NCBI RefSeq assembly: GCF_026314295.1
Contig: NZ_CP111108.1
Location: 186,001 to 250,000, forward strand
Direction of reading: 5' to 3'
DNA: 64,000 nucleotides
Source: Caproicibacterium sp. BJN0003
GTDB lineage: Bacteria > Bacillota > Clostridia > Oscillospirales > Acutalibacteraceae
Of the stretch, positions 1 through 64,000 are shown in pieces. How positions within the stretch are numbered: position 1 is the first letter of the stretch; the number at the start of each line of letters is the position of its first letter. The position numbers and the translations under genes were made by a program. The notes under the pieces are model-generated. The model made no database searches. It was not told the DNA's origin and was given only the letters and a program-made list of their open reading frames with translations.

Positions 1-754
1 CAATGGCATGCCCGGGAACCGGTGGCGCAAAAACGCAGCCTTCCCGGTTAAAAACGTAAGCTCCATTTTTGCCAAGGGTGATAAAAACCGCTTTCACCCC
101 ATAGTCGATCAAAAATTTTCCGGCTGCTTTGGGATCTTTTTTCGGTGTGACAAAATCGGTCTCTTCTTCGGATAGTTTGATGACGTCAATATATGGCAGT
201 ACCGAACGGATTTCTTCTTTGGCTTTTTCTTCGCTCGGCCACAAAGATGCACGGTAGTTAGGGTCGTAAGAGATGATACAACCGGCTTTTTTAGCAGTTT
301 CCAAAGCAGAAAAGGTGGCAGTACGGGAGGGTTCATTCGTCAGAGAGAGAGACCCAATGTGAAAAATCTTAGTGTTCCGGAGAATATCGTCCTTTACTTC
401 TTCCCGGCGGAGCATTGTGTCTGCACCGGGTTTCCTGGCAAAAGAGAAGCTTCTCTGTCCGTCTTCTGAAAGGCTTACAAAGGAAAGCGTGGTAAAATAG
501 TTCGGGTCGACAATTAGACCGGAAGTGTCCACATGTTCCCTTTTTAAAACAGATTCCAAAAAGCGGCCGTTAAGATCGCTGCCGACTTTTCCGATAAAAG
601 CGGTTTGAAAGTGCATCCGGCTAAGTCCTGTAAGGACGTTCGCTGGCGCTCCTCCCGGATTCTGCTCAAAAAGATGCATCCCGTTTTGAGAGATTCCGGC
701 GTCGGTAAAATCCACCAAAAGTTCTCCTAAAGCTGCCACATCATACATTTTCAT
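1..754 (-). CDS. PfkB-family sugar kinase (fructokinase-like), 3' end outside window
   Basis: Partial gene; about 251 residues are visible from an ATG at 754, preceded by an AGAAGGG ribosome site. The N-terminus has the PfkB beta-strand and substrate-binding pattern (ALGELLVDF at 8-16, then NPGGAPANV at 32-40), followed by a DPNYR segment in the middle of the protein, as in bacterial fructokinases and ketohexokinases. The DTxGAGD catalytic signature would lie beyond the window edge. The family phosphorylates sugars with ATP in the cytoplasm. It is last in the operon dehydrogenase, binding protein, ATPase, permease, kinase. I infer that it phosphorylates the ketose produced by the zinc dehydrogenase, for example fructose from sorbitol. 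The exact sugar is not certain. Confidence 0.85.
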   Translation of the reverse strand, partial: MKMYDVAALGELLVDFTDAGISQNGMHLFEQNPGGAPANVLTGLSRMHFQTAFIGKVGSDLNGRFLESVLKREHVDTSGLIVDPNYFTTLSFVSLSEDGQRSFSFARKPGADTMLRREEVKDDILRNTKIFHIGSLSLTNEPSRTATFSALETAKKAGCIISYDPNYRASLWPSEEKAKEEIRSVLPYIDVIKLSEEETDFVTPKKDPKAAGKFLIDYGVKAVFITLGKNGAYVFNREGCVFAPPVPGHAI

Positions 755-843
755 ATCATCCCTTCTTTGTCTTTAAAAGTTTTTCATCAGAAAACAGATT
801 GAAAAATCCTAGATAGGAAAATTCACTTTTAAAAACAATGTGA

Positions 844-1797
844 TCAGTGGTTCTGATATCCAAGTTTCCGCTTTTGCAGGCAGTCAAATCCAACTGCCAG
901 AAGAAGGATCACGCCTTCTACCACCATCTGAACATATTCGCTGATATTCAAAAGAACCATGCCATTTTTCAGGATTCCCATGATGAAAACGCCTGCCACA
1001 ACGTTAGAGAGTTTGCCGGAGCCGCCTGAAAGGCTTACGCCGCCAAGGGCCACTGCGGTAATTACCTGGAATTCATAGCCTTTGCCTGCGGTAGGCTGGC
1101 CGGAATTAGTGCGTGCCAGCATAATAATACCTGCGATGCCTGCAAAGAGGCCGGAAAGCGCAAAGATCAGATATTTGACTCTCTTTACCCGGATACCTGC
1201 CATCTGTGCGGCGGTCTCGTTTCCGCCCAATGCATAAAAATATCTGCCGAAATAGGTTTTGTTAAGAATGAATCCGCCAATGAGAAAAATAACGATCATG
1301 ACGATCACGGGAATCGGAATAAAACCGACATATCCCTGCCCGATGGTTGCAAATCCTTTCGGAAAGCCAAAAATCGGCATTCCTTTTGAAATAATGTACG
1401 CGAAGCCTTCAAAAATCGTTTGAGAAGCGAAGGTTACGATAAGGGAGGGAATATTCATATTAGCGACCAAAAGGCCGTTTAAAAATCCGATCGCGGTACT
1501 AGAAAGCAACGCAATCAGAATTGCGAGCCACATATTCATGCCCATATTGACCATCAAATACGCTGCGATAATATTAACAAACGTGATAATGGAGCCGGTG
1601 GAAAGATCGATTCCGCCAATCAGGATCACATAAGTCATACCGACGGAGGCAATCCCAAGCACGGCGATTTGCCGGGCGATGTTGATTAGATTATTGGGGC
1701 TCAAAAAGTCACTGCTCAAACATGAGAAAATAATAAACAGGGCAATGAGCGCAACATAGATTGCCCGTTCTTTTAAAATAGGAATAACCTTTTTCAT
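844..1797 (-). CDS. Sugar ABC transporter permease, RbsC/XylH-type
   Basis: Integral membrane protein of 317 residues with 8-10 hydrophobic segments, typical in length for carbohydrate-uptake (CUT2) permeases. The family signature is visible: GIDLSTGSI near residue 66 and the ALGG...AGIRV segment near 190-205. Its start overlaps the stop of the upstream ATPase gene by four bases (ATGA), so translation is probably coupled. It would form the channel of the transporter with the ATPase at 1794-3302 and the binding protein at 3572-4582. Specificity (ribose, xylose, polyol) cannot be read from the permease; the neighbouring polyol-type dehydrogenase points to a sugar alcohol or an unphosphorylated sugar. 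Confidence 0.92.
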   Translation of the reverse strand: MKKVIPILKERAIYVALIALFIIFSCLSSDFLSPNNLINIARQIAVLGIASVGMTYVILIGGIDLSTGSIITFVNIIAAYLMVNMGMNMWLAILIALLSSTAIGFLNGLLVANMNIPSLIVTFASQTIFEGFAYIISKGMPIFGFPKGFATIGQGYVGFIPIPVIVMIVIFLIGGFILNKTYFGRYFYALGGNETAAQMAGIRVKRVKYLIFALSGLFAGIAGIIMLARTNSGQPTAGKGYEFQVITAVALGGVSLSGGSGKLSNVVAGVFIMGILKNGMVLLNISEYVQMVVEGVILLLAVGFDCLQKRKLGYQNH

Positions 1798-3302
1798 GCC
1801 GATTTCTCCTTTTTCACGTTGGAAGCAAAATTCATAATCGTTTCCTGACTAAAAGAATCTTTCTCCAATTCACCGGTAATTTTTCCCTCTGCCAAAACCA
1901 AAATTCGGTCGGACATTCCCATCAGTTCTTCCATTTCGGAAGAAATTAAAAGAATGGTTTTGCCCTGCTCGACGAGGTCGTTAATAAGTTTATAGATTTC
2001 ATATTTTGCGCCGATATCGATTCCGCGTGTAGGTTCGTCAAAAATAATGAGTTCTGAATTCGCTGCAAGCCATTTTGCAAGAACTACTTTTTGTTGGTTT
2101 CCACCGCTTAGGTTCTTTGCAAGCTGATGAATGCTGGGAGTCTTGATCTCAATTTCCTTAATGTATTTTTTGCTGATCTCCCGCTCCTCTTTCTCGTTAA
2201 TGACAGAGTCTTTTGAAAGCTGGCGGTAAATTGGCATATTGATATTCTGATTAATCGAAAGTCCCAACAAAAGTCCCTGCAGCTTTCGGTCTTCGGGGAC
2301 CAGCGCAATTCCTAAATCAATGGCGTTACGCGGATCTTTCGGATTAATTTCTTTTCCCTTGAAAAAAATCTGACCTGAGGTTTTCGGTACCATGCCGAAA
2401 AGAATTTGTGCAAGCTCTGTACGACCTGCGCCGATGAGGCCTCCAAATCCAAGAATTTCTCCCTTTTTAACCGAGAACGAAATATTTTGGTCACCATTTC
2501 CATATAGATTTTTCACTTCAAGTAAGGTTTCGTCCTGAACGCAGTCTTTTCTAGGTGGAAATTTTTCCTGCAGTGTTCTACCAACCATCAGATTTACCAA
2601 TTCGTCAACATTGGTATCTTTAGTGTTGACGGTTTTTATGTAGTTGCCGTCGCGCAGGACGGTAACGCGATCTGACAGGCGGAAAATTTCTTCCATCCGA
2701 TGAGAGATATAGATAATCGAGACCCCATAGCTCTTAAGCGCATCGATAGTTTTAAAGAGGCCTTCAGTTTCACCGTTAGTTAGCGGGGCCGAAGGTTCAT
2801 CCATAATGAGCAGCTTTACATCCTGCTGGATGGCCTTTGCAATTTCTACCATCTGCTGATAGCCTACCGAAAGATTGCGCACAAGGGTGTTGGGGTTAAT
2901 ATGAATGTGGAGACGCTGGAATACCTTTTCGGATTCTTCAACCATCTTTTTGCGGTCAATCATGATACCGTTTCGGATAGCGCGGCCCAGAAAAATATTT
3001 TCCGCTGCGGAAAGGTCTCCAACCAGATTAAACTCCTGATAAATGATGGCGATTCCGTTTTGGATTGCGAGCCGGGGAGTCATGGAGTGAAAAGTTTGTC
3101 CGCCGGTGATGATTTCTCCGGAATCCGGGACCACAGCGCCGCTGCAGCACTTAATTAGCGTTGATTTTCCAGCGCCGTTTTCTCCGATCAGGGCGTGAAT
3201 TTCGCCTTTTTTGACATCGAGGGATACGTCATTTAGAGCGACCACGCCGGGATAGGTCTTTTTAATATGATTTAATTGCAGAACATATTCAGAATCTTCC
3301 AT
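1794..3302 (-). CDS. Sugar ABC transporter ATP-binding protein, RbsA/MglA-type (two ABC domains)
   Basis: 502 residues with two fused nucleotide-binding domains, the normal architecture and length for CUT2 transporters. Domain 1 has Walker A GENGAGKST (40-48), a degenerate signature LSVGYQQ and Walker B LLIMDEPSA. Domain 2 has an altered P-loop (GGLIGAGRTEL), an intact LSGGNQQK signature and LIIFDEPTRG. Such asymmetry is normal for RbsA/MglA: the second P-loop is usually non-consensus. ATP hydrolysis in the cytoplasm drives sugar import through the permease next door. The upstream 269 bases hold a large hairpin separating it from the binding-protein gene. Confidence 0.94.
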   Translation of the reverse strand: MEDSEYVLQLNHIKKTYPGVVALNDVSLDVKKGEIHALIGENGAGKSTLIKCCSGAVVPDSGEIITGGQTFHSMTPRLAIQNGIAIIYQEFNLVGDLSAAENIFLGRAIRNGIMIDRKKMVEESEKVFQRLHIHINPNTLVRNLSVGYQQMVEIAKAIQQDVKLLIMDEPSAPLTNGETEGLFKTIDALKSYGVSIIYISHRMEEIFRLSDRVTVLRDGNYIKTVNTKDTNVDELVNLMVGRTLQEKFPPRKDCVQDETLLEVKNLYGNGDQNISFSVKKGEILGFGGLIGAGRTELAQILFGMVPKTSGQIFFKGKEINPKDPRNAIDLGIALVPEDRKLQGLLLGLSINQNINMPIYRQLSKDSVINEKEEREISKKYIKEIEIKTPSIHQLAKNLSGGNQQKVVLAKWLAANSELIIFDEPTRGIDIGAKYEIYKLINDLVEQGKTILLISSEMEELMGMSDRILVLAEGKITGELEKDSFSQETIMNFASNVKKEKSA

Positions 3303-3571
3303 AAAAGCGATCCTCTTTTCTTTGACAAATCATCATCAGTTCACGAAAACAATTTTACAGCATTTTAGCGAAAAAGTGATAAAAAAATCAAATTTTTATG
3401 ATGAAGAATGCCCCCGAAAGACACGTAAAGAGTATAAGAACGTGTTTTGTGGGGGGCACTCGTCTTCATCATCTTGCATTCGGAAAACCGGCCGGACGAT
3501 CAGACGCCCACTGGTTCTACCGCTGTTCTTTCAATGCACTGAGGGATTTTAGTCCGATGTACCGGCAGATT
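3303..3571 (-). promoter_or_regulatory. Intercistronic region with three-tier RNA hairpin
   Basis: The 269-base gap between the binding-protein and ATPase genes holds no convincing gene. It contains a nested inverted repeat: GATGAAGA (3400-3407) with TCTTCATC (3463-3470), TGCCCCC (3409-3415) with GGGGGCA (3452-3458), and ACACGT (3421-3426) with ACGTGT (3440-3445). On the transcribed minus strand a T-rich stretch follows. Such structures after a binding-protein gene commonly protect the upstream message or cause partial termination, so that binding protein is made in excess. That role is inferred. Confidence 0.65.
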
Positions 3572-4582
3572 TTATTTTGAATAATACTGCGAAGCATTTT
3601 CAGCCGTTACAGGGAAGATATCTCTGTAAACATTGCGGCTGTCAAAAGTACCGCCTGTGCCGAGCTTTGTGATCAACTGATAGCAGTTTTCACCGATAAC
3701 TTTCGGGGTTCCGGTTACCATAACGGACATTCTGTTTGCTTCACCGTTCAGCATGGCTGCCAGTTCCTGGTCGGTTGCATCTGCTGCAAAAATGCCTACG
3801 TTATCGGCAATTTTGTTGGCGGATTTCAAAGCTTCGTTTGCGCCAACAGCGCCGCCGCCGCCGATGCAGCAAACGACTTTCACATCGGGATGTGCCTGAA
3901 GAATTGTCTCCATAGCGTCCTGACCTTCTGTTGCGTTAATAGCCGGCTGCTGTGCAACTACTTCGGCGTTGGGGGCTTTTTCTTTGAGTGCTGCCAGAAT
4001 TCCGTTTTCTCTTTCAAGAAGGATTGCGGTCTGAGGATAATCCAGCACGGCGACTTGGCATTTGCCGTCGGTAAACTTATCGTTGATGAATTTGCTGGCC
4101 TGCTCACCAATCATGTAACCGAGTTTCTGGTTATCAATGACCCAGTTGATATCGGTGTTTTCCATTTCGTTATCCCAGCACATTACTTTAATGCCGGCGT
4201 CGCGTGCCTCTTTGCAAACATTTTCGATCGCGTTCGGATCAGAGGGATTTACCATGATGACGTCGCATTTGCTGCTGATAAAGTTCTCGATTTGCTCAAT
4301 CTGCTTTGATGAGGTATCTCCGCAGTCGGTGTAGGTCAGGGTGTTTCCGTCTTTATCGGCCATGTCTTTCATGGTGGTGCATGCTACGGACCAGACCTGA
4401 TTGCTAAGACTCTGGACGGTAATGCCGATTTTGAGCTTCTTGCCTGCTGCCTGCGACGTGGATGTTGTTGAAGCAGCACCTGAAGCTGCTTGGCTGCTTG
4501 CTGTAGAGCTGCTGCCGCAGCCACCCAGCAGGGATGTGATAAGCAGAGCGCTCATCACGGTTGCTAATAACTTCTTTTTCAA
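3572..4582 (-). CDS. Sugar ABC transporter substrate-binding lipoprotein, RbsB-type
   Basis: 336 residues starting at a TTG (4582) with GGGAGG eight bases upstream. The N-terminus is a lipoprotein signal peptide: KKK, a hydrophobic stretch, then the lipobox LLGGC near residue 22, followed by a Ser/Ala/Thr-rich linker. The mature part has the periplasmic-binding-protein fold of the ribose/galactose group (IGITVQSLSNQVW near the start, NPSDPNAIENV, and the ligand-contact stretch DNEME). It captures the sugar outside the membrane for the permease/ATPase pair. It is second in the operon after the dehydrogenase. Confidence 0.92.
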   Translation of the reverse strand: MKKKLLATVMSALLITSLLGGCGSSSTASSQAASGAASTTSTSQAAGKKLKIGITVQSLSNQVWSVACTTMKDMADKDGNTLTYTDCGDTSSKQIEQIENFISSKCDVIMVNPSDPNAIENVCKEARDAGIKVMCWDNEMENTDINWVIDNQKLGYMIGEQASKFINDKFTDGKCQVAVLDYPQTAILLERENGILAALKEKAPNAEVVAQQPAINATEGQDAMETILQAHPDVKVVCCIGGGGAVGANEALKSANKIADNVGIFAADATDQELAAMLNGEANRMSVMVTGTPKVIGENCYQLITKLGTGGTFDSRNVYRDIFPVTAENASQYYSK

Positions 4583-4624
4583 TGTGATTTCCTCCCACTA
4601 ATAATTTTTAAAATAATCTGCTCA

Positions 4625-5671
4625 TCAGATTATTTTAATGACTGATTTTACAACGGTATCTTTATTGTGAACACTCTCATCCATGGCTCTTTGAATATCA
4701 TCAAAGTCATAGACATTGGTAACAACGCCTTTCAGATTTACTTTTCCACTGGAAACAGCATCGATTGCAACAGGATAAATATGTCTATAGCGGAAAACTG
4801 TTTTAAAAGTGAGCTCTTTATCAAGTGCCATGCTCATGGGCAGGGTGATTTCTCCGCTCTTGCTATAGCCTACAAATACGATCGTGCTTCCCTTTTTGGC
4901 AACTTTGATCGCTTGGCGGGATGTAATTTCGGTTCCGGCTGTTTCAATCGAAAGATCAATTCCCTTTTGATGTGTCAGTTCCATAATCTTTTGAACGGCG
5001 TCTTCGTCTTTTCCATTGATGACTTCGGTTGCGCCCAATTCTTTGGCTTTATTGAGGCGGTTCTGCATCACGTCGACTACATAGACGGTGGAAACTCCCA
5101 TGGCCTTTAAAGCCAGCATGGACATCAGCCCGATGCAGCCTGCGCCAAATACCGTTGCGGTCTGGCCCAGATGGGCATCGCCCTGTCTTGCTGCATGGAA
5201 CCCGACGGAAAGCGGTTCAATTAAAGCTCCTTCCATGGTATCCATGTTATCCGGCAGTTTAAAGCACAGGTCTGCTTCATGAGCAACATACTGCTGAAAA
5301 ACGCCGTTTACGGGCGGGGTGGCAAAAAAGATCACATCGGGGCAAAGATTATAGCGGCCGGTTTTGCAAAATTCGCAGTGCCCGCAGGTCTTTCCGGGTT
5401 CCAAAGCTACCCGGTCCCCGATTTTTAGATTCGTAACATCTTTTCCCACTGCGACGACCGTGCCGCCAGCCTCATGTCCTAAAACATAAGGCGGTTTTAC
5501 AATATAATCGCCGATTCTTCCAAATTCATAATAATGAAGATCAGAACCGCAGACGCCTACGTACTCCACTTTGACAAGAGCTTCGTTATCCTTGGGCTGC
5601 GGGATATCACGTGATTCAAATCCCATTTTTTCGATGTCCAGCATAACGGCAACTTTCATTTTTTTATCCAT
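4625..5671 (-). CDS. Zinc-dependent polyol dehydrogenase (sorbitol/xylitol dehydrogenase family)
   Basis: 348 residues from the ATG at 5671, chosen because AAGGAG lies about eight bases upstream; a longer frame to 5743 has no such site. This is a medium-chain NAD-dependent dehydrogenase. Catalytic zinc ligands C41, H66, E67 (CGSDLHY, LGHEAGG) and four structural-zinc cysteines (96, 99, 102, 110) are present, then a Rossmann motif VFGAGCIGL. The closest pattern is L-iditol/sorbitol or xylitol 2-dehydrogenase, which oxidises a polyol to a ketose. It is first in the operon, directly behind a strong promoter, and its product would feed the PfkB kinase. The precise polyol is not determinable. Confidence 0.88.
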   Translation of the reverse strand: MDKKMKVAVMLDIEKMGFESRDIPQPKDNEALVKVEYVGVCGSDLHYYEFGRIGDYIVKPPYVLGHEAGGTVVAVGKDVTNLKIGDRVALEPGKTCGHCEFCKTGRYNLCPDVIFFATPPVNGVFQQYVAHEADLCFKLPDNMDTMEGALIEPLSVGFHAARQGDAHLGQTATVFGAGCIGLMSMLALKAMGVSTVYVVDVMQNRLNKAKELGATEVINGKDEDAVQKIMELTHQKGIDLSIETAGTEITSRQAIKVAKKGSTIVFVGYSKSGEITLPMSMALDKELTFKTVFRYRHIYPVAIDAVSSGKVNLKGVVTNVYDFDDIQRAMDESVHNKDTVVKSVIKII

Positions 5672-6064
5672 AAAATCGCTCCTTTTTTCAAGAACATTAA
5701 AGACTTTAATAAAAAGATTTAATAATCTATTAGCAGAATACATCTACAAAATCATTTTGTCAATATCAATTTTATTAGGAAAAACAACCAAATTATTTTG
5801 AATAAATTATCTAAAATAAAAATCAATTCTGAAAAGAGGCTTTTAAAAACAAAAAATCATGTGGTTTTTAGGAAAAAAGATGTTTGTTTTTACTAAACGA
5901 TCCAAAAATTTTTATTCTATTTCTACAAAAATAGAATAATCAAATTCTAAGATTGTATTTTTTTAAAATATAGAATACAATAATTTTATTAAATGGTTTT
6001 ATAAAACGGTTAATTAAATGACGAAATTTTTATTGCTATAAAAAAGAGAGCTGAATTTTGTAAG
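5672..6064. promoter_or_regulatory. Divergent control region with 28-bp palindrome
   Basis: 393 very AT-rich bases without a gene, between the polyol operon and the ROK regulator. A perfect inverted repeat with 11-base arms (TTATTCTATTT at 5912-5922, AAATAGAATAA at 5929-5939, six-base spacer) is the best operator candidate for the ROK repressor. Half-site-like TTCTA (5945-5949) and TAGAAT (5971-5976) lie just downstream. GTTTTATAAAAC (5996-6007) is a smaller palindrome. An extended -10 (TGCTATAAA, -10 at 6037-6042) could serve the ROK gene. Confidence 0.6.
5735..5763 (-). promoter_or_regulatory. Sigma-A promoter of the polyol operon
   Basis: On the minus strand, TTGACA (5763-5758) and TATTCT (5740-5735) are separated by exactly 17 bases, giving a start near 5728, some 57 bases upstream of the dehydrogenase ATG. 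Confidence 0.75.
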
Positions 6065-7195
6065 ATGGAAAAAGCACCAAAGGAAGTCCAAACAAAGCGA
6101 AAGAATAAAATTAAAATTGTCCATTATATCTATCGGCGCGGCCACGCTTCAAAGGTGGATATTGCAAATGATTTGGGGCTCAGTATGCCTACGGTTCTTC
6201 AGAATATCAAAGAGCTGAGCGATGCGGGCTTCGTGGAAGAAATAGGAAATTATCAATCCACCGGCGGAAGAAAGGCAAAGGCGCTGTCGATTGTCCCCAA
6301 TATTTGTTATGCAGTGGGGGTGGATATTACCGCCAACCATCTAGGGCTGGTAATGATTGATGCAAAAGGTACCATACTGTCGAATACCCGGCAGAGAATG
6401 CGGTATGAAGATACGTTTTCCTATTATCAGGAGATTTCCGAGAGGATTCAAGCCTTTATCGATGATACGCTTGAGAACCCAGAAGAACGCGAAAAGATCG
6501 CCGGAATTGGCGTTTCCATTCCCGGAATTATCGATAAAGCGAATCATATCCTTTTAAAATCACATGCGCTCAATGTTTCTAATATTAGCCTTTTAAAGAT
6601 GAGCCAATTTCTCCCCTATAAAGTTATCTTTGATAATGACGCAAATTGCGCGGCTTACACCGAGATTTCTGATCCTGATAAAAATGTCATTTATCTTTCT
6701 CTCAATAATACCGTCGGAGGTGCCATTAGCTATAACGGAAAATTATATGAGGGCGATCATTTAAAAAGCGGAGAGTTCGGCCATATCATCATTGTTCCGA
6801 ACGGCGAAAGATGCTATTGCGGAAAAAGAGGATGTGTTGACTGCTATTGTTCGGCCTTGCGCCTTTCTTCTCATACGGGCGGCAATCTGGAAAAATATTT
6901 TATCGAGCTAAAAAACGGCAACCACGATTTTGAAAAAATATGGGACGATTATCTTTATACGCTCGCTTTGACCGTATCCAATCTGCGGATGGCCTTTGAC
7001 TGTGATATCATTATTGGCGGCTATGTAGGCGGGTATCTTAAAGACTATCTCATCGATCTTAGCAAGCTTGTGATGCAGATGAATAAATTTGATTTTGATA
7101 CCTCTTATCTGCGGTGCAGTAAATATCATATGGAAGCTTCCGCATATGGTATTGCCATGTGGCTGATTCAGAAATTTTACGATACCATCGGATAA
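6065..7195 (+). CDS. ROK-family transcriptional regulator (XylR/NagC-like)
   Basis: 376 residues: an N-terminal winged helix-turn-helix (about 10-75, SKVDIANDLGLSMPTV), then a sugar-kinase-like ROK domain beginning YAVGVDITANHLGLVM. The ROK zinc cluster is present in the form CYCGKRGCVDCYC. The family represses sugar catabolic operons and is released by its sugar. It is transcribed away from the polyol operon, so it is the obvious candidate regulator, acting at the palindrome at 5912-5939. The ribosome site is weak (GAGAG about 12 bases upstream). Regulator rather than glucokinase because of the DNA-binding domain. Confidence 0.88.
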   Translation: MEKAPKEVQTKRKNKIKIVHYIYRRGHASKVDIANDLGLSMPTVLQNIKELSDAGFVEEIGNYQSTGGRKAKALSIVPNICYAVGVDITANHLGLVMIDAKGTILSNTRQRMRYEDTFSYYQEISERIQAFIDDTLENPEEREKIAGIGVSIPGIIDKANHILLKSHALNVSNISLLKMSQFLPYKVIFDNDANCAAYTEISDPDKNVIYLSLNNTVGGAISYNGKLYEGDHLKSGEFGHIIIVPNGERCYCGKRGCVDCYCSALRLSSHTGGNLEKYFIELKNGNHDFEKIWDDYLYTLALTVSNLRMAFDCDIIIGGYVGGYLKDYLIDLSKLVMQMNKFDFDTSYLRCSKYHMEASAYGIAMWLIQKFYDTIG

Positions 7196-7210
7196 AAATA
7201 GCGCAGCATC

Positions 7211-7260
7211 AAAGAAGGGACGGCACATGTTTTACTCATGTGCTGTCCCTTCTTTTTGAG
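7211..7260. terminator. Bidirectional terminator between ROK and SARP-like regulators
   Basis: Near-perfect hairpin with one G/T mismatch: AAAGAAGGGAC-GGCACATG (7211-7229), seven-base loop, matching right arm to 7255, flanked by A and T runs. The two genes converge here, so one structure can serve both strands. Confidence 0.85.
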
Positions 7261-7264
7261 AAGT

Positions 7265-10200
7265 TTATTCCGTCATAAAATGCTTATTTTTGCTATAGAG
7301 CTCTGATGCATGAAAATGTTGCTGATCTGTGATACCGTCACGCAGACTCTTTGATAAAAGCTGTGCTTCCGCCACATCCGGAATCCCCGAGAGCAGTCGA
7401 AGTCCCTGACGCGCATAGCTGGCAGAAGAAAAAGTCAGTAAAGTTTCCAATTCCCGATTATGTTGCTGTGTGCGTTCCAGATATTGGCGGATAGCCATGC
7501 TGACAAAACAGAGAATGGCACCCTCTAAAGGAGACTGCAGTCGGATATTGCTTTTTTGCGCATCTTTGAGACTATTGATTGCAGCTTCAAAGTTTCCATC
7601 CTGTATCTGATAATAGGCGGTAAAAGCGGCCGCTGCGGTACAGCCCCAAAGTTCTCCGGTAAGCTGAGACAATTCGTATCCGCGCAAAAATAGCTGCTGC
7701 GCCCGCGGATGATCTTCCATAAAGAAAGTCGTCCTCCCATAATGGATATAAACCCAAACAGCTCCCGGCCACGGATCTTTTTCGGAACTATCCAGCGTAT
7801 CCAATGCTTTTTTAAAATAGGAACAGGCATTCGCATAGTTCTGCCGTTGGCGGAACAGTCTTCCGCAGGCACTGTTTGCCGCGGCAAGTTGAATCCGCGC
7901 CGCAGTGGAGGGAAGCTGCTTTTCAAGTTTTTCAATGGCCTCTAAAAAATAGTACCCACTTTTATCGTAGTCGCCGCGCAGACAGAAGCAGGCGCCCCGC
8001 AGACGCTGAAATTGTGCGGAAAGCACGGGGTCTTCGCTTTTTTGAAGAAGGCGCGTTCCTGCAGCGGTATAGCGTTCCGCAAGACTGAGAGATTGCCGGT
8101 AAAGAGCACAGGAAGCCAGTAAGTAGCAGGCACGGATCATCATCACATTGTGATTCCGGTCTTCACTGCCTGCGGCACTGAGAGTCCCCAATACCGCGCT
8201 TCCTTTTTCAAAATCTCCATGGAATAAAAGCAGCCGTCCGCGGATAAGAATCAGCTGGTTCTCCAAAGCTGGCAGAGTGCTTGCTCCTTGTGCAGACTGC
8301 TGAAGATCAGAGAGCTCTTGTTCGCACTGTAAAAGTTCTTCTTGAAGTTTTTCCGAAGGGACAAACGCGATCTTTTCGCAGGGAATGCAGGGAAAGGGCT
8401 CACAACTGCGTGTGCTTTCTAAATCGAGGGCGCGAATCCGACAGCTTAGAGAGTGAACGAAATCGCCTCCCAAATGAAAATGCCGTGCTGCACGACGGCA
8501 AATATCGCTTTGTACCGGCAGTCCGTCTCCGGTAAAAAGCTGTGCAATTTGCAGATGCAGGGGACTGCGCTGAAAATAGTTGAGCCGGTCATAGACTAAT
8601 TTCCGGATACGCTCATGAAAAAACCGATAAGTAATTTCACTGCCGTCCCGGTATTCTTCAATCAGATGACGGCGCAGCAGCTCTTCCAATCCGGAAGAAA
8701 GGGCAGCTTCGTTGCCACCGAGAAGTTCCAGCAAAATTTCACAGGGAGCATCCTGCTGAAAAACAGAGATGAGCTCGGCAATGTGAATGGTGTTTTCATC
8801 CAGCCCAGATAGACATTCCATCAAAATATCGTCAAGGCTGTTAAGAGTCTCTTTGGTGCTTCCATTGCGGAGAAAAGCACGGGTTAGTTTCATCAAAAGA
8901 GAAAAATTTCCGCCGGTTTCATCATAAAAACAGCTTTGCAGCTGCAGGGCGGCTTCTTTACCGAGTTCATTTTGGATGAGCATGTCGGTCTGTTCCCGTG
9001 TGAGAGGGAGCAGTGAATGCTCCTGCAGAAGATTATCCGCAGTATCGCACCGCAGAGATTTCTGTAGAGAGGGGCTTCCGCCGCTGCTGCAGGTTAAAAT
9101 CATCATTAGGCCGCCCGTCCCGAGATGCCGCATAACGGTATCCATCAGAGAAAGACTGTCTGAGTCCATCCACTGTAGATTTTCGAGAATCAAAAGGATT
9201 TTGTGCCGCCTAGTAAGCATTTCCATCATCATCATCAGGCTGTCTTTCAGGGGTTCGTCCAATTTTCGGAGCAGACGCGTAGCCCCTGCTTCTCCACCTT
9301 CGCGGAAAACCGAAAAAACTTGGCCGAGGCGCGCCCTTATTGGCTCTGAAAGAGAGAATTTTTCCCGCTGAATCAATTCTGCAAGAGGAAGCATTACACG
9401 GTCCCAAGGGGCAAGCGGCATCAGCTTTTCGGATTGCAAACAAGCACAGCGAATCACAAGAAAAGAAGATAAATCAATACTTTGCAGCAGATAATCGATC
9501 ATTTCTCCTTTTCCGGAGCCTACATCTCCCATTAAAAGCTGGGAACAGTGGCGGGCAGCCTCTAAGCGAAAAGAATCCAGCGCAGCCCGCAATTGAGCGT
9601 AGATATTTTCGCGCCCCACCAGAACAGGTGCAGAAGAGGAATGTTCGGGGGGAAGCGTAGTATCGTTCCATTCATTCATGATCTCATAATAAAGGACGGT
9701 AGTCGCTTCCATGGGTTCGGTGCCCAATTCCTCTGAAAGACGCTTCTTTAAATCCTGATAGATCTGGGTAGCGCGCACATATTGCTTTTCCTGCCGGTGA
9801 AGTTCCATGAGAAAAGCGCACATGGTTTCGTCGAGGGGTTCTTCCCGCAGAGATTCTTCCGCCCAGCAGATGGCCTGCTTACGGTCGCCGCATTTCAGGC
9901 AGGCCTGTGCCTGATCCGAAATTTTATGTAGATATTGTTCATGCAGTTTATCACGGGTACGGCTGAGCCATTCTTCATAGGAAAAAGCGTGCTTTACGGA
10001 AAAGCCCTGCAAAAAAGGCCCTGCATAAGCGGAAAAATCACCATCCCGTATAAAGCGGTCGTAATCGCAGGTGTATTCCCAATCCGGGTTAATAATGACA
10101 AGAGATTTCTGGGGAGAAATTAAAAATTCACCCCCCAGAACTTTTTTCAGAGTATAAAGTGCATTGCGTAGATTTTTAAGTCCCGTAACGTCATCGTAGC

Positions 10201-10351
10201 TTTCCCAAAGAAGAGCGATCAGCTCTTGCCTGGTGGCGCTGTGCTGCACAAGCATATAGTAAAGCAGTGCTTCCGCTCGCCGATACGGGAATGTGAGCAG
10301 CTGACCGTTCAGTTCTACAGAAGGGCTTTTTAAAAGAGTGACTTTCAGCAT
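7265..10351 (-). CDS. SARP/BTAD-type transcriptional activator with ATPase and TPR-like region
   Basis: 1028 residues. Residues 1-95 form an OmpR-like winged helix and 96-240 a bacterial transcriptional activator (BTAD) domain, recognisable by EWLSRTRDKLHEQYL and repeated helices. From about 245 an AAA/STAND ATPase follows with P-loop GDVGSGKGE (near 274) and a Walker-B-like ILLILENLQWMD. Residues from about 620 to the end are helical and TPR-like. The family activates nearby catabolic or secondary-metabolism genes. It is divergent from a formimidoyltransferase with a 145-base gap, so I infer control of the one-carbon genes. The P-loop lacks the usual GKT/S ending (GKGE), so ATP use is uncertain. 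Confidence 0.8.
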   Translation of the reverse strand: MLKVTLLKSPSVELNGQLLTFPYRRAEALLYYMLVQHSATRQELIALLWESYDDVTGLKNLRNALYTLKKVLGGEFLISPQKSLVIINPDWEYTCDYDRFIRDGDFSAYAGPFLQGFSVKHAFSYEEWLSRTRDKLHEQYLHKISDQAQACLKCGDRKQAICWAEESLREEPLDETMCAFLMELHRQEKQYVRATQIYQDLKKRLSEELGTEPMEATTVLYYEIMNEWNDTTLPPEHSSSAPVLVGRENIYAQLRAALDSFRLEAARHCSQLLMGDVGSGKGEMIDYLLQSIDLSSFLVIRCACLQSEKLMPLAPWDRVMLPLAELIQREKFSLSEPIRARLGQVFSVFREGGEAGATRLLRKLDEPLKDSLMMMMEMLTRRHKILLILENLQWMDSDSLSLMDTVMRHLGTGGLMMILTCSSGGSPSLQKSLRCDTADNLLQEHSLLPLTREQTDMLIQNELGKEAALQLQSCFYDETGGNFSLLMKLTRAFLRNGSTKETLNSLDDILMECLSGLDENTIHIAELISVFQQDAPCEILLELLGGNEAALSSGLEELLRRHLIEEYRDGSEITYRFFHERIRKLVYDRLNYFQRSPLHLQIAQLFTGDGLPVQSDICRRAARHFHLGGDFVHSLSCRIRALDLESTRSCEPFPCIPCEKIAFVPSEKLQEELLQCEQELSDLQQSAQGASTLPALENQLILIRGRLLLFHGDFEKGSAVLGTLSAAGSEDRNHNVMMIRACYLLASCALYRQSLSLAERYTAAGTRLLQKSEDPVLSAQFQRLRGACFCLRGDYDKSGYYFLEAIEKLEKQLPSTAARIQLAAANSACGRLFRQRQNYANACSYFKKALDTLDSSEKDPWPGAVWVYIHYGRTTFFMEDHPRAQQLFLRGYELSQLTGELWGCTAAAAFTAYYQIQDGNFEAAINSLKDAQKSNIRLQSPLEGAILCFVSMAIRQYLERTQQHNRELETLLTFSSASYARQGLRLLSGIPDVAEAQLLSKSLRDGITDQQHFHASELYSKNKHFMTE

Positions 10352-10381
10352 ATGAATCCCCCTCTATTTATTCTTGATATC

Positions 10382-10410
10382 AGTATAATAAATTAAAAAC
10401 TTTTGAGCAA
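10382..10410 (-). promoter_or_regulatory. Promoter of the SARP-like regulator
   Basis: On the minus strand TTGCTC (10410-10405) and TATACT (10387-10382) lie 17 bases apart, about 30 bases upstream of the regulator start. Confidence 0.6.
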
Positions 10411-10428
10411 TAAAAGATTTTGTTTTTG

Positions 10429-10457
10429 TTGCAGAGAAGGGGGCCTGCCTATATAAT
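10429..10457 (+). promoter_or_regulatory. Promoter of the formimidoyltransferase gene at 10497
   Basis: TTGCAG (10429-10434) and TATAAT (10452-10457) with a 17-base spacer. It lies back to back with the regulator promoter, so one bound regulator could affect both. Confidence 0.7.
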
Positions 10458-10496
10458 AGACACTGTAGAAAACCGTCTGAAAGGGGTGCGTTTTGA

Positions 10497-11393
10497 TTGA
10501 AATTAGAGCAGATTATTGAATCGGTTCCAAATTTTAGCGAGGGCAGAGATCTGAGCAAAGTCGAAGAGATCGTCGATTGTTTTCGCGCAAAACCGGGTGT
10601 TAAGCTGTTGGATTACTCTACAGATCCGGATCACAACCGTTGCGTTGTGACGGTATTGGGCAATCCGGAGTCGCTTAAGGAAGCGATGATTGAGGCGGTA
10701 GGAGCGGCAGTACGTTTGATCGATATGACAAAGCATGAAGGAGCGCATCCGAGAATCGGCTGTGTGGATGTGATTCCGTTTATTCCGGTACGTGACTGTA
10801 CCATCGAGGATGCGGACCGCCTGGCAAAAGAGGTGGCAAAAGAAGCCGCCGAGCGGTTTGGACAGCCATTTTATCTTTATGAAAAATCCGCTTCTGCTCC
10901 CTATCGTGCAGACCTTGCGGCGATTAGGCAAGGCCAGTTTGAGGGCCTTGCGGAAAAGATGAAGGATCCCCGTTGGAAACCGGATTTTGGTCCTTCTACC
11001 ATGCATCCTACCGGCGGTGCCACGGCAATCGGTGCAAGGATGCCGCTGATCTGCTTTAATGTGAATCTCGATACGCCGAATGTGGAAATTGCGAGAAAGA
11101 TCAGCAGAAGAGTGCGCAGCATTAACGGCGGATACCGCTTTGTAAAGGCTATGGGAATTTCTTTGGATGAACGGGGTCTTGCACAGGTTACCATGAATTT
11201 GACCGATTATACGAAAAGCTCTATGTACAGCGTTTTTGAAGCAATCAAAATGGAAGCCAGAAGATATGGAGCCCGGATTCTTAACAGCGAGATCGTGGGG
11301 ACTATACCCATGCAGGCGCTGGTAGACTGTGCCCAGTATTATCTTCAGATCGATGATTTTTCTATTGATCAGGTTTTGGAAACCCATTTGTAA
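10497..11393 (+). CDS. ftcD: Glutamate formimidoyltransferase (first paralogue)
   Basis: 298 residues from a TTG start at 10497, chosen because AAGGGG lies about nine bases upstream. The formiminotransferase N- and C-subdomains are both present, with SVPNFSEGRD at the start, DPDHNRCVVT, the KHEGAHPRIG active-site segment and the GATAIGARMPL loop. The enzyme moves the formimino group of N-formimino-L-glutamate to THF, giving glutamate and 5-formimino-THF. It has no fused cyclodeaminase. It is a paralogue of the protein at 15394-16296 and is transcribed alone, divergent from the SARP-like regulator. A related acceptor (formiminoglycine, from purine fermentation) is an alternative for one of the two copies. 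Confidence 0.9.
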   Translation: MKLEQIIESVPNFSEGRDLSKVEEIVDCFRAKPGVKLLDYSTDPDHNRCVVTVLGNPESLKEAMIEAVGAAVRLIDMTKHEGAHPRIGCVDVIPFIPVRDCTIEDADRLAKEVAKEAAERFGQPFYLYEKSASAPYRADLAAIRQGQFEGLAEKMKDPRWKPDFGPSTMHPTGGATAIGARMPLICFNVNLDTPNVEIARKISRRVRSINGGYRFVKAMGISLDERGLAQVTMNLTDYTKSSMYSVFEAIKMEARRYGARILNSEIVGTIPMQALVDCAQYYLQIDDFSIDQVLETHL

Positions 11394-11400
11394 GGAAAAA

Positions 11401-11431
11401 GGACTGCAGAATTACTGCAGCCCTCTTTTTA
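11401..11431 (+). terminator. Terminator after the first ftcD
   Basis: Hairpin GGACTGCAG - AATTA - CTGCAGCCC followed by a T-rich tail (11424-11431), seven bases after the stop codon. Confidence 0.8.
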
Positions 11432-11454
11432 TTAGGAATTATTAGGGAAAAATT

Positions 11455-11610
11455 GTGTTAGTTGGTTTTCCAAAAATAATTTCAGATGTCGCCAATCTGA
11501 TAAAGAGAATCGCAGATGAAGACGGTTCCGTTTTTGGGGCAGCAGTTAAATACAAGTTTTCGAATCACATTGGTGTGATTTTTGCAGTCATTATGCCAAA
11601 CAAAAAATGA
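11455..11610 (+). CDS. Possible 51-residue small protein
   Basis: An open frame from GTG (11455) to TGA (11610) sits in the 268-base gap between the ftcD terminator and the facing folT gene. AGGG lies seven bases before the GTG. The product begins MLVGFPKII and ends VIFAVIMPNKK; it has a charged middle and a hydrophobic C-terminal stretch. I recognise no family. No promoter is obvious and it follows a terminator, so it may be spurious or a gene remnant. Confidence 0.25.
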   Translation: MLVGFPKIISDVANLIKRIADEDGSVFGAAVKYKFSNHIGVIFAVIMPNKK

Positions 11611-11661
11611 TTTTGCAGTTTGAAAAAATGGAAAGCCCCTAGAAAAAGCGTTTTTTTAGCA

Positions 11662-12168
11662 TCATCCCATCACCTGTTTTTTATGAACCGAAAGTACCTT
11701 CGAAACCACGCCCAGCGTTAAAAATTGAGCGATTCCCACCACAAAGGTTTGAACTGATCTGGTCGCTAAAAGTGGCAAATACGGGGAAGAATACCAAATG
11801 GAAATCCAGAATGAATTGAGAAAAAGGCTTAAAAAAAGTTGATTTACGGCTACACAGCCCAAAATGCGAAGGGGCGTCTGCTTTTTATGCAGAAATATTG
11901 CATAGACAATTCCGGTGAGAAAGGCAGTCAGGGTGAATCCCGGAAAATAGGGCCCCACTGGAAATAAGATCGTGCCGATGATATCGCTCAGTGCCGCCAC
12001 GGTGCAGGCTCCTTTCATGCCGAAAAGGATCGCCGCTACGGCCACCGGCAAAAAGCTAAAGCCGATTCTGATATTCCATGCGGAGATCGAGCAAAATCGG
12101 GCCAGAAACACGGTCATTGCAATGAGAAGCGCAATCGTTGTCATGGTTCGGGTATCAAATTTTTTCAT
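11662..12168 (-). CDS. folT: ECF transporter substrate-binding (S) component, folate-type
   Basis: 168 residues from the ATG at 12168, preceded by AAAGGGAC; an upstream ATG at 12237 would add an unlikely extension. Five to six hydrophobic segments, with IRIGFSFLPVAVAAILFGMKGA and GFTLTAFLTGIVYAIFL as seen in FolT-like S components. These proteins bind a vitamin and dock onto a shared ECF ATPase/T module encoded elsewhere; none is in this window. Folate as substrate is supported by its place downstream of fhs in a THF-dependent operon, and by similarity to FolT, not by any decisive residue. Confidence 0.75.
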   Translation of the reverse strand: MKKFDTRTMTTIALLIAMTVFLARFCSISAWNIRIGFSFLPVAVAAILFGMKGACTVAALSDIIGTILFPVGPYFPGFTLTAFLTGIVYAIFLHKKQTPLRILGCVAVNQLFLSLFLNSFWISIWYSSPYLPLLATRSVQTFVVGIAQFLTLGVVSKVLSVHKKQVMG

Positions 12169-12300
12169 GAAAGTCCCTTTCTGTGCAGATTGCCACAGCA
12201 GGAGAGAGGAAGCTCTTACTGATAGCAGTGAATGCAAATGCAGTATCGTGCAAGAAAATGGTTTTTCGTCTTGTGCAGCCCCTATTCTGTGTGACTTTTT

Positions 12301-13965
12301 TTAAAAGAGACCGGTGATCTTTCCGGATTCATCGATGTCGATTTTATCTGCAGCGGGAACTTTTGGTAAGCCCGGCATTGTCATGATGTCACCGGCCTGC
12401 GCCATCAAAAATCCAGCGCCGGCGTTGACTTTCAGGTTTTTCACCGTGATGCGGAAACCGTTGGGTGCGCCGAGAAGCGTTGCATCGTCCGAGAAGGAAT
12501 ACTGGGTTTTTGCCATGCAGATCGGCAGCTTGTCAAAATGGAGATCGGTAAGGAGTTTGAGCTGCTTTTTGGCAGGACCCGTCAGGTCAACGCCGTCTGC
12601 GTGATAAATCTTTTTTGCAATGGCGTTAAGTTTGTCGGAGATCGAATCGTTTACATCATAACAGAACCGGCATTCGCTCTTTATTTCGCAGAGCCGCAGA
12701 ACTTCTTTTGCCAGCGCTTCTCCGCCTTTTCCGCCTTTTGCCCAGACTTCGCTCAATGCTACATTGACGCCTAATTCTCGGCATTTCTGCTCGATGAGGT
12801 TTAATTCGGCAGGAGTATCGGTGGGGAAGGCGTTAATTGCGACTACGCAGGGCAGCCCAAAGACTTTTGTGATATTTTCCACATGGCGCAGAAGATTCGG
12901 CAGTCCCTTTTCCAAAGCAATGAGATCCTCTTTTTCGAGATCTGCCTTTTGTACGCCGCCATGATGCTTTAATGCGCGTACAGTAGCGACGATCACCGCT
13001 ACATCAGGAGTGAATCCACCGGCGCGGCATTTGATATCGATGAATTTTTCAGCGCCTAGATCGGCACCGAATCCGGCTTCCGTGACCACATAATCGGCAA
13101 GCTTTAATCCAGTCTGTGTGGCGGAGATGGAATTGCAGCCGTGGGCGATATTGGCAAAGGGGCCGCCATGAATCAGTGCGGGTGTATGTTCAAGTGTTTG
13201 TACAAGGTTTGGCTTGATAGCGTCCTTTAAAAGAGCCGCCATGGCACCTTCGGCATGAAGATCGTGGGCTGTGATGGGTTCGTCATTTCTCGTATAGGCG
13301 ACCACCATCCTTGCAAGCCGCGTTTTGAGGTCTAAAAGGCTGGTAGAGAGGCACAGCACCGCCATAATCTCCGAAGCTACCGTGATATCGAAGCCGTCTT
13401 CACGGGGAACGCCGTTGGCTTTTCCGCCAAGACCGCAGACGATGTGGCGAAGCTGGCGGTCGTTCATATCGACGACGCGTTTCCAGACAATTCTGCGCAC
13501 ATCAATATTGAGTGCATTTCCCTGTTGGATATGGTTGTCAATCAGGGCAGCCAAAAGATTATTCGCAGCGCCGATGGCATGAAAATCGCCTGTAAAGTGG
13601 AGGTTGATTTCTTCCATAGGGATGACCTGCGCATAACCACCGCCGGCAGCGCCTCCTTTTATGCCGAATACTGGTCCGAGGCTGGGTTCACGCAGGCAGA
13701 CGACAGTAGATTTTCCGAGTCGGGAGAGAGCATCTGCTAAACCAACACTGGTGGTGGTCTTTCCCTCACCTGCAGGGGTTGGATTGATGGCGGTGACGAG
13801 AATTAGCTTACCTTTTCTGGGCTTTTCTTTTAACGAATGAATGTCGAGTTTTGCTTTTCCGCGCCCGTATAATTCCAGATTGTCTTTCGAAATCCCCAGC
13901 TTTTCTGCGATTTTTTCGATCGGCTCCATAGTTGCTTCCTGGGCGATTTCTATATCGGTCTTCAT
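12301..13965 (-). CDS. fhs: Formate-tetrahydrofolate ligase (formyl-THF synthetase)
   Basis: 554 residues, the usual length. P-loop PAGEGKTT at 64-71, followed by [19 protein letters not shown] and [11 protein letters not shown], which are hallmarks of the family. It interconverts formate, ATP and THF with 10-formyl-THF. In fermenting clostridia it often runs toward formate and ATP. Here the upstream FtcD and FchA would deliver 5,10-methenyl-THF, so after cyclohydrolysis by FolD (not in this window) the ligase could recover ATP. RBS AGGAGG precedes the ATG. Confidence 0.97.
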
Positions 13966-14009
13966 AACGATAATTCCTCCTTTTGTCGGCCTTATAAATG
14001 AGTGCCGGA

Positions 14010-14073
14010 TAAAAAATGATGAAGATAATGCCCAAGAGCGAAATCATTTTCGGACCCGGGCATGGTAATCTTC
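14010..14073 (-). promoter_or_regulatory. Hairpin between hutD and fhs (possible attenuator)
   Basis: Nested inverted repeat: GAAGAT (14021-14026) with ATCTTC (14068-14073), ATGCCC (14028-14033) with GGGCAT (14058-14063), inner CGAAA (14039-14043) with TTTCG (14048-14052). On the transcribed minus strand a run of Ts follows, so it may terminate or attenuate transcription into fhs. It does not match a THF or ZTP riboswitch that I can recognise. Confidence 0.5.
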
Positions 14074-14096
14074 TGATGAAATTGTGGAAATGATTT

Positions 14097-14714
14097 TTAA
14101 ATCGGAGCTGAGAGTGATGTGTCTATTTCGGCGATTATAAAGATGGAAAATTCATGGCTCTTTAAAAGTAGAGGCGCAGAAAATTCCGAGATCATCACAG
14201 CTTCTTTGCAGGAAAAAACTTGAGAAGCAGTTCCCACAGAGAGTGTGCCGGTGCCTTTTGCCGCATAGACAATCGTCGTATGGTGATGACCATTTGTGAA
14301 GGGGGCAGCCGGGATAGTTATTTCTGCATTTTCGGCCAGATGCAGGCAGAAAAGATTTCCCTTGCAGGCTCCTTTTCGCAGCATCAGATTAAAATCTACA
14401 CAGGTTCCTTCCGAATGGGTGGTACTGCCACCGTCAAATGCGTGAATCTCATAGGGGGAAAGCGAGAGAACTTTTCCGCCGTCATGAGAAAGATATATTT
14501 TTCCTTTTAATAGGGAAATATAGCGGGCATAATCCGGCAGCATGGTAAAATCCGATTCCTCAACATTAACGGTGGCGGTGCTGAGACGCCAAAGAAAATC
14601 ACGTTTGGCGTATTGCGCATTTTGGGGGCCGATCGCAATCTGCGAAGTGGTTCCGCCGCTCCAATTGCTGACGACAAAATCGGAGGGGAGAATATGACGG
14701 ATCAGCGGTTCCAT
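14097..14714 (-). CDS. hutD: HutD-family protein
   Basis: 205 residues from the ATG at 14714, with AAGAAGG seven bases upstream; a TTG at 14732 is less likely. It is a cupin-like protein of the HutD family, seen by WSGGTTSQIAIGP near the start, FLWRLSTATV and later DFNLMLRKG. HutD proteins accompany histidine-utilisation genes; their biochemical role is unsettled, and a structural link to binding of formylglutamate-like ligands has been suggested. Its presence supports a histidine-derived substrate (formiminoglutamate) even though hutH, hutU and hutI are absent here. Confidence 0.82.
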   Translation of the reverse strand: MEPLIRHILPSDFVVSNWSGGTTSQIAIGPQNAQYAKRDFLWRLSTATVNVEESDFTMLPDYARYISLLKGKIYLSHDGGKVLSLSPYEIHAFDGGSTTHSEGTCVDFNLMLRKGACKGNLFCLHLAENAEITIPAAPFTNGHHHTTIVYAAKGTGTLSVGTASQVFSCKEAVMISEFSAPLLLKSHEFSIFIIAEIDTSLSAPI

Positions 14715-14744
14715 AGAAAGCCTTCTTTCCAAAAATCAGTTGGT

Positions 14745-15371
14745 TTAAAGAGAAGTTACAACGTTTAGGTAGATGCTGTCAGCTGCTTTTATAGCTTTTT
14801 CCAACAAAGCCGCTCCGTTTTTTCGATAGGTATCAACAAATTCGGAATCTTTGATTCCCCCCAGATTGATGAGAACGTTGAGCCATGCGCATTGTGCAGC
14901 CGATTTGAGGCTGAGCGCGGCGCAGCCAAGGTCGCTTTTGGCGCTCACATTGGAGCAATCTAAAATGCCGGTCACAAGATCCAGCGTTTCGCAGGCGAGT
15001 TCCATTATTTCAAAAGGAGTCTCGGTGCAGCCTTTCAGAGCCTTTTGCATGGCTTCGCTGCGCGCTGCTTTTTCATTGTCGGTATTTTTCGGCATGGCAA
15101 AAACAGCGCTGACCTTATGAAAAGCATCGGTATCCCGGTCAAGAACGTCCAAATAGCGTTCTTTGAGCACATTGGCTTTCTGTTCGGTTTCTTTTGCCAA
15201 ATCCTCAAATGCAGCGTATTTTTTCTTCCCCTGTGTCAGAGCGCACACCATTGCGGTAAGAGCCGCACCCAGAGCCCCTTCCAGTGCAGCAGCGGAGCCG
15301 CCTCCTGGGGCTGGCTCGGAAGAGGCCATTAGATTAGTAAAACCGGTGACGGTATCGTCAACAAGCTTCAT
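14745..15371 (-). CDS. fchA: Formimidoyl-THF cyclodeaminase
   Basis: 208 residues from the ATG at 15371 with AAGGAG upstream. All-helical cyclodeaminase/cyclohydrolase family; the glycine-rich PAPGGGSAAALEGALGAAL at about 21-39 is diagnostic. It converts 5-formimino-THF to 5,10-methenyl-THF and ammonia. In animals this domain is fused to the transferase; here it is a separate gene 22 bases downstream of ftcD. An FchA that uses formimino-THF from purine fermentation would look the same. Confidence 0.93.
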   Translation of the reverse strand: MKLVDDTVTGFTNLMASSEPAPGGGSAAALEGALGAALTAMVCALTQGKKKYAAFEDLAKETEQKANVLKERYLDVLDRDTDAFHKVSAVFAMPKNTDNEKAARSEAMQKALKGCTETPFEIMELACETLDLVTGILDCSNVSAKSDLGCAALSLKSAAQCAWLNVLINLGGIKDSEFVDTYRKNGAALLEKAIKAADSIYLNVVTSL

Positions 15372-15393
15372 TTTTATATTCTCCTTTATGGAT

Positions 15394-16296
15394 TTAACTG
15401 TTGATGAGATGATTTTCCATGACCTGTTTGTGATAGTCAAAGTTTTCGATCTTTAGATAATATTCCGCGCAGTCCACAAGGGCCTTTGCAGGAGTCAGAC
15501 CGACAACTTCGCTGCCGATAATCGGAACACCCCAGCGCTGTGCTTCGGCACGAATGACTTCGAATACCCGGTAGAGTGGAGTGCCTTCGTAGTTTACCAT
15601 GTTCATGGAGACTTGTGCTATATTGCGGTCTTCCAAAAGCAGGCCGATTGCTTTGCAGTATTTGAACCCGCCGGAAGAAGCGCGGACAACCTTTGCAATT
15701 TTCTTGGCAATCTGTACGTCGGAGGTGCCAAGGTTCACATTGAACGCAACCAGCGGCATCCGGGCACCGATTGCGGTAATGCCGGCTGTCGGATGAATTT
15801 TGCGCTCGCCGTAGTCGGGCTTCCATTCGGGCAGTAGAAGTTTTTCGGGCATCCCTTCAAACTGGCCTTTGCGAACGGTAGCTAGATTTTTGCGCTCAGG
15901 CGTTGTAGCGGAATCTTCGTAGAGAAAGCTCGGAATCTGCAGCTCTTCCCAGATACGTTTTGCAACGCGTTTTGAAAGCTCGACGCACTCTTCAACGGTC
16001 ATGCCGATTGTCGGCACAAACGGGATGACATCGGTAGCACCCATGCGGGGATGAGCGCCTTCATGCTTTCTCATATCAATGAGTTCTGCAGCTTTTTTGC
16101 AGAGCTGAAAGGAGACTTCTTCGATTCCTTCGGGGGAACCTACCAGAGTAAATACGGAACGGTTATGCGTTGGGTCGGACTGAACATCCATCAAGGTGCA
16201 GCCGGGGACACTTTTTGCAACAGCGACTAAAGCGTCGAGAACTGCCTGGTTGCGCCCCTCACTAAAATTCGGAATGCATTCAACAAGTTTTGCCAT
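15394..16296 (-). CDS. ftcD: Glutamate formimidoyltransferase (second paralogue)
   Basis: 300 residues, start ATG 16296 behind TAGGAGGA. Formiminotransferase fold with IPNFSEGRN, DPTHNRSVFT, the RKHEGAHPRMG segment and GITAIGARMPL. It lies immediately upstream of fchA in the one-carbon operon, so this copy is the better candidate for the main formiminoglutamate enzyme. It is clearly related to the protein at 10497-11393, but differs in many positions, consistent with an old duplication rather than a recent copy. Confidence 0.93.
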   Translation of the reverse strand: MAKLVECIPNFSEGRNQAVLDALVAVAKSVPGCTLMDVQSDPTHNRSVFTLVGSPEGIEEVSFQLCKKAAELIDMRKHEGAHPRMGATDVIPFVPTIGMTVEECVELSKRVAKRIWEELQIPSFLYEDSATTPERKNLATVRKGQFEGMPEKLLLPEWKPDYGERKIHPTAGITAIGARMPLVAFNVNLGTSDVQIAKKIAKVVRASSGGFKYCKAIGLLLEDRNIAQVSMNMVNYEGTPLYRVFEVIRAEAQRWGVPIIGSEVVGLTPAKALVDCAEYYLKIENFDYHKQVMENHLINS

Positions 16297-16352
16297 TTTT
16301 AATGATCCTCCTATGATTTGGTTTTATCGAAAAAAGTATTTCGCAACAGGAA

Positions 16353-17594
16353 TCAGCCGGTGATCGCATGAACAAATGTCTTAATAAACCAGATCGTTTG
16401 CGGTTGATAGATAATGTCTACGAGGAATGCGCCGACGATCGGGACGATCATCATTGCGCGGCGGGACATTCCATAACGTTCATTAATTGCAGTCATATTG
16501 ACAATGGCAGACGGGGTTGCGCCAAGTCCGTGACCGCAAAGGCCGGCACACATAACAGCGGCATCATAGTTTTTACCGAGAATGCGGAAGATAATAAAGT
16601 AGCTGACAAGAACCATAAAGATTACCTGGCAGACGGGGATGACCAGCACGCCGCCGACGAGATCTGCAAGCTCCCACAAACGCAGAGTCATCATTGCAAT
16701 CGATAGATATAAGTTCAGCATGACGTCGCCGATACCTTCGACCAGCGAAAAATCAAATTTATAAAAATGGGTTTTTTCATTGATATTGCGCAGAATGACC
16801 GCGATAAACATTGCGCCAACATAAGTAGGAAAGCTCATGCCGATCAGACTGCCGATCCATCCGGAAACCACCATACCGAGAGCCATGCAGACGAGAATAG
16901 CGGTTACGTTTTTCATAACGTCGAGGCCGTTGCGCTTTTCAGAGGTCATAGCGTTTACAGAGGTGACGTCGGTATCGAAGTTTTCACTTTCGTCAGGCTT
17001 GAGGTGATATTTTTCAATCAGCCTGCGTCCGACCGGTCCGCCGACCAGAACGGCCGAGATCAATCCGAATGTAGCGGTGGCAGCGCCAACTAACGGGGCG
17101 GGGGCATAGCCCATTTGCGCGAATGTACTGCCATAAGCAAGCGCTGCGCCGTGGCCGCCGATCATGGAGATTACACTGGCTAATAAGGAATAGGGTGCCT
17201 GCAGGCCGACTGCAGAACCGACTGTAATACCGATAATGTTTTGGAAAATGGAAACAACGCCTGCGCAGAGCCAGTAAACAATCAGAAGCAGGCCGCCTTT
17301 TTTGAGCAGTGCAAAGCTTGCACCCAATCCGACTGTGGTAAAGAATGCCAGCATGAACGGATCCTGAAAAGATGAGTCGAACTTAAAGGCAAACGTTCCG
17401 CTCGTATGGCCCAAAAAGGTGATAAACATAAACAGAAAACCACCTACCACCGGCGCGGGAATACAGTATTTGCGGAGGAAACTGACTTTGCTGTTTACAA
17501 AGTAGCCGATCAGCAGAAGAACTGCCGCCATAGCGATGGTCATAACGGAGTTGGTACTGATCTGAAGGACATTGTCGATGGTTTCAAAAGTCAT
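16353..17594 (-). CDS. gltS: Sodium/glutamate symporter family protein
   Basis: 413 residues with about ten to twelve hydrophobic segments. GltS family features are visible: IPAPVVGGFLFMF, GLGASFALLKKGG, and the duplicated pore-loop motif with MIGGHGAALAYG and CGHGLGATPSAIVNM. The family imports glutamate with sodium. As first gene of an operon that releases glutamate from formiminoglutamate, it might instead carry formiminoglutamate in, or exchange it for glutamate; that is inference. RBS GGGAGG sits 13 bases upstream of the ATG. Confidence 0.93.
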   Translation of the reverse strand: MTFETIDNVLQISTNSVMTIAMAAVLLLIGYFVNSKVSFLRKYCIPAPVVGGFLFMFITFLGHTSGTFAFKFDSSFQDPFMLAFFTTVGLGASFALLKKGGLLLIVYWLCAGVVSIFQNIIGITVGSAVGLQAPYSLLASVISMIGGHGAALAYGSTFAQMGYAPAPLVGAATATFGLISAVLVGGPVGRRLIEKYHLKPDESENFDTDVTSVNAMTSEKRNGLDVMKNVTAILVCMALGMVVSGWIGSLIGMSFPTYVGAMFIAVILRNINEKTHFYKFDFSLVEGIGDVMLNLYLSIAMMTLRLWELADLVGGVLVIPVCQVIFMVLVSYFIIFRILGKNYDAAVMCAGLCGHGLGATPSAIVNMTAINERYGMSRRAMMIVPIVGAFLVDIIYQPQTIWFIKTFVHAITG

Positions 17595-18011
17595 TCTAAA
17601 AAATACCTCCCTACATAGTTAAAATCCCGTGTTTTGTAGACTCGGCTTTGATGACCAACCGAACTCTACTGCTTTCTACTTGAGTATAGCAAAGGTCCGT
17701 CAAAGAAACGTCTAATTTTATTTAGAGATCCCATCAATTGGATTTTTATAGGGGCTTTTTTCCTTGATCTTTGACATAAAAAAGCGGTATCACTTAAAAT
17801 TTAAGCAATCCTGATTCATTTTACAATGAAATGAAAAGAGCTGGAGACTGATCACTTTGTTTTGTGTTGCTTTTTCTGTGGAGATCAAAATACTAATTCT
17901 TTTTAAGAGAGTGTAACGCTTGTTGTTTACAAGTGCTTTTTTCTTGTGCTATAATCGAAACAATAAAAATTTCGGGGGGATTTTCCGAAAAAATCAAAGG
18001 AGTGTAGAATC
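17595..18011. promoter_or_regulatory. Divergent region between gltS and ilvD
   Basis: 417 bases without a gene. On the minus side an extended -10 (TGC then TATACT, -10 at 17688-17683) can start the gltS operon, and its leader folds into a hairpin with arms GTAGA/TCTAC plus CGG/CCG at 17636-17669. On the plus side lies the ilvD promoter. I see no T-box or riboswitch pattern. Confidence 0.45.
17917..17955 (+). promoter_or_regulatory. ilvD promoter with overlapping inverted repeat
   Basis: TTTACA (17926-17931), 18-base spacer, extended -10 TGC-TATAAT (-10 at 17950-17955). The -35 is covered by an imperfect palindrome, CGCTTGT (17917-17923) and ACAAGTG (17929-17935), a plausible repressor site. 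Confidence 0.65.
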
Positions 18012-19658
18012 ATGAACAGTGATGCAGTCAGAAATGATATGCCTAAACGTGCGCTTTTCCATGCGCTGGGTTTAACCGATGAAGAGATTGAGCGGCCTCT
18101 GATCGGAATTGTCAGCTCACAAAATGAGGTTGTTCCGGGACATATGAACCTGGATAAAATTGTGGAGGCTGTTAAAATGGGCGTTTCCATGGCGGGTGGA
18201 ACCCCCTTGGCCTTTCCAGCGATTGCGGTTTGCGACGGAATTGCTATGGGACACCGTGGAATGAAATATTCTTTGGTTACCCGGGAACTGATTGCCGACA
18301 GCACAGAAGCAATGGCTTTAGCCCACGCCTTTGATGCACTGGTAATGGTGCCGAACTGCGATAAAAATGTGCCAGGACTCTTGATGGCGGCAGCGCGGTT
18401 AAATCTTCCTACCATATTTGTTTCCGGCGGCCCGATGATGGCCGGCAGAGTAGATGGGCAGAAAACAAGCTTTTCCAGCGCAAGTGAAGCGGCAGGCGCC
18501 TTTGCTGCTGGAAAAATTGATGAAGCAAAACTCAAAGATTTTGAATATCATACCTGCCCGACCTGCGGTTCCTGTTCGGGAATGTATACCGCAAATTCGA
18601 TGAACTGTCTGACGGAAGTTCTTGGAATGGGACTGAAAGGAAACGGAACCATTCCGGCAGTTTATTCCGAACGTCTAATGCTGGCAAAGCACGCCGGAAT
18701 GCAAGTTATGGAGCTCTTAAAGAAAAATATTCTGCCCCGGGATATTATGACAAAAGAAGCGTTTGAAAATGCTTTAACAGTGGATATGGCTCTCGGCTGC
18801 AGTACAAACAGTATGCTGCATTTGCCGGCGATCGCCCATGAATGCGGAATTGAGATTGATCTCTCGATTGCAAATCAGATCAGTGACCGCACGCCGAATC
18901 TTTGCCATTTGGCTCCGGCCGGCCATACTTATATGGAAGACCTTAATGAGGCAGGCGGCGTTTATGCGGTGATGAATGAGCTTACGAAAAAGAACCTGCT
19001 TCATACCGATTTGATGACGGTTACCGGGAAAACGGTCGGAGAAAATATTGCGCCCTGTAAAAACCGTGATCCCGAAGTCATTCGTCCTATTGACAATCCT
19101 TACAGCACGACCGGAGGAATTGCCGTTCTGCACGGCAATCTTGCACCGGAAGGCTGTGTGGTAAAGCGTTCGGCAGTATCGCCTTCTATGCTCGCACATG
19201 AAGGACCTGCACGCGTTTTTGAATGTGAAGAAGATGCAATGACGGCAATTACCGGAGGCAAGATTCATGAGGGAGATGTAATTGTTATTCGCTATGAAGG
19301 CCCCAAAGGCGGACCTGGAATGCGCGAAATGCTGAATCCCACCTCTGCAATTATGGGGTGCGGCCTTGGAGAAAGCGTTGCGTTGATTACAGATGGACGT
19401 TTTTCAGGCGCGACCCGTGGCGCTGCGATTGGCCATGTCTCTCCGGAAGCAGCAGTTGGCGGCCCGATTGCTTTGGTGAAAGACGGAGACCTGATTTCAA
19501 TTGATATCATGAAAAATACACTGGAAGTGCGCGTCTCGGAAGAAGAAATGGCAAAGCGCCGCAAAGAATGGCATGCACCCGAAAAGAAATTAACCGGGTA
19601 TCTGAAGCGCTATGCAAAATTGGTAACAGACGGAATGCATGGTGCAGTTGTTGATTAA
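18012..19658 (+). CDS. ilvD: Dihydroxy-acid dehydratase
   Basis: 548 residues, usual length. RBS AAAGGAG about ten bases before the ATG. Iron-sulfur cysteines appear in [10 protein letters not shown] and [18 protein letters not shown], and the C-terminal GRFSGATRG motif is intact. It dehydrates 2,3-dihydroxy-isovalerate and -3-methylvalerate to the 2-oxoacids for valine, leucine and isoleucine. It is transcribed alone between its promoter and a terminator; leuCD follow after a regulator, the other ilv genes are not in the window. Confidence 0.97.
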
Positions 19659-19680
19659 ATAAAAAATTAAAAAGAATAGA

Positions 19681-19724
19681 AAAATCCGGCTGACTCGTTA
19701 TGAGAAAATCAGCCGGATTTTTTT
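19681..19724 (+). terminator. Terminator after ilvD
   Basis: AAAATCCGGCTGA and TCAGCCGGATTTT form a 13-base perfect stem followed by a run of Ts. Confidence 0.9.
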
Positions 19725-19781
19725 ATCTGTTTTTACGATTTTACATTTGGTTTTCATATTTATTAATATTAAAAATAGTAC

Positions 19782-20417
19782 TTATAAAAGTCCTTCTAAT
19801 GCTTCCGGGTCCAAAATACAGATGGAGCGGTAGCTGCAGTGAATCCATCCTTTTTCAGAAAAGTGGCGGATTACCCTACTGACCGTTACACGGGAAGAGC
19901 CGGTCAATTCTGCTAGATCCTGCTGCGTACAGGTAACACAGCCATTCTTTCGGGGAAGTGCTAAAAGCTGCTGAGAGACGCGCGTTTCTGCAGGCAGAAA
20001 GCTGATCGTATCTACTTGAGAAGAAAGCATTCGCACTGTCTTTGCCAGGAATTGCAGCATCTGCAGTGCAAGATTCGGAGATTCCCGGAATCGGGCAACT
20101 AATTCCGCACGCCCGATCGGAATGACTTCGGCATCTTCGGTCACTTTTGCTGAGGACATTCTCGGAAGACCATCCAAGAATGCTGCTTCTCCGAAAAGAC
20201 TATCCGGGGAAAGCTGTGTCAGCGTTTTCTCCATGCCCTTTTCTGAAGTCAGAAAAATTTTTACCTTTCCTGACTTGAGATAGTAAAAATAAGAATCCTG
20301 CTGCCCTTGAAGATAAAGGATTTCTCCTTTTTCATAAGTCTTTGCAGGAAGCCCTTTAATTAGATCCGACCAGCCGTTTTTGGGCGTTTCAAAATGGAAA
20401 TCCATTCCTTCTTGCAT
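19782..20417 (-). CDS. Crp/Fnr-family transcriptional regulator
   Basis: 211 residues: an N-terminal cyclic-nucleotide-binding-like beta domain (about 15-130; GEILYLQGQQDSYFYYLKSGKVKIF) and a C-terminal Crp helix-turn-helix (about 150-205; CTQQDLAELTGSSRVTVSRVIRHF). The ligand-contact residues of CRP are not evident, so the effector is unknown; no Fnr-type N-terminal cysteine cluster is present. It is divergent from leuC with 108 bases between, containing a perfect 28-bp inverted repeat, so autoregulation and control of leuCD are likely. Confidence 0.85.
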   Translation of the reverse strand: MQEGMDFHFETPKNGWSDLIKGLPAKTYEKGEILYLQGQQDSYFYYLKSGKVKIFLTSEKGMEKTLTQLSPDSLFGEAAFLDGLPRMSSAKVTEDAEVIPIGRAELVARFRESPNLALQMLQFLAKTVRMLSSQVDTISFLPAETRVSQQLLALPRKNGCVTCTQQDLAELTGSSRVTVSRVIRHFSEKGWIHCSYRSICILDPEALEGLL

Positions 20418-20443
20418 ATCAATTTCCCCCTTAAAAATTCTTC

Positions 20444-20471
20444 TTAAATTGTATCATAGTTTACAATTTAA
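20444..20471. promoter_or_regulatory. Perfect inverted repeat between crp-like gene and leuC
   Basis: TTAAATTGTA (20444-20453), eight-base spacer, TACAATTTAA (20462-20471). On the minus strand it overlaps the regulator's likely -10 (TACAAT) with TTGATT 16 bases upstream. On the plus strand it covers the -35 region of leuC, whose extended -10 is TGT-TATACT (-10 at 20487-20492). This placement fits an operator for the Crp-like protein. Confidence 0.65.
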
Positions 20472-20525
20472 TCAACAAAAATCTGTTATACTCAAATCAT
20501 TCAAAATAAAGGGAGGTCTTGAACC

Positions 20526-21797
20526 GTGGGAATGACCATGACGCAGAAAATTTTAGCAGCGCATGCCGGCTTGGAAAGTGTAACCGTCGGACAGCTAATT
20601 GAGGCAAAACTGGATCTGGTTTTGGGAAATGACATCACTAGTCCGGTTGCAATTAATGAATTTGAAAAATGCGGTGCACAGAGCATTTTCGATAAGAATC
20701 GCATTGCACTGGTTCTTGATCATTTTGTGCCAAATAAAGATATTAAAGCTGCGGAACAATGCCGGCAGACTCGTGATTTTGCTGGAAAATATGATATCAA
20801 AAACTTTTTTGATGTAGGCAGAATGGGAATTGAACATGCTCTTTTGCCGGAGCAGGGTTTGGTGGGTCCCGGAGACTGTGTAATCGGTGCAGACAGTCAT
20901 ACCTGTACCTATGGCGCTTTAGGCGCATTTTCCACCGGCGTTGGAAGCACCGATATGGCAGCAGGCATGATCAGCGGAAAAGCATGGTTTAAAGTACCTT
21001 CTGCAATCAAGGTCGTACTAAAAGGGAAGCTTCCGCCTTATGTTTCAGGAAAAGATGTGATTCTGCACCTGATTGGAGAAATCGGTGTGGATGGTGCCCT
21101 GTATCAGTCTTTGGAGTTTACAGGGGAGGGGGTCAAGGCACTCTCGATGGACGACCGCCTCTGTATCTCAAATATGGCAATCGAAGCCGGCGCGAAAAAC
21201 GGAATTTTTCCGGTGGATGATGTGACTTTGGCTTATGAAAAAGGGCGTTTCGAGAGAGAACCAAAAATTTATTCAGCCGACCCGGATGCCGAATACACCC
21301 GCGAAGTAATGATCGACCTTAATACACTTCGGCCGACTGTAAGTTTTCCGCATCTGCCGGAAAATACAAAGACGATCGATGAAGCGGCGGGAGTGAAAAT
21401 GGACCAGGCGGTGATCGGTTCCTGTACAAATGGCCGAATGGAGGATATGCGTACGGCGGCGGCGATTCTGAAAGGACGCAAGGTCGCAAAAGGATTGCGC
21501 TGCATTGTGATTCCGGCGACACAGCAGATTTATCTGGACTGTCTGCGGGAAGGACTTTTGGAAATCTTTATTGAGGCGGGAGCAGTTGTCAGTACGCCTA
21601 CCTGCGGCCCCTGTCTTGGCGGTTATATGGGAATTCTCGGAAAAGGGGAACGCGCAGTTTCTACAACGAATCGAAATTTTGTCGGGCGTATGGGTCATGT
21701 AGAAAGCGAAGTTTATCTGGCAAGCCCTGCGGTTGCAGCAGCAAGTGCGGTGACCGGAGTTCTGACTGATCCAGCCAAACTGCCTGCGGTTGACTAA
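20526..21797 (+). CDS. leuC: 3-isopropylmalate dehydratase large subunit
   Basis: 423 residues, the shorter HacA-like LeuC type common in clostridia. GTG start at 20526, nine bases after GGGAGG; the [12 protein letters not shown]-terminus matches the family. Iron-sulfur ligands are C300 (SCTNGR), C360 and C363 (TCGPC), with [10 protein letters not shown] upstream. With LeuD it isomerises 2- to 3-isopropylmalate in leucine synthesis. leuA and leuB are not adjacent. Confidence 0.95.
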
Positions 21798-21815
21798 AGA
21801 AGGGAGCGTGTTTTT

Positions 21816-22301
21816 ATGATTGCTAACGGAACGGTTCATAAGTATGGAGACAATGTAGACACAGATGTTATTATTCCGGCCCGATACTTGAATACGGCTT
21901 CTCATGAGGAGCTTGCAAAGCACTGCATGGAAGATATTGACGCAACATTTGTATCAAAAGTAAAGGCTGGTGATATTATTGTTGCAAATAAAAATTTTGG
22001 CTGCGGCTCTTCTCGAGAGCATGCCCCAATTGCGATTAAAGCGAGCGGAATTTCCTGTGTAATCGCTAGTACTTTTGCGCGGATTTTTTATCGCAATTCC
22101 ATTAATATCGGTCTGCCGATTTTGGAATGCCCCGAGGCTGCTCAGGAAATTAAAGACGGCGACGAAGTGGAAGTGAATTTTAATTCCGGAAAAATTTTAG
22201 ACAAAACCCTCGGAAAAACTTTTCAGGCACAGCCTTTCCCTCCATTTATTCAGAATATTATTGAAAAGGGCGGTTTGCTTAATTCTTTAAAAGATCGCTG
22301 A
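21816..22301 (+). CDS. leuD: 3-isopropylmalate dehydratase small subunit
   Basis: 161 residues, the swivelling domain of the isomerase. The motifs [14 protein letters not shown] and [15 protein letters not shown] bind the substrate carboxylates. RBS GAAGGGAG lies 11 bases upstream and 18 bases separate it from leuC, so the pair is co-transcribed and forms one enzyme. Confidence 0.95.
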
Positions 22302-22318
22302 AACGATTCCCAATCAAT

Positions 22319-22365
22319 CTAAGCGCTAAAATTTCTTTATTGGAAATTTTGGCGCTTTTCTTTTA
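22319..22365 (+). terminator. Terminator after leuD
   Basis: AAGCGCTAAAATTTC and GGAAATTTTGGCGCTT pair over about 15 bases around a six-base loop, followed by TTCTTTT. Confidence 0.85.
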
Positions 22366-22479
22366 AAAAATCTTCAAAAAAAGCGGAAAATTTTATCTTT
22401 TTATAGAAAATTCATTACTTCTCAAAAAAAATCAAGTATAATAGAGACAATTAAAGCTTTCTCTATTGGAGGGATCAGA

Positions 22480-23169
22480 ATGTCACAAGGAAAAATACTG
22501 GTCGTTGATGATGACCAGAATATCTGCGAATTACTCCGCCTATATATTGAAAAAGAAGATTTCGACGTTGTGATTGCAAATGACGGCCGCAAGGCCTTAG
22601 CAATGTTCGATGCACAGGCCCCTGATTTGGTCCTGCTCGATATCATGCTTCCAGAACTTGACGGCTGGCAGGTCTGCCGTGAAATTCGAAAAAAGAGCCA
22701 ATGCCCGATTATCATGATTACCGCGAAAGGGGAAGTCTTCGATAAAGTGCTTGGTCTGGAGCTTGGTGCCGACGATTATGTCGTGAAACCTTTTGAAGCC
22801 AAAGAAGTTGTTGCCCGTATTAAAGCGGTCATGCGCAGAATCGGAAAAACGGAAAATAATACCGTAAAAGAAGTTAAGTATGATAAGCTTTCTATTAATC
22901 TTACGAATTATGAATTAAAGGTCAATGGAAAAGTAATTGATACACCGCCTAAGGAGATGGAACTGATCTATCATTTGGCAAGCAATCCAAACCGCGTCTT
23001 TACAAGAGATCAACTATTGGATGAGGTTTGGGGATTCGATTACTACGGGGACAGCCGTACGGTCGATGTGCATATTAAACGTTTGCGTGAAAAATTAGAG
23101 GGCGTTTCAGATCAGTGGTCTTTAAAGACGGTATGGGGAGTCGGATATAAATTTGAAGTCAAAGAATAA
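22480..23169 (+). CDS. OmpR/PhoB-family response regulator
   Basis: 229 residues: receiver domain 5-118 with acidic pair DDD near residue 9, phospho-acceptor D54 (LLDIMLPELDG), K near 103 (VKPF), then a winged-helix DNA-binding domain to the end (RDQLLDEVWGFDYYGDSRTVDVHIKRLREKL). A TATAAT at 22437-22442 may be its promoter. It overlaps the kinase gene, and the trio continues into an HtrA-like protease, suggesting an envelope-stress or cell-surface response. Confidence 0.95.
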   Translation: MSQGKILVVDDDQNICELLRLYIEKEDFDVVIANDGRKALAMFDAQAPDLVLLDIMLPELDGWQVCREIRKKSQCPIIMITAKGEVFDKVLGLELGADDYVVKPFEAKEVVARIKAVMRRIGKTENNTVKEVKYDKLSINLTNYELKVNGKVIDTPPKEMELIYHLASNPNRVFTRDQLLDEVWGFDYYGDSRTVDVHIKRLREKLEGVSDQWSLKTVWGVGYKFEVKE

Positions 23170-24757
23170 ATGCGGAAGCCCTTTTGGCGACCGAACGATT
23201 TTTAAAAAATATCTGCGGGTCACGATGCTGCTGATCCTTGTCAGCTTCATTTTCCTTGGCCTTGTAATGATGATGTTTGTCAGCAATAACTGGAGACAGG
23301 AAAAACGGGATATTCTTGAAAAAGGTGCCCGCAATATTGCCGATATTGCATCCAGACAGGTCACCCAAGATGAAGATGGAGATTATCAGCTTGCGACCGA
23401 AAGTGTAAATGCTTTTTTAAAGGCATTTAGTGAAAATTCTCAGTCCGATGTTTTTATTACGGATAATAGCGGCAATATTTTGCTTGTTTGCCGCGGAACT
23501 TCCGATACTTTTCAAAAACAGGCGATTCCGGAAAACGTGATGGCTCAGACTCTTTCGGGAATGTATGACGGGCAATCTACTTTGGGCGGGGTTTATGAGA
23601 AATCTTGTTATGTTGTGGGAATCCCGATTACGGTTGCTACAGAAAACGGGACAAAGGCAGTCGGAGCTGTTTTTAACTCTGTCAGCGCTTTGTCACTAAG
23701 CATGTACCGCATGGATATGCTTAAAATGTTTGTTTTTGCCGCACTGGCTGCCTTTTTGATCAGCTTTTGTGTCGTATGGCTATTCTCCTATAATCTCGTC
23801 AAGCCATTGCGTGATATGGCAGCGGCAGTACGCAGCTTTGGAGAAGGGGACTTTAGCGTACGGGTACCGGTTACGACTCGTGATGAAATGGGAGAACTGG
23901 CAGTGGCGTTTAACCATATGGCGGATTCGCTTGCTACTGGAGAATCTTCCAGCCGCAGTTTTATTGCCAATGTGAGTCATGAACTTAAAACACCGATGAC
24001 GACTATTTCAGGATTTATTGATGGAATTTTGGATGGTACAATTCCGCCGGAAAAACAAGAACATTACTTAAAAATTGTTTCTTCTGAAGTAAAACGTCTT
24101 TCAAGATTAGTAAAAAGTATGCTGAATCTTTCTCGCATTGACAGCGGAGAACTTAGGCTGCGACCGGCGACTTTTGATATTAATCAGACTGTTCTGGATG
24201 CCATGCTTTCGTTTGAAAAGCCGATTGAGGATAAAAAATTGGAAGTTCGGGGTCTGGAGGACAGTGTCAGCATAAAAGTTGACGGAGATCCTGATATGAT
24301 TCATCAGGTAGTCTATAATCTGATTGAAAATGCGGTTAAGTTTACAAATGAAGGCGGCTATATCGAAGTTCGTACGGAAGATCTAAAAGATCGGGTGGTC
24401 GTCCATATTAAAAACAGTGGCGAAGGAATTGCGCCGGATGAAATCACACGGATTTTTCAGCGGTTCTATAAGACGGATAAATCACGCTCAAAAGATAAAA
24501 CTGGGATGGGATTGGGCCTCTACATTGTACGTACAATTATCAAACTGCACGGCGGAGAAATTACAGTCAGTTCCGTTCAAGGAGAATTTAGCGAATTTTC
24601 TTTCTGGCTGCCTAAGCAGCATTACTTGGAGGAAAACCAGAAACATTCAGAAAAACGGTTGGACAAGAAAACGGATTCCAAAAAACATTCGTCTCTGAAA
24701 AAATCTAAAAACAAAAAGAACAAAACAGATTCTCACCATACAGGAGGAAATGTATGA
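23153..24757 (+). CDS. Membrane sensor histidine kinase
   Basis: 534 residues from a TTG at 23153 that overlaps the regulator gene by 17 bases; a later ATG (23225) would cut into the first membrane helix. Two membrane helices (about 25-45 and 185-207) flank an extracellular sensing domain. A HAMP domain follows, then the phospho-acceptor H276 in NVSHELKTP, and an ATPase domain with N-box NLIENAVKF and G-boxes GEGIAPDE and GMGLGLYI. A basic Lys/Ser-rich tail of about 40 residues ends the protein. It should phosphorylate the adjacent regulator. The ligand is unknown. Confidence 0.93.
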   Translation: MKSKNKCGSPFGDRTIFKKYLRVTMLLILVSFIFLGLVMMMFVSNNWRQEKRDILEKGARNIADIASRQVTQDEDGDYQLATESVNAFLKAFSENSQSDVFITDNSGNILLVCRGTSDTFQKQAIPENVMAQTLSGMYDGQSTLGGVYEKSCYVVGIPITVATENGTKAVGAVFNSVSALSLSMYRMDMLKMFVFAALAAFLISFCVVWLFSYNLVKPLRDMAAAVRSFGEGDFSVRVPVTTRDEMGELAVAFNHMADSLATGESSSRSFIANVSHELKTPMTTISGFIDGILDGTIPPEKQEHYLKIVSSEVKRLSRLVKSMLNLSRIDSGELRLRPATFDINQTVLDAMLSFEKPIEDKKLEVRGLEDSVSIKVDGDPDMIHQVVYNLIENAVKFTNEGGYIEVRTEDLKDRVVVHIKNSGEGIAPDEITRIFQRFYKTDKSRSKDKTGMGLGLYIVRTIIKLHGGEITVSSVQGEFSEFSFWLPKQHYLEENQKHSEKRLDKKTDSKKHSSLKKSKNKKNKTDSHHTGGNV

Positions 24758-26865
24758 CGGATGATCAGAAAACAAAATCTTTGAATGATGAAGCAGAACA
24801 GCCTCAGGACATTTCTCCGGAAAAATCAGAAAATCATGAAAACACACAGCCTGAAGTTTCAGAAGACTGTCCCAAGGAAAGAATGCCTGTGGAAGATCAT
24901 GTGGAGATACCATCGGATGAAATAAACTCCTCTTGTTCTAAAACATCTGAAGAAGAAAATCATTCTGAAATCAATGTGACCCCGCAGAATCCTAGCCCGA
25001 ATGGCTTTGGTTATGGAACTGGCACAATGTCGCAAAAAGGCACTTACGGAAACAGAGCGGAGCCGCAGAATCCTAGCCAGAATGGCTTTGGCTATGGAAC
25101 TGGCACAATGCCGCAAAAAGGCACTTACGGAAACGGAGCGGAGCCGCAGAATCCTAGCCCGAATGGCTTTGGTTATGGAACTGGCACAATGCCGCAAAAA
25201 GGCACTTACGGAAACGGAGCGGAACCGCAGAATCCTAGCCAGAATGGCTTTGGCTATGGAACTGGCACAATGCCGCAAAAAGGCACTTACGGAAACAGAG
25301 CGGAGCCGCAGAATCCTAGCCAGAATGGCTTTGGTTATGGAACTGGCACAATGCCGCAAAAAGGCACTTACGGAAACAGAGCGGAGCCGCAGAATCCTAG
25401 CCAGAATGGCTTTGGCTATGGAACTGGTACGATGCCGCAAAAAGGTGCTTACGAAAACAGAGCGGAGCCGCAGAATCCTAGTCAGAGTGGGTTTGGTTAT
25501 GGAACTGGCACAATGCCGCAAAAAGGCACTTACGGAAACGGAGCGGAGCCGCAGGACCCGAGTCAGAATAGTTTTGGCTATGGACAGAGGAATGGAGCTG
25601 GCGGAAATCCGCCACCTCCTGGTGGGTTTTATGCACCTCCGGGAGCACCAATGCCGCGTGGGCCAAGACCTAAGATGAGCATGCAGACTAAAGTGATTTT
25701 GGGAGTTTTTATTGGCTTAGCAGTCATCTTTTTGGCTGTCGGAATAGGAGTATCAATCTTTTATACAGTAAACCATACAGATTCCGGCGTAGTACAGAAT
25801 CCCTCTTCTTCTGAATCTGGAGGAAAAGATCCTTCTTCTAACAGCAGTGAATTTGAAACACCGGAACATCCTTATATTGAAGACGGAGAGACTTCTAATG
25901 CAAAAATTACAATGGTACCTAAAACCGGCAGCCCAATGGATGCAACTGAAATTTTTCAGAAAGTTAGCCCCAGTGTTGTTGGAGTCGTTGCAGAAGTTTC
26001 TGACGGCAGCGGAAATACCGAAACCAGTCAGGGAACTGGGATCATTGCCAGCAGTGACGGCGTGATTTTAACGAACTCTCATGTGATTAATAATTCCAAG
26101 AAGACCAAAGTAAAAGTCATTTTACAGGACGGCAGCGAATATGAAGCAAGTGTAAAAGGGTATGATAAAACCAGCGATTTAGCTCTGCTTAAAATTAGTG
26201 CCCAAAATTTACCTGCTGCTGTCTTTGGAAATGCTGACGAAATGCAGGTGGGTGAAAAAGCTTATGCAATCGGGAATCCCGGCGGAATTCAATATGCGTA
26301 TTCTATGACGGATGGGATTATTTCTGCATTGCATCGGCCTATTACCAGCCATTCTGAAAACGGGATTACCTATATCCAGACAAATGTTGCCATTAACCCT
26401 GGTAATTCCGGAGGTCCACTGATCAATGACTACGGACAGGTGGTTGGAATTACTTCCAATAAAATTATTGCAAGCGGCGTGGAAGGTATGGGCTTTGCGA
26501 TTCCGATTAATCAGACTGCTGATATTATTAACCAGCTGATTTCTAATGGCTATGTCAATGGCCGTGGCCGCCTTGGGATCACCGTTAAAAATCTTAGTGG
26601 TTGGGAACAGAATGCCTATGATATTGACGGTGGTGTCTCTATTTATTCAATCAACGATGACAGCCCTCTTAAGGGGACCAAAATAAATGCCGGAGATATT
26701 CTATTACAAATCGATGGGGAACAGGTCGATTCTTTCAGTGATATGACAAATATGATGGGAAAATATCATGCAGGAGATTCTGTCACTTTAACGGTCTTTT
26801 CGGTTAATCAAGGAGAAAATGTTGATGTGCAGGTCACTCTTTTAGAAGATAAAAGCGATAATTAG
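24754..26865 (+). CDS. HtrA/DegP-type membrane serine protease with N-terminal repeat region
   Basis: 703 residues; ATG overlaps the kinase stop by four bases. Residues 1-76 are acidic and low-complexity. Residues 77-265 are seven 27-residue repeats with a partial eighth to 277, then a Pro/Gly-rich stretch. A membrane helix lies at about 314-336, so the repeats should be cytoplasmic and the protease outside. The trypsin-like domain carries the triad H443 (NSHV), D475 (TSDLALL), S552 (GNSGGPL), followed by a PDZ domain from about 605. HtrA proteases degrade misfolded surface proteins. Family members normally have a short cytoplasmic tail, so the 300-residue one here is unusual. Confidence 0.92.
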   Translation: MTDDQKTKSLNDEAEQPQDISPEKSENHENTQPEVSEDCPKERMPVEDHVEIPSDEINSSCSKTSEEENHSEINVTPQNPSPNGFGYGTGTMSQKGTYGNRAEPQNPSQNGFGYGTGTMPQKGTYGNGAEPQNPSPNGFGYGTGTMPQKGTYGNGAEPQNPSQNGFGYGTGTMPQKGTYGNRAEPQNPSQNGFGYGTGTMPQKGTYGNRAEPQNPSQNGFGYGTGTMPQKGAYENRAEPQNPSQSGFGYGTGTMPQKGTYGNGAEPQDPSQNSFGYGQRNGAGGNPPPPGGFYAPPGAPMPRGPRPKMSMQTKVILGVFIGLAVIFLAVGIGVSIFYTVNHTDSGVVQNPSSSESGGKDPSSNSSEFETPEHPYIEDGETSNAKITMVPKTGSPMDATEIFQKVSPSVVGVVAEVSDGSGNTETSQGTGIIASSDGVILTNSHVINNSKKTKVKVILQDGSEYEASVKGYDKTSDLALLKISAQNLPAAVFGNADEMQVGEKAYAIGNPGGIQYAYSMTDGIISALHRPITSHSENGITYIQTNVAINPGNSGGPLINDYGQVVGITSNKIIASGVEGMGFAIPINQTADIINQLISNGYVNGRGRLGITVKNLSGWEQNAYDIDGGVSIYSINDDSPLKGTKINAGDILLQIDGEQVDSFSDMTNMMGKYHAGDSVTLTVFSVNQGENVDVQVTLLEDKSDN
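24982..25584 (+). repeat. Seven and a half 81-bp tandem repeats inside the protease gene
   Basis: In-frame 81-base units encode PQNPSQNGFGYG followed by a TGTMPQKGTYGNGAE-like half. Seven full copies (24982-25548) are followed by a 36-base partial copy. Differences are mostly single bases, such as Gln/Pro at unit position 6 and Gly/Arg near the end. Near identity suggests recent expansion or gene conversion. Confidence 0.95.
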
Positions 26866-26873
26866 AAAGAAAC

Positions 26874-26915
26874 TAAAAAGGCATTCTATCCAAAGGATAG
26901 GATGCCTTTTTAGCT
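26874..26915 (+). terminator. Terminator after the protease gene
   Basis: AAAAAGGCAT-CTATCC and GGATAG-ATGCCTTTTT form a long stem with a three-base loop (one bulge per arm), ending in Ts. Confidence 0.92.
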
Positions 26916-27011
26916 GATAAAAAGATATTGGAAGCGAGTCCTTATAATCAATGTAAGACGGCCAAGGAATGGGAAAAATCTATTCGTAAGAAGTCACTCC
27001 TTAACTGCACC

Positions 27012-27059
27012 TTGATTATACAATGAGTTGCTGATATAATCAAATACATATATTTGTAT
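27012..27059 (+). promoter_or_regulatory. Promoter and LysR-type site of the regulator at 27093
   Basis: TTGATT (27012-27017), 17-base spacer, TATAAT (27035-27040). Immediately downstream, ATACA (27044-27048) and TGTAT (27055-27059) form an inverted repeat of the T-N11-A kind used by LysR proteins, so autoregulation is likely. Confidence 0.6.
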
Positions 27060-27092
27060 ATCAATTATAGTAAAATGTTATGGGGCGATTCT

Positions 27093-28061
27093 ATGTTGCA
27101 GGAAATGGCTTATGTTTATGAGGTCTATCGTGAGCGGAGTTTTTCTAAGGCTGCAAAAAATCTATATATTTCCCAACCTGCTCTGAGCACCTATGTCAAG
27201 CGGGTTGAAAATCAGATCGGACAAAAAATTTTTGATCGGAATGTAACACCGATTGAACTGACCGAAGCCGGACGAGCTTATATCGATACGGCGGAAAAAA
27301 TTTTAACCGATGAAAAAGATCTGATTCGTTATCTAAACGATCTTTCTGATATGAAAACTGGAACGATTACAATCGGCGGAACCCATTTTTATTCCTCTTA
27401 TCTTTTACCGCCGATTATTAAGGAGTTTAAACGTCGTTTTCCTGGAATTCAGGTACAGGTAGTGGAAGGAGACTCGGTATCTCTTTACGAAAGAATTAAA
27501 GAGCATCCAATTGACCTGATTATGGATGGCGGTACCGTAAAGGAATCTGCTTACGAAATGGTTCCTTTTATTGAAGAGACCGTTTTGCTCTGTGTGCCTC
27601 AAGAAAATCCCATCAATCAAAAATTACGCAAGTATCAGATGACCGCGAAGGATATTCATGAGAATCGATATCAACTTTCCAAAATGCCGGCAGTTCCTTT
27701 AAAGTGCTTCTCGGAAGAACTTTTTGTTCTGATGAAACCAGGGCATGATCTCTATGCAAGAGGAGTGGAAATTTGTGAGGAAGCAGGCTTTGTGCCCCGT
27801 TCTTCTATGCGGCTAAGTCAGATGATGACTGCCTATAATTTTTGCAGTCAAGGATTAGGCGTTACGTTTGCTACTGATTTATTAGTAAAAATGCAGCCGG
27901 GAAATTCTCATTTGGTTTTTTATCGAATTGGAGATCCGCGCTCTAAACGTCCAGTATTTCTGGCTTACCGGAAAGGCGCTTATATGACAAAATCAATGGC
28001 GTCGTTTATTGATATTGCACGCAAACAACTTTTTCTTGATCCACAACAAAGTCTTCTGTAA
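27093..28061 (+). CDS. LysR-family transcriptional regulator
   Basis: 322 residues from the ATG at 27093. A TTG at 27054 in the same frame is rejected because it lies at the predicted transcription start. N-terminal helix-turn-helix (about 1-60: SFSKAAKNLYISQPALSTYVKRVENQIG), then a periplasmic-binding-like effector domain. The neighbouring genes are a two-component/protease operon and a convergent DegV gene, neither an obvious target. The effector is unknown. Confidence 0.9.
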   Translation: MLQEMAYVYEVYRERSFSKAAKNLYISQPALSTYVKRVENQIGQKIFDRNVTPIELTEAGRAYIDTAEKILTDEKDLIRYLNDLSDMKTGTITIGGTHFYSSYLLPPIIKEFKRRFPGIQVQVVEGDSVSLYERIKEHPIDLIMDGGTVKESAYEMVPFIEETVLLCVPQENPINQKLRKYQMTAKDIHENRYQLSKMPAVPLKCFSEELFVLMKPGHDLYARGVEICEEAGFVPRSSMRLSQMMTAYNFCSQGLGVTFATDLLVKMQPGNSHLVFYRIGDPRSKRPVFLAYRKGAYMTKSMASFIDIARKQLFLDPQQSLL

Positions 28062-28076
28062 TTGTTTTATGAATAT

Positions 28077-28125
28077 AAAAAAGACCTGCCACCGAATGAT
28101 TTTTCGGGACAGGCCTTTTTATTAT
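28077..28125. terminator. Bidirectional terminator between lysR and degV-like genes
   Basis: AAAAAAGACCTG and CAGGCCTTTTTT pair around a central CCGAA/TTCGG segment; the flanking A and T runs suit both converging genes. Confidence 0.75.
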
Positions 28126-28133
28126 TCTTACAT

Positions 28134-29006
28134 TTAGCGGTTGGTTCCAAGAAAAAACAAAGCAATGGTTCCTGGACCTGCATGGGCACCAATCACGGGG
28201 CCTATAAAATTGATAAAAACCGTTTTTGTTCCCAATCGCTCTTTTATCTGATTTGCTACATATTCTGCATCTTCTTTGGAATCCCCATGGCTGATAAAAA
28301 CCGTTTGATTTTTTGGGTCAGTGGCGGTTTGAGCCATATGATCAACTAAAGAATCCAGAGAAGCTTTGCGGCCGCGTACCTTACTAATCGGAATTAAGTG
28401 CCCATTATTATCTACATGCATGACCGGTTTAATGCCGAGAACAGTACCAAACAGTGCCGCGGCACTATTGACTCTTCCGCCACGCTTGAGGAAATTTAAA
28501 TCATCAACCGTAAACCAATGGCAAAGATGAAGTTTGTTTTTTTCAATCCAATCCCGTACTTCGTCAATTGATTTTCCATTTAAACGCTGGTTAGCAGCAT
28601 ACCAAATTAAAAGGCCTTGCCCAAGCGATGCACAGAGAGTATCAATTACATAGATTTTTCGCTCCGGATAAAGAGCAGTCAGCTCTTCTCCAGCCATTTT
28701 GGCCGCTTGGTAGGTACCGCTTAATCCTGAAGAAAAGCAGGGACATAAAACATCCAGACCCTCTTTTAAATAGGTTTCCATCAAATTTTTAAAAGATTCC
28801 ATGTTGACGGCACTAGTCGTACAGGACGAACCTTCACGCAGCTTTTTGTAGAATTTTTCCGGTGTAATTTCTGGCCAGTCTAGCTCGTTTTTATGCTCTT
28901 TTCCATCAAGATGAAACGAAAGCGGCAAAACCTTTAGCTCCAACTGTTCGGCTATCTCTTGGTTAAGATCACAGGAAGAATCAGTGACAATTACGTAATT
29001 GGGCAC
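28134..29006 (-). CDS. DegV-family fatty-acid-binding protein
   Basis: 290 residues starting with GTG at 29006; GGGGAGG lies upstream. The family pattern TDSSCDL at 8-14, TTSAVNMESF, SSGLSGTYQAA and GPVIGAHAGPGTIALFF is intact. DegV/FakB-like proteins bind a fatty acid and, with a FakA kinase, allow acyl-phosphate formation; no FakA is adjacent. It is monocistronic with promoter TTGATT-N17-TACAAT on the minus strand (29070-29065 and 29047-29042). Confidence 0.9.
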   Translation of the reverse strand: MPNYVIVTDSSCDLNQEIAEQLELKVLPLSFHLDGKEHKNELDWPEITPEKFYKKLREGSSCTTSAVNMESFKNLMETYLKEGLDVLCPCFSSGLSGTYQAAKMAGEELTALYPERKIYVIDTLCASLGQGLLIWYAANQRLNGKSIDEVRDWIEKNKLHLCHWFTVDDLNFLKRGGRVNSAAALFGTVLGIKPVMHVDNNGHLIPISKVRGRKASLDSLVDHMAQTATDPKNQTVFISHGDSKEDAEYVANQIKERLGTKTVFINFIGPVIGAHAGPGTIALFFLGTNR

Positions 29007-29123
29007 AGAAGGAAACCTCCCCTTTACATTTTATTAAAATGATTGTATCACGCTTTGAAAACAAAATCAATTCGTTTTTAAAACCAGGTCAAACATTTTG
29101 ATAAAAGAATATTAATATTTTGA

Positions 29124-29162
29124 AAGAATTCGCTGATTAAGGCGAATTCTTTTGTTTGTTTT
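29124..29162 (+). terminator. Terminator-like hairpin ahead of the phage cassette
   Basis: AAGAATTCGC (29124-29133), eight-base loop, GCGAATTCTT (29142-29151), then TTGTTTGTTTT. No plus-strand gene lies upstream, because degV is transcribed away. It may attenuate entry into the cassette or be left from an insertion. Confidence 0.6.
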
Positions 29163-29187
29163 CCGGTGAAATGAAAGGAGGAATGAA

Positions 29188-29493
29188 ATGAAATATCCAA
29201 AGACCGTGGAAGACGGCTACCGGAAACTGGCCTTCGGCGGAATCGGAAGTGCAGTACGGCTGCTCTTTTTACGAGAAGAGGAATCACTGCCAAATTTTGA
29301 TAAGCTGGATCTTTATTGTGTGCAGGAGATTCGCAGAGGAAAAGATGGTATTTTGGAAATCAAATTCTACGATCGGCTGCGTGCAATGGAATGCCTGGAA
29401 GCTTATCAAAACCATTCGGAAGGAGAACCACTGCAGGAAGCTTTATCAGCCTGTGCGAAAGCGCTCAATCACGATCATGATTCTGCGGTTTAG
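29188..29493 (+). CDS. Phage terminase small-subunit-like protein (short)
   Basis: 101 residues; ATG 29188 behind AAAGGAGG. The C-terminal half (EIKFYDRLRAMECLEAY) resembles the conserved tail of Terminase_2 small subunits, where the usual form is IKLYDKLKALELLGK. It is shorter than most family members and I see no clear N-terminal helix-turn-helix. Position directly before, and overlapping by 17 bases, the large terminase supports the call. The small subunit recognises DNA for packaging; with the DNA-binding part missing, specificity may be relaxed. Confidence 0.6.
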   Translation: MKYPKTVEDGYRKLAFGGIGSAVRLLFLREEESLPNFDKLDLYCVQEIRRGKDGILEIKFYDRLRAMECLEAYQNHSEGEPLQEALSACAKALNHDHDSAV

Positions 29494-30724
29494 CAAAAAG
29501 CAACTGACGGCGATGACATGGTGGTGCAGAGAAAGCAAGACCGAAAATTTTGATGCAATTATCTGTGACGGTGCGGTGCGCAGTGGCAAGACACTGTCGA
29601 TGGGACTGGGTTTTATCTTTTGGGCAATGAGTACTTTTAACCATGAAAGCTTTGCATTCTGTGGAAAAACGATTCGCTCCCTTTGGAGAAATCTAATGGG
29701 AAACCTTCTTCCTATGCTCAGTACCGCCGGCTTTTCGGTTTCACTTCGCCGGAGCGAAAATAGGTTTCTCGTAAAAAAGGGAGACAAGGAAAACTACTTT
29801 TTTCTCTTTGGAGGCAAAGATGAAAGCAGCGCCATGCTGATTCAGGGATTGACACTTTGCGGAGTCTTTTTTGACGAAGTTGCCCTAATGCCGCGTTCCT
29901 TTGTGGAACAAGCACTGGCGCGCTGCAGCGTGGATAATTCTCGCTTTTGGTTCAACTGCAATCCAGAAGATCCTACTCATTGGTTTTACCAGAAATGGAT
30001 CAAAAAATGCAAAGAAAGAAATGCTTTTTATTTGCATTTTACAATGGACGATAATCCGGGGCTCTCAAAAAAGGTGCGTTTACGCTATGAGCGGCTCTAT
30101 GAAGGTGCTTTTTATGAGCGCTTTATTAAGGGACGCTGGGTATGCGCGCAGGGATTAATTTATCCATTTATGACTTCGCCGCAAATGATCTTTTCTCCAC
30201 CGGGAGTTTGCTCTGAATATGCGGTTAGCTGCGATTACGGAACCAGAAATCCAAGTTCTTTTGGCCTTTGGGGGAGAAAGGAAAATGTTTGGTACCGGGT
30301 GGACGAATATTACTATGATGGCCGCCAAAATGATTCCCGCACTGATGAGGAACATTATAAAGCATTAGAAACGCTTTGTGAGGGAAAAAAGATCCATTGG
30401 ATTACAGTAGACCCTAGTGCTGCCAGTTTTATAGAAGTGATTCGCCGCCACGGGAAATTTCGTGTGATTCCTGCTAAAAATGATGTGCTCGAAGGAATTC
30501 GAAAAACAACCCTTGCTTTAAAAGAAGGCAAAATTCGAATTTGCAGCACCTGCGGCAATACCATTCGGGAATTTTCTCGATATCGCTGGCAGGAAAGCCG
30601 TGAGGCACCGGTGAAAGAGGAGGATCACGCGATGGACGATATCCGGTATTTTGTTATGAATCTATTGGGCAGAGAAGAAAATGCATGGGCGTTGGCTCTG
30701 CCTCGCGGAAAGGAGGATTCATGA
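29477..30724 (+). CDS. Phage terminase large subunit (PBSX XtmB-like)
   Basis: 415 residues from the ATG at 29477; the same frame is open further upstream but that part is only overlap with the small-subunit gene. The packaging ATPase has Walker A GAVRSGKT (32-39) and Walker B GVFFDEVAL, with the coupling motif FNCNPE after it. The nuclease domain has acidic residues in CDYGTRNP, VDPSA and DHAMDDIRYF. All catalytic positions look intact. It translocates DNA into the capsid through the portal encoded next, whose ATG overlaps its stop. Confidence 0.92.
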   Translation: MILRFSKKQLTAMTWWCRESKTENFDAIICDGAVRSGKTLSMGLGFIFWAMSTFNHESFAFCGKTIRSLWRNLMGNLLPMLSTAGFSVSLRRSENRFLVKKGDKENYFFLFGGKDESSAMLIQGLTLCGVFFDEVALMPRSFVEQALARCSVDNSRFWFNCNPEDPTHWFYQKWIKKCKERNAFYLHFTMDDNPGLSKKVRLRYERLYEGAFYERFIKGRWVCAQGLIYPFMTSPQMIFSPPGVCSEYAVSCDYGTRNPSSFGLWGRKENVWYRVDEYYYDGRQNDSRTDEEHYKALETLCEGKKIHWITVDPSAASFIEVIRRHGKFRVIPAKNDVLEGIRKTTLALKEGKIRICSTCGNTIREFSRYRWQESREAPVKEEDHAMDDIRYFVMNLLGREENAWALALPRGKEDS

Positions 30725-31866
30725 AATCCTTATTCAAAAAGAAACAGGAACCTTCGGCAATTGCAGTTCAGACGAGAAATAGCTTCTATTCTTTTCCATC
30801 TTTGCGAGACTATATTCCACAAAATTTCGGTGAGCTGCAACTTTATGACCAACTGCGCCAAATGGTCCCTATTATTGATGCTGCAATCGATAAGATTCTG
30901 CGGCTGATGGGCTCGTTCCAGGTACATTGCAGTGATGCTGACAAAGAAGCACCTTTGCAGAATTTTTTGCAGACGGTACAGGTAAACGCTACGAGCTGCG
31001 GGCTAGAACGCTTTTTGTTGGAGTATCTTGACCAACTGCTTACTTACGGCAATGCGGTGGGAGAAATTGTTTTGCAGAATGGACAAATTGCGGCCCTTTA
31101 CAACGCATCTTTACGGGATGTGGAACTAGTTGCCAAAACACCGCTTTCTCTGGAGGTGAGAAGGCGGACTCTTTCCGGCAGCGAACCGGTTCCCTATCCG
31201 GAACTGGTAATGGTAACAGCACTAAATCCGTCCCCAGGTTCGGCAAAAGGGGTAAGCCTTTTGAGAAGTCTGCCGTTTGTAACGGGAATTTTATTGCAGA
31301 TTTTTCACACATTGGGAGTTAACTGGGAACGTATAGGAAATGTTCGATTCGCTGTGACCTGTGAGCCGGGACGAGATGGGGAACCATTTGCAAAAGAACG
31401 TGCCGAACAGATGGCAACTCAATGGAAACGGGCGATGACTTCTAGAGAACCAAGTGATTTTGTGGCGGTTGGAAATGTCCATATTCAGGCGATCGGTGCG
31501 GATAACCAGATCCTTGACAGCGAAATTCCAGTGAGACAAATGTTGGAACAAATCGTCGCAAAGTTGGGAATCCCTCCGTTTTTACTCGGACTTTCTTGGT
31601 CCAGCACAGAACGAATGAGCAGCCAGCAGGCCGATCTTCTTACGAGCGAACTGGAATCCTACCGAAGACTTTTGGAACCGATCATTCGAAAAATCTGCAC
31701 ACTTTGGCTGAGACTTTCCGGCAGCTTCGGAACAGTCTCAATTGACTGGGATGATATCTCGCTTCAGGATACAACAGAACTTGCAAATGCGGCGCATTTA
31801 CGCGCACAGACAAGTCTTTTGGAGGAACAAATTCGAAAACTGAAAAAGGAGAATGCAAATGCGTAA
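30721..31866 (+). CDS. Phage portal protein (SPP1/PBSX-like)
   Basis: 381 residues; ATG 30721 overlaps the terminase stop by four bases, RBS AAAGGAGG. The portal fold is recognised by YDQLRQMVPIIDAAIDKIL near the start, the QLLTYGNAVGEIV segment and the C-terminal IPPFLLGLSWSSTERMSSQQAD. The dodecameric ring is the DNA entry gate of the capsid. It is somewhat shorter than typical portals of 430-500 residues, but without visible breaks. Confidence 0.88.
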   Translation: MKSLFKKKQEPSAIAVQTRNSFYSFPSLRDYIPQNFGELQLYDQLRQMVPIIDAAIDKILRLMGSFQVHCSDADKEAPLQNFLQTVQVNATSCGLERFLLEYLDQLLTYGNAVGEIVLQNGQIAALYNASLRDVELVAKTPLSLEVRRRTLSGSEPVPYPELVMVTALNPSPGSAKGVSLLRSLPFVTGILLQIFHTLGVNWERIGNVRFAVTCEPGRDGEPFAKERAEQMATQWKRAMTSREPSDFVAVGNVHIQAIGADNQILDSEIPVRQMLEQIVAKLGIPPFLLGLSWSSTERMSSQQADLLTSELESYRRLLEPIIRKICTLWLRLSGSFGTVSIDWDDISLQDTTELANAAHLRAQTSLLEEQIRKLKKENANA

Positions 31867-32728
31867 TGGAACCGTTTTAAAAAGCGGTGCTCTGCCGGAC
31901 ACAGACGCGCTGAATAAAATTAATCAATACACTCGAAGACCATTTTCTGCAGAGGAAGTTTATACCTTTCGGGTGGCATTGTGTGATAACGAAATCGACA
32001 GGGATTATGAGCGCTTTACCACAAAGGCTCTTTCTGATCTCGGGAGACTGTTTCTAGGAAAAACCGGAATTTTTAATCATAGTATGGACGCTTCTACACA
32101 GGTTGCCCGTATTTATGATACGGCATTGGAAACAGATCAGAGCCGGAAAACAATGGCAGGAGAGCCATATTGCAGACTGGTCGCAATGGCGTATCTGCCG
32201 CGATGCGATAAAAATCGCGATTTAATGTTGGAAATTGACAGCGGAATGAAAAAAGAAGTCAGCGTTGGCTGTTCCGTTGGAAGTATGAACTGCTCGATCT
32301 GCGGGACAGATTTACGGGAAAAATCCTGCGGTCATCAAAAAGGAGAACTTTATAATGGAAAAGTTTGCTGTGCAGTCCTTTCTAATCCGCAGGACGCCTA
32401 TGAATGGAGCTTTGTAGCGGTTCCTGCACAGAGAGAAGCAGGGGTAACAAAAGGATTTAAAAATTCTGGAATGGAAGATGACGCAGCGTGGGGAAAACGG
32501 TATCGTGAAAAATTGATGAAGAAAACAGTAAAAGCAATTTCTTTACTGCATCCGGAAATTGAGGGCGATACGGTACGACGAATGGCTCTGGCGCTTTCTC
32601 CGGAGGAATTGGAGCAGGTAGAAGATTCTCTGCAAAAAAATCTGCAGGAAAAATTACCGCTTGCACCTCAGCTAATGTGCAGAGAGAAAAAAGCGCAGAA
32701 AAATGACAATGAACCCTATTGTATTTGA
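31853..32728 (+). CDS. Putative prohead maturation protease / XkdF-like protein
   Basis: 291 residues; start overlaps the portal gene by 14 bases. The N-terminal 200 residues look like a herpes/HK97-type maturation protease: a His in FNHSMDAS and a Ser in KKEVSVGCSVGS are candidate catalytic residues, followed by EWSFVAVPAQ. Between them is a small zinc-ribbon-like group (CSICG, later CGH and CC). The C-terminal 90 residues are helical and charged and could serve as scaffold. Family assignment rests on pattern and position between portal and capsid. Confidence 0.7.
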   Translation: MQMRNGTVLKSGALPDTDALNKINQYTRRPFSAEEVYTFRVALCDNEIDRDYERFTTKALSDLGRLFLGKTGIFNHSMDASTQVARIYDTALETDQSRKTMAGEPYCRLVAMAYLPRCDKNRDLMLEIDSGMKKEVSVGCSVGSMNCSICGTDLREKSCGHQKGELYNGKVCCAVLSNPQDAYEWSFVAVPAQREAGVTKGFKNSGMEDDAAWGKRYREKLMKKTVKAISLLHPEIEGDTVRRMALALSPEELEQVEDSLQKNLQEKLPLAPQLMCREKKAQKNDNEPYCI

Positions 32729-32755
32729 TTTTGTAGCAAAAAGGAGAGAGAAAAA

Positions 32756-33100
32756 ATGAAAGTTTCTATGAATGGATTTGGAGAAAATATGGTGACCTTT
32801 GCATGCGATGATACCACAGCTTATGGCAGCCTGGTAAAAATGAGCGACAATGGAACCGTTGTTCCCTGTGTAAATGGGGATGTCTTTTGCGGTGTTGCAA
32901 ATTCCGTAAGAAACGGATTTACGGCAGTTCAGCTCAACGGATATCGGGAGATTCCTTATACGGGGACAGCGCCAAAGGTAGGATATCAGACCTTAGCAGC
33001 TTCCGGAGCGCAAAGCGTTGCAACTGTTTCTACGGGTGGGAGAAGCTATTTAGTTATCGATGTAGACTCCAACGCTAAAACAATTGGCATTATGCTTTAA
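32756..33100 (+). CDS. Small capsid-associated (decoration-like) protein
   Basis: 114 residues, ATG behind AAGGAGAGAG. Beta-rich composition with GSLVKMSDNGTVVP, GYREIPYTGTAP and a VIDVD ending. Proteins of this kind before a major capsid gene are usually head-decoration or DUF2190-like proteins that stabilise the shell. I recognise the type by position and composition, not by a firm motif. Confidence 0.55.
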   Translation: MKVSMNGFGENMVTFACDDTTAYGSLVKMSDNGTVVPCVNGDVFCGVANSVRNGFTAVQLNGYREIPYTGTAPKVGYQTLAASGAQSVATVSTGGRSYLVIDVDSNAKTIGIML

Positions 33101-33120
33101 TTAAGAGAGGAGATTTTATT

Positions 33121-34134
33121 ATGGCTTTTTATGAAAATCTGCGATTGGAAAAAGGAATGTATGGTACCGGAAAGTCTTTTACGGATGTGCTGGAATCTTT
33201 GGATCATTCCGAAAACTATAAAGGGACGTCCCTCGAAAATTTGGATGCTTATCAAAGACAGCTAAAACGTTTTGATATTCGAGTAAGCGGACGAACCAGC
33301 GATCGGGTGGAAAAATTTTTTCAGTCCGGCGATAGTGCCGCTCTTTTCCCGGAATATGTCTGCCGGGCTGTCCGTCAGGGGATAGAACAGGAAAACCTGC
33401 TTCCTTCGATTGTAGCGACGACCACACAGGTAGAAGGTCTTGACTATCGTACCATTACCAGTACACCGACGAACGAGGAAAAGTCATTTAAGCCGGTAGC
33501 GGAAGGTGCAAAAATTCCGGAAACCGTTGTTCACGTACAGGATCATCTGGTAAAACTCCAAAAACGTGGTCGCATGTTGGTGGCAAGTTATGAAGCTTTA
33601 CGATTCCAGCGGCTGGATCTTTTTACAGTTACGCTGCGCCAAATCGGTGCCTATATTGCCCGCGCACAGCTTGGTGACGCGGTAGATGTTTTGCTCCATG
33701 GAGACGATGGAAAAGATAATGCGGCTTCTATTAAAGCTTCTGGGACTAGCGGAGTCGCTTATAAAGATCTAGTTTCTCTTTGGGCTTCGCTTTCTCCTTA
33801 TCAGATGAACACTATTTTGGCGGGAACTGAAGCGGTTCAGGACCTTCTGAATATTTCCGAATTGAAAGATGCGAAAGCGGGACTGAATTTTCAGGGAACC
33901 GGAAAATTGGGGACACCGGTTGGTGCAAATCTTTTGCATGTGCCGGATGTGCCCTCTAAAACAGTGGTTGGTCTTGACAGTACCTGCGCACTGGAAATGG
34001 TTCAGGCCGGTGATATTGTCACCGATTATGATAAGCTGATTGACCGTCAGCTGGAACGTGCTTCCATCAGCATGATTGCAGGCTTCACAAAAATCTTTGG
34101 CGGCGCCGTTAAAACGCTGACCTATCAGGCTTAA
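33121..34134 (+). CDS. Major capsid protein (HK97 fold)
   Basis: 337 residues; RBS GAGAGGAG. The order of elements matches HK97-fold capsids: an N-arm, an E-loop region around TTTQVEGLDYRTITSTPT with KSFKPVAEGAKIPE, the spine helix RFQRLDLFTVTLRQIGAYIARAQL, and the A-domain near the C-terminus (TCALEMVQAGDIVTDYDKLIDRQLERASIS). It would build the icosahedral shell. Open along its whole length, with no sign of decay. Confidence 0.88.
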   Translation: MAFYENLRLEKGMYGTGKSFTDVLESLDHSENYKGTSLENLDAYQRQLKRFDIRVSGRTSDRVEKFFQSGDSAALFPEYVCRAVRQGIEQENLLPSIVATTTQVEGLDYRTITSTPTNEEKSFKPVAEGAKIPETVVHVQDHLVKLQKRGRMLVASYEALRFQRLDLFTVTLRQIGAYIARAQLGDAVDVLLHGDDGKDNAASIKASGTSGVAYKDLVSLWASLSPYQMNTILAGTEAVQDLLNISELKDAKAGLNFQGTGKLGTPVGANLLHVPDVPSKTVVGLDSTCALEMVQAGDIVTDYDKLIDRQLERASISMIAGFTKIFGGAVKTLTYQA

Positions 34135-34137
34135 CAT

Positions 34138-34473
34138 ATGGACGAAATGGCAGTAATGGAGCGATTCGCTTTTTATCGGGGATTGAGTGAGGAAGAAGCA
34201 CAACCTTATTTTACCTTGGTGAGAGACGCGATTGCTCAGATTGAAGAAGCGCGGAGAAAAGATATTTCAGGGGGAGAGATGCTGCTCTGCGCCGCTGCTG
34301 CCGCCTTAGCAAACTGGCAGGCATCGCTTTTAAATGGCGGCGGCAGCTTCTCCGCAGGAGAAATCCGGATGCAATCCGGTTGCGGCGCAACGGAAAAAAC
34401 TTTATGGGAGCAGGCAAAACGCGCAGCGTCCCCTTTTCTTCAAGACAATTTTTATTTTGGGAGGATATTATGA
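34138..34473 (+). CDS. Head-tail connector-like protein
   Basis: 111 residues, starting three bases after the capsid stop. Helical, with an Ala-rich stretch LLCAAAAALANWQASLL. This position in PBSX-like phages is held by the YqbG/XkdH-type head completion proteins that bind under the portal. I do not recognise a sequence motif, so function rests on position. Confidence 0.5.
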   Translation: MDEMAVMERFAFYRGLSEEEAQPYFTLVRDAIAQIEEARRKDISGGEMLLCAAAAALANWQASLLNGGGSFSAGEIRMQSGCGATEKTLWEQAKRAASPFLQDNFYFGRIL

Positions 34474-34769
34474 GCCGTTCGGAATTGGTAAAAAGTCTTC
34501 TGCAACGATATGGAAATGAGTTTTTTTGGAATGGAAATTCTTATCGCGGACTTTTTCGGACGCTCGACCAAAAAGTGCAGGAAGGCAGATGCTACCGCTT
34601 GATTGCATCTGCAGATTTTTTACCAATGATTGGCGATGAAGTGAGAGATGAAAAGTATTTTTATACGATTCTTCGCGTAGATGGCGTATTCCTTTCAGCA
34701 AAACGTCTTTATACCTGGTGTATTGTAGAACAAAAAGATGGTTGGGAGAGATCAGAAAATGACACTTGA
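34470..34769 (+). CDS. Head completion / neck-like protein
   Basis: 99 residues; ATG 34470 overlaps the previous stop (ATGA) and follows GGGAGG. Contains LFRTLDQKVQEGRCYRLIASADF and a beta-rich middle typical of small neck (stopper-like) proteins. Functional naming is positional. In PBSX the next genes would be further neck proteins, sheath, tube and tape measure; here they are absent. Confidence 0.45.
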   Translation: MSRSELVKSLLQRYGNEFFWNGNSYRGLFRTLDQKVQEGRCYRLIASADFLPMIGDEVRDEKYFYTILRVDGVFLSAKRLYTWCIVEQKDGWERSENDT

Positions 34770-34860
34770 ACAAATAGAAAGCCTCACGGAAAAAATCAGC
34801 AAAGAGCTTGAGATGGAGGTCTTGCGCGGAGAGCATTCTGTTGAGGGGGATACAGAATGA
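34759..34860 (+). CDS. 33-residue small ORF at the neck/baseplate junction
   Basis: ATG 34759 to TGA 34860, overlapping the neck gene by 11 bases and the next gene by four (ATGA). The product is one charged helix, MTLEQIESLTEKISKEL then EMEVLRGEHSVEGDTE. RBS GGGAGAG lies about 10 bases upstream. Its tight overlaps argue for translation. It sits where the whole tail-shaft module is missing, so it may be a remnant or a linker protein. Too short to classify. Confidence 0.5.
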   Translation: MTLEQIESLTEKISKELEMEVLRGEHSVEGDTE

Positions 34861-35369
34861 GTGAAACAATGAGTTTTCGTGATTTTTATTGGCCGCGTTT
34901 ACCGGATCAAGTGGAAATTAAGGCTTCTCGGCGAGTACATGCTTTGGAACAGCCATATGGCGGAGAAGTTTTGCAGGAACTGGGAGGAAAAGGTCGGGAA
35001 ATTTTGGGCAAAGGAATCTTTTTAGGAGAAAATGCCAGGGTGGTTTTTAATCATTTAGCCGAACTTTTACAGGATCCTAAAGGGATTTTATCAGCGCCGG
35101 GCTTGTCTGTTCCGATTGAGGCGATTTTTGAGGAGCTCAAATTAGAGGGAACTCCGCGATCGGACCGGATTGCTTATTCGTTTCATTTTGTTGAAATCCT
35201 GCAGAGCGAGTCGGTTGAAAAGCCGAGAGAAACAATCATTGGGAAAGAAGGTTCCCTCTGGGTCGAAGCAATTCGCAATCATACAACGGTTGATCTTCTT
35301 TTGGAAAAAAATCCATGGATTTGTAGACCCGATCAGCTTCCGGTAGGAAAGAAGTTGATTCTTTTCTGA
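34857..35369 (+). CDS. LysM-domain tail/baseplate protein (XkdP-like)
   Basis: 170 residues. The N-terminal two thirds resemble the tail/hub adaptor proteins that precede gpD-like hubs (LGGKGREILGKGIFLG). The last 50 residues are a LysM domain: SLWVEAIRNHTTVDLLLEKNP and then LPVGKKLIL. In contractile phages it links the tape measure to the baseplate hub. Its usual partner, the tape measure, is not encoded here. Confidence 0.72.
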   Translation: MSETMSFRDFYWPRLPDQVEIKASRRVHALEQPYGGEVLQELGGKGREILGKGIFLGENARVVFNHLAELLQDPKGILSAPGLSVPIEAIFEELKLEGTPRSDRIAYSFHFVEILQSESVEKPRETIIGKEGSLWVEAIRNHTTVDLLLEKNPWICRPDQLPVGKKLILF

Positions 35370-36253
35370 TGATTTATGATTATATTTCCGGGAAGGGGCA
35401 GCACTGGCGGCTGCCTCAGCCCGTTTCAATACAAATAGACTGGGAGGAAGATTCCCCGGCAGCTTCCTTTAAAGGAACATTTCCCATGGGGAATGAAAAA
35501 CTTTTTGGCGGAAAAATTCAGGTGACGAATGACAGTGGGAAAACTGTTTTTATAGGAATGCTTGATGAGATACGCACGTTCCTTGGGAATAGTGCTGAGC
35601 TTTTTTTACAGGCAAGAAGCCCTATTGGGATTTTACTTGATAGTGAAGCAATGCCAATAACTTATCCTAACCCCAGTTTGCAAATCCTATTTTCTGCCTG
35701 TGCAAAGCCTTATGGATTTCATCTTTCTGAAGAAGAAAATGAGTTTATGAAAACCCCTTATTCGGTGGAAAAGGGAAAAAGCGAATGGCAGGCACTTAAC
35801 GGATTCTGCAAAAAGTTTCTTGGCAAACCCCTTTTTGCAGATGGATGGACTCTTTCTATGGAAAGATCCAAATGTCCGACTCTTATTTTAGGAGACAATG
35901 GGAAAACAATTTTGGAGGAAATACAGAGGCAATCCATTTATCAGCGCGTTTCTGCAGTTTACGGTAAAGAGCAAAACAATTGGAAATTGGCGGAAGAAGA
36001 TACCGAGACGAAATCGATGGGAATTTTGCGCAGACGATTTTCTGTCGATCCACAGGCCACTTTGCAGAAAGCACTCAAAAAAGAGGAAACTATGCAGGTG
36101 CTTTGTGCTGGAGCGGTTGCTGCGCATCCGCTGCAGTCCGTTTGGCTTCATGGAAAATCTGATTGGGTCGTTTCTGCAGTCCGTTACTGCTTAAATGGAC
36201 AGGGAGAATCAACTCGGCTTACCCTGCGAAAGGAGAAGTTAAAATGTGGTTGA
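35369..36253 (+). CDS. Baseplate hub protein (gpD/gp27-like, XkdQ-like)
   Basis: 294 residues; start ATG shares a base with the preceding stop (TGATG). The late-control-D/XkdQ pattern is visible: a beta-rich first domain, then KGKSEWQALNGFCKKFLGKPLFADG and a C-terminal domain ending STRLTLRKEKLK. It forms the trimeric hub that holds the spike. No frame breaks. Confidence 0.7.
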   Translation: MIYDYISGKGQHWRLPQPVSIQIDWEEDSPAASFKGTFPMGNEKLFGGKIQVTNDSGKTVFIGMLDEIRTFLGNSAELFLQARSPIGILLDSEAMPITYPNPSLQILFSACAKPYGFHLSEEENEFMKTPYSVEKGKSEWQALNGFCKKFLGKPLFADGWTLSMERSKCPTLILGDNGKTILEEIQRQSIYQRVSAVYGKEQNNWKLAEEDTETKSMGILRRRFSVDPQATLQKALKKEETMQVLCAGAVAAHPLQSVWLHGKSDWVVSAVRYCLNGQGESTRLTLRKEKLKCG

Positions 36254-36579
36254 CGGAAAAAATGCGTGATTTTGCGAAACAGTCGCCCGCAGGCAAAGTA
36301 GCAGATGTAATAGGAGACGAAAGCTTTCAGACGGATTCCGAATATCGAAATGTTGCGCAAGTTGGGCCATGGGGAATTTTTTGGAAGGCACCGATTAGTG
36401 CGCAGACAATTTTGGTCGATACCAATTTGGGGAAAACTTCAATCGGGGCAGTCCAGAGTGAAAAAAATTTGGAACCGGGAGAGCTACTTCTCTTCTCACA
36501 GGGAGGAGCGGAAATTTATTTGAAAAATAACGGCGAAATTGTTCTAAATGGGCAGGTATTCGCAGCAAAAAAGGAGTGA
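36244..36579 (+). CDS. Baseplate spike protein (gp45/gpV-like, XkdR position)
   Basis: 111 residues from ATG 36244, with AAAGGAGAAG just upstream and a ten-base overlap with the hub gene. It has an OB-fold-like core (GPWGIFWKAPISAQTILVD) and ends in a short beta segment (GGAEIYLKNNGEIVLNGQ) typical of membrane-puncturing spikes. It is much shorter than P2 gpV, but similar to the minimal spikes of PBSX-like particles. Confidence 0.65.
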   Translation: MWLTEKMRDFAKQSPAGKVADVIGDESFQTDSEYRNVAQVGPWGIFWKAPISAQTILVDTNLGKTSIGAVQSEKNLEPGELLLFSQGGAEIYLKNNGEIVLNGQVFAAKKE

Positions 36580-36583
36580 CTGT

Positions 36584-36916
36584 GTGGAGGCAGCTTTAAA
36601 AGATGGAGATATTCTGCAAAATGCGGCCGGTCAGTTTGAAATGCTGGAGGGAATCAATGCACTGTTTCAGCGGGCGGAATTTCATTTAAATGTGAAAAAG
36701 GGAGACTTTTGGTATGCGCCGGAGTTTGGAAGCCGCTTGTTTGAGTTGGATCGTTCAGCTCCGGAAAGCGAAAATATTGCACTTTCTATGGCGGCTGAAG
36801 CACTGCTCCCTATGCCGGAGGCGAAAGTGATCTCAGCAGAAATTTATGAAGATAGGATCTCTTTTATAGTAGAAATCTTTAATGAACGCAGAAAAATCGA
36901 GGTGAAATATTCTTGA
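36584..36916 (+). CDS. gp25-like baseplate wedge protein (XkdS-like)
   Basis: 110 residues from GTG 36584, seven bases after AAGGAG; an upstream ATG (36548) lies inside the previous gene with no ribosome site. The gp25/lysozyme-like wedge pattern is clear: a short N-terminus, EMLEGINALFQRAEFHL, the FEL turn (GSRLFELDR) and AKVISAEI. It joins the baseplate J protein in the wedge and in contractile systems nucleates the sheath. Confidence 0.78.
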   Translation: MEAALKDGDILQNAAGQFEMLEGINALFQRAEFHLNVKKGDFWYAPEFGSRLFELDRSAPESENIALSMAAEALLPMPEAKVISAEIYEDRISFIVEIFNERRKIEVKYS

Positions 36917-37968
36917 TGATTACTTATGAAGACTTAGTGGAAGAAATGAAAAATCTTTATTTTGAAAAATCAGGGACTTTCCCGGATGAAGCTTCTGATT
37001 TAGGAATTCGGTTCCGCGTGCTGGCAGGAGAGTTATATAATCTTTTTGCAGAACTTGATTGGATGAAGAAACAAATGAACTTTACAACTGCAGATGGGGA
37101 AGAACTCGACAAACATGCACTGGCACGCGGATTAACAAGAGCAGAGGGAACGGCGGCTTCTGGCACTTTACAGTTTAAAAGGGGAAAAGCCCTTTGGTTT
37201 GATGTTGCAATTCCAAAAGGAACAATTTGCCAGACACAGGATGGCACCACCTTTGAAACGATAGAACAAGGGATCCTCGGAATTAACCAACTTTCGGTTT
37301 TAGTCAAAGCAAAAGCTCAAAAAGAGGGAATTTCAGGCAACGCAAAAGCGGGAACAATTACCCGCTTTGTTACGGCTGTGCCAGGGATTGAAACGGTTAT
37401 AAATTTGTCTGACTTTTTCGGAGGGAGAGATACGGAATCCGACGAGATGCTGAGACAGAGGATCGAGGATAGTTTTAGCCGAATCAGTACCGGCAGCAAT
37501 GCAGCATTTTATCAAAATAAAGCAATGCAGCATGAAGGAGTCAGGGATGTTTATGTAGTACCAAGAGAAAACGGAGTGGGAACAGTTGGCTTATATCTTG
37601 CTGCAACAGGCGGAGTCCCCTCGGATGCACTTCTTTCGGAAGTGGAGCAGGATCTTCAAAAATCGCGTGAACTCAATGTGACGGTTCTGACTCATCCAAT
37701 TTCTGTTATTTCCCTTGACGTGGAAGCACAGCTTGTATTTGCAGAAGGCGTCGATAAGCAGGCAGCAATCACTCAATGCAAGTCCATAATTCTTGATTTG
37801 TTTGCTTCTTTAAAGATCGGACAGCCGCTTACTTATAGTGCTGTTTATGCTGCTATTTATGGGACTGGAACAGTTACGGATATGACAATTTATTTTTATG
37901 GGACACCAGTCCCAGCCAAAAATAAGCTCCTGATCGCCGGAACAATTACGGTGAAGGAGGAAAGCTAA
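36916..37968 (+). CDS. Baseplate J family protein (XkdT-like)
   Basis: 350 residues; ATG 36916 overlaps the preceding stop by one base. The baseplate-J pattern includes ADGEELDKHALARGLTR near residue 55, GTTFETIEQG, GGRDTESDEMLRQRIEDSF, and a C-terminal domain with GQPLTYSAVYAAIYGT. It is the main wedge component of contractile injection machines and phages. Intact. Confidence 0.9.
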   Translation: MITYEDLVEEMKNLYFEKSGTFPDEASDLGIRFRVLAGELYNLFAELDWMKKQMNFTTADGEELDKHALARGLTRAEGTAASGTLQFKRGKALWFDVAIPKGTICQTQDGTTFETIEQGILGINQLSVLVKAKAQKEGISGNAKAGTITRFVTAVPGIETVINLSDFFGGRDTESDEMLRQRIEDSFSRISTGSNAAFYQNKAMQHEGVRDVYVVPRENGVGTVGLYLAATGGVPSDALLSEVEQDLQKSRELNVTVLTHPISVISLDVEAQLVFAEGVDKQAAITQCKSIILDLFASLKIGQPLTYSAVYAAIYGTGTVTDMTIYFYGTPVPAKNKLLIAGTITVKEES

Positions 37969-37970
37969 AA

Positions 37971-38537
37971 ATGGGCGCATTAGAACGAATGAAAGAACAG
38001 ATGAGAGCGGTTCCGCTTTATCGTTTAGACGGGACTACGACTGTTGACCACGAACTAGAAGCATATGCTGCTGTACTGGATCGATGTGAGCAAGCCCTTT
38101 TGGAGCTTTATCGGGAAAATTTTGCAGCAACCGCAGAGAGTTGGGGGCTGGAGCTTTTTTCAAAAGAACTTAGAACAGCAGATGGAACACTTGTGGAACA
38201 GCAAAGTGCTGCAAAAGTTCTTTTTTCGCTTGACGATGACGATTTTGCAAAGTGTGATATGGAAAAGATTGCACAGGCGGTAGGGCTTTCCTGCAATGTA
38301 GAAGAGTATCCAAAAGAAAGTGTGGTTCGTTTTGTCCTTTTGGGAGAACCGCGGAATCTGACTCGTTCCATCCGAATTTTAAGGCGCTTTTTTCCGGTTC
38401 ATTTGATTGGTTTGGTTGATCATCGAAAAGAAACTTGGAAAGCTTTAGATGATCGAAATCTTACGTGGTCCGATTTGGACAAAAGAGGACTTTCATGGAA
38501 CCAAATGGATGGGACAGATGATGTGATTGAAATTTAA
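37971..38537 (+). CDS. Phage tail protein I / YmfQ-like protein (XkdU-like)
   Basis: 188 residues, two bases after baseplate J. N-terminal helical region (ELEAYAAVLDRCEQALLELYRE), a central part like YmfQ (DUF2313), and a C-terminal pair of short WKALDDRNLTWSDLDKRG-like units ending in WNQMDG. It usually connects the wedge to the tail fibre, whose gene follows. Confidence 0.72.
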   Translation: MGALERMKEQMRAVPLYRLDGTTTVDHELEAYAAVLDRCEQALLELYRENFAATAESWGLELFSKELRTADGTLVEQQSAAKVLFSLDDDDFAKCDMEKIAQAVGLSCNVEEYPKESVVRFVLLGEPRNLTRSIRILRRFFPVHLIGLVDHRKETWKALDDRNLTWSDLDKRGLSWNQMDGTDDVIEI

Positions 38538-38552
38538 AGGGGGAAAATAAAT

Positions 38553-39008
38553 TTGTCAAATCAAAATAAAACTTCTCTTGGACTGCATGACTGGAAAGCG
38601 GATGATAAGCCTGTTCGTTTGGATTTTGCACAAGATAATCAGTTGCTTGACAGTCTCTTGACCGCACATTTTAATGATAATAGTCGTCATAAAAATGCAA
38701 ATGATCCAGTGCCGATGACAATCAATTCCTATGTGGGAGATGGTAAGGCACAGCAGGTAATCTCATTGCCGTTTGCAGCAAGACTGGTCCTTGTTTATTG
38801 CGAGCATTTATCTGCAGTTAGAGTGCGTACCGGCGGAGAGTTAGGGGCTTATTGTGCATTTGCGGTTCCATCGGAAGGCGCGATGGCAGGATTGTCCCTT
38901 GATGGGACCAGCCTTACCGTGATGCAGGATTCCGATACAAGCACTGCGAAGGTTCACAATTCTTTTAACGAATCAAATATAGAATATGAATACATAGCTT
39001 TTCGATGA
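38553..39008 (+). CDS. Tail-fibre-like or receptor-binding protein (short)
   Basis: 151 residues from TTG 38553, about ten bases after AAAGGGGG. The N-terminus (LGLHDWKADDKPVRLDFAQDN) is the kind of attachment segment found at the start of XkdV-type fibres. The remaining 110 residues form a single beta-rich domain. It is far shorter than typical fibres and carries no chaperone gene. Last gene of the cassette; hflX follows with its own promoter. Confidence 0.55.
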   Translation: MSNQNKTSLGLHDWKADDKPVRLDFAQDNQLLDSLLTAHFNDNSRHKNANDPVPMTINSYVGDGKAQQVISLPFAARLVLVYCEHLSAVRVRTGGELGAYCAFAVPSEGAMAGLSLDGTSLTVMQDSDTSTAKVHNSFNESNIEYEYIAFR

Positions 39009-39009
39009 T

Positions 39010-39038
39010 TTGCAATACTAAAATAATTGCAGTAAAAT
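39010..39038 (+). promoter_or_regulatory. hflX promoter
   Basis: TTGCAA (39010-39015), 17-base spacer, TAAAAT (39033-39038), starting just after the phage cassette. It shows that hflX need not depend on the cassette. Confidence 0.65.
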
Positions 39039-39072
39039 AGGAAATAAAAAATTGCGCAGTCGGAGGGTTCTT

Positions 39073-40335
39073 ATGCTGGAAAATGAAGAAAAAAAGGTAA
39101 AAGTAATTCTGGTGGAAGTTGATACCGGGGAATATGATGTGGAATCTTCTCTTGCGGAACTGTATGAATTAGTATACAGCGCAGGCGCGGAACCTTTTGG
39201 CACAATTACGCAAAAACGTCCTGCACCAGATCCGGCAAGCTGTGTTGGTTCGGGAATGCTGCAGCAGATTGCTGATTTTTGCGCGGTTCATGAAATTGAT
39301 CTGGTTGTATTTGACCGGGATCTTTCTCCGACTCAAATTCGGAATGTGGAAGAGGCGACAAAGGTTCGGGTAATTGACCGAACTATGCTAATTCTCGATA
39401 TTTTCGCGAGCCGTGCAAGATCCAGTGAAGGAAAATTACAGGTGGAACTGGCACAGCTTCGCTATCTTTTGCCTCGCCTTTCCGGCAGAGGAAAAGAGCT
39501 TTCTCGGTTGGGCGGCGGAATCGGAACTCGTGGACCCGGTGAAACGAAGCTGGAAACAGACAGACGTCATATCCGTGCACGAATTGAAAATCTCAAGGCA
39601 CAGCTGGAAGATGTAGAAAAACACCGGGCACAAATTGACCGCCGTCGTAAAAAAGAGGGCGTGATCACGGTTGCACTAGTTGGCTATACAAATGCCGGAA
39701 AGAGTACTTTGATGAATGCTCTGACTAATGCCGGCGTACTTGCAGAAGACATGCTTTTTGCAACACTGGACCCGACCGCCCGTGCCTTAAAGCTTCCCAA
39801 TGGAGTTACAGTTATGCTGATCGATACGGTTGGTTTTATTCGAAGACTGCCGCATCATCTGGTGCAGGCATTTCATTCTACACTGGAACAAGCGGTTCAG
39901 GCCGATATTATTTTAAATGTTTGTGATGCCTCCAGCCCGGAAGCACAGACCCATTTGAAAGTGACTCAAGAGATTTTAACGCAGCTTGGCTGTCGGAATC
40001 GTCCAGTGATATCGGTCCTTAATCAATGTGATAAGGTACCGGAGCTTTCCGAGATCCCAATGATTGGGAATGCGGTGCGAATTAGTGCCAAGACTGGTGC
40101 AGGTTTGGATTCCCTTTTGAAAGCGATCGAACAGAATCTGCCGGTGAATGTCAGAAAAGTTTCTTTGCTTTTACCTTTTGACAAGGCTGGTTTGGCAGCA
40201 AAAATTCGAAAAGAAGCAACTTTGCTTTCAGAAAGCTATGTAGAAGATGGCCTTTGTATTTCTGCTGTGGTAGGAGAGGAACTTTATAATCTTTTAAAAG
40301 AATATGAAGTTAAAGATCCTCAGGAACAACCATAA
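39073..40335 (+). CDS. hflX: Ribosome-associated GTPase HflX
   Basis: 420 residues from ATG 39073, five bases after GGAGGG. An N-terminal HflX domain (SRLGGGIGTRGPGETKLE) and a G domain with G1 GYTNAGKST, G3 DTVGF and G4 NQCD. HflX splits or rescues stalled ribosomes under stress, using GTP. Full length and intact. A long coiled-coil lies between the two domains (ARIENLKAQLEDVEKHRAQ). Confidence 0.96.
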   Translation: MLENEEKKVKVILVEVDTGEYDVESSLAELYELVYSAGAEPFGTITQKRPAPDPASCVGSGMLQQIADFCAVHEIDLVVFDRDLSPTQIRNVEEATKVRVIDRTMLILDIFASRARSSEGKLQVELAQLRYLLPRLSGRGKELSRLGGGIGTRGPGETKLETDRRHIRARIENLKAQLEDVEKHRAQIDRRRKKEGVITVALVGYTNAGKSTLMNALTNAGVLAEDMLFATLDPTARALKLPNGVTVMLIDTVGFIRRLPHHLVQAFHSTLEQAVQADIILNVCDASSPEAQTHLKVTQEILTQLGCRNRPVISVLNQCDKVPELSEIPMIGNAVRISAKTGAGLDSLLKAIEQNLPVNVRKVSLLLPFDKAGLAAKIRKEATLLSESYVEDGLCISAVVGEELYNLLKEYEVKDPQEQP

Positions 40336-40400
40336 TTATAAACAGTGGCTTTAGCCTTTTTATCCGGCAGTAAGATCACTCTATTTCCTATTTAACATGA

Positions 40401-40447
40401 CGAATGCCCCAATCGTAGTTTTATTGCTACGATTGGGGCATTTTTTG
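40401..40447. terminator. Bidirectional terminator after hflX
   Basis: AATGCCCCAATCGTAG (40403-40418) and CTACGATTGGGGCATT (40427-40442) form a perfect 16-base stem ending in Ts. Confidence 0.93.
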
Positions 40448-40494
40448 CTTGCTTAGCTTTTTAGAGCCGGTTTCAAATTTAAAAGCGAAAATTT

Positions 40495-40995
40495 TTAGTC
40501 ATTAGAAAAAACACGTACAATTTCGCCTACAAACATATTGTGGTAATCTTTGTTTGGGTACCAGCGCTCGTCAAGTGACTGATCAAGCAGATATTTTGGT
40601 TCCAGAGGCTGGCGATAAAGCTTTTTGCAAATAAAGGTGAGCGAAGCTTCTTTAAAAATCGGTGCCTCTTTAAATTCTGCCAGATGCAGACCTGCTTCGG
40701 TAATCTTCTGATTTTCTCCGCCGGAGTGACTTCCACAGTAGTTAAGTGCGTCACGATAGCCGTCTTTTAAAAAGGTGATAGAAAAATAATCTTCTTGGTC
40801 AATGAACTTTAATGTGTGACGCTGTGGCCGAATAAAGGAAAATACCACATCTTTTCCCCAAAGTACACCAACACCGCCCCAGGAGGCTGTTAAAGTGCTG
40901 CAGGATTCCGGAGTGCCGGCAGAAACCAGCATCCAGTCCTTTGCGATTTTGTTAAAAGGCGAGAATTCAAATTTGTCCAAAGAAATTTCTTTCAT
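40495..40995 (-). CDS. Flavin reductase-like FMN-binding protein
   Basis: 166 residues from ATG 40995, nine bases after GGAGG. Split-barrel flavin-reductase family: MLVSAGTPESCSTLTASWGGVGVLW, then SFIRPQRHT and FSITFL, matching the FMN phosphate-binding pattern. The family reduces flavins or acts as a flavoprotein of unknown partner. It stands alone with promoter TATAAT on the minus strand near 41047, convergent to hflX. No substrate can be given. Confidence 0.85.
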   Translation of the reverse strand: MKEISLDKFEFSPFNKIAKDWMLVSAGTPESCSTLTASWGGVGVLWGKDVVFSFIRPQRHTLKFIDQEDYFSITFLKDGYRDALNYCGSHSGGENQKITEAGLHLAEFKEAPIFKEASLTFICKKLYRQPLEPKYLLDQSLDERWYPNKDYHNMFVGEIVRVFSND

Positions 40996-41157
40996 AGCAG
41001 ATAACCTCCAATCATCTGTAAACATACATTTTATTTGATTTATTATACCATATTGCGTAAACTTTGAAAACTCATTATTCCGATAAAATCACGTTTTTAG
41101 AGGGATTGCACATCCTTTGTCAGGTTATTTTTATACAAAACTGTGAAAACTGTGGAA

Positions 41158-41209
41158 TATGAATATTTATGCAATAAATCCTTGATTTTATGAATAATAA
41201 GTGTATAAT
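41158..41209 (+). promoter_or_regulatory. argG promoter with ARG-box-like operators
   Basis: TTGATT (41182-41187), 16-base spacer, TATAAT (41204-41209). Just upstream, 41158-41175 reads TATGAATATTTATGCAAT, one mismatch from the ArgR consensus TNTGAAT-WWWW-ATTCANW. A weaker copy, TATGAATAATAAGTGTAT, lies between -35 and -10. This fits arginine-dependent repression by ArgR/AhrC, whose gene is not in the window. Confidence 0.65.
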
Positions 41210-41243
41210 AAGAGCCACAAAGAAAAACAACGGAGGCTTTATC

Positions 41244-42491
41244 ATGGATAAGAAAAATATTAAAAAAGTGGTTCTAGCTTATTCAGGAGGCTTAGATACC
41301 TCTATTATTATTCCCTGGCTGAAAGAAAATTATAACAACTGTGAGGTCGTTGCAGTTGCAGCAGATGTTGGACAGGGAATGGGCGAACTGAATGGCCTGG
41401 AGGAAAAAGCAAAGAAGACGGGTGCTTCCAAACTTTATATTGCCGACCTTAAAAAACAGTTTGTTGAGGATTATATCTGGCCGACACTTAAGGCAGATGC
41501 CGTGTATGAAAATAAATATCTTTTAGGAACCAGTTTTGCCCGTCCGCTGATTGCAAAGCGTTTGGTGGAAATTGCAGAGGCCGAGGGCGCCGACGCAATC
41601 TGTCATGGCTGTACCGGCAAGGGCAATGATCAGGTCCGTTTTGAACTTTCCATCAAAGCCTTTGCTCCTAATATGCCGATCATTGCTCCGTGGCGTGAAT
41701 GGAACTTAAAATCCCGTGATGAAGAAATTACTTATGCAGAATCCCATAATATTCCGCTTAAGATTACACGGGAAACCAATTATTCGAAAGATAAAAATCT
41801 GTGGCATCTTTCTCATGAAGGACTCGACCTGGAAGACCCTGCAAATGAGCCGCAGTACAATAAACCCGGATTCTTGGAATTGGGGATTTCACCGGAAATG
41901 GCACCGGACAAAGCCACTTATGTGACGATCCATTTTGAAAAAGGCGTTCCCACTACACTGGATGGTCAAAAACTCTGTGCGGTCGATTTGCTCAGCAAGC
42001 TCAATGAACTGGGCGGCAAAAACGGAATCGGCATCGCCGATATCGTAGAGAATCGGCTGGTCGGTATGAAGAGCCGCGGCGTTTATGAAACTCCCGGTGG
42101 AACGATTCTTTATCATGCACATAACAAATTGGAAGAAATCTGCCTCGATAAAGATACTTATCATTATAAGCAGGGTATCGGTGATAAAATGGCGGAATTG
42201 GTCTATGACGGCAAATGGTTTACTCCTTTGCGGGAGGCAATCAGCGCATTCGTAGACAGTACGCAGGAGCATGTAACGGGCGATGTGAAGCTGAAGCTCT
42301 ATAAGGGAAATGTGATTGACGCCGGCGTTAAGAGCCCCTACAGCCTTTATGATGAAGAAATCGCAACCTTCAGTGAAGACGAAGTATATGATCAGGCAGA
42401 AGCCAAAGGATTTATTGATCTGTTTGGATTGCCGATTAAGGTGCAGGCACTTAAAAATTTAAATCATCAGGTGATTTCCTCTAAAAAATGA
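41244..42491 (+). CDS. argG: Argininosuccinate synthase
   Basis: 415 residues from ATG 41244, with CGGAGG upstream. ATP-binding loop AYSGGLDTS (12-20) and [14 protein letters not shown] are diagnostic. It condenses citrulline and aspartate with ATP. First gene of the arginine operon. It is followed by a short hairpin region (GGGCG/CGCCC at 42552-42571 with Ts) before argH, which may cause partial termination. Confidence 0.97.
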
Positions 42492-42549
42492 GGAATCCCG
42501 GAAGAGGATCGGAACGTAAAGTTCCGTCCGGTCTTTAAGACTTGGAAGG

Positions 42550-42576
42550 GCGGGCAAAGGTTCGCCCTTTTGCTTA
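42550..42576 (+). terminator. Possible attenuator between argG and argH
   Basis: GGGCGggcaaaggttCGCCC followed by TTTTGCTT, in a 118-base gap. A short GGAAC/GTTCC hairpin lies just upstream at 42510-42525. The stem is only five to six bases, so read-through is expected. Confidence 0.45.
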
Positions 42577-42609
42577 TTTTAAAGGAAAACAGACAACCGG
42601 AGGAGTTTT

Positions 42610-43977
42610 ATGAAACTTTGGGAAAATAAATTTCATAAGGGCCTGGACGAAAGGACAAATGATTTTAATTCCTCTATTTCGTTCGATAGCCGTATGGTAC
42701 AGGAAGATATCGAGGGAAGTATCGCTCATGCAACGATGCTTGGAAAAATCGGGATTCTTAAAAAAGAAGAAGCCGAAGAGATTTGTGCAGAGCTAAAGAA
42801 AATTGCAGAAGAAGTAAAGAGCGGCACACTTTCGATCGATCCCACTTGTGAAGATATTCATACTTTTGTAGAGGGAGAATTGACGAACCGCTTGGGGGAT
42901 GCCGGAAAACGGCTCCATACCGCGAGAAGCCGAAACGATCAGGTTGCGCTGGATATTCGGCTTTATCTAAGAAATCAGTGCGATTCTCTGGAGGAAGAGA
43001 TAAAAGAGCTTGTCAAAACCCTTGGAGAGCTTGCACTCAAATATAAAGATGTCGTTATGCCGGGCTATACGCATCTTCAGAGGGCACAGCCAATCGTTTT
43101 TGGGCATCATCTTCTTGCCTATGCTGAAATGTTTCTGAGAGATATTGATAGAATAAAGGATACCAGACGACGCATGAATGTTTGTCCGTTAGGTTCCGGA
43201 GCTCTCGCGGGAACAACATATCCGCTGGATAGAAATTTGACGGCTTCGCTGTTGAAATTTGATGCACCGACACATAATAGTCTAGACGGCGTTTCCGATC
43301 GGGATTTTTGTTTGGAACTGCTTTCTGATATTTCGATCTGTATGGTTCATCTTTCCCGCTTTTCAGAAGAGATTATCCTCTGGTGTAGTTGGGAATTTAA
43401 GTTTATTGAGCTGGATGACGCATTTTCCACCGGTAGCAGCATTATGCCGCAGAAGAAAAACCCAGATATTGCCGAATTGATCCGCGGAAAAGCCGGAAGA
43501 GTGATTGGAGATCTGACAGGACTTTTGGCTACTATGAAAGGTCTTCCGCTCGCTTATAATAAGGATATGCAGGAAGATAAAGAGCCGGTCTTTGATGCCT
43601 GTGATACCCTGCATATGTGCCTTACCACTTTTATTCCGATGATTAAGACCATGCGCGTTTTGCCGCAGAATATGCGCAAAGCTGCCGCCGGTGGATTTAT
43701 CAATGCCACTGATGCTGCCGATTATCTGGTAGAAAAGGGAATGCCTTTCCGGGACGCCTATCGGGTTGTCGGAGAATTGGTCGGCGAGTGTGTAGAAAAG
43801 GGAACTACACTGGAAGCACTGCCTTTAAAAAATTATCAGGCACATTCTGAACTCTTTGATGAAGGAATCTATGATGCCATCAGCCTCGAAAAGTGTGTAA
43901 ACGGCAGAACAGTTTTAGGCGGACCTGCTCCGCAAAATGTCGAAAAAGAAGCAAAACGTATCTTAGCAATGGTATAA
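42610..43977 (+). CDS. argH: Argininosuccinate lyase
   Basis: 455 residues, usual length. The fumarase-superfamily signature GSSIMPQKKNP spans 275-285, and TARSRNDQV lies near 103. It splits argininosuccinate to arginine and fumarate. RBS CGGAGG lies eight bases upstream. Confidence 0.97.
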   Translation: MKLWENKFHKGLDERTNDFNSSISFDSRMVQEDIEGSIAHATMLGKIGILKKEEAEEICAELKKIAEEVKSGTLSIDPTCEDIHTFVEGELTNRLGDAGKRLHTARSRNDQVALDIRLYLRNQCDSLEEEIKELVKTLGELALKYKDVVMPGYTHLQRAQPIVFGHHLLAYAEMFLRDIDRIKDTRRRMNVCPLGSGALAGTTYPLDRNLTASLLKFDAPTHNSLDGVSDRDFCLELLSDISICMVHLSRFSEEIILWCSWEFKFIELDDAFSTGSSIMPQKKNPDIAELIRGKAGRVIGDLTGLLATMKGLPLAYNKDMQEDKEPVFDACDTLHMCLTTFIPMIKTMRVLPQNMRKAAAGGFINATDAADYLVEKGMPFRDAYRVVGELVGECVEKGTTLEALPLKNYQAHSELFDEGIYDAISLEKCVNGRTVLGGPAPQNVEKEAKRILAMV

Positions 43978-44027
43978 ATAAAAAAACAGCTTTTTTGGAG
44001 CGCGCATAAAAAAGGGGGAACCAATCG

Positions 44028-45068
44028 ATGAAATCTATTAAAGTCGGCGTCGTCGGCGCCACCGGATATGCAGGTGCGGAATTGTGCCGCATTCTTGCAA
44101 ATCACCCGCAGGCATCTCTTAAAGCCATCAGCAGTGTGAGTTTTGAAGGAAAAGCACTGAGCGAAGTATACCCTTCCTATTATGGCTTGTGCGATATGAT
44201 TTGCGGTAACCAGCAACAGGTTGTGGAAAAAAGTGATGTGATTTTTGCCGCTTTGCCGCATGGACTTTCACAGGCGCTGGGAAAAGAGTGTTGGGATCAG
44301 AATAAAGTCTTTATTGATCTTGGCGCAGATTTTCGATTGGAAAAAGCGGAAGATTACGAGCTTTGGTATAAGAATACGTTCCAGTATCCAGAGCTCCACA
44401 AAGAGGCGGTTTATGGACTGCCGGAACTTTTCCGCGAGGAAATCAAGGGAAAGCACCTGATCGCAAACCCCGGTTGCTATACTACGGCCGTGCCTCTGGC
44501 ACTTGTTCCGGCATTAAAGGCAGGATTGATTGAGCAGGACGGAATCATTGCCGACTGCAAATCCGGGGTGACCGGAGCGGGGCGGAACAGTACACAGGAT
44601 ACCCATTATCCGGAACTCAACGAAGGCATGCATGCCTATAAGGTCGCTGCGCACCGTCATACACCGGAGATTGAACAGAGCCTTTCTAAAATTACGGGAA
44701 ACTCAATGAAAGTGCTGTTTGTTCCGCATCTTCTGCCGGTTAACCGCGGAATCCTTGCAACTTGCTATGCAAAGCTAAAAAATGGCACAACGCTTTCACA
44801 GCTTCAAGAGGTTTATGAGCAAGCCTATCAGAATGAATATTTTATTCGTCTTTTGCCGAAGGGAAAAGAAGCGGATATTCATAATGTGCGGTATTCTAAT
44901 TTTTGTGATATTTCTCTTCATATTGATCCGCGTACCAATACGTTTATCGCGGTCAGCGCGCTTGATAACATGGTAAAAGGAGCGGCGGGTCAGGCAATTC
45001 AAAATATGAATCTGGCATTCGGACTAGACGAAACAGAGGGTCTTACCGCATGGCCCCCGGCATTTTAA
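44028..45068 (+). CDS. argC: N-acetyl-gamma-glutamyl-phosphate reductase
   Basis: 346 residues. Rossmann start VGVVGATGYAGAELCRIL, catalytic C150 in NPGCYTT, and a HRHTPEIEQ motif for substrate binding. It reduces N-acetylglutamyl-phosphate with NADPH. RBS AAGGGGG lies upstream; 14 bases separate it from argJ. Confidence 0.97.
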   Translation: MKSIKVGVVGATGYAGAELCRILANHPQASLKAISSVSFEGKALSEVYPSYYGLCDMICGNQQQVVEKSDVIFAALPHGLSQALGKECWDQNKVFIDLGADFRLEKAEDYELWYKNTFQYPELHKEAVYGLPELFREEIKGKHLIANPGCYTTAVPLALVPALKAGLIEQDGIIADCKSGVTGAGRNSTQDTHYPELNEGMHAYKVAAHRHTPEIEQSLSKITGNSMKVLFVPHLLPVNRGILATCYAKLKNGTTLSQLQEVYEQAYQNEYFIRLLPKGKEADIHNVRYSNFCDISLHIDPRTNTFIAVSALDNMVKGAAGQAIQNMNLAFGLDETEGLTAWPPAF

Positions 45069-45081
45069 GGAGGGCAAATCC

Positions 45082-46296
45082 ATGAAGTTTATAGACGGCG
45101 GAATTACAGCACCGAAAGGGTTTATGGCAGGCGGAATGCACTGTGGGATTCGTCCCAATAAAAAGAAGCCGGACCTGATGATGCTTAAAAGTGAAGTCCC
45201 CTGTAATGCGGCCGGCGTTTATACCAGTAATCTGGTAAAAGGCGCATCGATCGAAGTTTGCAAAAAGCATTTGACGGATGGAATTGCCCAGGCTGTGATC
45301 GCTAATTCCGGCAACGCCAACACCTGTAATTCAGATGGAGTGGAAAAGGCCGAAAAAATGGCAGAAGCCGCCGCAAGTGCGTTAAAAATCAAAGCACAGG
45401 ATGTTTTGGTCGCGAGTACCGGAGTTATCGGACAGCCGCTGCCGATTGAGCCGATTATAAAGGCATCACCTGTTTTGGCAAAGAAACTCAGTAAAGAAGG
45501 CGGCGATGATGCTGCGAAAGCGCTGATGACGACAGATACGGTCCCTAAAAATCTTGCGGTAGAGTTTATGCTCGGGGACAATGTGGTACGTTTAGGCGGC
45601 GCCGCAAAGGGCAGCGGAATGATTCATCCGAATATGTGTACCATGCTCTGCTTTTTGACAACAGACGTTGCAATTTCAACGGAAGCACTGGAAAGTGCTT
45701 TGCAGGAGTCGGTGAAGAACAGCTTTAATATGATCAGCGTGGATGGAGATACCAGTACGAATGATACCTGCTGCATTATGGCAAACGGCCTTGCAAAAAA
45801 TGAGCCAATCACAACGGACGGAGAGGATTATCAGACCTTTTTAAAGGCAATGAAAATGCTTTGTACCGCACTTTGTAAGATGATGGCAAAAGACGGAGAA
45901 GGCGCAACAAAGCTTCTTGCTTGTCGGGTAACAGGAGTTTCTTCCGATGAAAATGCGAGAATCGTTGCAAAGACCATTATTTGTTCCTCTCTGGTAAAAG
46001 CTGCGATGTTCGGAGCAGATGCCAACTGGGGACGGGTGCTTTGTGCGATTGGATATTCCGGGGTGCCGGTGGATATCCATGCGGTCGATGTTGCGTTCCG
46101 TTCTAAAATGGGTGCAATTAATGTCTGCAAAGATGGCGCCGGAATCGATTTTGATGAAGACACTGCTAAGAAAATTCTTTTGGAAGACGAAATCGGGATC
46201 GATGTAACGCTCCATGACGGTGATTTTGAGGCAACTGCCTATGGGTGTGACCTCACTTACGATTATGTGAAAATTAACGGTGATTATCGGACCTGA
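45082..46296 (+). CDS. argJ: Ornithine acetyltransferase / N-acetylglutamate synthase
   Basis: 404 residues. The precursor self-cleaves before a Thr nucleophile: here T187 in MIHPNMCTML. The residue before it is Cys, where most homologues have Ala (NMATM); the Thr itself is kept. It recycles the acetyl group from N-acetylornithine to glutamate, so no argE is needed. RBS AAGGAGGG. Confidence 0.96.
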   Translation: MKFIDGGITAPKGFMAGGMHCGIRPNKKKPDLMMLKSEVPCNAAGVYTSNLVKGASIEVCKKHLTDGIAQAVIANSGNANTCNSDGVEKAEKMAEAAASALKIKAQDVLVASTGVIGQPLPIEPIIKASPVLAKKLSKEGGDDAAKALMTTDTVPKNLAVEFMLGDNVVRLGGAAKGSGMIHPNMCTMLCFLTTDVAISTEALESALQESVKNSFNMISVDGDTSTNDTCCIMANGLAKNEPITTDGEDYQTFLKAMKMLCTALCKMMAKDGEGATKLLACRVTGVSSDENARIVAKTIICSSLVKAAMFGADANWGRVLCAIGYSGVPVDIHAVDVAFRSKMGAINVCKDGAGIDFDEDTAKKILLEDEIGIDVTLHDGDFEATAYGCDLTYDYVKINGDYRT

Positions 46297-46315
46297 TGAG
46301 AAGGAGGAATCCCCC

Positions 46316-47173
46316 TTGAATATTTTAGATGCAGATCGGGCACAGGTTTTGGTGGAGGCGTTGCCTTATATCCAAAAGCTGGCGGGAAAAACAGTTGTTG
46401 TTAAGTACGGCGGAAACGCAATGATCGATGATCATCTGAAAGACGCTGTGATGAGCGATTTGGTTCTGATGCAGCTTGTTGGAATCCATGTGGTTTTGGT
46501 TCATGGCGGCGGCCCGGAAATCAATGCAATGCTCAAAAAGATCGGAAAGAAAAGCGAATTTATTAAGGGAATGCGTGTGACCGATCAGGAGACAATCGAC
46601 ATTGTTCAAATGGTCTTAGCAGGAAAAGTCAATAAAGACTTGGTGCAGCTTTTGCAGCGCCATGAGGGCAAAGCAATCGGACTTTGCGGCCTGGATGGCG
46701 ACCTGATGCGTGCAGTAAAGAAAGTTTCTGAAGATGACCTTGGGTTTGTCGGAGAAATTACAGAAGTCAAAAATGACGTGATCAATGATGCAATCGAAAA
46801 AGGATATATTCCGATTATTTCCACGGTAGCCGGCAGTCAGGAGGGTCAGGTATTTAATATCAATGCAGATATTGCCGCAGCACATATCGCGGCGAGTCTT
46901 CATGCTGAAAAGCTGATTTTGATGACGGATATTCGAGGACTTTTACGAGATAAAGACGATGAGGAAACCTTGATCCCGGTTGTCAATCTCTCTTCTGTGC
47001 CAAAACTGCAGAAAGATGGGGTTATCTCCGGCGGGATGATTCCGAAAATTGACTGTTGTGTAGAGGCAGTTCGCCAAGGTGTTAAGCGTGCGCATATTAT
47101 CGACGGCCGGGTTCCGCATTCCATTTTGGTGGAGCTCTTTACTGATGCCGGTATTGGCACGATGTTCTGTTAA
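46316..47173 (+). CDS. argB: Acetylglutamate kinase
   Basis: 285 residues from TTG 46316, eight bases after AAGGAGG; a GTG at 46280 in the same frame lies inside argJ. KYGGNAMID and HGGGPEINAML bind ATP and acetylglutamate. The second step of arginine synthesis and usually the site of arginine feedback. The N-terminal helix typical of arginine-sensitive hexameric kinases seems short, so sensitivity is uncertain. Confidence 0.95.
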   Translation: MNILDADRAQVLVEALPYIQKLAGKTVVVKYGGNAMIDDHLKDAVMSDLVLMQLVGIHVVLVHGGGPEINAMLKKIGKKSEFIKGMRVTDQETIDIVQMVLAGKVNKDLVQLLQRHEGKAIGLCGLDGDLMRAVKKVSEDDLGFVGEITEVKNDVINDAIEKGYIPIISTVAGSQEGQVFNINADIAAAHIAASLHAEKLILMTDIRGLLRDKDDEETLIPVVNLSSVPKLQKDGVISGGMIPKIDCCVEAVRQGVKRAHIIDGRVPHSILVELFTDAGIGTMFC

Positions 47174-47190
47174 TATAGAGGAGGCACTTT

Positions 47191-48360
47191 ATGGAATTTG
47201 AAAAAATCAAAGCACAGGCAGATCAATATATGATGCACACCTATCATCGCTTTTCTGCAGCGCTGGTAAAAGGAAAAAATGCGACCGCATGGGATGCAGA
47301 TGGAAAAAAGTATATTGATTTTACTGCCGGAATCGGTGTAAACAGTCTGGGATATGCCGATCCAAAATGGGTTGCGGCAGTTTCAAAACAGGCGGGAGAA
47401 ATTCAGCACACCTGTAATCTGTTTTATAATCCGCAGGTTACGTCATTAGCAGAGAATCTTTGTAAAACAGCGGGATTTTCAAAAGTGTTTTTTGGAAATA
47501 GCGGTGCAGAAGCAAACGAGTGCGCCGTTAAGGTTGCAAGAAAATATAGTTCTGATCGGTATGGCTTTGACCGCTGCGAAATAATTACCCTTCAAAATTC
47601 TTTTCATGGCAGAACGCTGGCAACTCTAGCTGCCACCGGACAGGAACATTTTCATGAGCTGTTTATGCCGCTGCCGACAGGATTTATTACCGCGGAGCCA
47701 AACCTTCAGAGCGTCATGGAGAAGCTCAGCGATAAGACCTGTGCAATTTTTTATGAGCCGATTCAGGGAGAGGGCGGCGTTTTGCCCCTGACTGCAGAGT
47801 TTGTAAAAGCGCTGCGGAAACTTTGTGATGAAAAGGATATCATTTTGGTGGCGGATGAGGTACAGACCGGTGTGGGGCGTTCCGGAACTTTTTATGCGAC
47901 AGAGCAGTTTGAAGTAAAGCCGGATGTGCTTACCAGTGCAAAGGGGCTCGGCGGCGGTTTGCCGATCGGAGCGTGTTTGGTTGGCGAAAAGTGCGCAGAG
48001 GTCCTCGGTGTTGGTGATCATGGAACCACTTTCGGCGGGAATCCGGTGGTTTGCGCAGGCGCAAATGTGGTTTTGGAGAGACTAAACACACCGGGATTTT
48101 TGCAGGAAGTCGTACAAAAAGGGGCCTTTTTGCAGGAATCGCTTCGTGAAATGAAAAACATTGAAAACGTGCGTGGTATGGGATTGATGGTTGGCGCGAA
48201 GCCAACCGGAAAAACGGCTGCCCAAATTGCAGATCAATGTGTGGAAAACGGATTGCTGGTGCTGACGGCAAAAGATGTTTTGCGCTTTTTACCGCCGCTT
48301 ACCATTACGATTGAGGAATTAAAAACGGGCCTTTCTATTTTGGAAAAGGTACTGGCTTAA
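47191..48360 (+). CDS. argD: Acetylornithine aminotransferase
   Basis: 389 residues, class-III PLP aminotransferase. PLP lysine K251 in TSAKGLGGGLPIG, preceded by VADEVQTGVGRSG. It converts N-acetylglutamate semialdehyde to N-acetylornithine using glutamate. RBS GAGGAGG. Confidence 0.96.
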   Translation: MEFEKIKAQADQYMMHTYHRFSAALVKGKNATAWDADGKKYIDFTAGIGVNSLGYADPKWVAAVSKQAGEIQHTCNLFYNPQVTSLAENLCKTAGFSKVFFGNSGAEANECAVKVARKYSSDRYGFDRCEIITLQNSFHGRTLATLAATGQEHFHELFMPLPTGFITAEPNLQSVMEKLSDKTCAIFYEPIQGEGGVLPLTAEFVKALRKLCDEKDIILVADEVQTGVGRSGTFYATEQFEVKPDVLTSAKGLGGGLPIGACLVGEKCAEVLGVGDHGTTFGGNPVVCAGANVVLERLNTPGFLQEVVQKGAFLQESLREMKNIENVRGMGLMVGAKPTGKTAAQIADQCVENGLLVLTAKDVLRFLPPLTITIEELKTGLSILEKVLA

Positions 48361-48381
48361 AATTTTTGAGGAGGCTTATCG

Positions 48382-49284
48382 ATGAAACATCTTTTAAAAA
48401 TGCTGGATCTTTCTTCTCAGGAGATCACAGAGATTCTGGACCTTGCCGATCAGCTCAAGTATGAGAAAAAGCATGACATTGCGCATCCGCGTCTGGCAGG
48501 AAAAACATTGGGAATGATTTTTGAAAAGGCCAGTACCCGTACGCGTGTTTCTTTTGAAGTTGGTATGTATCAGCTGGGAGGACTGCCGATCTTTCTTTCT
48601 TCAAAAGATATGCAGATCGGCCGCGGAGAACCGGTGCAGGATACCGCAAGGGTTCTTTCCCGGTATCTGGACGGAATTATGATTCGTACCTTTAAACAGA
48701 GCGAGGTAGAAGCGCTGGCTAATTTTGGGACTATTCCGATCATTAATGGTCTGACCGATTTATCTCACCCATGTCAGGTGCTTGCAGATCTGATGACGAT
48801 CCGTGAGAAGCATGGCAGTTTGGACGGCCTTAAAATGTGCTTTATCGGCGATGGAAATAATATGATGAATTCCCTGATCGTCGGTGGCCTTAAGATGAAG
48901 ATGGAAGTATCGGTTGCCTGCCCGCAGGGGTACCGCCCTGCAGCAGAAGTGCTGGATTTTGCACAGGCCTATCCGGCGTTCAGCATGACGACCGATCCGA
49001 AAGAAGCAGCTGTTGGAGCAGATGTCGTAATTACAGACGTCTGGGCTTCAATGGGGCAGGAAGATGAAGCTGCAAAACGCCGCAAAGCGTTTGAAGGATT
49101 TCAGATAAATGCAGAAGTGATGGCAAAAGCCAAAAAGGATGCCATGGTACTGCATTGCCTTCCGGCACATCGCGGAGAAGAAATTACTGCGGATGTATTT
49201 GAAAAACATTCCACAGAAATCTTTGAAGAGGCTGAAAACCGTCTACATGCTCAAAAAGCAGTCATGGTAAAACTGCTCGGCTGA
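48382..49284 (+). CDS. argF: Ornithine carbamoyltransferase
   Basis: 300 residues. Carbamoyl-phosphate loop S51-T52-R53-T54, LSHPCQVLADL and HCLPAHRGEE for ornithine. It makes citrulline, which argG uses, closing the pathway encoded in this operon. Last gene, followed by a terminator. An anabolic role fits the operon. Confidence 0.96.
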   Translation: MKHLLKMLDLSSQEITEILDLADQLKYEKKHDIAHPRLAGKTLGMIFEKASTRTRVSFEVGMYQLGGLPIFLSSKDMQIGRGEPVQDTARVLSRYLDGIMIRTFKQSEVEALANFGTIPIINGLTDLSHPCQVLADLMTIREKHGSLDGLKMCFIGDGNNMMNSLIVGGLKMKMEVSVACPQGYRPAAEVLDFAQAYPAFSMTTDPKEAAVGADVVITDVWASMGQEDEAAKRRKAFEGFQINAEVMAKAKKDAMVLHCLPAHRGEEITADVFEKHSTEIFEEAENRLHAQKAVMVKLLG

Positions 49285-49308
49285 GATTTCTCTCTGATTC
49301 AGTGTAAA

Positions 49309-49356
49309 TAAAAAGTGCTTCAGAAATCGTTTCTCGGTTTCTGCAGCACTTTTTTG
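49309..49356 (+). terminator. Terminator of the arginine operon
   Basis: AAAAAGTGCT-AGAAA and TTTCT-AGCACTTTTTT pair around a central loop, followed by Ts; it may also serve the convergent gene at 49360. Confidence 0.88.
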
Positions 49357-49359
49357 TAG

Positions 49360-50595
49360 TTATAAAGCTTTTATCATCTTTTTCCATGCCTTTTGCAGGT
49401 CATGAAATTGCTGATTATGGGTTGGTACGTTCTTAACGTATTTTTCCATTTCATAAAATAAATTGTAGTACCGTCTGTCATTAAAATAAGAACAGACATA
49501 TGGCAGACATTCTTGAAGATTTTGTAAGGACTGATCCATCATTTCTGTAAAAGAATCCGGTTGGGTCAGGTAAGTATATAGGGGCTTATAGCGAGCCCAG
49601 CCGAGGCAGGCTTTATAAAAACGATTATTAACAGCAGCAGAATCATAAAGCGAAATCTGTTTCAGCTTTAAAGGAAGGACCCCGCGAAGAAGGGTTCCAT
49701 AAAAGGAGAACCCATCGTGAAATGTATAAACAGGAATCCACTTGACGTTATATTCTTTAAGGCAGGTGCTGAGAATACTGTCTTCCCCCCGTGCCCCCGG
49801 CGGATTATAAAATGGCAAAACTTTTGTCCGTTTTGTCAAATTGATTCCAAGATTTCCTCCGCTTATAAATTTTGCACCATTTGCTTCTAAAGCGAGGTTT
49901 GCCTGATGTTCGCTCAAAATGGTTTTATCTGCATATGTAACTCCGCCGGATGCAATCAAGCGCTCAACCTCGTCCCATTTTAAGACATCACTGCTCAGAG
50001 CATCTGTGAAGCGGTGAAAGATTTCTTTTGAGAGAATCCCATCGAAATCGATAGAAGGAACAGGCGTTAGATAGCCGCAGTGATATCCGTTTGTGATATC
50101 GGAAAATTGCAGATAACGGATATGTTCTTCCAAGACGTTCTGACCGCTCCAAAGAGAAATTCCGCTTGATTCTGTTACCGCCATGGGATATTCATCGTCA
50201 TCAAGAAAGATAATTCCATCAACGTTTTCACGCAGAGCTTCATATAAAATAATATTTCGCTGCATAGCATAGCCGGTTCCAAATACGCCGGCAGCTTCTT
50301 CTTTTGTTAAAATGGAGTCTTTCACAAGCTTCTGCTTTTCTTTTTCAATGTCATCCGGACCAATAAAGCGGCATAGATAAAATGCTTCTCGGTCTTCTGC
50401 ACTAAGATTGTCATAGTCTTCTTTTTTGGTATTATTATAGCTGGGATCATACGCGACAAATAAAGATAAAAGGAACCGCTTATCAGATAAGAAATGGGAT
50501 TCTTTTAGATGATAGATATAAGCACGCAGTACATTTTTAAAGCCAATTCGTCCAGTTGCAAACCCGATTGCAATGTGCTTTTTCCCATCTGTCAT
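49360..50595 (-). CDS. Putative glycosyltransferase (GT-A-like)
   Basis: 411 residues from ATG 50595, with GGAGAGG upstream; an in-frame ATG at 50610 is possible. A start like a nucleotide-sugar enzyme (HIAIGFATGRIGFKNVLRAYI) and an acidic IIFLDDDEYP segment around residue 145-155, as expected for a DxD metal site. A later GGNLGINLT and GEDSILST pattern is shared with GT-A transferases. No signal peptide or membrane helix. I cannot name donor or acceptor. It is transcribed alone from promoter TTGCAT-N17-TATAAT (50664-50659, 50641-50636). Confidence 0.6.
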   Translation of the reverse strand: MTDGKKHIAIGFATGRIGFKNVLRAYIYHLKESHFLSDKRFLLSLFVAYDPSYNNTKKEDYDNLSAEDREAFYLCRFIGPDDIEKEKQKLVKDSILTKEEAAGVFGTGYAMQRNIILYEALRENVDGIIFLDDDEYPMAVTESSGISLWSGQNVLEEHIRYLQFSDITNGYHCGYLTPVPSIDFDGILSKEIFHRFTDALSSDVLKWDEVERLIASGGVTYADKTILSEHQANLALEANGAKFISGGNLGINLTKRTKVLPFYNPPGARGEDSILSTCLKEYNVKWIPVYTFHDGFSFYGTLLRGVLPLKLKQISLYDSAAVNNRFYKACLGWARYKPLYTYLTQPDSFTEMMDQSLQNLQECLPYVCSYFNDRRYYNLFYEMEKYVKNVPTHNQQFHDLQKAWKKMIKAL

Positions 50596-50713
50596 AAAAT
50601 CCTCTCCCATTCTTTGTGGTTTGATGTATTTAATTATTATACCATTATTTAGCCTGGAATGCAAAAAATTGGACAAGCTCATTTTAGGATGATAATCGCT
50701 GTTGTACAAAAAC

Positions 50714-50751
50714 AAAAAGTCCGACTCGAAAAAACGAGTTGGACTTTTTGC
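50714..50751. terminator. Terminator after the aminotransferase gene
   Basis: AAAAAGTCCGACTCG and CGAGTTGGACTTTTT pair (one wobble) around an A6 loop. It closes the leftward dehydrogenase/aminotransferase operon and lies upstream of the glycosyltransferase promoter. Confidence 0.88.
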
Positions 50752-50770
50752 TTATAAGGAGATAAATCTT

Positions 50771-51964
50771 TTATGCAAGTGATTTTACAAAATTGGCCAT
50801 CCGATTGGTTGCTTCCAAAATGTTTTCATTAGAAGTCGCATAGGAAAGACGGACAAAATCCCCGCATTCTTTTCCAAGACCAATTCCGGGAACAGTACCA
50901 ACGAGCTTTTCTTCCAGCAGCCGTTCGGAAAATTCCTGTCCGGAGAGTCCGGTATCGGAGACATCAATAAAAACATAAAAGGCGCCGGAGGGGCGAACAT
51001 AATGAATCTGTGGAATTTTATCAAGCTGTTCCATGATTAACTTTCTGCGTTCCTTAAACTTTTTCTGCATTTCTTTTACGGCTGCTTCTGTTTCAGGGAG
51101 ATCTACAGAATTTGCAAGACCAATTTGCAAAAAAGTGGGGCAGCAGGTGGAAGAATACTGATGAAATTTTAAAATATAATCCATATGCCGTTTGTCAACT
51201 GCTAAATATCCAAGCCGCCAGCCGGTCATGGCATAGGTCTTCGAAAAACCGCACATGATAAGCGCCCGTTCCCGCATTCCGGGAAAAGAAGCCATCGAGC
51301 AGAAAGGTTCATCATAAGTTAGACGGTCATAAATTTCGTCCGAAAAGACGAGAAGATCATATTTACAGGCAAGTTTTGCGAGACCTTCCAAAATTTCGCG
51401 GTGATAAGCAACACCGGTTGGATTGCAGGGATTATTGAGAATAATCATTCTGGTACGGTCGGTGATATGAGCTTCGGTTTCAGCAAGATCGATCTGAAAG
51501 CCATTTTCTTCTTTTAAAGGAAGCGAAACGACAGTGCCCCCTGCTAGATGAACCAAATTCTCATAGCTCACAAAAGCAGGGGAAAAGATGATAACTTCAT
51601 CTCCCGCACTAATTGTAGAGAGCAACGCATTGTTAATTGCTTCTGCACCGCCGCATGTCACAAGAATTTCGGTCGCAGGGTCGTAATGAACTCCCATATC
51701 CCGCTCCAGAATTTTCGAAATCTTTTCGCGTAGTTCCGGCATGCCGCGGTTGGAACCATAATGTGTAAAGTTGGCTTCCAAAGCGGCGATCGTTGCTTTT
51801 TTAATTGGTTCCGGCGTATTGAAATCCGGTTCCCCTGCTACCAGAGGAATTACTGTTTTGCCGGCGTCTTTCATGGCACGGACTTTATCGAGCATGACGC
51901 GAATTAAAGAGGAAGAAGTGGAATCCATACGTTCGGCGCCTGCAAAAATCTCTCTTTTTTTCAT
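50771..51964 (-). CDS. Class I/II PLP-dependent aminotransferase
   Basis: 397 residues from ATG 51964, seven bases after GGAGG. Fold-type I aminotransferase; PLP lysine K242 in GFSKTYAMTGWRLG, with NNPCNPTGVA and DEIYDRL upstream. Closest in pattern to aspartate/aromatic AspC-like enzymes, specificity unknown. It lies 13 bases after the 2-hydroxyacid dehydrogenase gene and shares its promoter, which has the PucR-type repeats. I infer it handles the amino group of the compound used by this locus. Confidence 0.88.
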   Translation of the reverse strand: MKKREIFAGAERMDSTSSSLIRVMLDKVRAMKDAGKTVIPLVAGEPDFNTPEPIKKATIAALEANFTHYGSNRGMPELREKISKILERDMGVHYDPATEILVTCGGAEAINNALLSTISAGDEVIIFSPAFVSYENLVHLAGGTVVSLPLKEENGFQIDLAETEAHITDRTRMIILNNPCNPTGVAYHREILEGLAKLACKYDLLVFSDEIYDRLTYDEPFCSMASFPGMRERALIMCGFSKTYAMTGWRLGYLAVDKRHMDYILKFHQYSSTCCPTFLQIGLANSVDLPETEAAVKEMQKKFKERRKLIMEQLDKIPQIHYVRPSGAFYVFIDVSDTGLSGQEFSERLLEEKLVGTVPGIGLGKECGDFVRLSYATSNENILEATNRMANFVKSLA

Positions 51965-51977
51965 AAGAAATCCTCCT

Positions 51978-52949
51978 TTAGCTGGCTTTGTCAATCGGGT
52001 TTGGGTTGTTTACAGGAAAAGTAGGAACCTGACCCTTGAGTGTTTCGACAATTCCCAAAGCAGCCTGATAACTCATTCGTTCCAGAGAACGTCCAGTAAA
52101 GGCTGCGGTATGCGGAGAGACAATTACATTATCCAAATGGAGAATGGGGTTATTCATATTTGGAATCCCACCATCAAAAACATCGATAGCAGCACCGGCA
52201 ATCTTTTTTTCTGCCAATATTTTAGTCAATGCTTTTTCATCGGTCACTTCTCCGCGGGCCGTGTTGATCAGGTAAGCGGTTGGCTTCATCAAAGCAAGCT
52301 TTTCCGCGCTGAGAAGATTCCTGGTAGAAGAGGTGAGCGGTACATGAAGGGAAAGGAAATCAGCGGAGCGGATCACCTCATCCAGATCATTTGTGAGAAT
52401 TCCGTATTCTGTTTTCATTGGCTTAGTTAAACGACGTTTATGGCCGATAACGTTCATGCCAAGTCCGTAAAATGCTTTTTTGGCGACCATGGTACCAATA
52501 GTTCCAACACCAATAATTCCAAGTGTTTTGCCCTCTAGGTCCATTCCGCAGATAGAACGAATTTCCCAGTTCCCTGCTTTGAGTCCTTCGTTATATTCAA
52601 AGGTACGTTTAGCAAGAAGCAAAATCAGACCGATTGTATATTCTGCTACGGAATTTTGATTTGCCTTAGCAGCATTTGTAACTTGAATCCCAAGTTCAGT
52701 AGCACTTTTTACGTCAATTCCATTGACACCGACTCCATGCATGGAGATTGCTTTCAGTTTTGGGCAGTTTTCCATAATTCTGCGGCTGATTGTTGCGTTG
52801 CGGGTCAGAATTGCATCGCAATCCGACGCTTCTTTTAAGACCGTCTCTTCATCAATTCCCGTTCCCATTCGGATTTCATATCCCTGTTCTCGGAGAAGTT
52901 CTTTTCCGGATTCGTTGATATCTTCTGTAATTAGCACCTTATAACTCAT
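51978..52949 (-). CDS. D-2-hydroxyacid dehydrogenase (SerA-like)
   Basis: 323 residues from ATG 52949, nine bases after AAGGAG; an ATG nine bases earlier touches the ribosome site and is less likely. Rossmann motif GIIGVGTIGTMVAKKA, NAD-binding INTARGEVTDEKAL and the catalytic His in VSPHTAAFTG. It lacks the C-terminal ACT domain of long phosphoglycerate dehydrogenases, so a general 2-oxoacid reductase is as likely as a serine-pathway enzyme. In the locus it could reduce the 2-oxoacid made by the adjoining aminotransferase, serving as electron sink. Confidence 0.85.
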   Translation of the reverse strand: MSYKVLITEDINESGKELLREQGYEIRMGTGIDEETVLKEASDCDAILTRNATISRRIMENCPKLKAISMHGVGVNGIDVKSATELGIQVTNAAKANQNSVAEYTIGLILLLAKRTFEYNEGLKAGNWEIRSICGMDLEGKTLGIIGVGTIGTMVAKKAFYGLGMNVIGHKRRLTKPMKTEYGILTNDLDEVIRSADFLSLHVPLTSSTRNLLSAEKLALMKPTAYLINTARGEVTDEKALTKILAEKKIAGAAIDVFDGGIPNMNNPILHLDNVIVSPHTAAFTGRSLERMSYQAALGIVETLKGQVPTFPVNNPNPIDKAS

Positions 52950-53285
52950 ATATGCCATCTCCTTAAAAGCACAGCGTGTACTAGCTAGTATGAAATTTAG
53001 AACGTGTAATCCTGCATTTGAGAACATTTTAACAAGTCTTTACTGCTTCTGCAATCGACGATCAGTCCAGAAAACATGAAAGTTATGGACGATAAGTCCA
53101 TCTAAAAAGTAAAACCTTATATGAACAATTTTTTTTAAATAATTCATTATAAAATTTTTATTTATAAAAAATCATTGACAGAAGTATTTTGGCATTATTA
53201 TAATAAGGGAAACGACGATGTTTTTCTTTGTATGCAAAGAGAAGCATCGCCGTTTTTTTACAAGCTTTAAGGAGGTGTATGAGTT
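52950..53285. promoter_or_regulatory. Divergent control region of the PucR locus
   Basis: 336 bases without a gene. Leftward promoter: TTGCAG (53054-53049), 17-base spacer, extended -10 TAAAAT (53031-53026). A TCGAC-N5-GTCCA site (53055-53069) abuts its -35, and a perfect TGGAC-N5-GTCCA site (53086-53100) lies 31 bases further. Rightward promoter: TTGACA (53175-53180), 18-base spacer, TATAAT (53199-53204), followed at once by a terminator-like hairpin. Confidence 0.65.
53211..53258 (+). promoter_or_regulatory. Leader hairpin directly downstream of the pucR promoter
   Basis: CGACGATG with CATCGCCG (one mismatch) and an inner CTTTG-TATG-CAAAG stem, followed by seven Ts. It begins within about ten bases of the predicted start, so most transcripts might end here unless the hairpin is overcome. 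A short RNA product is also possible. Confidence 0.65.
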
Positions 53286-54437
53286 TTGCCACTGCGTATA
53301 AGAGAGATTGTTGATCGTCAAATCCTAAATGGAATTAAACTAGTAGCAGGGGCCTCTGGAGCAGAAAATTCAGTTCTATGGGTAAATGTAATGGAAATTT
53401 TGGATACCCCTGATTCTCTGCAAAAGGATGAGTTACTGGTGACGACTGGATATCAGCTTGCAAATGAAAAGCGATACAGCGATTTAATTCAAAAACTGGA
53501 ACGCAGAGGGATTAGTGGAATTTTAATTCAGCTTGGCTATTATGTAGATGATGTGCCGGATTATATTATTCGGGAAGCAAATCGCTTGCATTTGCCGATT
53601 TTAACGATTCCGCCTCATTTGACCTTTTCGGCGATCATGCACATTCTAATTGGAGAAATTCAGCGTCAGACTGCAGCACAGGAAGATGAGAGTACAAAAA
53701 AGTTGTTGCCTCTTTTAAAGAAGCACATGGAACAGAATCAACCATCAAAAGAATTGCCTGGATATATTTTTGTAGCGGTCCCTGCTCCGGACCGTCAAGT
53801 TCCGCCAAAAGAATTGCAGGAGGGAATTAACCGTATTTCGTCTTACCTGTATTCGCAGGCTGCATGGTATATCCGGTCGCAGCTTCCGGATGGAAAAACG
53901 GTTTTTTATCTGAATTTAGCGGAAAAAAATACGATTCAGGATGTTATTTTTGAGCTGACGATTCTTCTTACTTTTTTATCAGAAGAGCAGAGAATTAGCT
54001 ATTATGTAGGGGAATATGACTTGGAAGACACTGACGATTTAGAAAAAAGTTTCTTTGCAGCTGCAAAATGCTGTAAAGCTTTAGAACAAATTGGCGCAAA
54101 ACGAGGCGTCTTTCGCAGCAAAAACATGTCGTTTTTTTCTATTTTCAGCAGTTTTCATCAAAACGGGGAAGAAATTTTGCGCAGTCAGCGACCAGAGCTG
54201 CAAAAGCTGCTTGATTATGATCGCACTCATAGTACGCACTATGTTCATACACTTCGGGTATATCTTGCACATGAAGGCAGTCAGGCAAAAGCCGCAAGCA
54301 GACTTTTTATTCACCGCCATACAATGGCAAAGCGGCTCGAAAAAATCTGTGAATTGGGGAATTGGGATTTGGAAGATTATTATACACGTACCTATCTTTC
54401 GCTTTGCTTGATGCTGCATGATTATTATGGAGTTTAA
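53286..54437 (+). CDS. PucR-family transcriptional regulator
   Basis: 383 residues from TTG 53286, ten bases after AAGGAGG. N-terminal PucR domain (VLWVNVMEILDTPDSLQKDELLVTTGY), a middle GGDEF-like/CdaR-type region without catalytic motifs, and a C-terminal PucR helix-turn-helix (SQAKAASRLFIHRHTMAKRLEKI). PucR proteins activate purine or amino-acid catabolic genes in response to substrate. It lies between the two operons of the locus; shared repeats in both control regions are candidate sites. Confidence 0.9.
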   Translation: MPLRIREIVDRQILNGIKLVAGASGAENSVLWVNVMEILDTPDSLQKDELLVTTGYQLANEKRYSDLIQKLERRGISGILIQLGYYVDDVPDYIIREANRLHLPILTIPPHLTFSAIMHILIGEIQRQTAAQEDESTKKLLPLLKKHMEQNQPSKELPGYIFVAVPAPDRQVPPKELQEGINRISSYLYSQAAWYIRSQLPDGKTVFYLNLAEKNTIQDVIFELTILLTFLSEEQRISYYVGEYDLEDTDDLEKSFFAAAKCCKALEQIGAKRGVFRSKNMSFFSIFSSFHQNGEEILRSQRPELQKLLDYDRTHSTHYVHTLRVYLAHEGSQAKAASRLFIHRHTMAKRLEKICELGNWDLEDYYTRTYLSLCLMLHDYYGV

Positions 54438-55054
54438 AAATGCAGGAATCAATTAGGCTAAATTCAAATACTCAATTTATGGAAAAAGAATTATAAAAGA
54501 GAATTTATACAGATATAGAGAATAAAAGGGAAAATGCGGTGGACAAAAAGTCCATTTAAATCGCAAATTATGGACCAAAAGTTTACGGGATACAAAAAAG
54601 ATTTCAATTTTAAAAAATATAGTTACTTCTTAACAAAATAAAAAAGAAGCAAAAAAATCGATTGACAAAGCGGATTATGTGCCGTATCATGTTATCAAAC
54701 AAAGGCGTTGACCTCCTGGCTTACAGAAGGTCAACGCCTTTCGTTTATTTTTTAAAAGAGGAGGGCTACTTTGAACTTTGTTTCTATAAAATGAAAGCAC
54801 AAAAATTTAACTTTTAAAGAGAGTGAATATTTAAACGATTATAGGATGCTGAAAAGAAAACGTTAAATTTTAAAATTGAATTTTATAGAGAGAAATAATT
54901 CATAATGGCGATTTTAAATCCGAAAAGTTATAAAAATGTGTATCCTGCTTTTTTTCGGAGAGAACAAAATTGCTCAAAGGCCCAAATCGTTTTATTTTGA
55001 AAATAGTGTCCGTTGGTTTTTATTTTTTGCTTCAAAGTTAAAGGAGGGTACATT
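54438..55054 (+). promoter_or_regulatory. Control region of the transporter operon
   Basis: 617 bases without a convincing gene. Sites: TGGAC-N5-GTCCA (54540-54554), and a weaker copy TGGAC-N5-GTTTA (54571-54585) with the same 31-base spacing as near pucR. Promoter TTGACA (54662-54667), 17-base spacer, TATCAT (54685-54690). Then a hairpin with Ts (54701-54755). From about 54757 there is GAGGAGGG and a seven-codon frame from TTG 54770, which might be a leader peptide. The last 250 bases before the binding-protein gene show nothing that I recognise. Confidence 0.6.
54701..54755 (+). terminator. Terminator-like hairpin just after the transporter promoter
   Basis: AAAGGCGTTGACCT (54701-54714) and AGGTCAACGCCTTT (54728-54741) form a perfect 14-base stem with a 13-base loop, followed by CGTTTATTTTTT. 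The predicted start is about ten bases upstream. Confidence 0.8.
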
Positions 55055-56212
55055 ATGAAAAAAATTCGCATTCTTGCACTTGCTCTTGCAGCAACGATGG
55101 TGACGGCGAGCGTGACCGGCTGCGGGAGTGGGAGCAGCTCAGGTTCTGCTTCCACGGCAGCAGCTTCTGGAGGAAGCATTAAGATCGGGTTAGTTGCTCC
55201 TCTTTCAGGAGACAGCGGCGTTATGGGCGAGAGCCAGCAGCACGGCTATGAGCTTGCAATCAATGAGATCAATGCAGCCGGCGGCGTCAATGGAAAGAAA
55301 CTGGAATTAACCACTTATGATGATCAGGGCGATCCGCAGAAAGCAGCTTCCGGCGCTCAAAAGTTTGCGGATGATGAATCTATTTTGGCCATTGGCGGTT
55401 CCTGCAACTCTTCCGCTACTTTGGCGATGGCTCCGATTATAGATGCTGCAGGACTTCCGGATTTGGTTGTTAGCTCCAGTTCACCTGCTTTAACAGGCTG
55501 CAGCGACTATTTCTTCCGGATGGCTGTGCAGGATAACGCTGTTGGTCCGCAGATGGCACAGGCTTTGTTGGATCGGGGCAAAAAAAATATTGTAGTATTC
55601 TATCCGAATAACGATTATGGCACAGGCTTAAATACAAATTTGAAAAATTATATGGAGCAAAAAGGTGGAAAGGTACTTAACAGTTTAACTTATCTTGCTA
55701 CCGATCAGGATTTTACTGCTCAGATTACGACGGCAAAAAGCTTGAATCCAGATGCAATTGCACTTTGCGGAACTCCGGCGGATTCCGGCTTGATTATTAA
55801 GCAGCTCAAGCAGAATGGAGTAAATGTTCCGATTATCGGTGGTACCGGTCTCTACAATTCCAAAACAGTTGAAATTGCAGGAGATTCCTGCGAAGGCATT
55901 TATGTGATCGGCGTTTATGTTGCGAATAATCCGGATCAGAAAGTACAGGATCTTGTAAAGAAATTCCAGGAAAAATATGGCTCTGTACCAGACGGATTTG
56001 CAGCACTTGCTTATGATCAGATGTATGTCATTGCAGAAGCAGCAAAGAAAGCCGGCGATAAGTTGTCCCGTGATACTTTAAAGGATGCACTCAAAGAGAC
56101 AAATTATAATGGCGTTACAGGGACGGTTAAATTTGACAGCAATAATGACTGGGTTCGCGATTATCTGACTTTGACCGTTAAAGACGGAAATTTTGTTATG
56201 GCAGATAAATAA
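55055..56212 (+). CDS. Branched-chain-amino-acid-type ABC transporter substrate-binding lipoprotein
   Basis: 385 residues from ATG 55055 behind AAAGGAGGG. Lipoprotein signal with lipobox SVTGC, then a Ser/Gly linker. The type-I periplasmic binding fold of LivK is clear: IKIGLVAPLSGDSGVMGE, then INEINAAGGVNGKKLEL and DDQGDP. It binds an amino acid or related compound; contact residues do not tell which. First gene of the rightward operon. A hairpin with arms CGGCTGGA/TCCAGCCG (56249-56272) follows and likely reduces expression of the distal genes. Confidence 0.92.
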   Translation: MKKIRILALALAATMVTASVTGCGSGSSSGSASTAAASGGSIKIGLVAPLSGDSGVMGESQQHGYELAINEINAAGGVNGKKLELTTYDDQGDPQKAASGAQKFADDESILAIGGSCNSSATLAMAPIIDAAGLPDLVVSSSSPALTGCSDYFFRMAVQDNAVGPQMAQALLDRGKKNIVVFYPNNDYGTGLNTNLKNYMEQKGGKVLNSLTYLATDQDFTAQITTAKSLNPDAIALCGTPADSGLIIKQLKQNGVNVPIIGGTGLYNSKTVEIAGDSCEGIYVIGVYVANNPDQKVQDLVKKFQEKYGSVPDGFAALAYDQMYVIAEAAKKAGDKLSRDTLKDALKETNYNGVTGTVKFDSNNDWVRDYLTLTVKDGNFVMADK

Positions 56213-56239
56213 ACCACAGCGGTTGGAAGCTGGAAGAAG

Positions 56240-56281
56240 GACAGCGGCTGGAGAAAATTTTCCAGCCGTTGTTGTTCTTTA
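56240..56281 (+). terminator. Intercistronic hairpin after the binding-protein gene
   Basis: AGCGGCTGGA and TCCAGCCGTT pair around GAAAATTT, followed by GTTGTTCTTT. The downstream gene follows after 25 bases, so this is probably a partial terminator or message stabiliser. Confidence 0.6.
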
Positions 56282-56305
56282 TCAAAGCTTTGGGGGTGTA
56301 AGAAT

Positions 56306-57196
56306 ATGGATTTTGTACAGCAAGTAATTAACGGCTTGGCACAAGGCGGTATTTATTCGCTGATTGCCATTGGCTGGACGACAGTTTTTGGAATCGTGGG
56401 TGTTATGAACTGGACTCACGGTGAAGTTTATATGTTGGGTGCTTTTGCAGGGTATTTCCTTTGTACTATGGGAATGCCGTTTATTCCAGCATTGCTTTTA
56501 TCTATGCTGATTGGTTCGGGAATTGCAATCGCAATTGATGAATTTGGATATAAACCGCTTCGTAAAAAAGGAAAAATGGCAGTTGCAGGATTTATCACTG
56601 CACTGGGCCTTTCCACATTCCTCCGCTATAGCGCCAATGCGGCATTTACGCCAAATCCGCGTGCATATCCGGACGTAATTGATTATCAGCTCATTCCGAT
56701 TTTGACAGTTGACGGTAAAACGTTGACGATCAGCTCCATTCATTTGACGATTCTTGCGGGAACGATGCTGATCATGGTTCTTCTGGAACTCTTTATCCGC
56801 CGTACCATCACCGGAAAAGCGATGCTGGCAGCCTCTCAGGATATGCAGACGCTGGGATTGATGGGTGCGAACAGCGAAGTTCTGATTAAAGTCACTTTTG
56901 CAATCAGCGGCGCCTTGGGTGCGGCTGCCGGTGTTTTTGTCGGCACGATTTATGCGATTAACCCAATGATGGGTGCACTTGCAGGGCTCAAAGGCTGGGC
57001 TGTTGCAATTCTTGGAGGAATTGGTTCCATTACCGGTTCTTTAATTGGAGGACTGATCCTCGGAGTGGCAGAAAACTTGACGGCCGGATTTATTTCTACC
57101 GGCTATAAAGATGCAATCGGCTTCATTATTATGATTGCAGTTCTTTTGATTAAGCCGACCGGTTTGCTTGGCTTTAAGTTTGATGAAAAAGTTTGA
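56306..57196 (+). CDS. livH: ABC transporter permease LivH-type
   Basis: 296 residues with about eight hydrophobic segments. LivH signature: NGLAQGGIYSLIAIGWTTVFGIVGVMNWTHGE starts the protein, in pieces typical of the family, and GGIGSITGSLIGGLILG near the C-terminus. RBS GGGGGTG upstream. One half of the transport channel for the amino-acid-type importer. Confidence 0.94.
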   Translation: MDFVQQVINGLAQGGIYSLIAIGWTTVFGIVGVMNWTHGEVYMLGAFAGYFLCTMGMPFIPALLLSMLIGSGIAIAIDEFGYKPLRKKGKMAVAGFITALGLSTFLRYSANAAFTPNPRAYPDVIDYQLIPILTVDGKTLTISSIHLTILAGTMLIMVLLELFIRRTITGKAMLAASQDMQTLGLMGANSEVLIKVTFAISGALGAAAGVFVGTIYAINPMMGALAGLKGWAVAILGGIGSITGSLIGGLILGVAENLTAGFISTGYKDAIGFIIMIAVLLIKPTGLLGFKFDEKV

Positions 57197-57210
57197 GAGG
57201 AGGGCTATAC

Positions 57211-58299
57211 ATGAAAAACGATTCGGCAGCAAGTGAAGTGCTGACGGCAGGAATCGAAAGTGTTCCTGCTGATGTGCCTACAAAAAAGAAGTTTGCCCTC
57301 CCCAAGGGGAACTCAAAATGGTTCTTTGGAACGAGTGGAAAGACCACTTTTATTGGAGCAACAATCTTCTTATTGGTGATCTGTTTTTTGGATAGTTTTA
57401 CGCCGGTTAAAGTGATTCCGGCTTATGCTAAGCATATTCTGGTGAGCTGCTTGATTTATGCAATCCTGGCGCTTGGTCTCAACTTCGTTTCCGGGTATAT
57501 CGGGCAGACTTCTTTAGGCCACGCGGCTTTCTTTGGAATCGGTGCCTATGGAACGGCAATGTTGATGAAATATGCCGGAGTGAATTTTTGGCTTACCATT
57601 CCAATTGCCGCCTGTATCGCCGCTTTGGCGGCTCTTCCGTTGGCAGCTTCTGCATTGCGCGTAAAAGGTTCCTTCCTCGTCGTCATTACATATGGCTTCG
57701 GTGAAGTGCTGAGATATGTCGCAATTAATACGGATTCGCTCGGAGGATCTTCCGGTATTCCGGGAATTAAAGTTCCAACTATTTTTGGAATTAAAATGAG
57801 CAAGATTGGGCCTACTGGAAAAGAAGGATATCTGATTCTTTGTTTCCTCATTGTTGCTCTGCTTGCTTTCTTTATGAATCGGATTGAAAAATCCTGCACC
57901 GGATATGCGTTTGCGGCAATTCGGGAAGATGAAATTGCAGCGGTCGCTATGGGAATTCACACCAAATATTATAAGATACTGGCGTTTGTTATTTCGGCCT
58001 TTATCTGCAGCATTGCGGGCAGTATTCAGGTGGCTTATTCTTCATTTGTCAGTCCGGAGCTTTTAACTTCCACACAGTCCATCCTGATTCTTACCATGGT
58101 AATCGTCGGTGGACGCAGAAGCATTAAAGGCGCAATCCTTGGAGCGGGGCTGATGACGATTTTGCCGGAAATTCTTCATTCTCTCAAGGATGCAATCGGG
58201 CTTTCGTTCGATCCTTGGTATATCCTCTACGGCTTGATTCTTGTGATTGTGATGCGTGTACGTCCTCAGGGATTCTGGGGAAACAGCAGCGATGCCTGA
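57211..58299 (+). CDS. livM: ABC transporter permease LivM-type
   Basis: 362 residues from ATG 57211 after GAGGAGGG. It has a non-homologous hydrophilic N-terminus of about 45 residues, then the LivM core: LGLNFVSGYIGQTSLGHAAFFG and the loop GYAFAAIREDEIAA, and ends in MRVRPQGFWG. Pairs with LivH. Confidence 0.94.
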   Translation: MKNDSAASEVLTAGIESVPADVPTKKKFALPKGNSKWFFGTSGKTTFIGATIFLLVICFLDSFTPVKVIPAYAKHILVSCLIYAILALGLNFVSGYIGQTSLGHAAFFGIGAYGTAMLMKYAGVNFWLTIPIAACIAALAALPLAASALRVKGSFLVVITYGFGEVLRYVAINTDSLGGSSGIPGIKVPTIFGIKMSKIGPTGKEGYLILCFLIVALLAFFMNRIEKSCTGYAFAAIREDEIAAVAMGIHTKYYKILAFVISAFICSIAGSIQVAYSSFVSPELLTSTQSILILTMVIVGGRRSIKGAILGAGLMTILPEILHSLKDAIGLSFDPWYILYGLILVIVMRVRPQGFWGNSSDA

Positions 58300-58318
58300 A
58301 AGAAGGGAGTGAATTCTG

Positions 58319-59104
58319 ATGCCAGTATTACTTGAAACGAAAGCGGTCACCAAATCTTTTGGGGGCCTGCTTGCAAACAGTGAAATTGATTTTCATATTG
58401 ATCAGGGAGAGATCGTCTCTATTATTGGGCCGAATGGTTCCGGAAAGACCACTTTTTACAATCTTCTGACGGGAATTGCTCCGGCAACTTCCGGGCAGGT
58501 GTTTTTTGAAGGGGAAAATATTACGCATAAAAAACCGGATCAGATTACAAAGATGGGGATTTCCAGAACTTTTCAGAATATCCGCCTTTTTGGAGATTTG
58601 ACGGTAGAAGAAAATATTATAATTGCACGTCACTGCCGTCGAAAGACAGAAATAATGGGTGCTTTTCTAAATACACCGACCTATAAAAACGAACTCAAGA
58701 CCAACGATCAGTTTGTCAAAGAATGCCTGAGCTATGTCGGTATTTATGATAAAAAGGATTGGAAGGCAAAGAATCTGCCTTATGGAATGCAGCGCCGCCT
58801 GGAAATTGCCAGAGCTTTAGCGACCGAACCAAAACTAATTCTTTTGGATGAACCGGCTGCCGGAATGAATCCTCACGAGACAGATGAGCTGATGGAAATT
58901 ATCCGGAGACTGAAAAACGATCAGTATTCTATTATCCTAATCGAGCATGCAATGCGTCTTGTAATGAAAGTTGCCGAAAGAGTGGTTGTATTTGATCACG
59001 GGCAGAAGATTGCAGATGGACTTCCGAAAGAGGTCAGCTCAGATCCGGTCGTCATCGAAGCTTATCTCGGAAAGGATGATGATGATGATGATGAAATTGC
59101 TTGA
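58319..59104 (+). CDS. livG: ABC transporter ATP-binding protein LivG-type
   Basis: 261 residues. Walker A GPNGSGKTT (38-46), family insert GISRTFQNIRLFGDLTVEEN, a relaxed signature NLPYGMQRRLEIARAL, Walker B LILLDEPAAGMNP. The C-terminus ends in a run of Asp (about residues 253-258) encoded by GAT repeats that also form the livF start. Confidence 0.95.
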   Translation: MPVLLETKAVTKSFGGLLANSEIDFHIDQGEIVSIIGPNGSGKTTFYNLLTGIAPATSGQVFFEGENITHKKPDQITKMGISRTFQNIRLFGDLTVEENIIIARHCRRKTEIMGAFLNTPTYKNELKTNDQFVKECLSYVGIYDKKDWKAKNLPYGMQRRLEIARALATEPKLILLDEPAAGMNPHETDELMEIIRRLKNDQYSIILIEHAMRLVMKVAERVVVFDHGQKIADGLPKEVSSDPVVIEAYLGKDDDDDDEIA

Positions 59105-59804
59105 GGTTGAGAATTTACATGTTTATTACGGAAATATCCATGCCCTGAAAGGTTTGAGTCTAGAGGTAGAGGAGGGCGAGATCGTTTCTTTAATTGGTGC
59201 TAACGGCGCCGGAAAGACGACTTTGCTCACAGCCATTATGAGTCAAGTCAAAAAATCGGAGGGCAGTGTCTCCTTTATGGGAAAAAGCTGCGAAGGAATG
59301 CTGCCGCCGCAGATTGTGCGGGAAGGCATGACTATGGTTCCGGAGGGCCGCCGTGTGTTTCCGCGCAGCAGTGTGTTGGATAATCTGCTCTTGGGGGCTT
59401 ATTTTCGAAAAGACCGAGCTCAAATTAAAAGTGATGTTGAAAGCGTTTTCAATATTTTTCCCAGACTGGAAGAACGAAAAAGCCAGCTTGCCGGAACCCT
59501 TTCCGGCGGCGAACAGCAGATGCTTGCAATGGGGCGTGCACTGATGAGCTGCCCGAAGCTTTTGCTGCTTGATGAGCCTTCAATGGGGCTTTCTCCTTTG
59601 ATTGTAAAGCAAATATTTAAAACAATCCGTGATATCAATCAGAAATCCGGAACAACGGTGATGCTGGTAGAGCAGAATGCAAATCAGGCACTAAAGGTTG
59701 CCAGCCGCGGATATGTTATTGAGACCGGCGAAGTTGTTTTGGCAGATACCGCAGCCAACTTGCTTTCTAATCAGCAAGTTAAAGAGGCTTATCTTGGAAG
59801 TTGA
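59085..59804 (+). CDS. livF: ABC transporter ATP-binding protein LivF-type
   Basis: About 239 residues. Start ambiguous: six consecutive ATG codons lie in frame (59076-59093); 59085 is nine bases after AAAGG. Walker A GANGAGKTT, signature LSGGEQQMLAMGRAL, Walker B LLLDEPSMGLSP. It overlaps the end of livG. Completes the importer with LivG, LivH and LivM. Confidence 0.94.
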   Translation: MMMKLLEVENLHVYYGNIHALKGLSLEVEEGEIVSLIGANGAGKTTLLTAIMSQVKKSEGSVSFMGKSCEGMLPPQIVREGMTMVPEGRRVFPRSSVLDNLLLGAYFRKDRAQIKSDVESVFNIFPRLEERKSQLAGTLSGGEQQMLAMGRALMSCPKLLLLDEPSMGLSPLIVKQIFKTIRDINQKSGTTVMLVEQNANQALKVASRGYVIETGEVVLADTAANLLSNQQVKEAYLGS

Positions 59805-59821
59805 AAAGGAGACATGTTTTT

Positions 59822-60652
59822 ATGCGTGGGGCTGTTTTTGCAAACGACGAACGAATTTATTTTGCAGCGGAAGCTTTAAAAAAACTAGGAATCGAAATTG
59901 ACTGCGCAAACGATTACTCAAGAGGACAGAATCTTCTGGTGAAAAATCCCCAAAATTATGATTTTGTTTTGCTTCCGGTTCGCGGAACAGAAGATGGAAC
60001 CATTTTGCAGTCAGCAGGAACATCGCTTTTTATCGGAGACTTTCTAAAAGGGCTTCCAGAGGGGACGCCGGTTTTTACCGGGAGACAAACAGAATATCTT
60101 CGTCAATTAAATTTAACCCTCTATGACCCATTTAAAGATCCGGAGGTTTCCAAAAAAAATGCGGAGCTTACAGCCGAAGGCGTTTTGTGGTTTCTTCTGG
60201 AGTATACAAAGAAAAGCCTTTTTGAAAATTCTTATGATGTGATCGGTGCCGGTCATACTGGAAAAGCCATTACGGAGATTTTAAGAAAGCTGAGACTGCC
60301 GGTAAGACAGGCTGCACGGAATGGACATCTGGATACGATTTCTATGGAGCAATGGGAAAGAGAGACCCCGTCTGATGTAGTAATTGTTACAGTTCCGGCG
60401 TTGGTGCTGCCGGTGGAACTTGCAGAAAGCTGGAAAAAACCAGTTTTTGTACTGGATATTTCCAGTGGACAGGTGGGAGCAGATCCAAAGATTGCAGAGC
60501 TTAAAAATATTACTTATTATGCGGCACCACCGTTGCCGAGCAAGGTAGCTCCGGAGTCGGCAGGAGTATTGATTGCAAATTATATTGGTTGGATAATGTC
60601 TGACAAAAATATCCGGAAAGCAGATATTGCTCCGGCAAAGAACGAGGGATGA
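59822..60652 (+). CDS. Dipicolinate synthase subunit A-like oxidoreductase
   Basis: 276 residues from ATG 59822, 11 bases after AAGGAG. A Rossmann-like protein of the DpaA/SpoVFA family: N-terminal domain ending FVLLPVRGTEDGTIL, NAD(P)-binding DVIGAGHTGKAITEIL, and a C-terminal block FVLDISSGQVGADP with APPLPSKVAPESAG, which parallels SpoVFA. The subunit-B partner (flavoprotein) is absent. Its neighbours are amino-acid transport and oxidation genes, with a four-base overlap into the next, so a catabolic role such as processing a cyclic imine is more likely than spore dipicolinate synthesis. The reaction is unknown. Confidence 0.7.
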   Translation: MRGAVFANDERIYFAAEALKKLGIEIDCANDYSRGQNLLVKNPQNYDFVLLPVRGTEDGTILQSAGTSLFIGDFLKGLPEGTPVFTGRQTEYLRQLNLTLYDPFKDPEVSKKNAELTAEGVLWFLLEYTKKSLFENSYDVIGAGHTGKAITEILRKLRLPVRQAARNGHLDTISMEQWERETPSDVVIVTVPALVLPVELAESWKKPVFVLDISSGQVGADPKIAELKNITYYAAPPLPSKVAPESAGVLIANYIGWIMSDKNIRKADIAPAKNEG

Positions 60653-60978
60653 TTTTGAGAGTAATCGAACACCCAATTTTGGGTACGTTGACAGATCTTA
60701 AAAAAGTCACGCTGTATTTTAATGGAGAGCCAATCGAGGCTGTCGAAGGGGAACCAATTGCAGCGGCACTTTTAAATGCGGGCATAAAAGTATTCCGTAC
60801 AACGGCAAAACGCCATGAACCGCGCAGCGTTTTTTGCGCCATCGGGCGTTGTACCGACTGTATGATGATTGTAGATGGAGTCCCCAATACGCGCACTTGT
60901 GTAACGCCGGTTCATGACGGAATGCATGTGGAGCGGCAGGAGGGACTCGGTGTAGTTCGAAAGGAGGCAGACAAATGA
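60649..60978 (+). CDS. [2Fe-2S] ferredoxin-like subunit of an amine/amino-acid dehydrogenase
   Basis: 109 residues; ATG 60649 overlaps the preceding stop, and a TTG six bases later is an alternative. Cysteine pattern CAIGRCTDC plus TC later is that of plant-type [2Fe-2S] domains found as HcnA- or OoxA-type small subunits. It lies before its FAD subunit. It should carry electrons between the flavin subunits. Confidence 0.85.
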   Translation: MILRVIEHPILGTLTDLKKVTLYFNGEPIEAVEGEPIAAALLNAGIKVFRTTAKRHEPRSVFCAIGRCTDCMMIVDGVPNTRTCVTPVHDGMHVERQEGLGVVRKEADK

Positions 60979-62111
60979 AAACACTGGAAACAGAGGTTGC
61001 GATTGTCGGAGCCGGTTCTGCCGGACTTTCAGCTGCCTGTCAGGCACGCAATGCCGGAGCAAAGGTATTGGTCATTGATGAAAACAGCCGCCCCGGCGGG
61101 CAGCTTTTTAAACAGATTCATAAATTTTTTGGTTCTCATGAACATCAGGCCGGAACCCGTGGTTATGTGATCGGGCAAAAACTTCTGAAAAAAACGCAGG
61201 ACTGCGGAGCAGATGTCATGCTCAATAGCCTCGTTTATGGAATTCAGCCCGAAGATCTCACGATGGGCATTATCCAGAATGGGGAAAATTGTCAGCTGCA
61301 CGCAAAAAAAATCATTATTGCAGCGGGCGCAAAGGAAAACTATTTGCCGTTTCCCGGTTCTACGCTGCCGGGCGTAATGGGTGCGGGCGCTGCACAGACC
61401 ATGATTAATGTGAACCGGGTCCTTCCCGGTAAAAAAATTGTAATGATGGGTTCCGGAAACGTAGGTTTGATTGTTTCTTATCAGTTGATGCAGGCAGGCG
61501 CAGATGTTCTCGGAATCGTGGAAGGCGCTTCAAAAATCGGCGGATACGGCGTCCATGCCGGAAAGATCCGCAGAGCGGGGATACCGTTTTATCTGGGACA
61601 TACGATCAAACAGGTATATGGAAAAGATTGTGTGGAAGCGGTCGAAATTGCAAAGGTAGATGAAAAGTTTAATCCGATCGACGGGACTGAGATGACGATT
61701 GAAGCGGATACCGTTTGTATGGCAGTAGGTCTCAATCCTATGACGGAGCTTGCATGGATGGCGGGCTGTCAGTTTGATTTTATTCCTGCTTTCGGCGGAC
61801 ATGTTCCGCTGCATGATTGGAATATGGAAACGACGATTCCCGGTGTTTACGTCGCCGGAGATATTACCGGCGTGGAGGAAGCTTCTACCGCTATGGAAGA
61901 AGGAAATCTTGCTGGAGTTGCTGCAGCCGAAGCTTTGGGCTATCTGAGTGAGAAGGATGCAGCAGAGAAAAAAGCCGCAATCGTAGAACGGCTCAATACA
62001 TTGCGCTGCGGACCTTTTGGAGAAGGACGCAGAAAGTTTAAAGAACATCAGATTGCAGATATGGAAGCGCTCAAATGCGGTGAATTTGTGGGGAGGTGCA
62101 TTGAGAAATGA
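60975..62111 (+). CDS. FAD/NAD(P)-dependent oxidoreductase subunit (HcnB/OoxA-like)
   Basis: 378 residues. FAD motif VAIVGAGSAGLSAACQAR (about 8-25), GGQLFKQ, and an NAD(P)-binding motif MMGSGNVGLIVSYQL in the middle. A third conserved site near the end, VYVAGDITGVEEAS, binds FAD. The family forms the alpha-like subunit of multi-subunit amino-acid oxidases, for example in opine, hydroxyproline or glycine oxidation. It overlaps the ferredoxin gene and the next by four bases each. Confidence 0.88.
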   Translation: MKTLETEVAIVGAGSAGLSAACQARNAGAKVLVIDENSRPGGQLFKQIHKFFGSHEHQAGTRGYVIGQKLLKKTQDCGADVMLNSLVYGIQPEDLTMGIIQNGENCQLHAKKIIIAAGAKENYLPFPGSTLPGVMGAGAAQTMINVNRVLPGKKIVMMGSGNVGLIVSYQLMQAGADVLGIVEGASKIGGYGVHAGKIRRAGIPFYLGHTIKQVYGKDCVEAVEIAKVDEKFNPIDGTEMTIEADTVCMAVGLNPMTELAWMAGCQFDFIPAFGGHVPLHDWNMETTIPGVYVAGDITGVEEASTAMEEGNLAGVAAAEALGYLSEKDAAEKKAAIVERLNTLRCGPFGEGRRKFKEHQIADMEALKCGEFVGRCIEK

Positions 62112-62638
62112 TTGAGAAACAAGGAATCATTTATACCGGGTTTCCGTCAAAGGAAGAACTCATGTCCTGTCCTGGAGTTCCCAGTGAAGAGCGAATGAAA
62201 AAAGGGCGTGTAGCGGTCATTGAATGTGTTCAGCAGATTCCCTGTAATCCCTGCGCCAGTGCTTGCCCTATGGGTGCGATCACAATTGGGGAAAACATTA
62301 CGAATCTTCCACATCTGAATGAGGAAAAATGTACCGGCTGTGGGCTGTGCATTGCGAAATGTCCTGGCCTTGCAATTACGGTCGTCAATAAGGCTTTCGG
62401 AGAAGGAGAGGCTTCCATTGATTTTCCATTTGAATATTTGCCGCTTCCTAAAGAGGGCGATATTGTGGATGCGGTTTCCCGTGCAGGAGAGCCGGTCTGT
62501 AAAGGCAGAATTCTCAAAGTGAAAAATCTTGCAGCTTATGCGGGAACAACTGTTATCTCCATGGCAATTCCGGTGGAGTTTGCTGATACGGTTCGCAGCA
62601 TGAAGCGCCTGCCGAATCCGGCAGTGGAAGGAGCGTGA
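62108..62638 (+). CDS. 4Fe-4S dicluster ferredoxin-like subunit
   Basis: 176 residues. Cysteine groups CNPCASACP (near 46) and CTGCGLCIAKCP (near 77) fit two [4Fe-4S] clusters; the first group gains a cysteine from EC just before. The C-terminal half, from about 110, has no recognised motif. Added ferredoxin subunits suggest transfer to ferredoxin rather than oxygen, in keeping with an anaerobe. Confidence 0.83.
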   Translation: MIEKQGIIYTGFPSKEELMSCPGVPSEERMKKGRVAVIECVQQIPCNPCASACPMGAITIGENITNLPHLNEEKCTGCGLCIAKCPGLAITVVNKAFGEGEASIDFPFEYLPLPKEGDIVDAVSRAGEPVCKGRILKVKNLAAYAGTTVISMAIPVEFADTVRSMKRLPNPAVEGA

Positions 62639-62643
62639 ACAAA

Positions 62644-62922
62644 ATGAATGATGATGTTCTGATTTGCCGCTGTCAGGAGATTACCCGCGGAGAGATCATT
62701 CAGGCGATCCATGATGGCGCGACGACAGTAGACGGTGTAAAACGCCGCACCAGAGCTTGTATGGGACTTTGTCAGGGAAAGACCTGCGAACGTCTGATCC
62801 AGGGAATTATTGCGGAGGAAACGGGGAAAAATCGTGCGGAAATTCAGCCGCAGAAAACCCGTATGCCGGTGCGTCCGCTGAAATTAAGTGTGCTGGGAGG
62901 GGACGGAAAAGATGAAGTATGA
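62644..62922 (+). CDS. BFD-like [2Fe-2S] protein
   Basis: 92 residues from ATG 62644, ten bases after AAGGAG; a GTG at 62635 is too close to the ribosome site. BFD pattern: CRCQEITRGEI and ACMGLCQGKTC, giving four cysteines. Such domains are fused to or encoded beside HcnB-like subunits and probably form an extra cluster site in the complex. Confidence 0.87.
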   Translation: MNDDVLICRCQEITRGEIIQAIHDGATTVDGVKRRTRACMGLCQGKTCERLIQGIIAEETGKNRAEIQPQKTRMPVRPLKLSVLGGDGKDEV

Positions 62923-64000
62923 TGTCATTATCGTCGGCGGAGGCATTATTGGTTGTTCTGTCGCCTATTATCTTTCCAAACGGAATCAGAAAGTTCTGCT
63001 CCTTGAAAAGCGTGATCATGCACAGGGCTCTGCCGGTGCTACAGATGGTGTTGTCAGTTATCATACCAAAAAACCGGGAGCGCAGATGGATTTGGCAGTT
63101 CAGTCTTTAAAGCTCTACCAGACGCTGGAAAGGGAACTGGGAGAGTCCATTGAGTTTGTTCCTGACTGCGGCGGAATGCAGTTGGCAGAAAACAAGGATC
63201 AGTGGGATATGCTCAGTAAGATTGCAGATAAACAGCGCGAAAGCGGTGTGGATATTCGTATGATTTCAGTCGATGAGGCAAGAAAGATTGAACCTCAGCT
63301 GGCACCTGATCTTTATGGAGTGCTTTATGCACCATGCGGAGGCAAAGTAGAGCCGATCAAGCTCACAATGGCATTTTTGCACGCGGCAAAACGGCAGGGA
63401 GCCGAAGTGAAAAACCATCTGGGAGTTACCGAAATCAAAAAAGACAGTGCAGGCGAAGTAACGGGTGTTGTGACCGAAGACGGTAGCTTTTATGAAGCGC
63501 CGAAAGTGGTGATTTCAAGTGGCTCCTGGTCGGCTGAGATTGGAAAAATGGCGGGACTCGATCTGCCGATTAAACCTCGCCGCGGACAGCTTTTAATAAC
63601 AGAAGCGGTTGGTCCGTTTATGCATTGCACAGCACAGTGTGCTTTATATAATGTAATCAAATTTATGCCGGAAACAATTAAAGACCCTAAAATTCTTCAT
63701 ATAGGTGCTTCTCTAAGTATCCATCAAACGAAAAATGGAGGGCTTTTGATCGGGGGTACCCGCGAATGGGCCGGATTTGATCGTTTTAATTCTTTGGAAG
63801 CAGTGGAAGCAATCGCACATCGGGCACTGCGCTTTTTCCCGGCTCTTAAAGATGTCAGCGTCATTCGTGCGTTTGCAGGATTGCGTCCCTATACGCCAGA
63901 TGGCAAGGCATTGATTGGCGGAACAAAAAAAGTGCCGGGTCTTTATCTGGCTGCAGGTCATGAGGGTGATGGAATTGCTTTGGCACCAATTACCGGAAAA
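62912..64000 (+). CDS. FAD-dependent oxidase/dehydrogenase, DAO family (HcnC-like), 3' end outside window
   Basis: About 363 residues are visible from ATG 62912, which overlaps the BFD-like gene by 11 bases; GGGAGGGGA lies upstream. FAD-binding VIIVGGGIIGCSVAYYL (about 5-21), then GATDGVVSYHTKKPG and later RPYTPDGKALIGG with LYLAAGHEGDGIALAP. The D-amino-acid oxidase/sarcosine oxidase-beta family oxidises C-N bonds of amino acids and N-substituted amino acids. Here it should be the substrate-binding subunit of the complex. Missing only a short C-terminus. Confidence 0.9.
   Translation, partial: MKYDVIIVGGGIIGCSVAYYLSKRNQKVLLLEKRDHAQGSAGATDGVVSYHTKKPGAQMDLAVQSLKLYQTLERELGESIEFVPDCGGMQLAENKDQWDMLSKIADKQRESGVDIRMISVDEARKIEPQLAPDLYGVLYAPCGGKVEPIKLTMAFLHAAKRQGAEVKNHLGVTEIKKDSAGEVTGVVTEDGSFYEAPKVVISSGSWSAEIGKMAGLDLPIKPRRGQLLITEAVGPFMHCTAQCALYNVIKFMPETIKDPKILHIGASLSIHQTKNGGLLIGGTREWAGFDRFNSLEAVEAIAHRALRFFPALKDVSVIRAFAGLRPYTPDGKALIGGTKKVPGLYLAAGHEGDGIALAPITGK

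Follow-up and report, generated by a model that had tools for sequence, protein, structure and literature searches.

The 64-kb window of the fermenting bacterium Caproicibacterium sp. BJN0003 analysed here, meaning the whole stretch of 64,000 nucleotides, contains a tightly packed operon accompanied by a divergently oriented 2-hydroxyacid dehydrogenase/aminotransferase pair. We propose, with a probability of roughly one half, that the operon is substrate-inducible and serves the oxidation of a D-amino or D-proline-type acid by an NAD-linked complex of five subunits. Every gene named in the original prediction was found as an open reading frame. The divergent pair is likewise real, but lies outside the range, beginning at position 52950, to which the locus had been assigned. 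The features of the locus are as follows:

50771..51964, minus strand: class I/II aminotransferase, which follows the dehydrogenase gene in the divergent pair (PF00155, 215 bits)
51978..52949, minus strand: D-isomer-specific 2-hydroxyacid dehydrogenase, leading the divergent pair (PF02826/PF00389)
53055-53069: copy of the palindrome with one mismatch
53086..53100: palindrome TGGAC-N5-GTCCA between the 2-hydroxyacid dehydrogenase gene and pucR, proposed PucR operator
53175..53204, plus strand: sigma-70-like promoter ahead of pucR with full consensus match (12/12), identical in locus L015
53208..53262, plus strand: hairpin with U-run where the pucR leader begins (-25.2 kcal/mol, z -7.9)
53286..54437, plus strand: PucR-family transcription regulator (PF07905, PF13556)
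54540..54554: second exact TGGAC-N5-GTCCA copy, located upstream of livK and likewise proposed as a PucR operator
54662-54690: promoter-like site of livK
54696..54750, plus strand: hairpin directly downstream of the livK promoter-like site (-30.6 kcal/mol, z -9.1)
55055..56212, plus strand: LIV-type substrate-binding protein, livK (PF13458, 258 bits)
56306..57196, plus strand: LIV permease LivH, named by reading its translation; 41% to genes adjoining the complex in L129 and L132
57193..58299, plus strand: LIV permease LivM, named by reading its translation
58319..59104, plus strand: LIV ATPase LivG, named by reading its translation
59085..59804, plus strand: LIV ATPase LivF, named by reading its translation
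59822..60652, plus strand: DpaA-like NAD(P)-binding protein, proposed here to reduce a cyclic imine (PF16924, 31.6 bits, cut-off 29.2)
60649..60978, plus strand: plant-type [2Fe-2S] subunit, Fer2_4, gamma-like (PF13510, 110 bits; CX4CX2CX12C)
60975..62111, plus strand: FAD/NAD subunit, alpha-like (PF07992; two GxGxxG sites, E183)
62108..62638, plus strand: dicluster [4Fe-4S] subunit, matching archaeal pdhF in position (PF00037; CX5CX2CX3C, CX2CX2CX3C)
62635..62922, plus strand: BFD-type [2Fe-2S] subunit, archaeal pdhX-like by position (PF04324, PF17806)
62912..64000, plus strand, running past the window: DAO-family FAD catalytic subunit, beta-like (PF01266, 254 bits; HEGDG clade)

The LIV genes together span 55055-59804. 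From the DpaA-like gene through the Fer2, FAD/NAD and 4Fe-4S genes to the BFD gene, successive genes overlap by 4 bases, and the BFD and DAO genes overlap by 11; the DAO gene is truncated by the window edge and ends 75 bases later in the genome (full length in locus L003). The two divergent genes are separated by 13 bp, and the 2-hydroxyacid dehydrogenase is 98% identical in the sister species, where it also adjoins an aminotransferase. The regulator possesses both the N-terminal PucR domain and HTH_30. Two exact copies of TGGAC-N5-GTCCA are present in the 64 kb, one per promoter region, which 0 of 100 shuffles reproduced; the sister species retains the palindrome. Judged by position alone, it is likely the PucR operator, and the divergent pair is plausibly co-regulated with the operon via this palindrome common to both promoter regions. 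Promoter-like sites in the region number 28, compared to 21.2 expected.

The enzyme core is not peculiar to the window locus. A profile search found matches to the 4Fe-4S subunit family in 125 of 398 sampled genomes of the phylum, and 40 loci, mostly top-scoring, were fetched from such matches; all five parts were present in 34 of them and the gene order of the window in 32. The same order was found in 11 of 13 same-order loci fetched around FAD/NAD matches, a set from which the second complex of the sister species (L059, which would be the 14th) was excluded. Hence, the 4Fe-4S protein, initially regarded as an addition specific to this locus, belongs to a family spread over the phylum and has an archaeal precedent in gene order. 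The original prediction knew of no described pathway with exactly this gene set; the complete set did not recur among the 53 other loci, none of which showed kin of the DpaA-like protein or of PucR, whereas the enzyme core is widespread. At least three LIV genes accompany 4 of the 34 complete phylum loci, a raw count. The gamma motif CX4CX2CX11-12C is present in all 42 Fer2 sequences, window included, while the BFD subunit (PF04324, 53 bits) has CXC, 32 residues and CX4C, a longer spacing than in the second [2Fe-2S] motif printed as CXCX15-20CX4C (PMC4575208). This motif and GxGxxG are encoded by separate genes with the 4Fe-4S gene between them, not by one chain, and clusters of Priestia and Paenibacillus likewise have two separate (2Fe-2S) genes. 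None of the five window subunits reached the cut-off of an NCBIfam model among the matches listed, at most 25 per subunit. One MAG locus (L013) has broken FAD/NAD and DAO frames (314 and 255 aa), through either error or decay. Archaeal PdhF is a ferredoxin-like protein of about 19 kDa and PdhX a protein of about 10 kDa; judged by position, they are probably the 4Fe-4S and BFD-like equivalents of the window subunits.

The substrate class is best approached via the catalytic subunit. The window DAO has a ThiO/SoxB-type domain with an N-terminal GxGxxG and an AGLRP motif, whose Arg aligns to glycine oxidases; the AGLRP pattern occurs in 19 of 25 HEGDG rows and in 0 of 25 others. In the DAO tree, the protein falls into a 28-row HEGDG/HEGAG clade (support 90/86), which takes in subunits of Priestia, Paenibacillus and Citricoccus from proline-racemase/DapA-like/aldehyde-dehydrogenase clusters. 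Support for its deep forks is not strong (90/86, then 83/33), and identity to the Bacillales and Citricoccus subunits is only 34-35%. Of the HEGDG loci, 11 of 23 have kin of a PRK07475-type racemase within the stretch fetched, compared with 0 of 24 other complex loci. Two HEGDG loci with LIV genes also carry DapA-like, AOR and MTTB genes (L105) or AcnX and IlvD-like genes (L102). The motif HEGDG/HEGAG is shared with DAO kin in proline-racemase clusters, which links the window to D-hydroxyproline dehydrogenase (alpha-beta-gamma); in contrast to that enzyme, the window has a 4Fe-4S subunit and an intact NAD site, and its operon encodes neither an epimerase nor a DapA-like deaminase. Two distant DapA-like kin (29 and 25%) are present elsewhere in the host genome, the better one perhaps being DapA itself. 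Proline racemase (PF05544) is absent from the host genome and PRK07475-type kin were not found there in a search without positive control, so that the D-form would come from outside, or the substrate would be of another kind.

That the operon instead encodes a dehydrogenase for L-proline or another L-imino acid, of the archaeal pdhA-F-X-B type, appears unlikely to us. The gene order alpha-gamma-delta-beta is indeed the one listed for the dye-linked L-proline dehydrogenase of T. litoralis, whose genes are likened to T. profundus pdhA, pdhF, pdhX and pdhB in PMC4364671 (section 15), and in another clade, related complexes (L129, L132, L125) have LIV genes and a proline-racemase gene in their vicinity. 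However, Fer2 is a separate gene in the window and the catalytic subunit belongs to another clade: the window DAO lies outside the GHGF groups, its best PDB matches are glycine oxidases, and the archaeal L-proline dehydrogenase beta subunit 1y56_B, of the alpha4beta4 type, ranks seventh. The host paralog DAO_p does belong to the GHGF groups, with 1y56_B at rank 1. An Arg-X-Trp motif of the beta subunit is tied to FMN (PMC4575208); at the column where 1y56_B has R-T-W, chosen by our own interpretation, the window DAO has R-A-F. The glycine oxidase matches could rather argue for glycine/sarcosine, opine or N-carboxyalkyl amino acids, the substrates listed in the original prediction, and so could the subunit plan, which matches opine dehydrogenase and HCN synthase (OdhABC, HcnABC) in having a DAO beta subunit, an FAD alpha subunit and two kinds of [2Fe-2S] protein (PMC4575208). 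Moreover, among 40 plasmid records listed of 1586 matched, one DAO is annotated as HcnC (28.6%) and one as ThiO. The window adds a 4Fe-4S subunit and a gene split to this plan (the DAO tree contained no OdhABC/HcnABC catalytic subunits). All three plasmid DAO clusters inspected from these 40 records have proline racemases, and the neighbours identified are racemases, LIV, DapA-like, AcnX, OCD and similar genes. We give this reading a similarly small chance; in a survey of neighbours not aimed specifically at opine-type genes, a D-amino or D-proline-type acid has more evidence behind it than an opine or N-carboxyalkyl lysine. The broader expectation of uptake combined with oxidation of an amino-acid C-N bond by a multi-cofactor complex related to HcnABC, opine and D-hydroxyproline dehydrogenases (PMC4575208) is upheld.

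With regard to the electron acceptor, the predicted transfer to ferredoxin found no support: the NAD-type site (GxGxxG plus E/D) is kept in 49 of 49 FAD/NAD subunits, and visual inspection suggests that it is degenerate in the sequences from Priestia and Citricoccus. Ferredoxin reduction with electrons from amino acids is energetically hard without coupling. Flavin-based coupling of ferredoxin and NAD to an amino-acid donor would accommodate the two 4Fe-4S clusters and the FAD/NAD subunit kept in the complexes examined, as well as the weak similarity of this subunit to Nfn-type chains. We nevertheless consider coupling improbable compared to a simple NAD-linked enzyme, as thioredoxin reductases and sarcosine oxidase match better, which makes the Nfn-type similarity a general one. 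Even less credible is a service of the DpaA-like gene to sporulation, with the complex feeding or draining the dipicolinate pathway. Family and fold do fit: the model has the dipicolinate-synthase-A fold (3d4o/2rir, TM 0.80) with the two domains of DpaA/SpoVFA, and D9, R11, E119 and P192 are conserved. The PRK08306 score of 98 bits is below the cut-off of 261, identity to 17 DpaA-family proteins is 23-27%, and GGD and SLPGK are changed to AND and PLPSK. The genomic context speaks against such a service: the window protein is a second copy, encoded in a transport operon without DpaB, and a separate host DpaA adjoins a DpaB-like gene (named by reading) elsewhere. The window gene is present in 4 of 11 genomes of the genus and was not found in the other 7, nor in the 60% identical sister operons. 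OCD/mu-crystallin ketimine (Pyr2C) reductases, members of another Pfam family (PF02423), offer an analogy for its job: within the clade of the host paralog, 5 of 8 loci from outside the host have OCD-family genes nearby, whereas a further 39 loci showed none. As the host has no OCD over the cut-off (one match, 20.4 bits against 24), the DpaA-like protein could fill this place, and we infer that it is a cyclic-imine reductase.

According to the proposed NAD-linked route, PucR would sense the substrate and act at the TGGAC-N5-GTCCA sites in both promoter regions, and the LIV transporter would import a D-amino acid or D-proline-type imino acid. The complex of DAO with FAD, BFD and plant-type [2Fe-2S], two-cluster 4Fe-4S and FAD/NAD subunits would then oxidise it to an imine and deliver the electrons to NAD+ via its clusters. 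As the next step, the DpaA-like protein, whose gene is translationally coupled to the complex, would use NAD(P)H on the cyclic imine, in the simplest case reducing it to the L-form. Should the imine open to a 2-oxoacid, the co-regulated aminotransferase and 2-hydroxyacid dehydrogenase would convert this to an L-amino acid or a 2-hydroxyacid. A far-reaching version, to which we attach little probability, is that a copy of the spore-specific DpaA has become a cyclic-imine reductase of a new class, that in this anaerobe it inverts, coupled to the complex and without a racemase, a D-imino acid to its L-form, and that the wider bacterial 4Fe-4S complex represents an uncharacterised route of D-amino/imino-acid oxidation.

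Given the spread of the 4Fe-4S family over the phylum and the lack of an NCBIfam model at cut-off among the matches listed, this may be a route, missed by annotation, by which many anaerobes oxidise D-amino or proline-type acids. For the substrate class, direct and cheap handles exist in the link to racemases, the split between clades and the operator. A relative of a spore enzyme in catabolism would, if true, be a clear case of recruitment.

The window covers bases 186001-250000 of a 2.46-Mb genome contained in a single contig. Gene reading and domain searches bore out the genes and domains originally predicted for its plus-strand operon: pucR, five LIV transporter genes, a DpaA-like gene and the five parts of an enzyme complex (Fer2, FAD/NAD, 4Fe-4S, BFD and the catalytic subunit DAO). 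Overlaps of 4 bases link the DpaA-like, Fer2, FAD/NAD, 4Fe-4S and BFD genes, and BFD and DAO overlap by 11 bases; because of these overlapping genes, we regard the DpaA-like protein as translationally coupled to the enzyme. The DAO gene runs 75 bases past the window; next comes a kinase-like gene, and then TatD-like and MetG-like genes on the opposite strand (named from reading). On the minus strand beside pucR lies a divergent pair encoding a 2-hydroxyacid dehydrogenase (2HADH) and an aminotransferase (AT). Upstream genes at 47191-49284 read, from their translations only, as argD-like and argF-like (arginine synthesis). Rfam at gathering scores gave no match and ARAGORN found no tRNA. The sister species (G168) retains the entire set including the divergent pair at 94-99% identity, and gene order is unchanged in UBA5450 and UBA5397 for those of the genes present on their contigs. 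In UBA5397 (locus L013, 6740-9413), a truncated FAD/NAD frame of 314 aa and a DAO frame of 255 aa reflect either assembly error or decay.

The five-part core extends far beyond this genus. With a profile of the 4Fe-4S subunit, matches at 1e-30 were obtained in 125 of the 398 phylum genomes, and 34 of the 40 match places fetched, for the most part the best-scoring ones, contained all five parts; these loci are not independent, as several genomes contributed two or three. Conservation of gene order in relatives was checked for this core, and the arrangement Fer2, FAD/NAD, 4Fe-4S, BFD, DAO was found in 32 of the 34 complete phylum loci (L106 and L124 are rearranged) and in 11 of 13 order-level loci, the exceptions being L049, with DAO first, and L052, with DAO upstream and no 4Fe-4S match. 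Within the order, a FAD/NAD search recovered true kin of at least 49% identity in 11 of 295 genomes, host included, separated by a clear gap from general flavoproteins (31-38%). Six further loci (L113-L116, L118 and L120) hold 4Fe-4S relatives of 43-48% identity without the remaining parts and were left out of the complex counts; in L113, this relative sits next to phosphatase, phosphoribosyltransferase and GMP-synthase-domain genes. Cluster-binding cysteines are conserved in all sequences picked (4Fe-4S 51/51, including the six lone ones; Fer2 42/42; BFD 42/42). FAD/NAD and 4Fe-4S are fused in some complexes, for example in the host's second complex. The latter (L004 7081-11902, within G000:C1:2229000-2248000) comprises DAO, BFD, a fusion of 526 aa, Fer2 and a Glt_symporter gene, and adjoins genes reading as GlpA/B/K-like. 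Searching plasmids with the 4Fe-4S subunit as query yielded two weak records.

Which electron acceptor would such a complex use? In the FAD/NAD subunit, 49 of 49 sequences keep the second GxGxxG and, closing the strand that follows it, an E or D. The site is degenerate by eye in the alpha subunits of Priestia and Citricoccus. This suggests that NAD may serve as acceptor in the anaerobic complexes. Ferredoxin, the acceptor named in the original prediction, is possible, yet found no support here given the NAD-type site in every sequence.

As to the substrate, the HEGDG/HEGAG motif of the window DAO is common to 24 further DAO sequences from 23 loci, and was also seen in subunits of three plasmid clusters (Priestia, Paenibacillus and Citricoccus) inspected among 40 records listed of 1586 matched. 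All motif-bearing sequences form a single clade in the DAO tree (support 90/86, not starred), in which the window groups with L046, L047, L048 and L096 (100/99). The three plasmid clusters carry proline-racemase, DapA-like and aldehyde-dehydrogenase genes, families that are assigned to 4-hydroxyproline epimerase pathways in PMC4113996. Kin of the PRK07475-type Asp/Glu-racemase family (the gene is named in L046 and L051) occurred within the sequence fetched for 11 of the 23 motif-bearing loci versus 0 of 24 others, with a Fisher p of 8e-5 that ignores relatedness of the loci. AcnX and MTTB are linked to hydroxyproline or betaines. L105 (1-12865) combines LIV genes, an MTTB-family gene, a motif-bearing complex, a DapA-like gene and an aldehyde:ferredoxin oxidoreductase (AOR), and resembles an anaerobic pathway for hydroxyproline or betaine; at 6300-15371 of L102, a motif-bearing complex adjoins IlvD-like, AcnX, racemase-family and LIV genes. 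The DapA-like, AOR and MTTB genes of L105 and the AcnX gene of L102 fit hydroxyproline or betaine use. Taken together, motif clade, racemase linkage and the L105 and L102 genes favour a D-amino or D-proline-type acid as the candidate substrate. Several findings speak against a complete hydroxyproline pathway in the host itself: PF05544 (proline racemase family) is absent from the genome, the operon contains no deaminase, the two DapA kin lie elsewhere and are distant, and a search run without a positive control found no Asp/Glu-type racemase kin. The original, broader interpretation, in which an N-substituted or cyclic amino acid is taken up and oxidised to an imine, is reasonable.

The DpaA-like gene is an accessory trait. 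Among the 11 genus genomes, 4 gave a match at 1e-30 (2 of the 7 high-quality ones); among 295 order genomes, 7 did so at 1e-15 (host and sister species at least 95% identical, the other five 29-35%), and among 391 class genomes the host alone did at 1e-22. It also occurs in UBA5450 (90% identity) and UBA5397 (88%), both Ruminococcaceae metagenome-assembled genomes, the latter being listed as Caproicibacterium sp002411615 in PMC11334527; a third match in that search spans only 20 residues. Since one genome that carries the gene at identical contig coordinates belongs to the window's genus, the host is probably a Caproicibacterium. The protein shares 23-27% identity with 17 DpaA-family proteins and retains D9, R11, E119 and P192, while its GGD and SLPGK motifs are altered. 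Its structural model (pLDDT 84) matches the DpaA crystal structures 3d4o and 2rir with a TM of 0.80, far above 2-hydroxyacid dehydrogenases, a match that is partly built in because DpaA sequences were part of the model alignment. A role in sporulation was rejected, since the host encodes a genuine DpaA, as well as a DpaB-like protein, elsewhere in its genome. The DpaA family acts on a cyclic imine. Enzymes of the OCD superfamily act on ketimines arising by amino-acid oxidation, according to PMC4113996. Of the 8 non-host loci in the DAO clade of the host paralog, 5 have OCD-family genes nearby; this count is built on clusters at 35% identity with two members Pfam-confirmed, and three of the eight loci come from one genome (G286). 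No such gene was found near the 39 other complex loci, a weak test of absence because the Citricoccus OCD, used as a tblastn query, had a match in just 1 of 53 loci; the host OCD search gave a single match under the cut-off. By analogy, we infer that the DpaA-like protein may take the place of an OCD-family ketimine enzyme. Searches of the open-access literature, outside which most subscription papers lie, brought up no account of a DpaA paralog in catabolism.

Candidate regulatory elements of the operon are as follows.

53086: exact palindrome TGGAC-N5-GTCCA in the gap between 2HADH and pucR
53208-53262: hairpin immediately 3' of the promoter-like site before pucR, z -7.9
54540: exact palindrome TGGAC-N5-GTCCA upstream of livK
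54696-54750: hairpin immediately 3' of the promoter-like site before livK, z -9.1
56232-56285: stable hairpin in the livK-livH gap, z -7.9

Two exact palindromes were reached in 0 of 100 shuffles of the window; with one mismatch allowed there are three, a number reached by 5 of 100. Both are unchanged in the sister species, and among 174 loci the exact palindrome occurs in five, all copies of the window region. From position only, we infer that PucR binds these palindromes as a candidate operator. The promoter-like sites (12/12 before pucR, 11/12 before livK) come from a scan that was near chance as a whole (28 sites versus 21.2 expected), as was the terminator-like scan (15 versus 15.2). The pucR and livK hairpins could be attenuators or 5-prime stabilisers; both are near-unchanged in the sister species. 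Membership of 2HADH and AT in a widely conserved module is not supported, as kin beside other complexes are few and distant (2HADH in L051 only, 30%; AT in L123 and L131 only, 23-38%), and of the 80 family genomes a 2HADH search at 1e-60 matched three, two from the window's genus. What ties the divergent pair to the operon is therefore the palindrome, together with synteny in one sister species.

In size, the 4Fe-4S and BFD subunits presumably agree with pdhF and pdhX. According to PMC4364671, the genes of the alpha-gamma-delta-beta L-proline dehydrogenase of T. litoralis are consecutive and similar to T. profundus pdhA, pdhF, pdhX and pdhB; alpha-beta-gamma relatives of the complex are defined in PMC4575208. 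Searches of the open-access literature, which leaves aside most subscription papers, brought up no account of a bacterial 4Fe-4S version. The complex belongs to a known kind, here in a bacterial version that is widespread; the locus stands out by its DpaA-like gene, by the wiring of LIV genes and PucR with a putative operator, and by the divergent pair.
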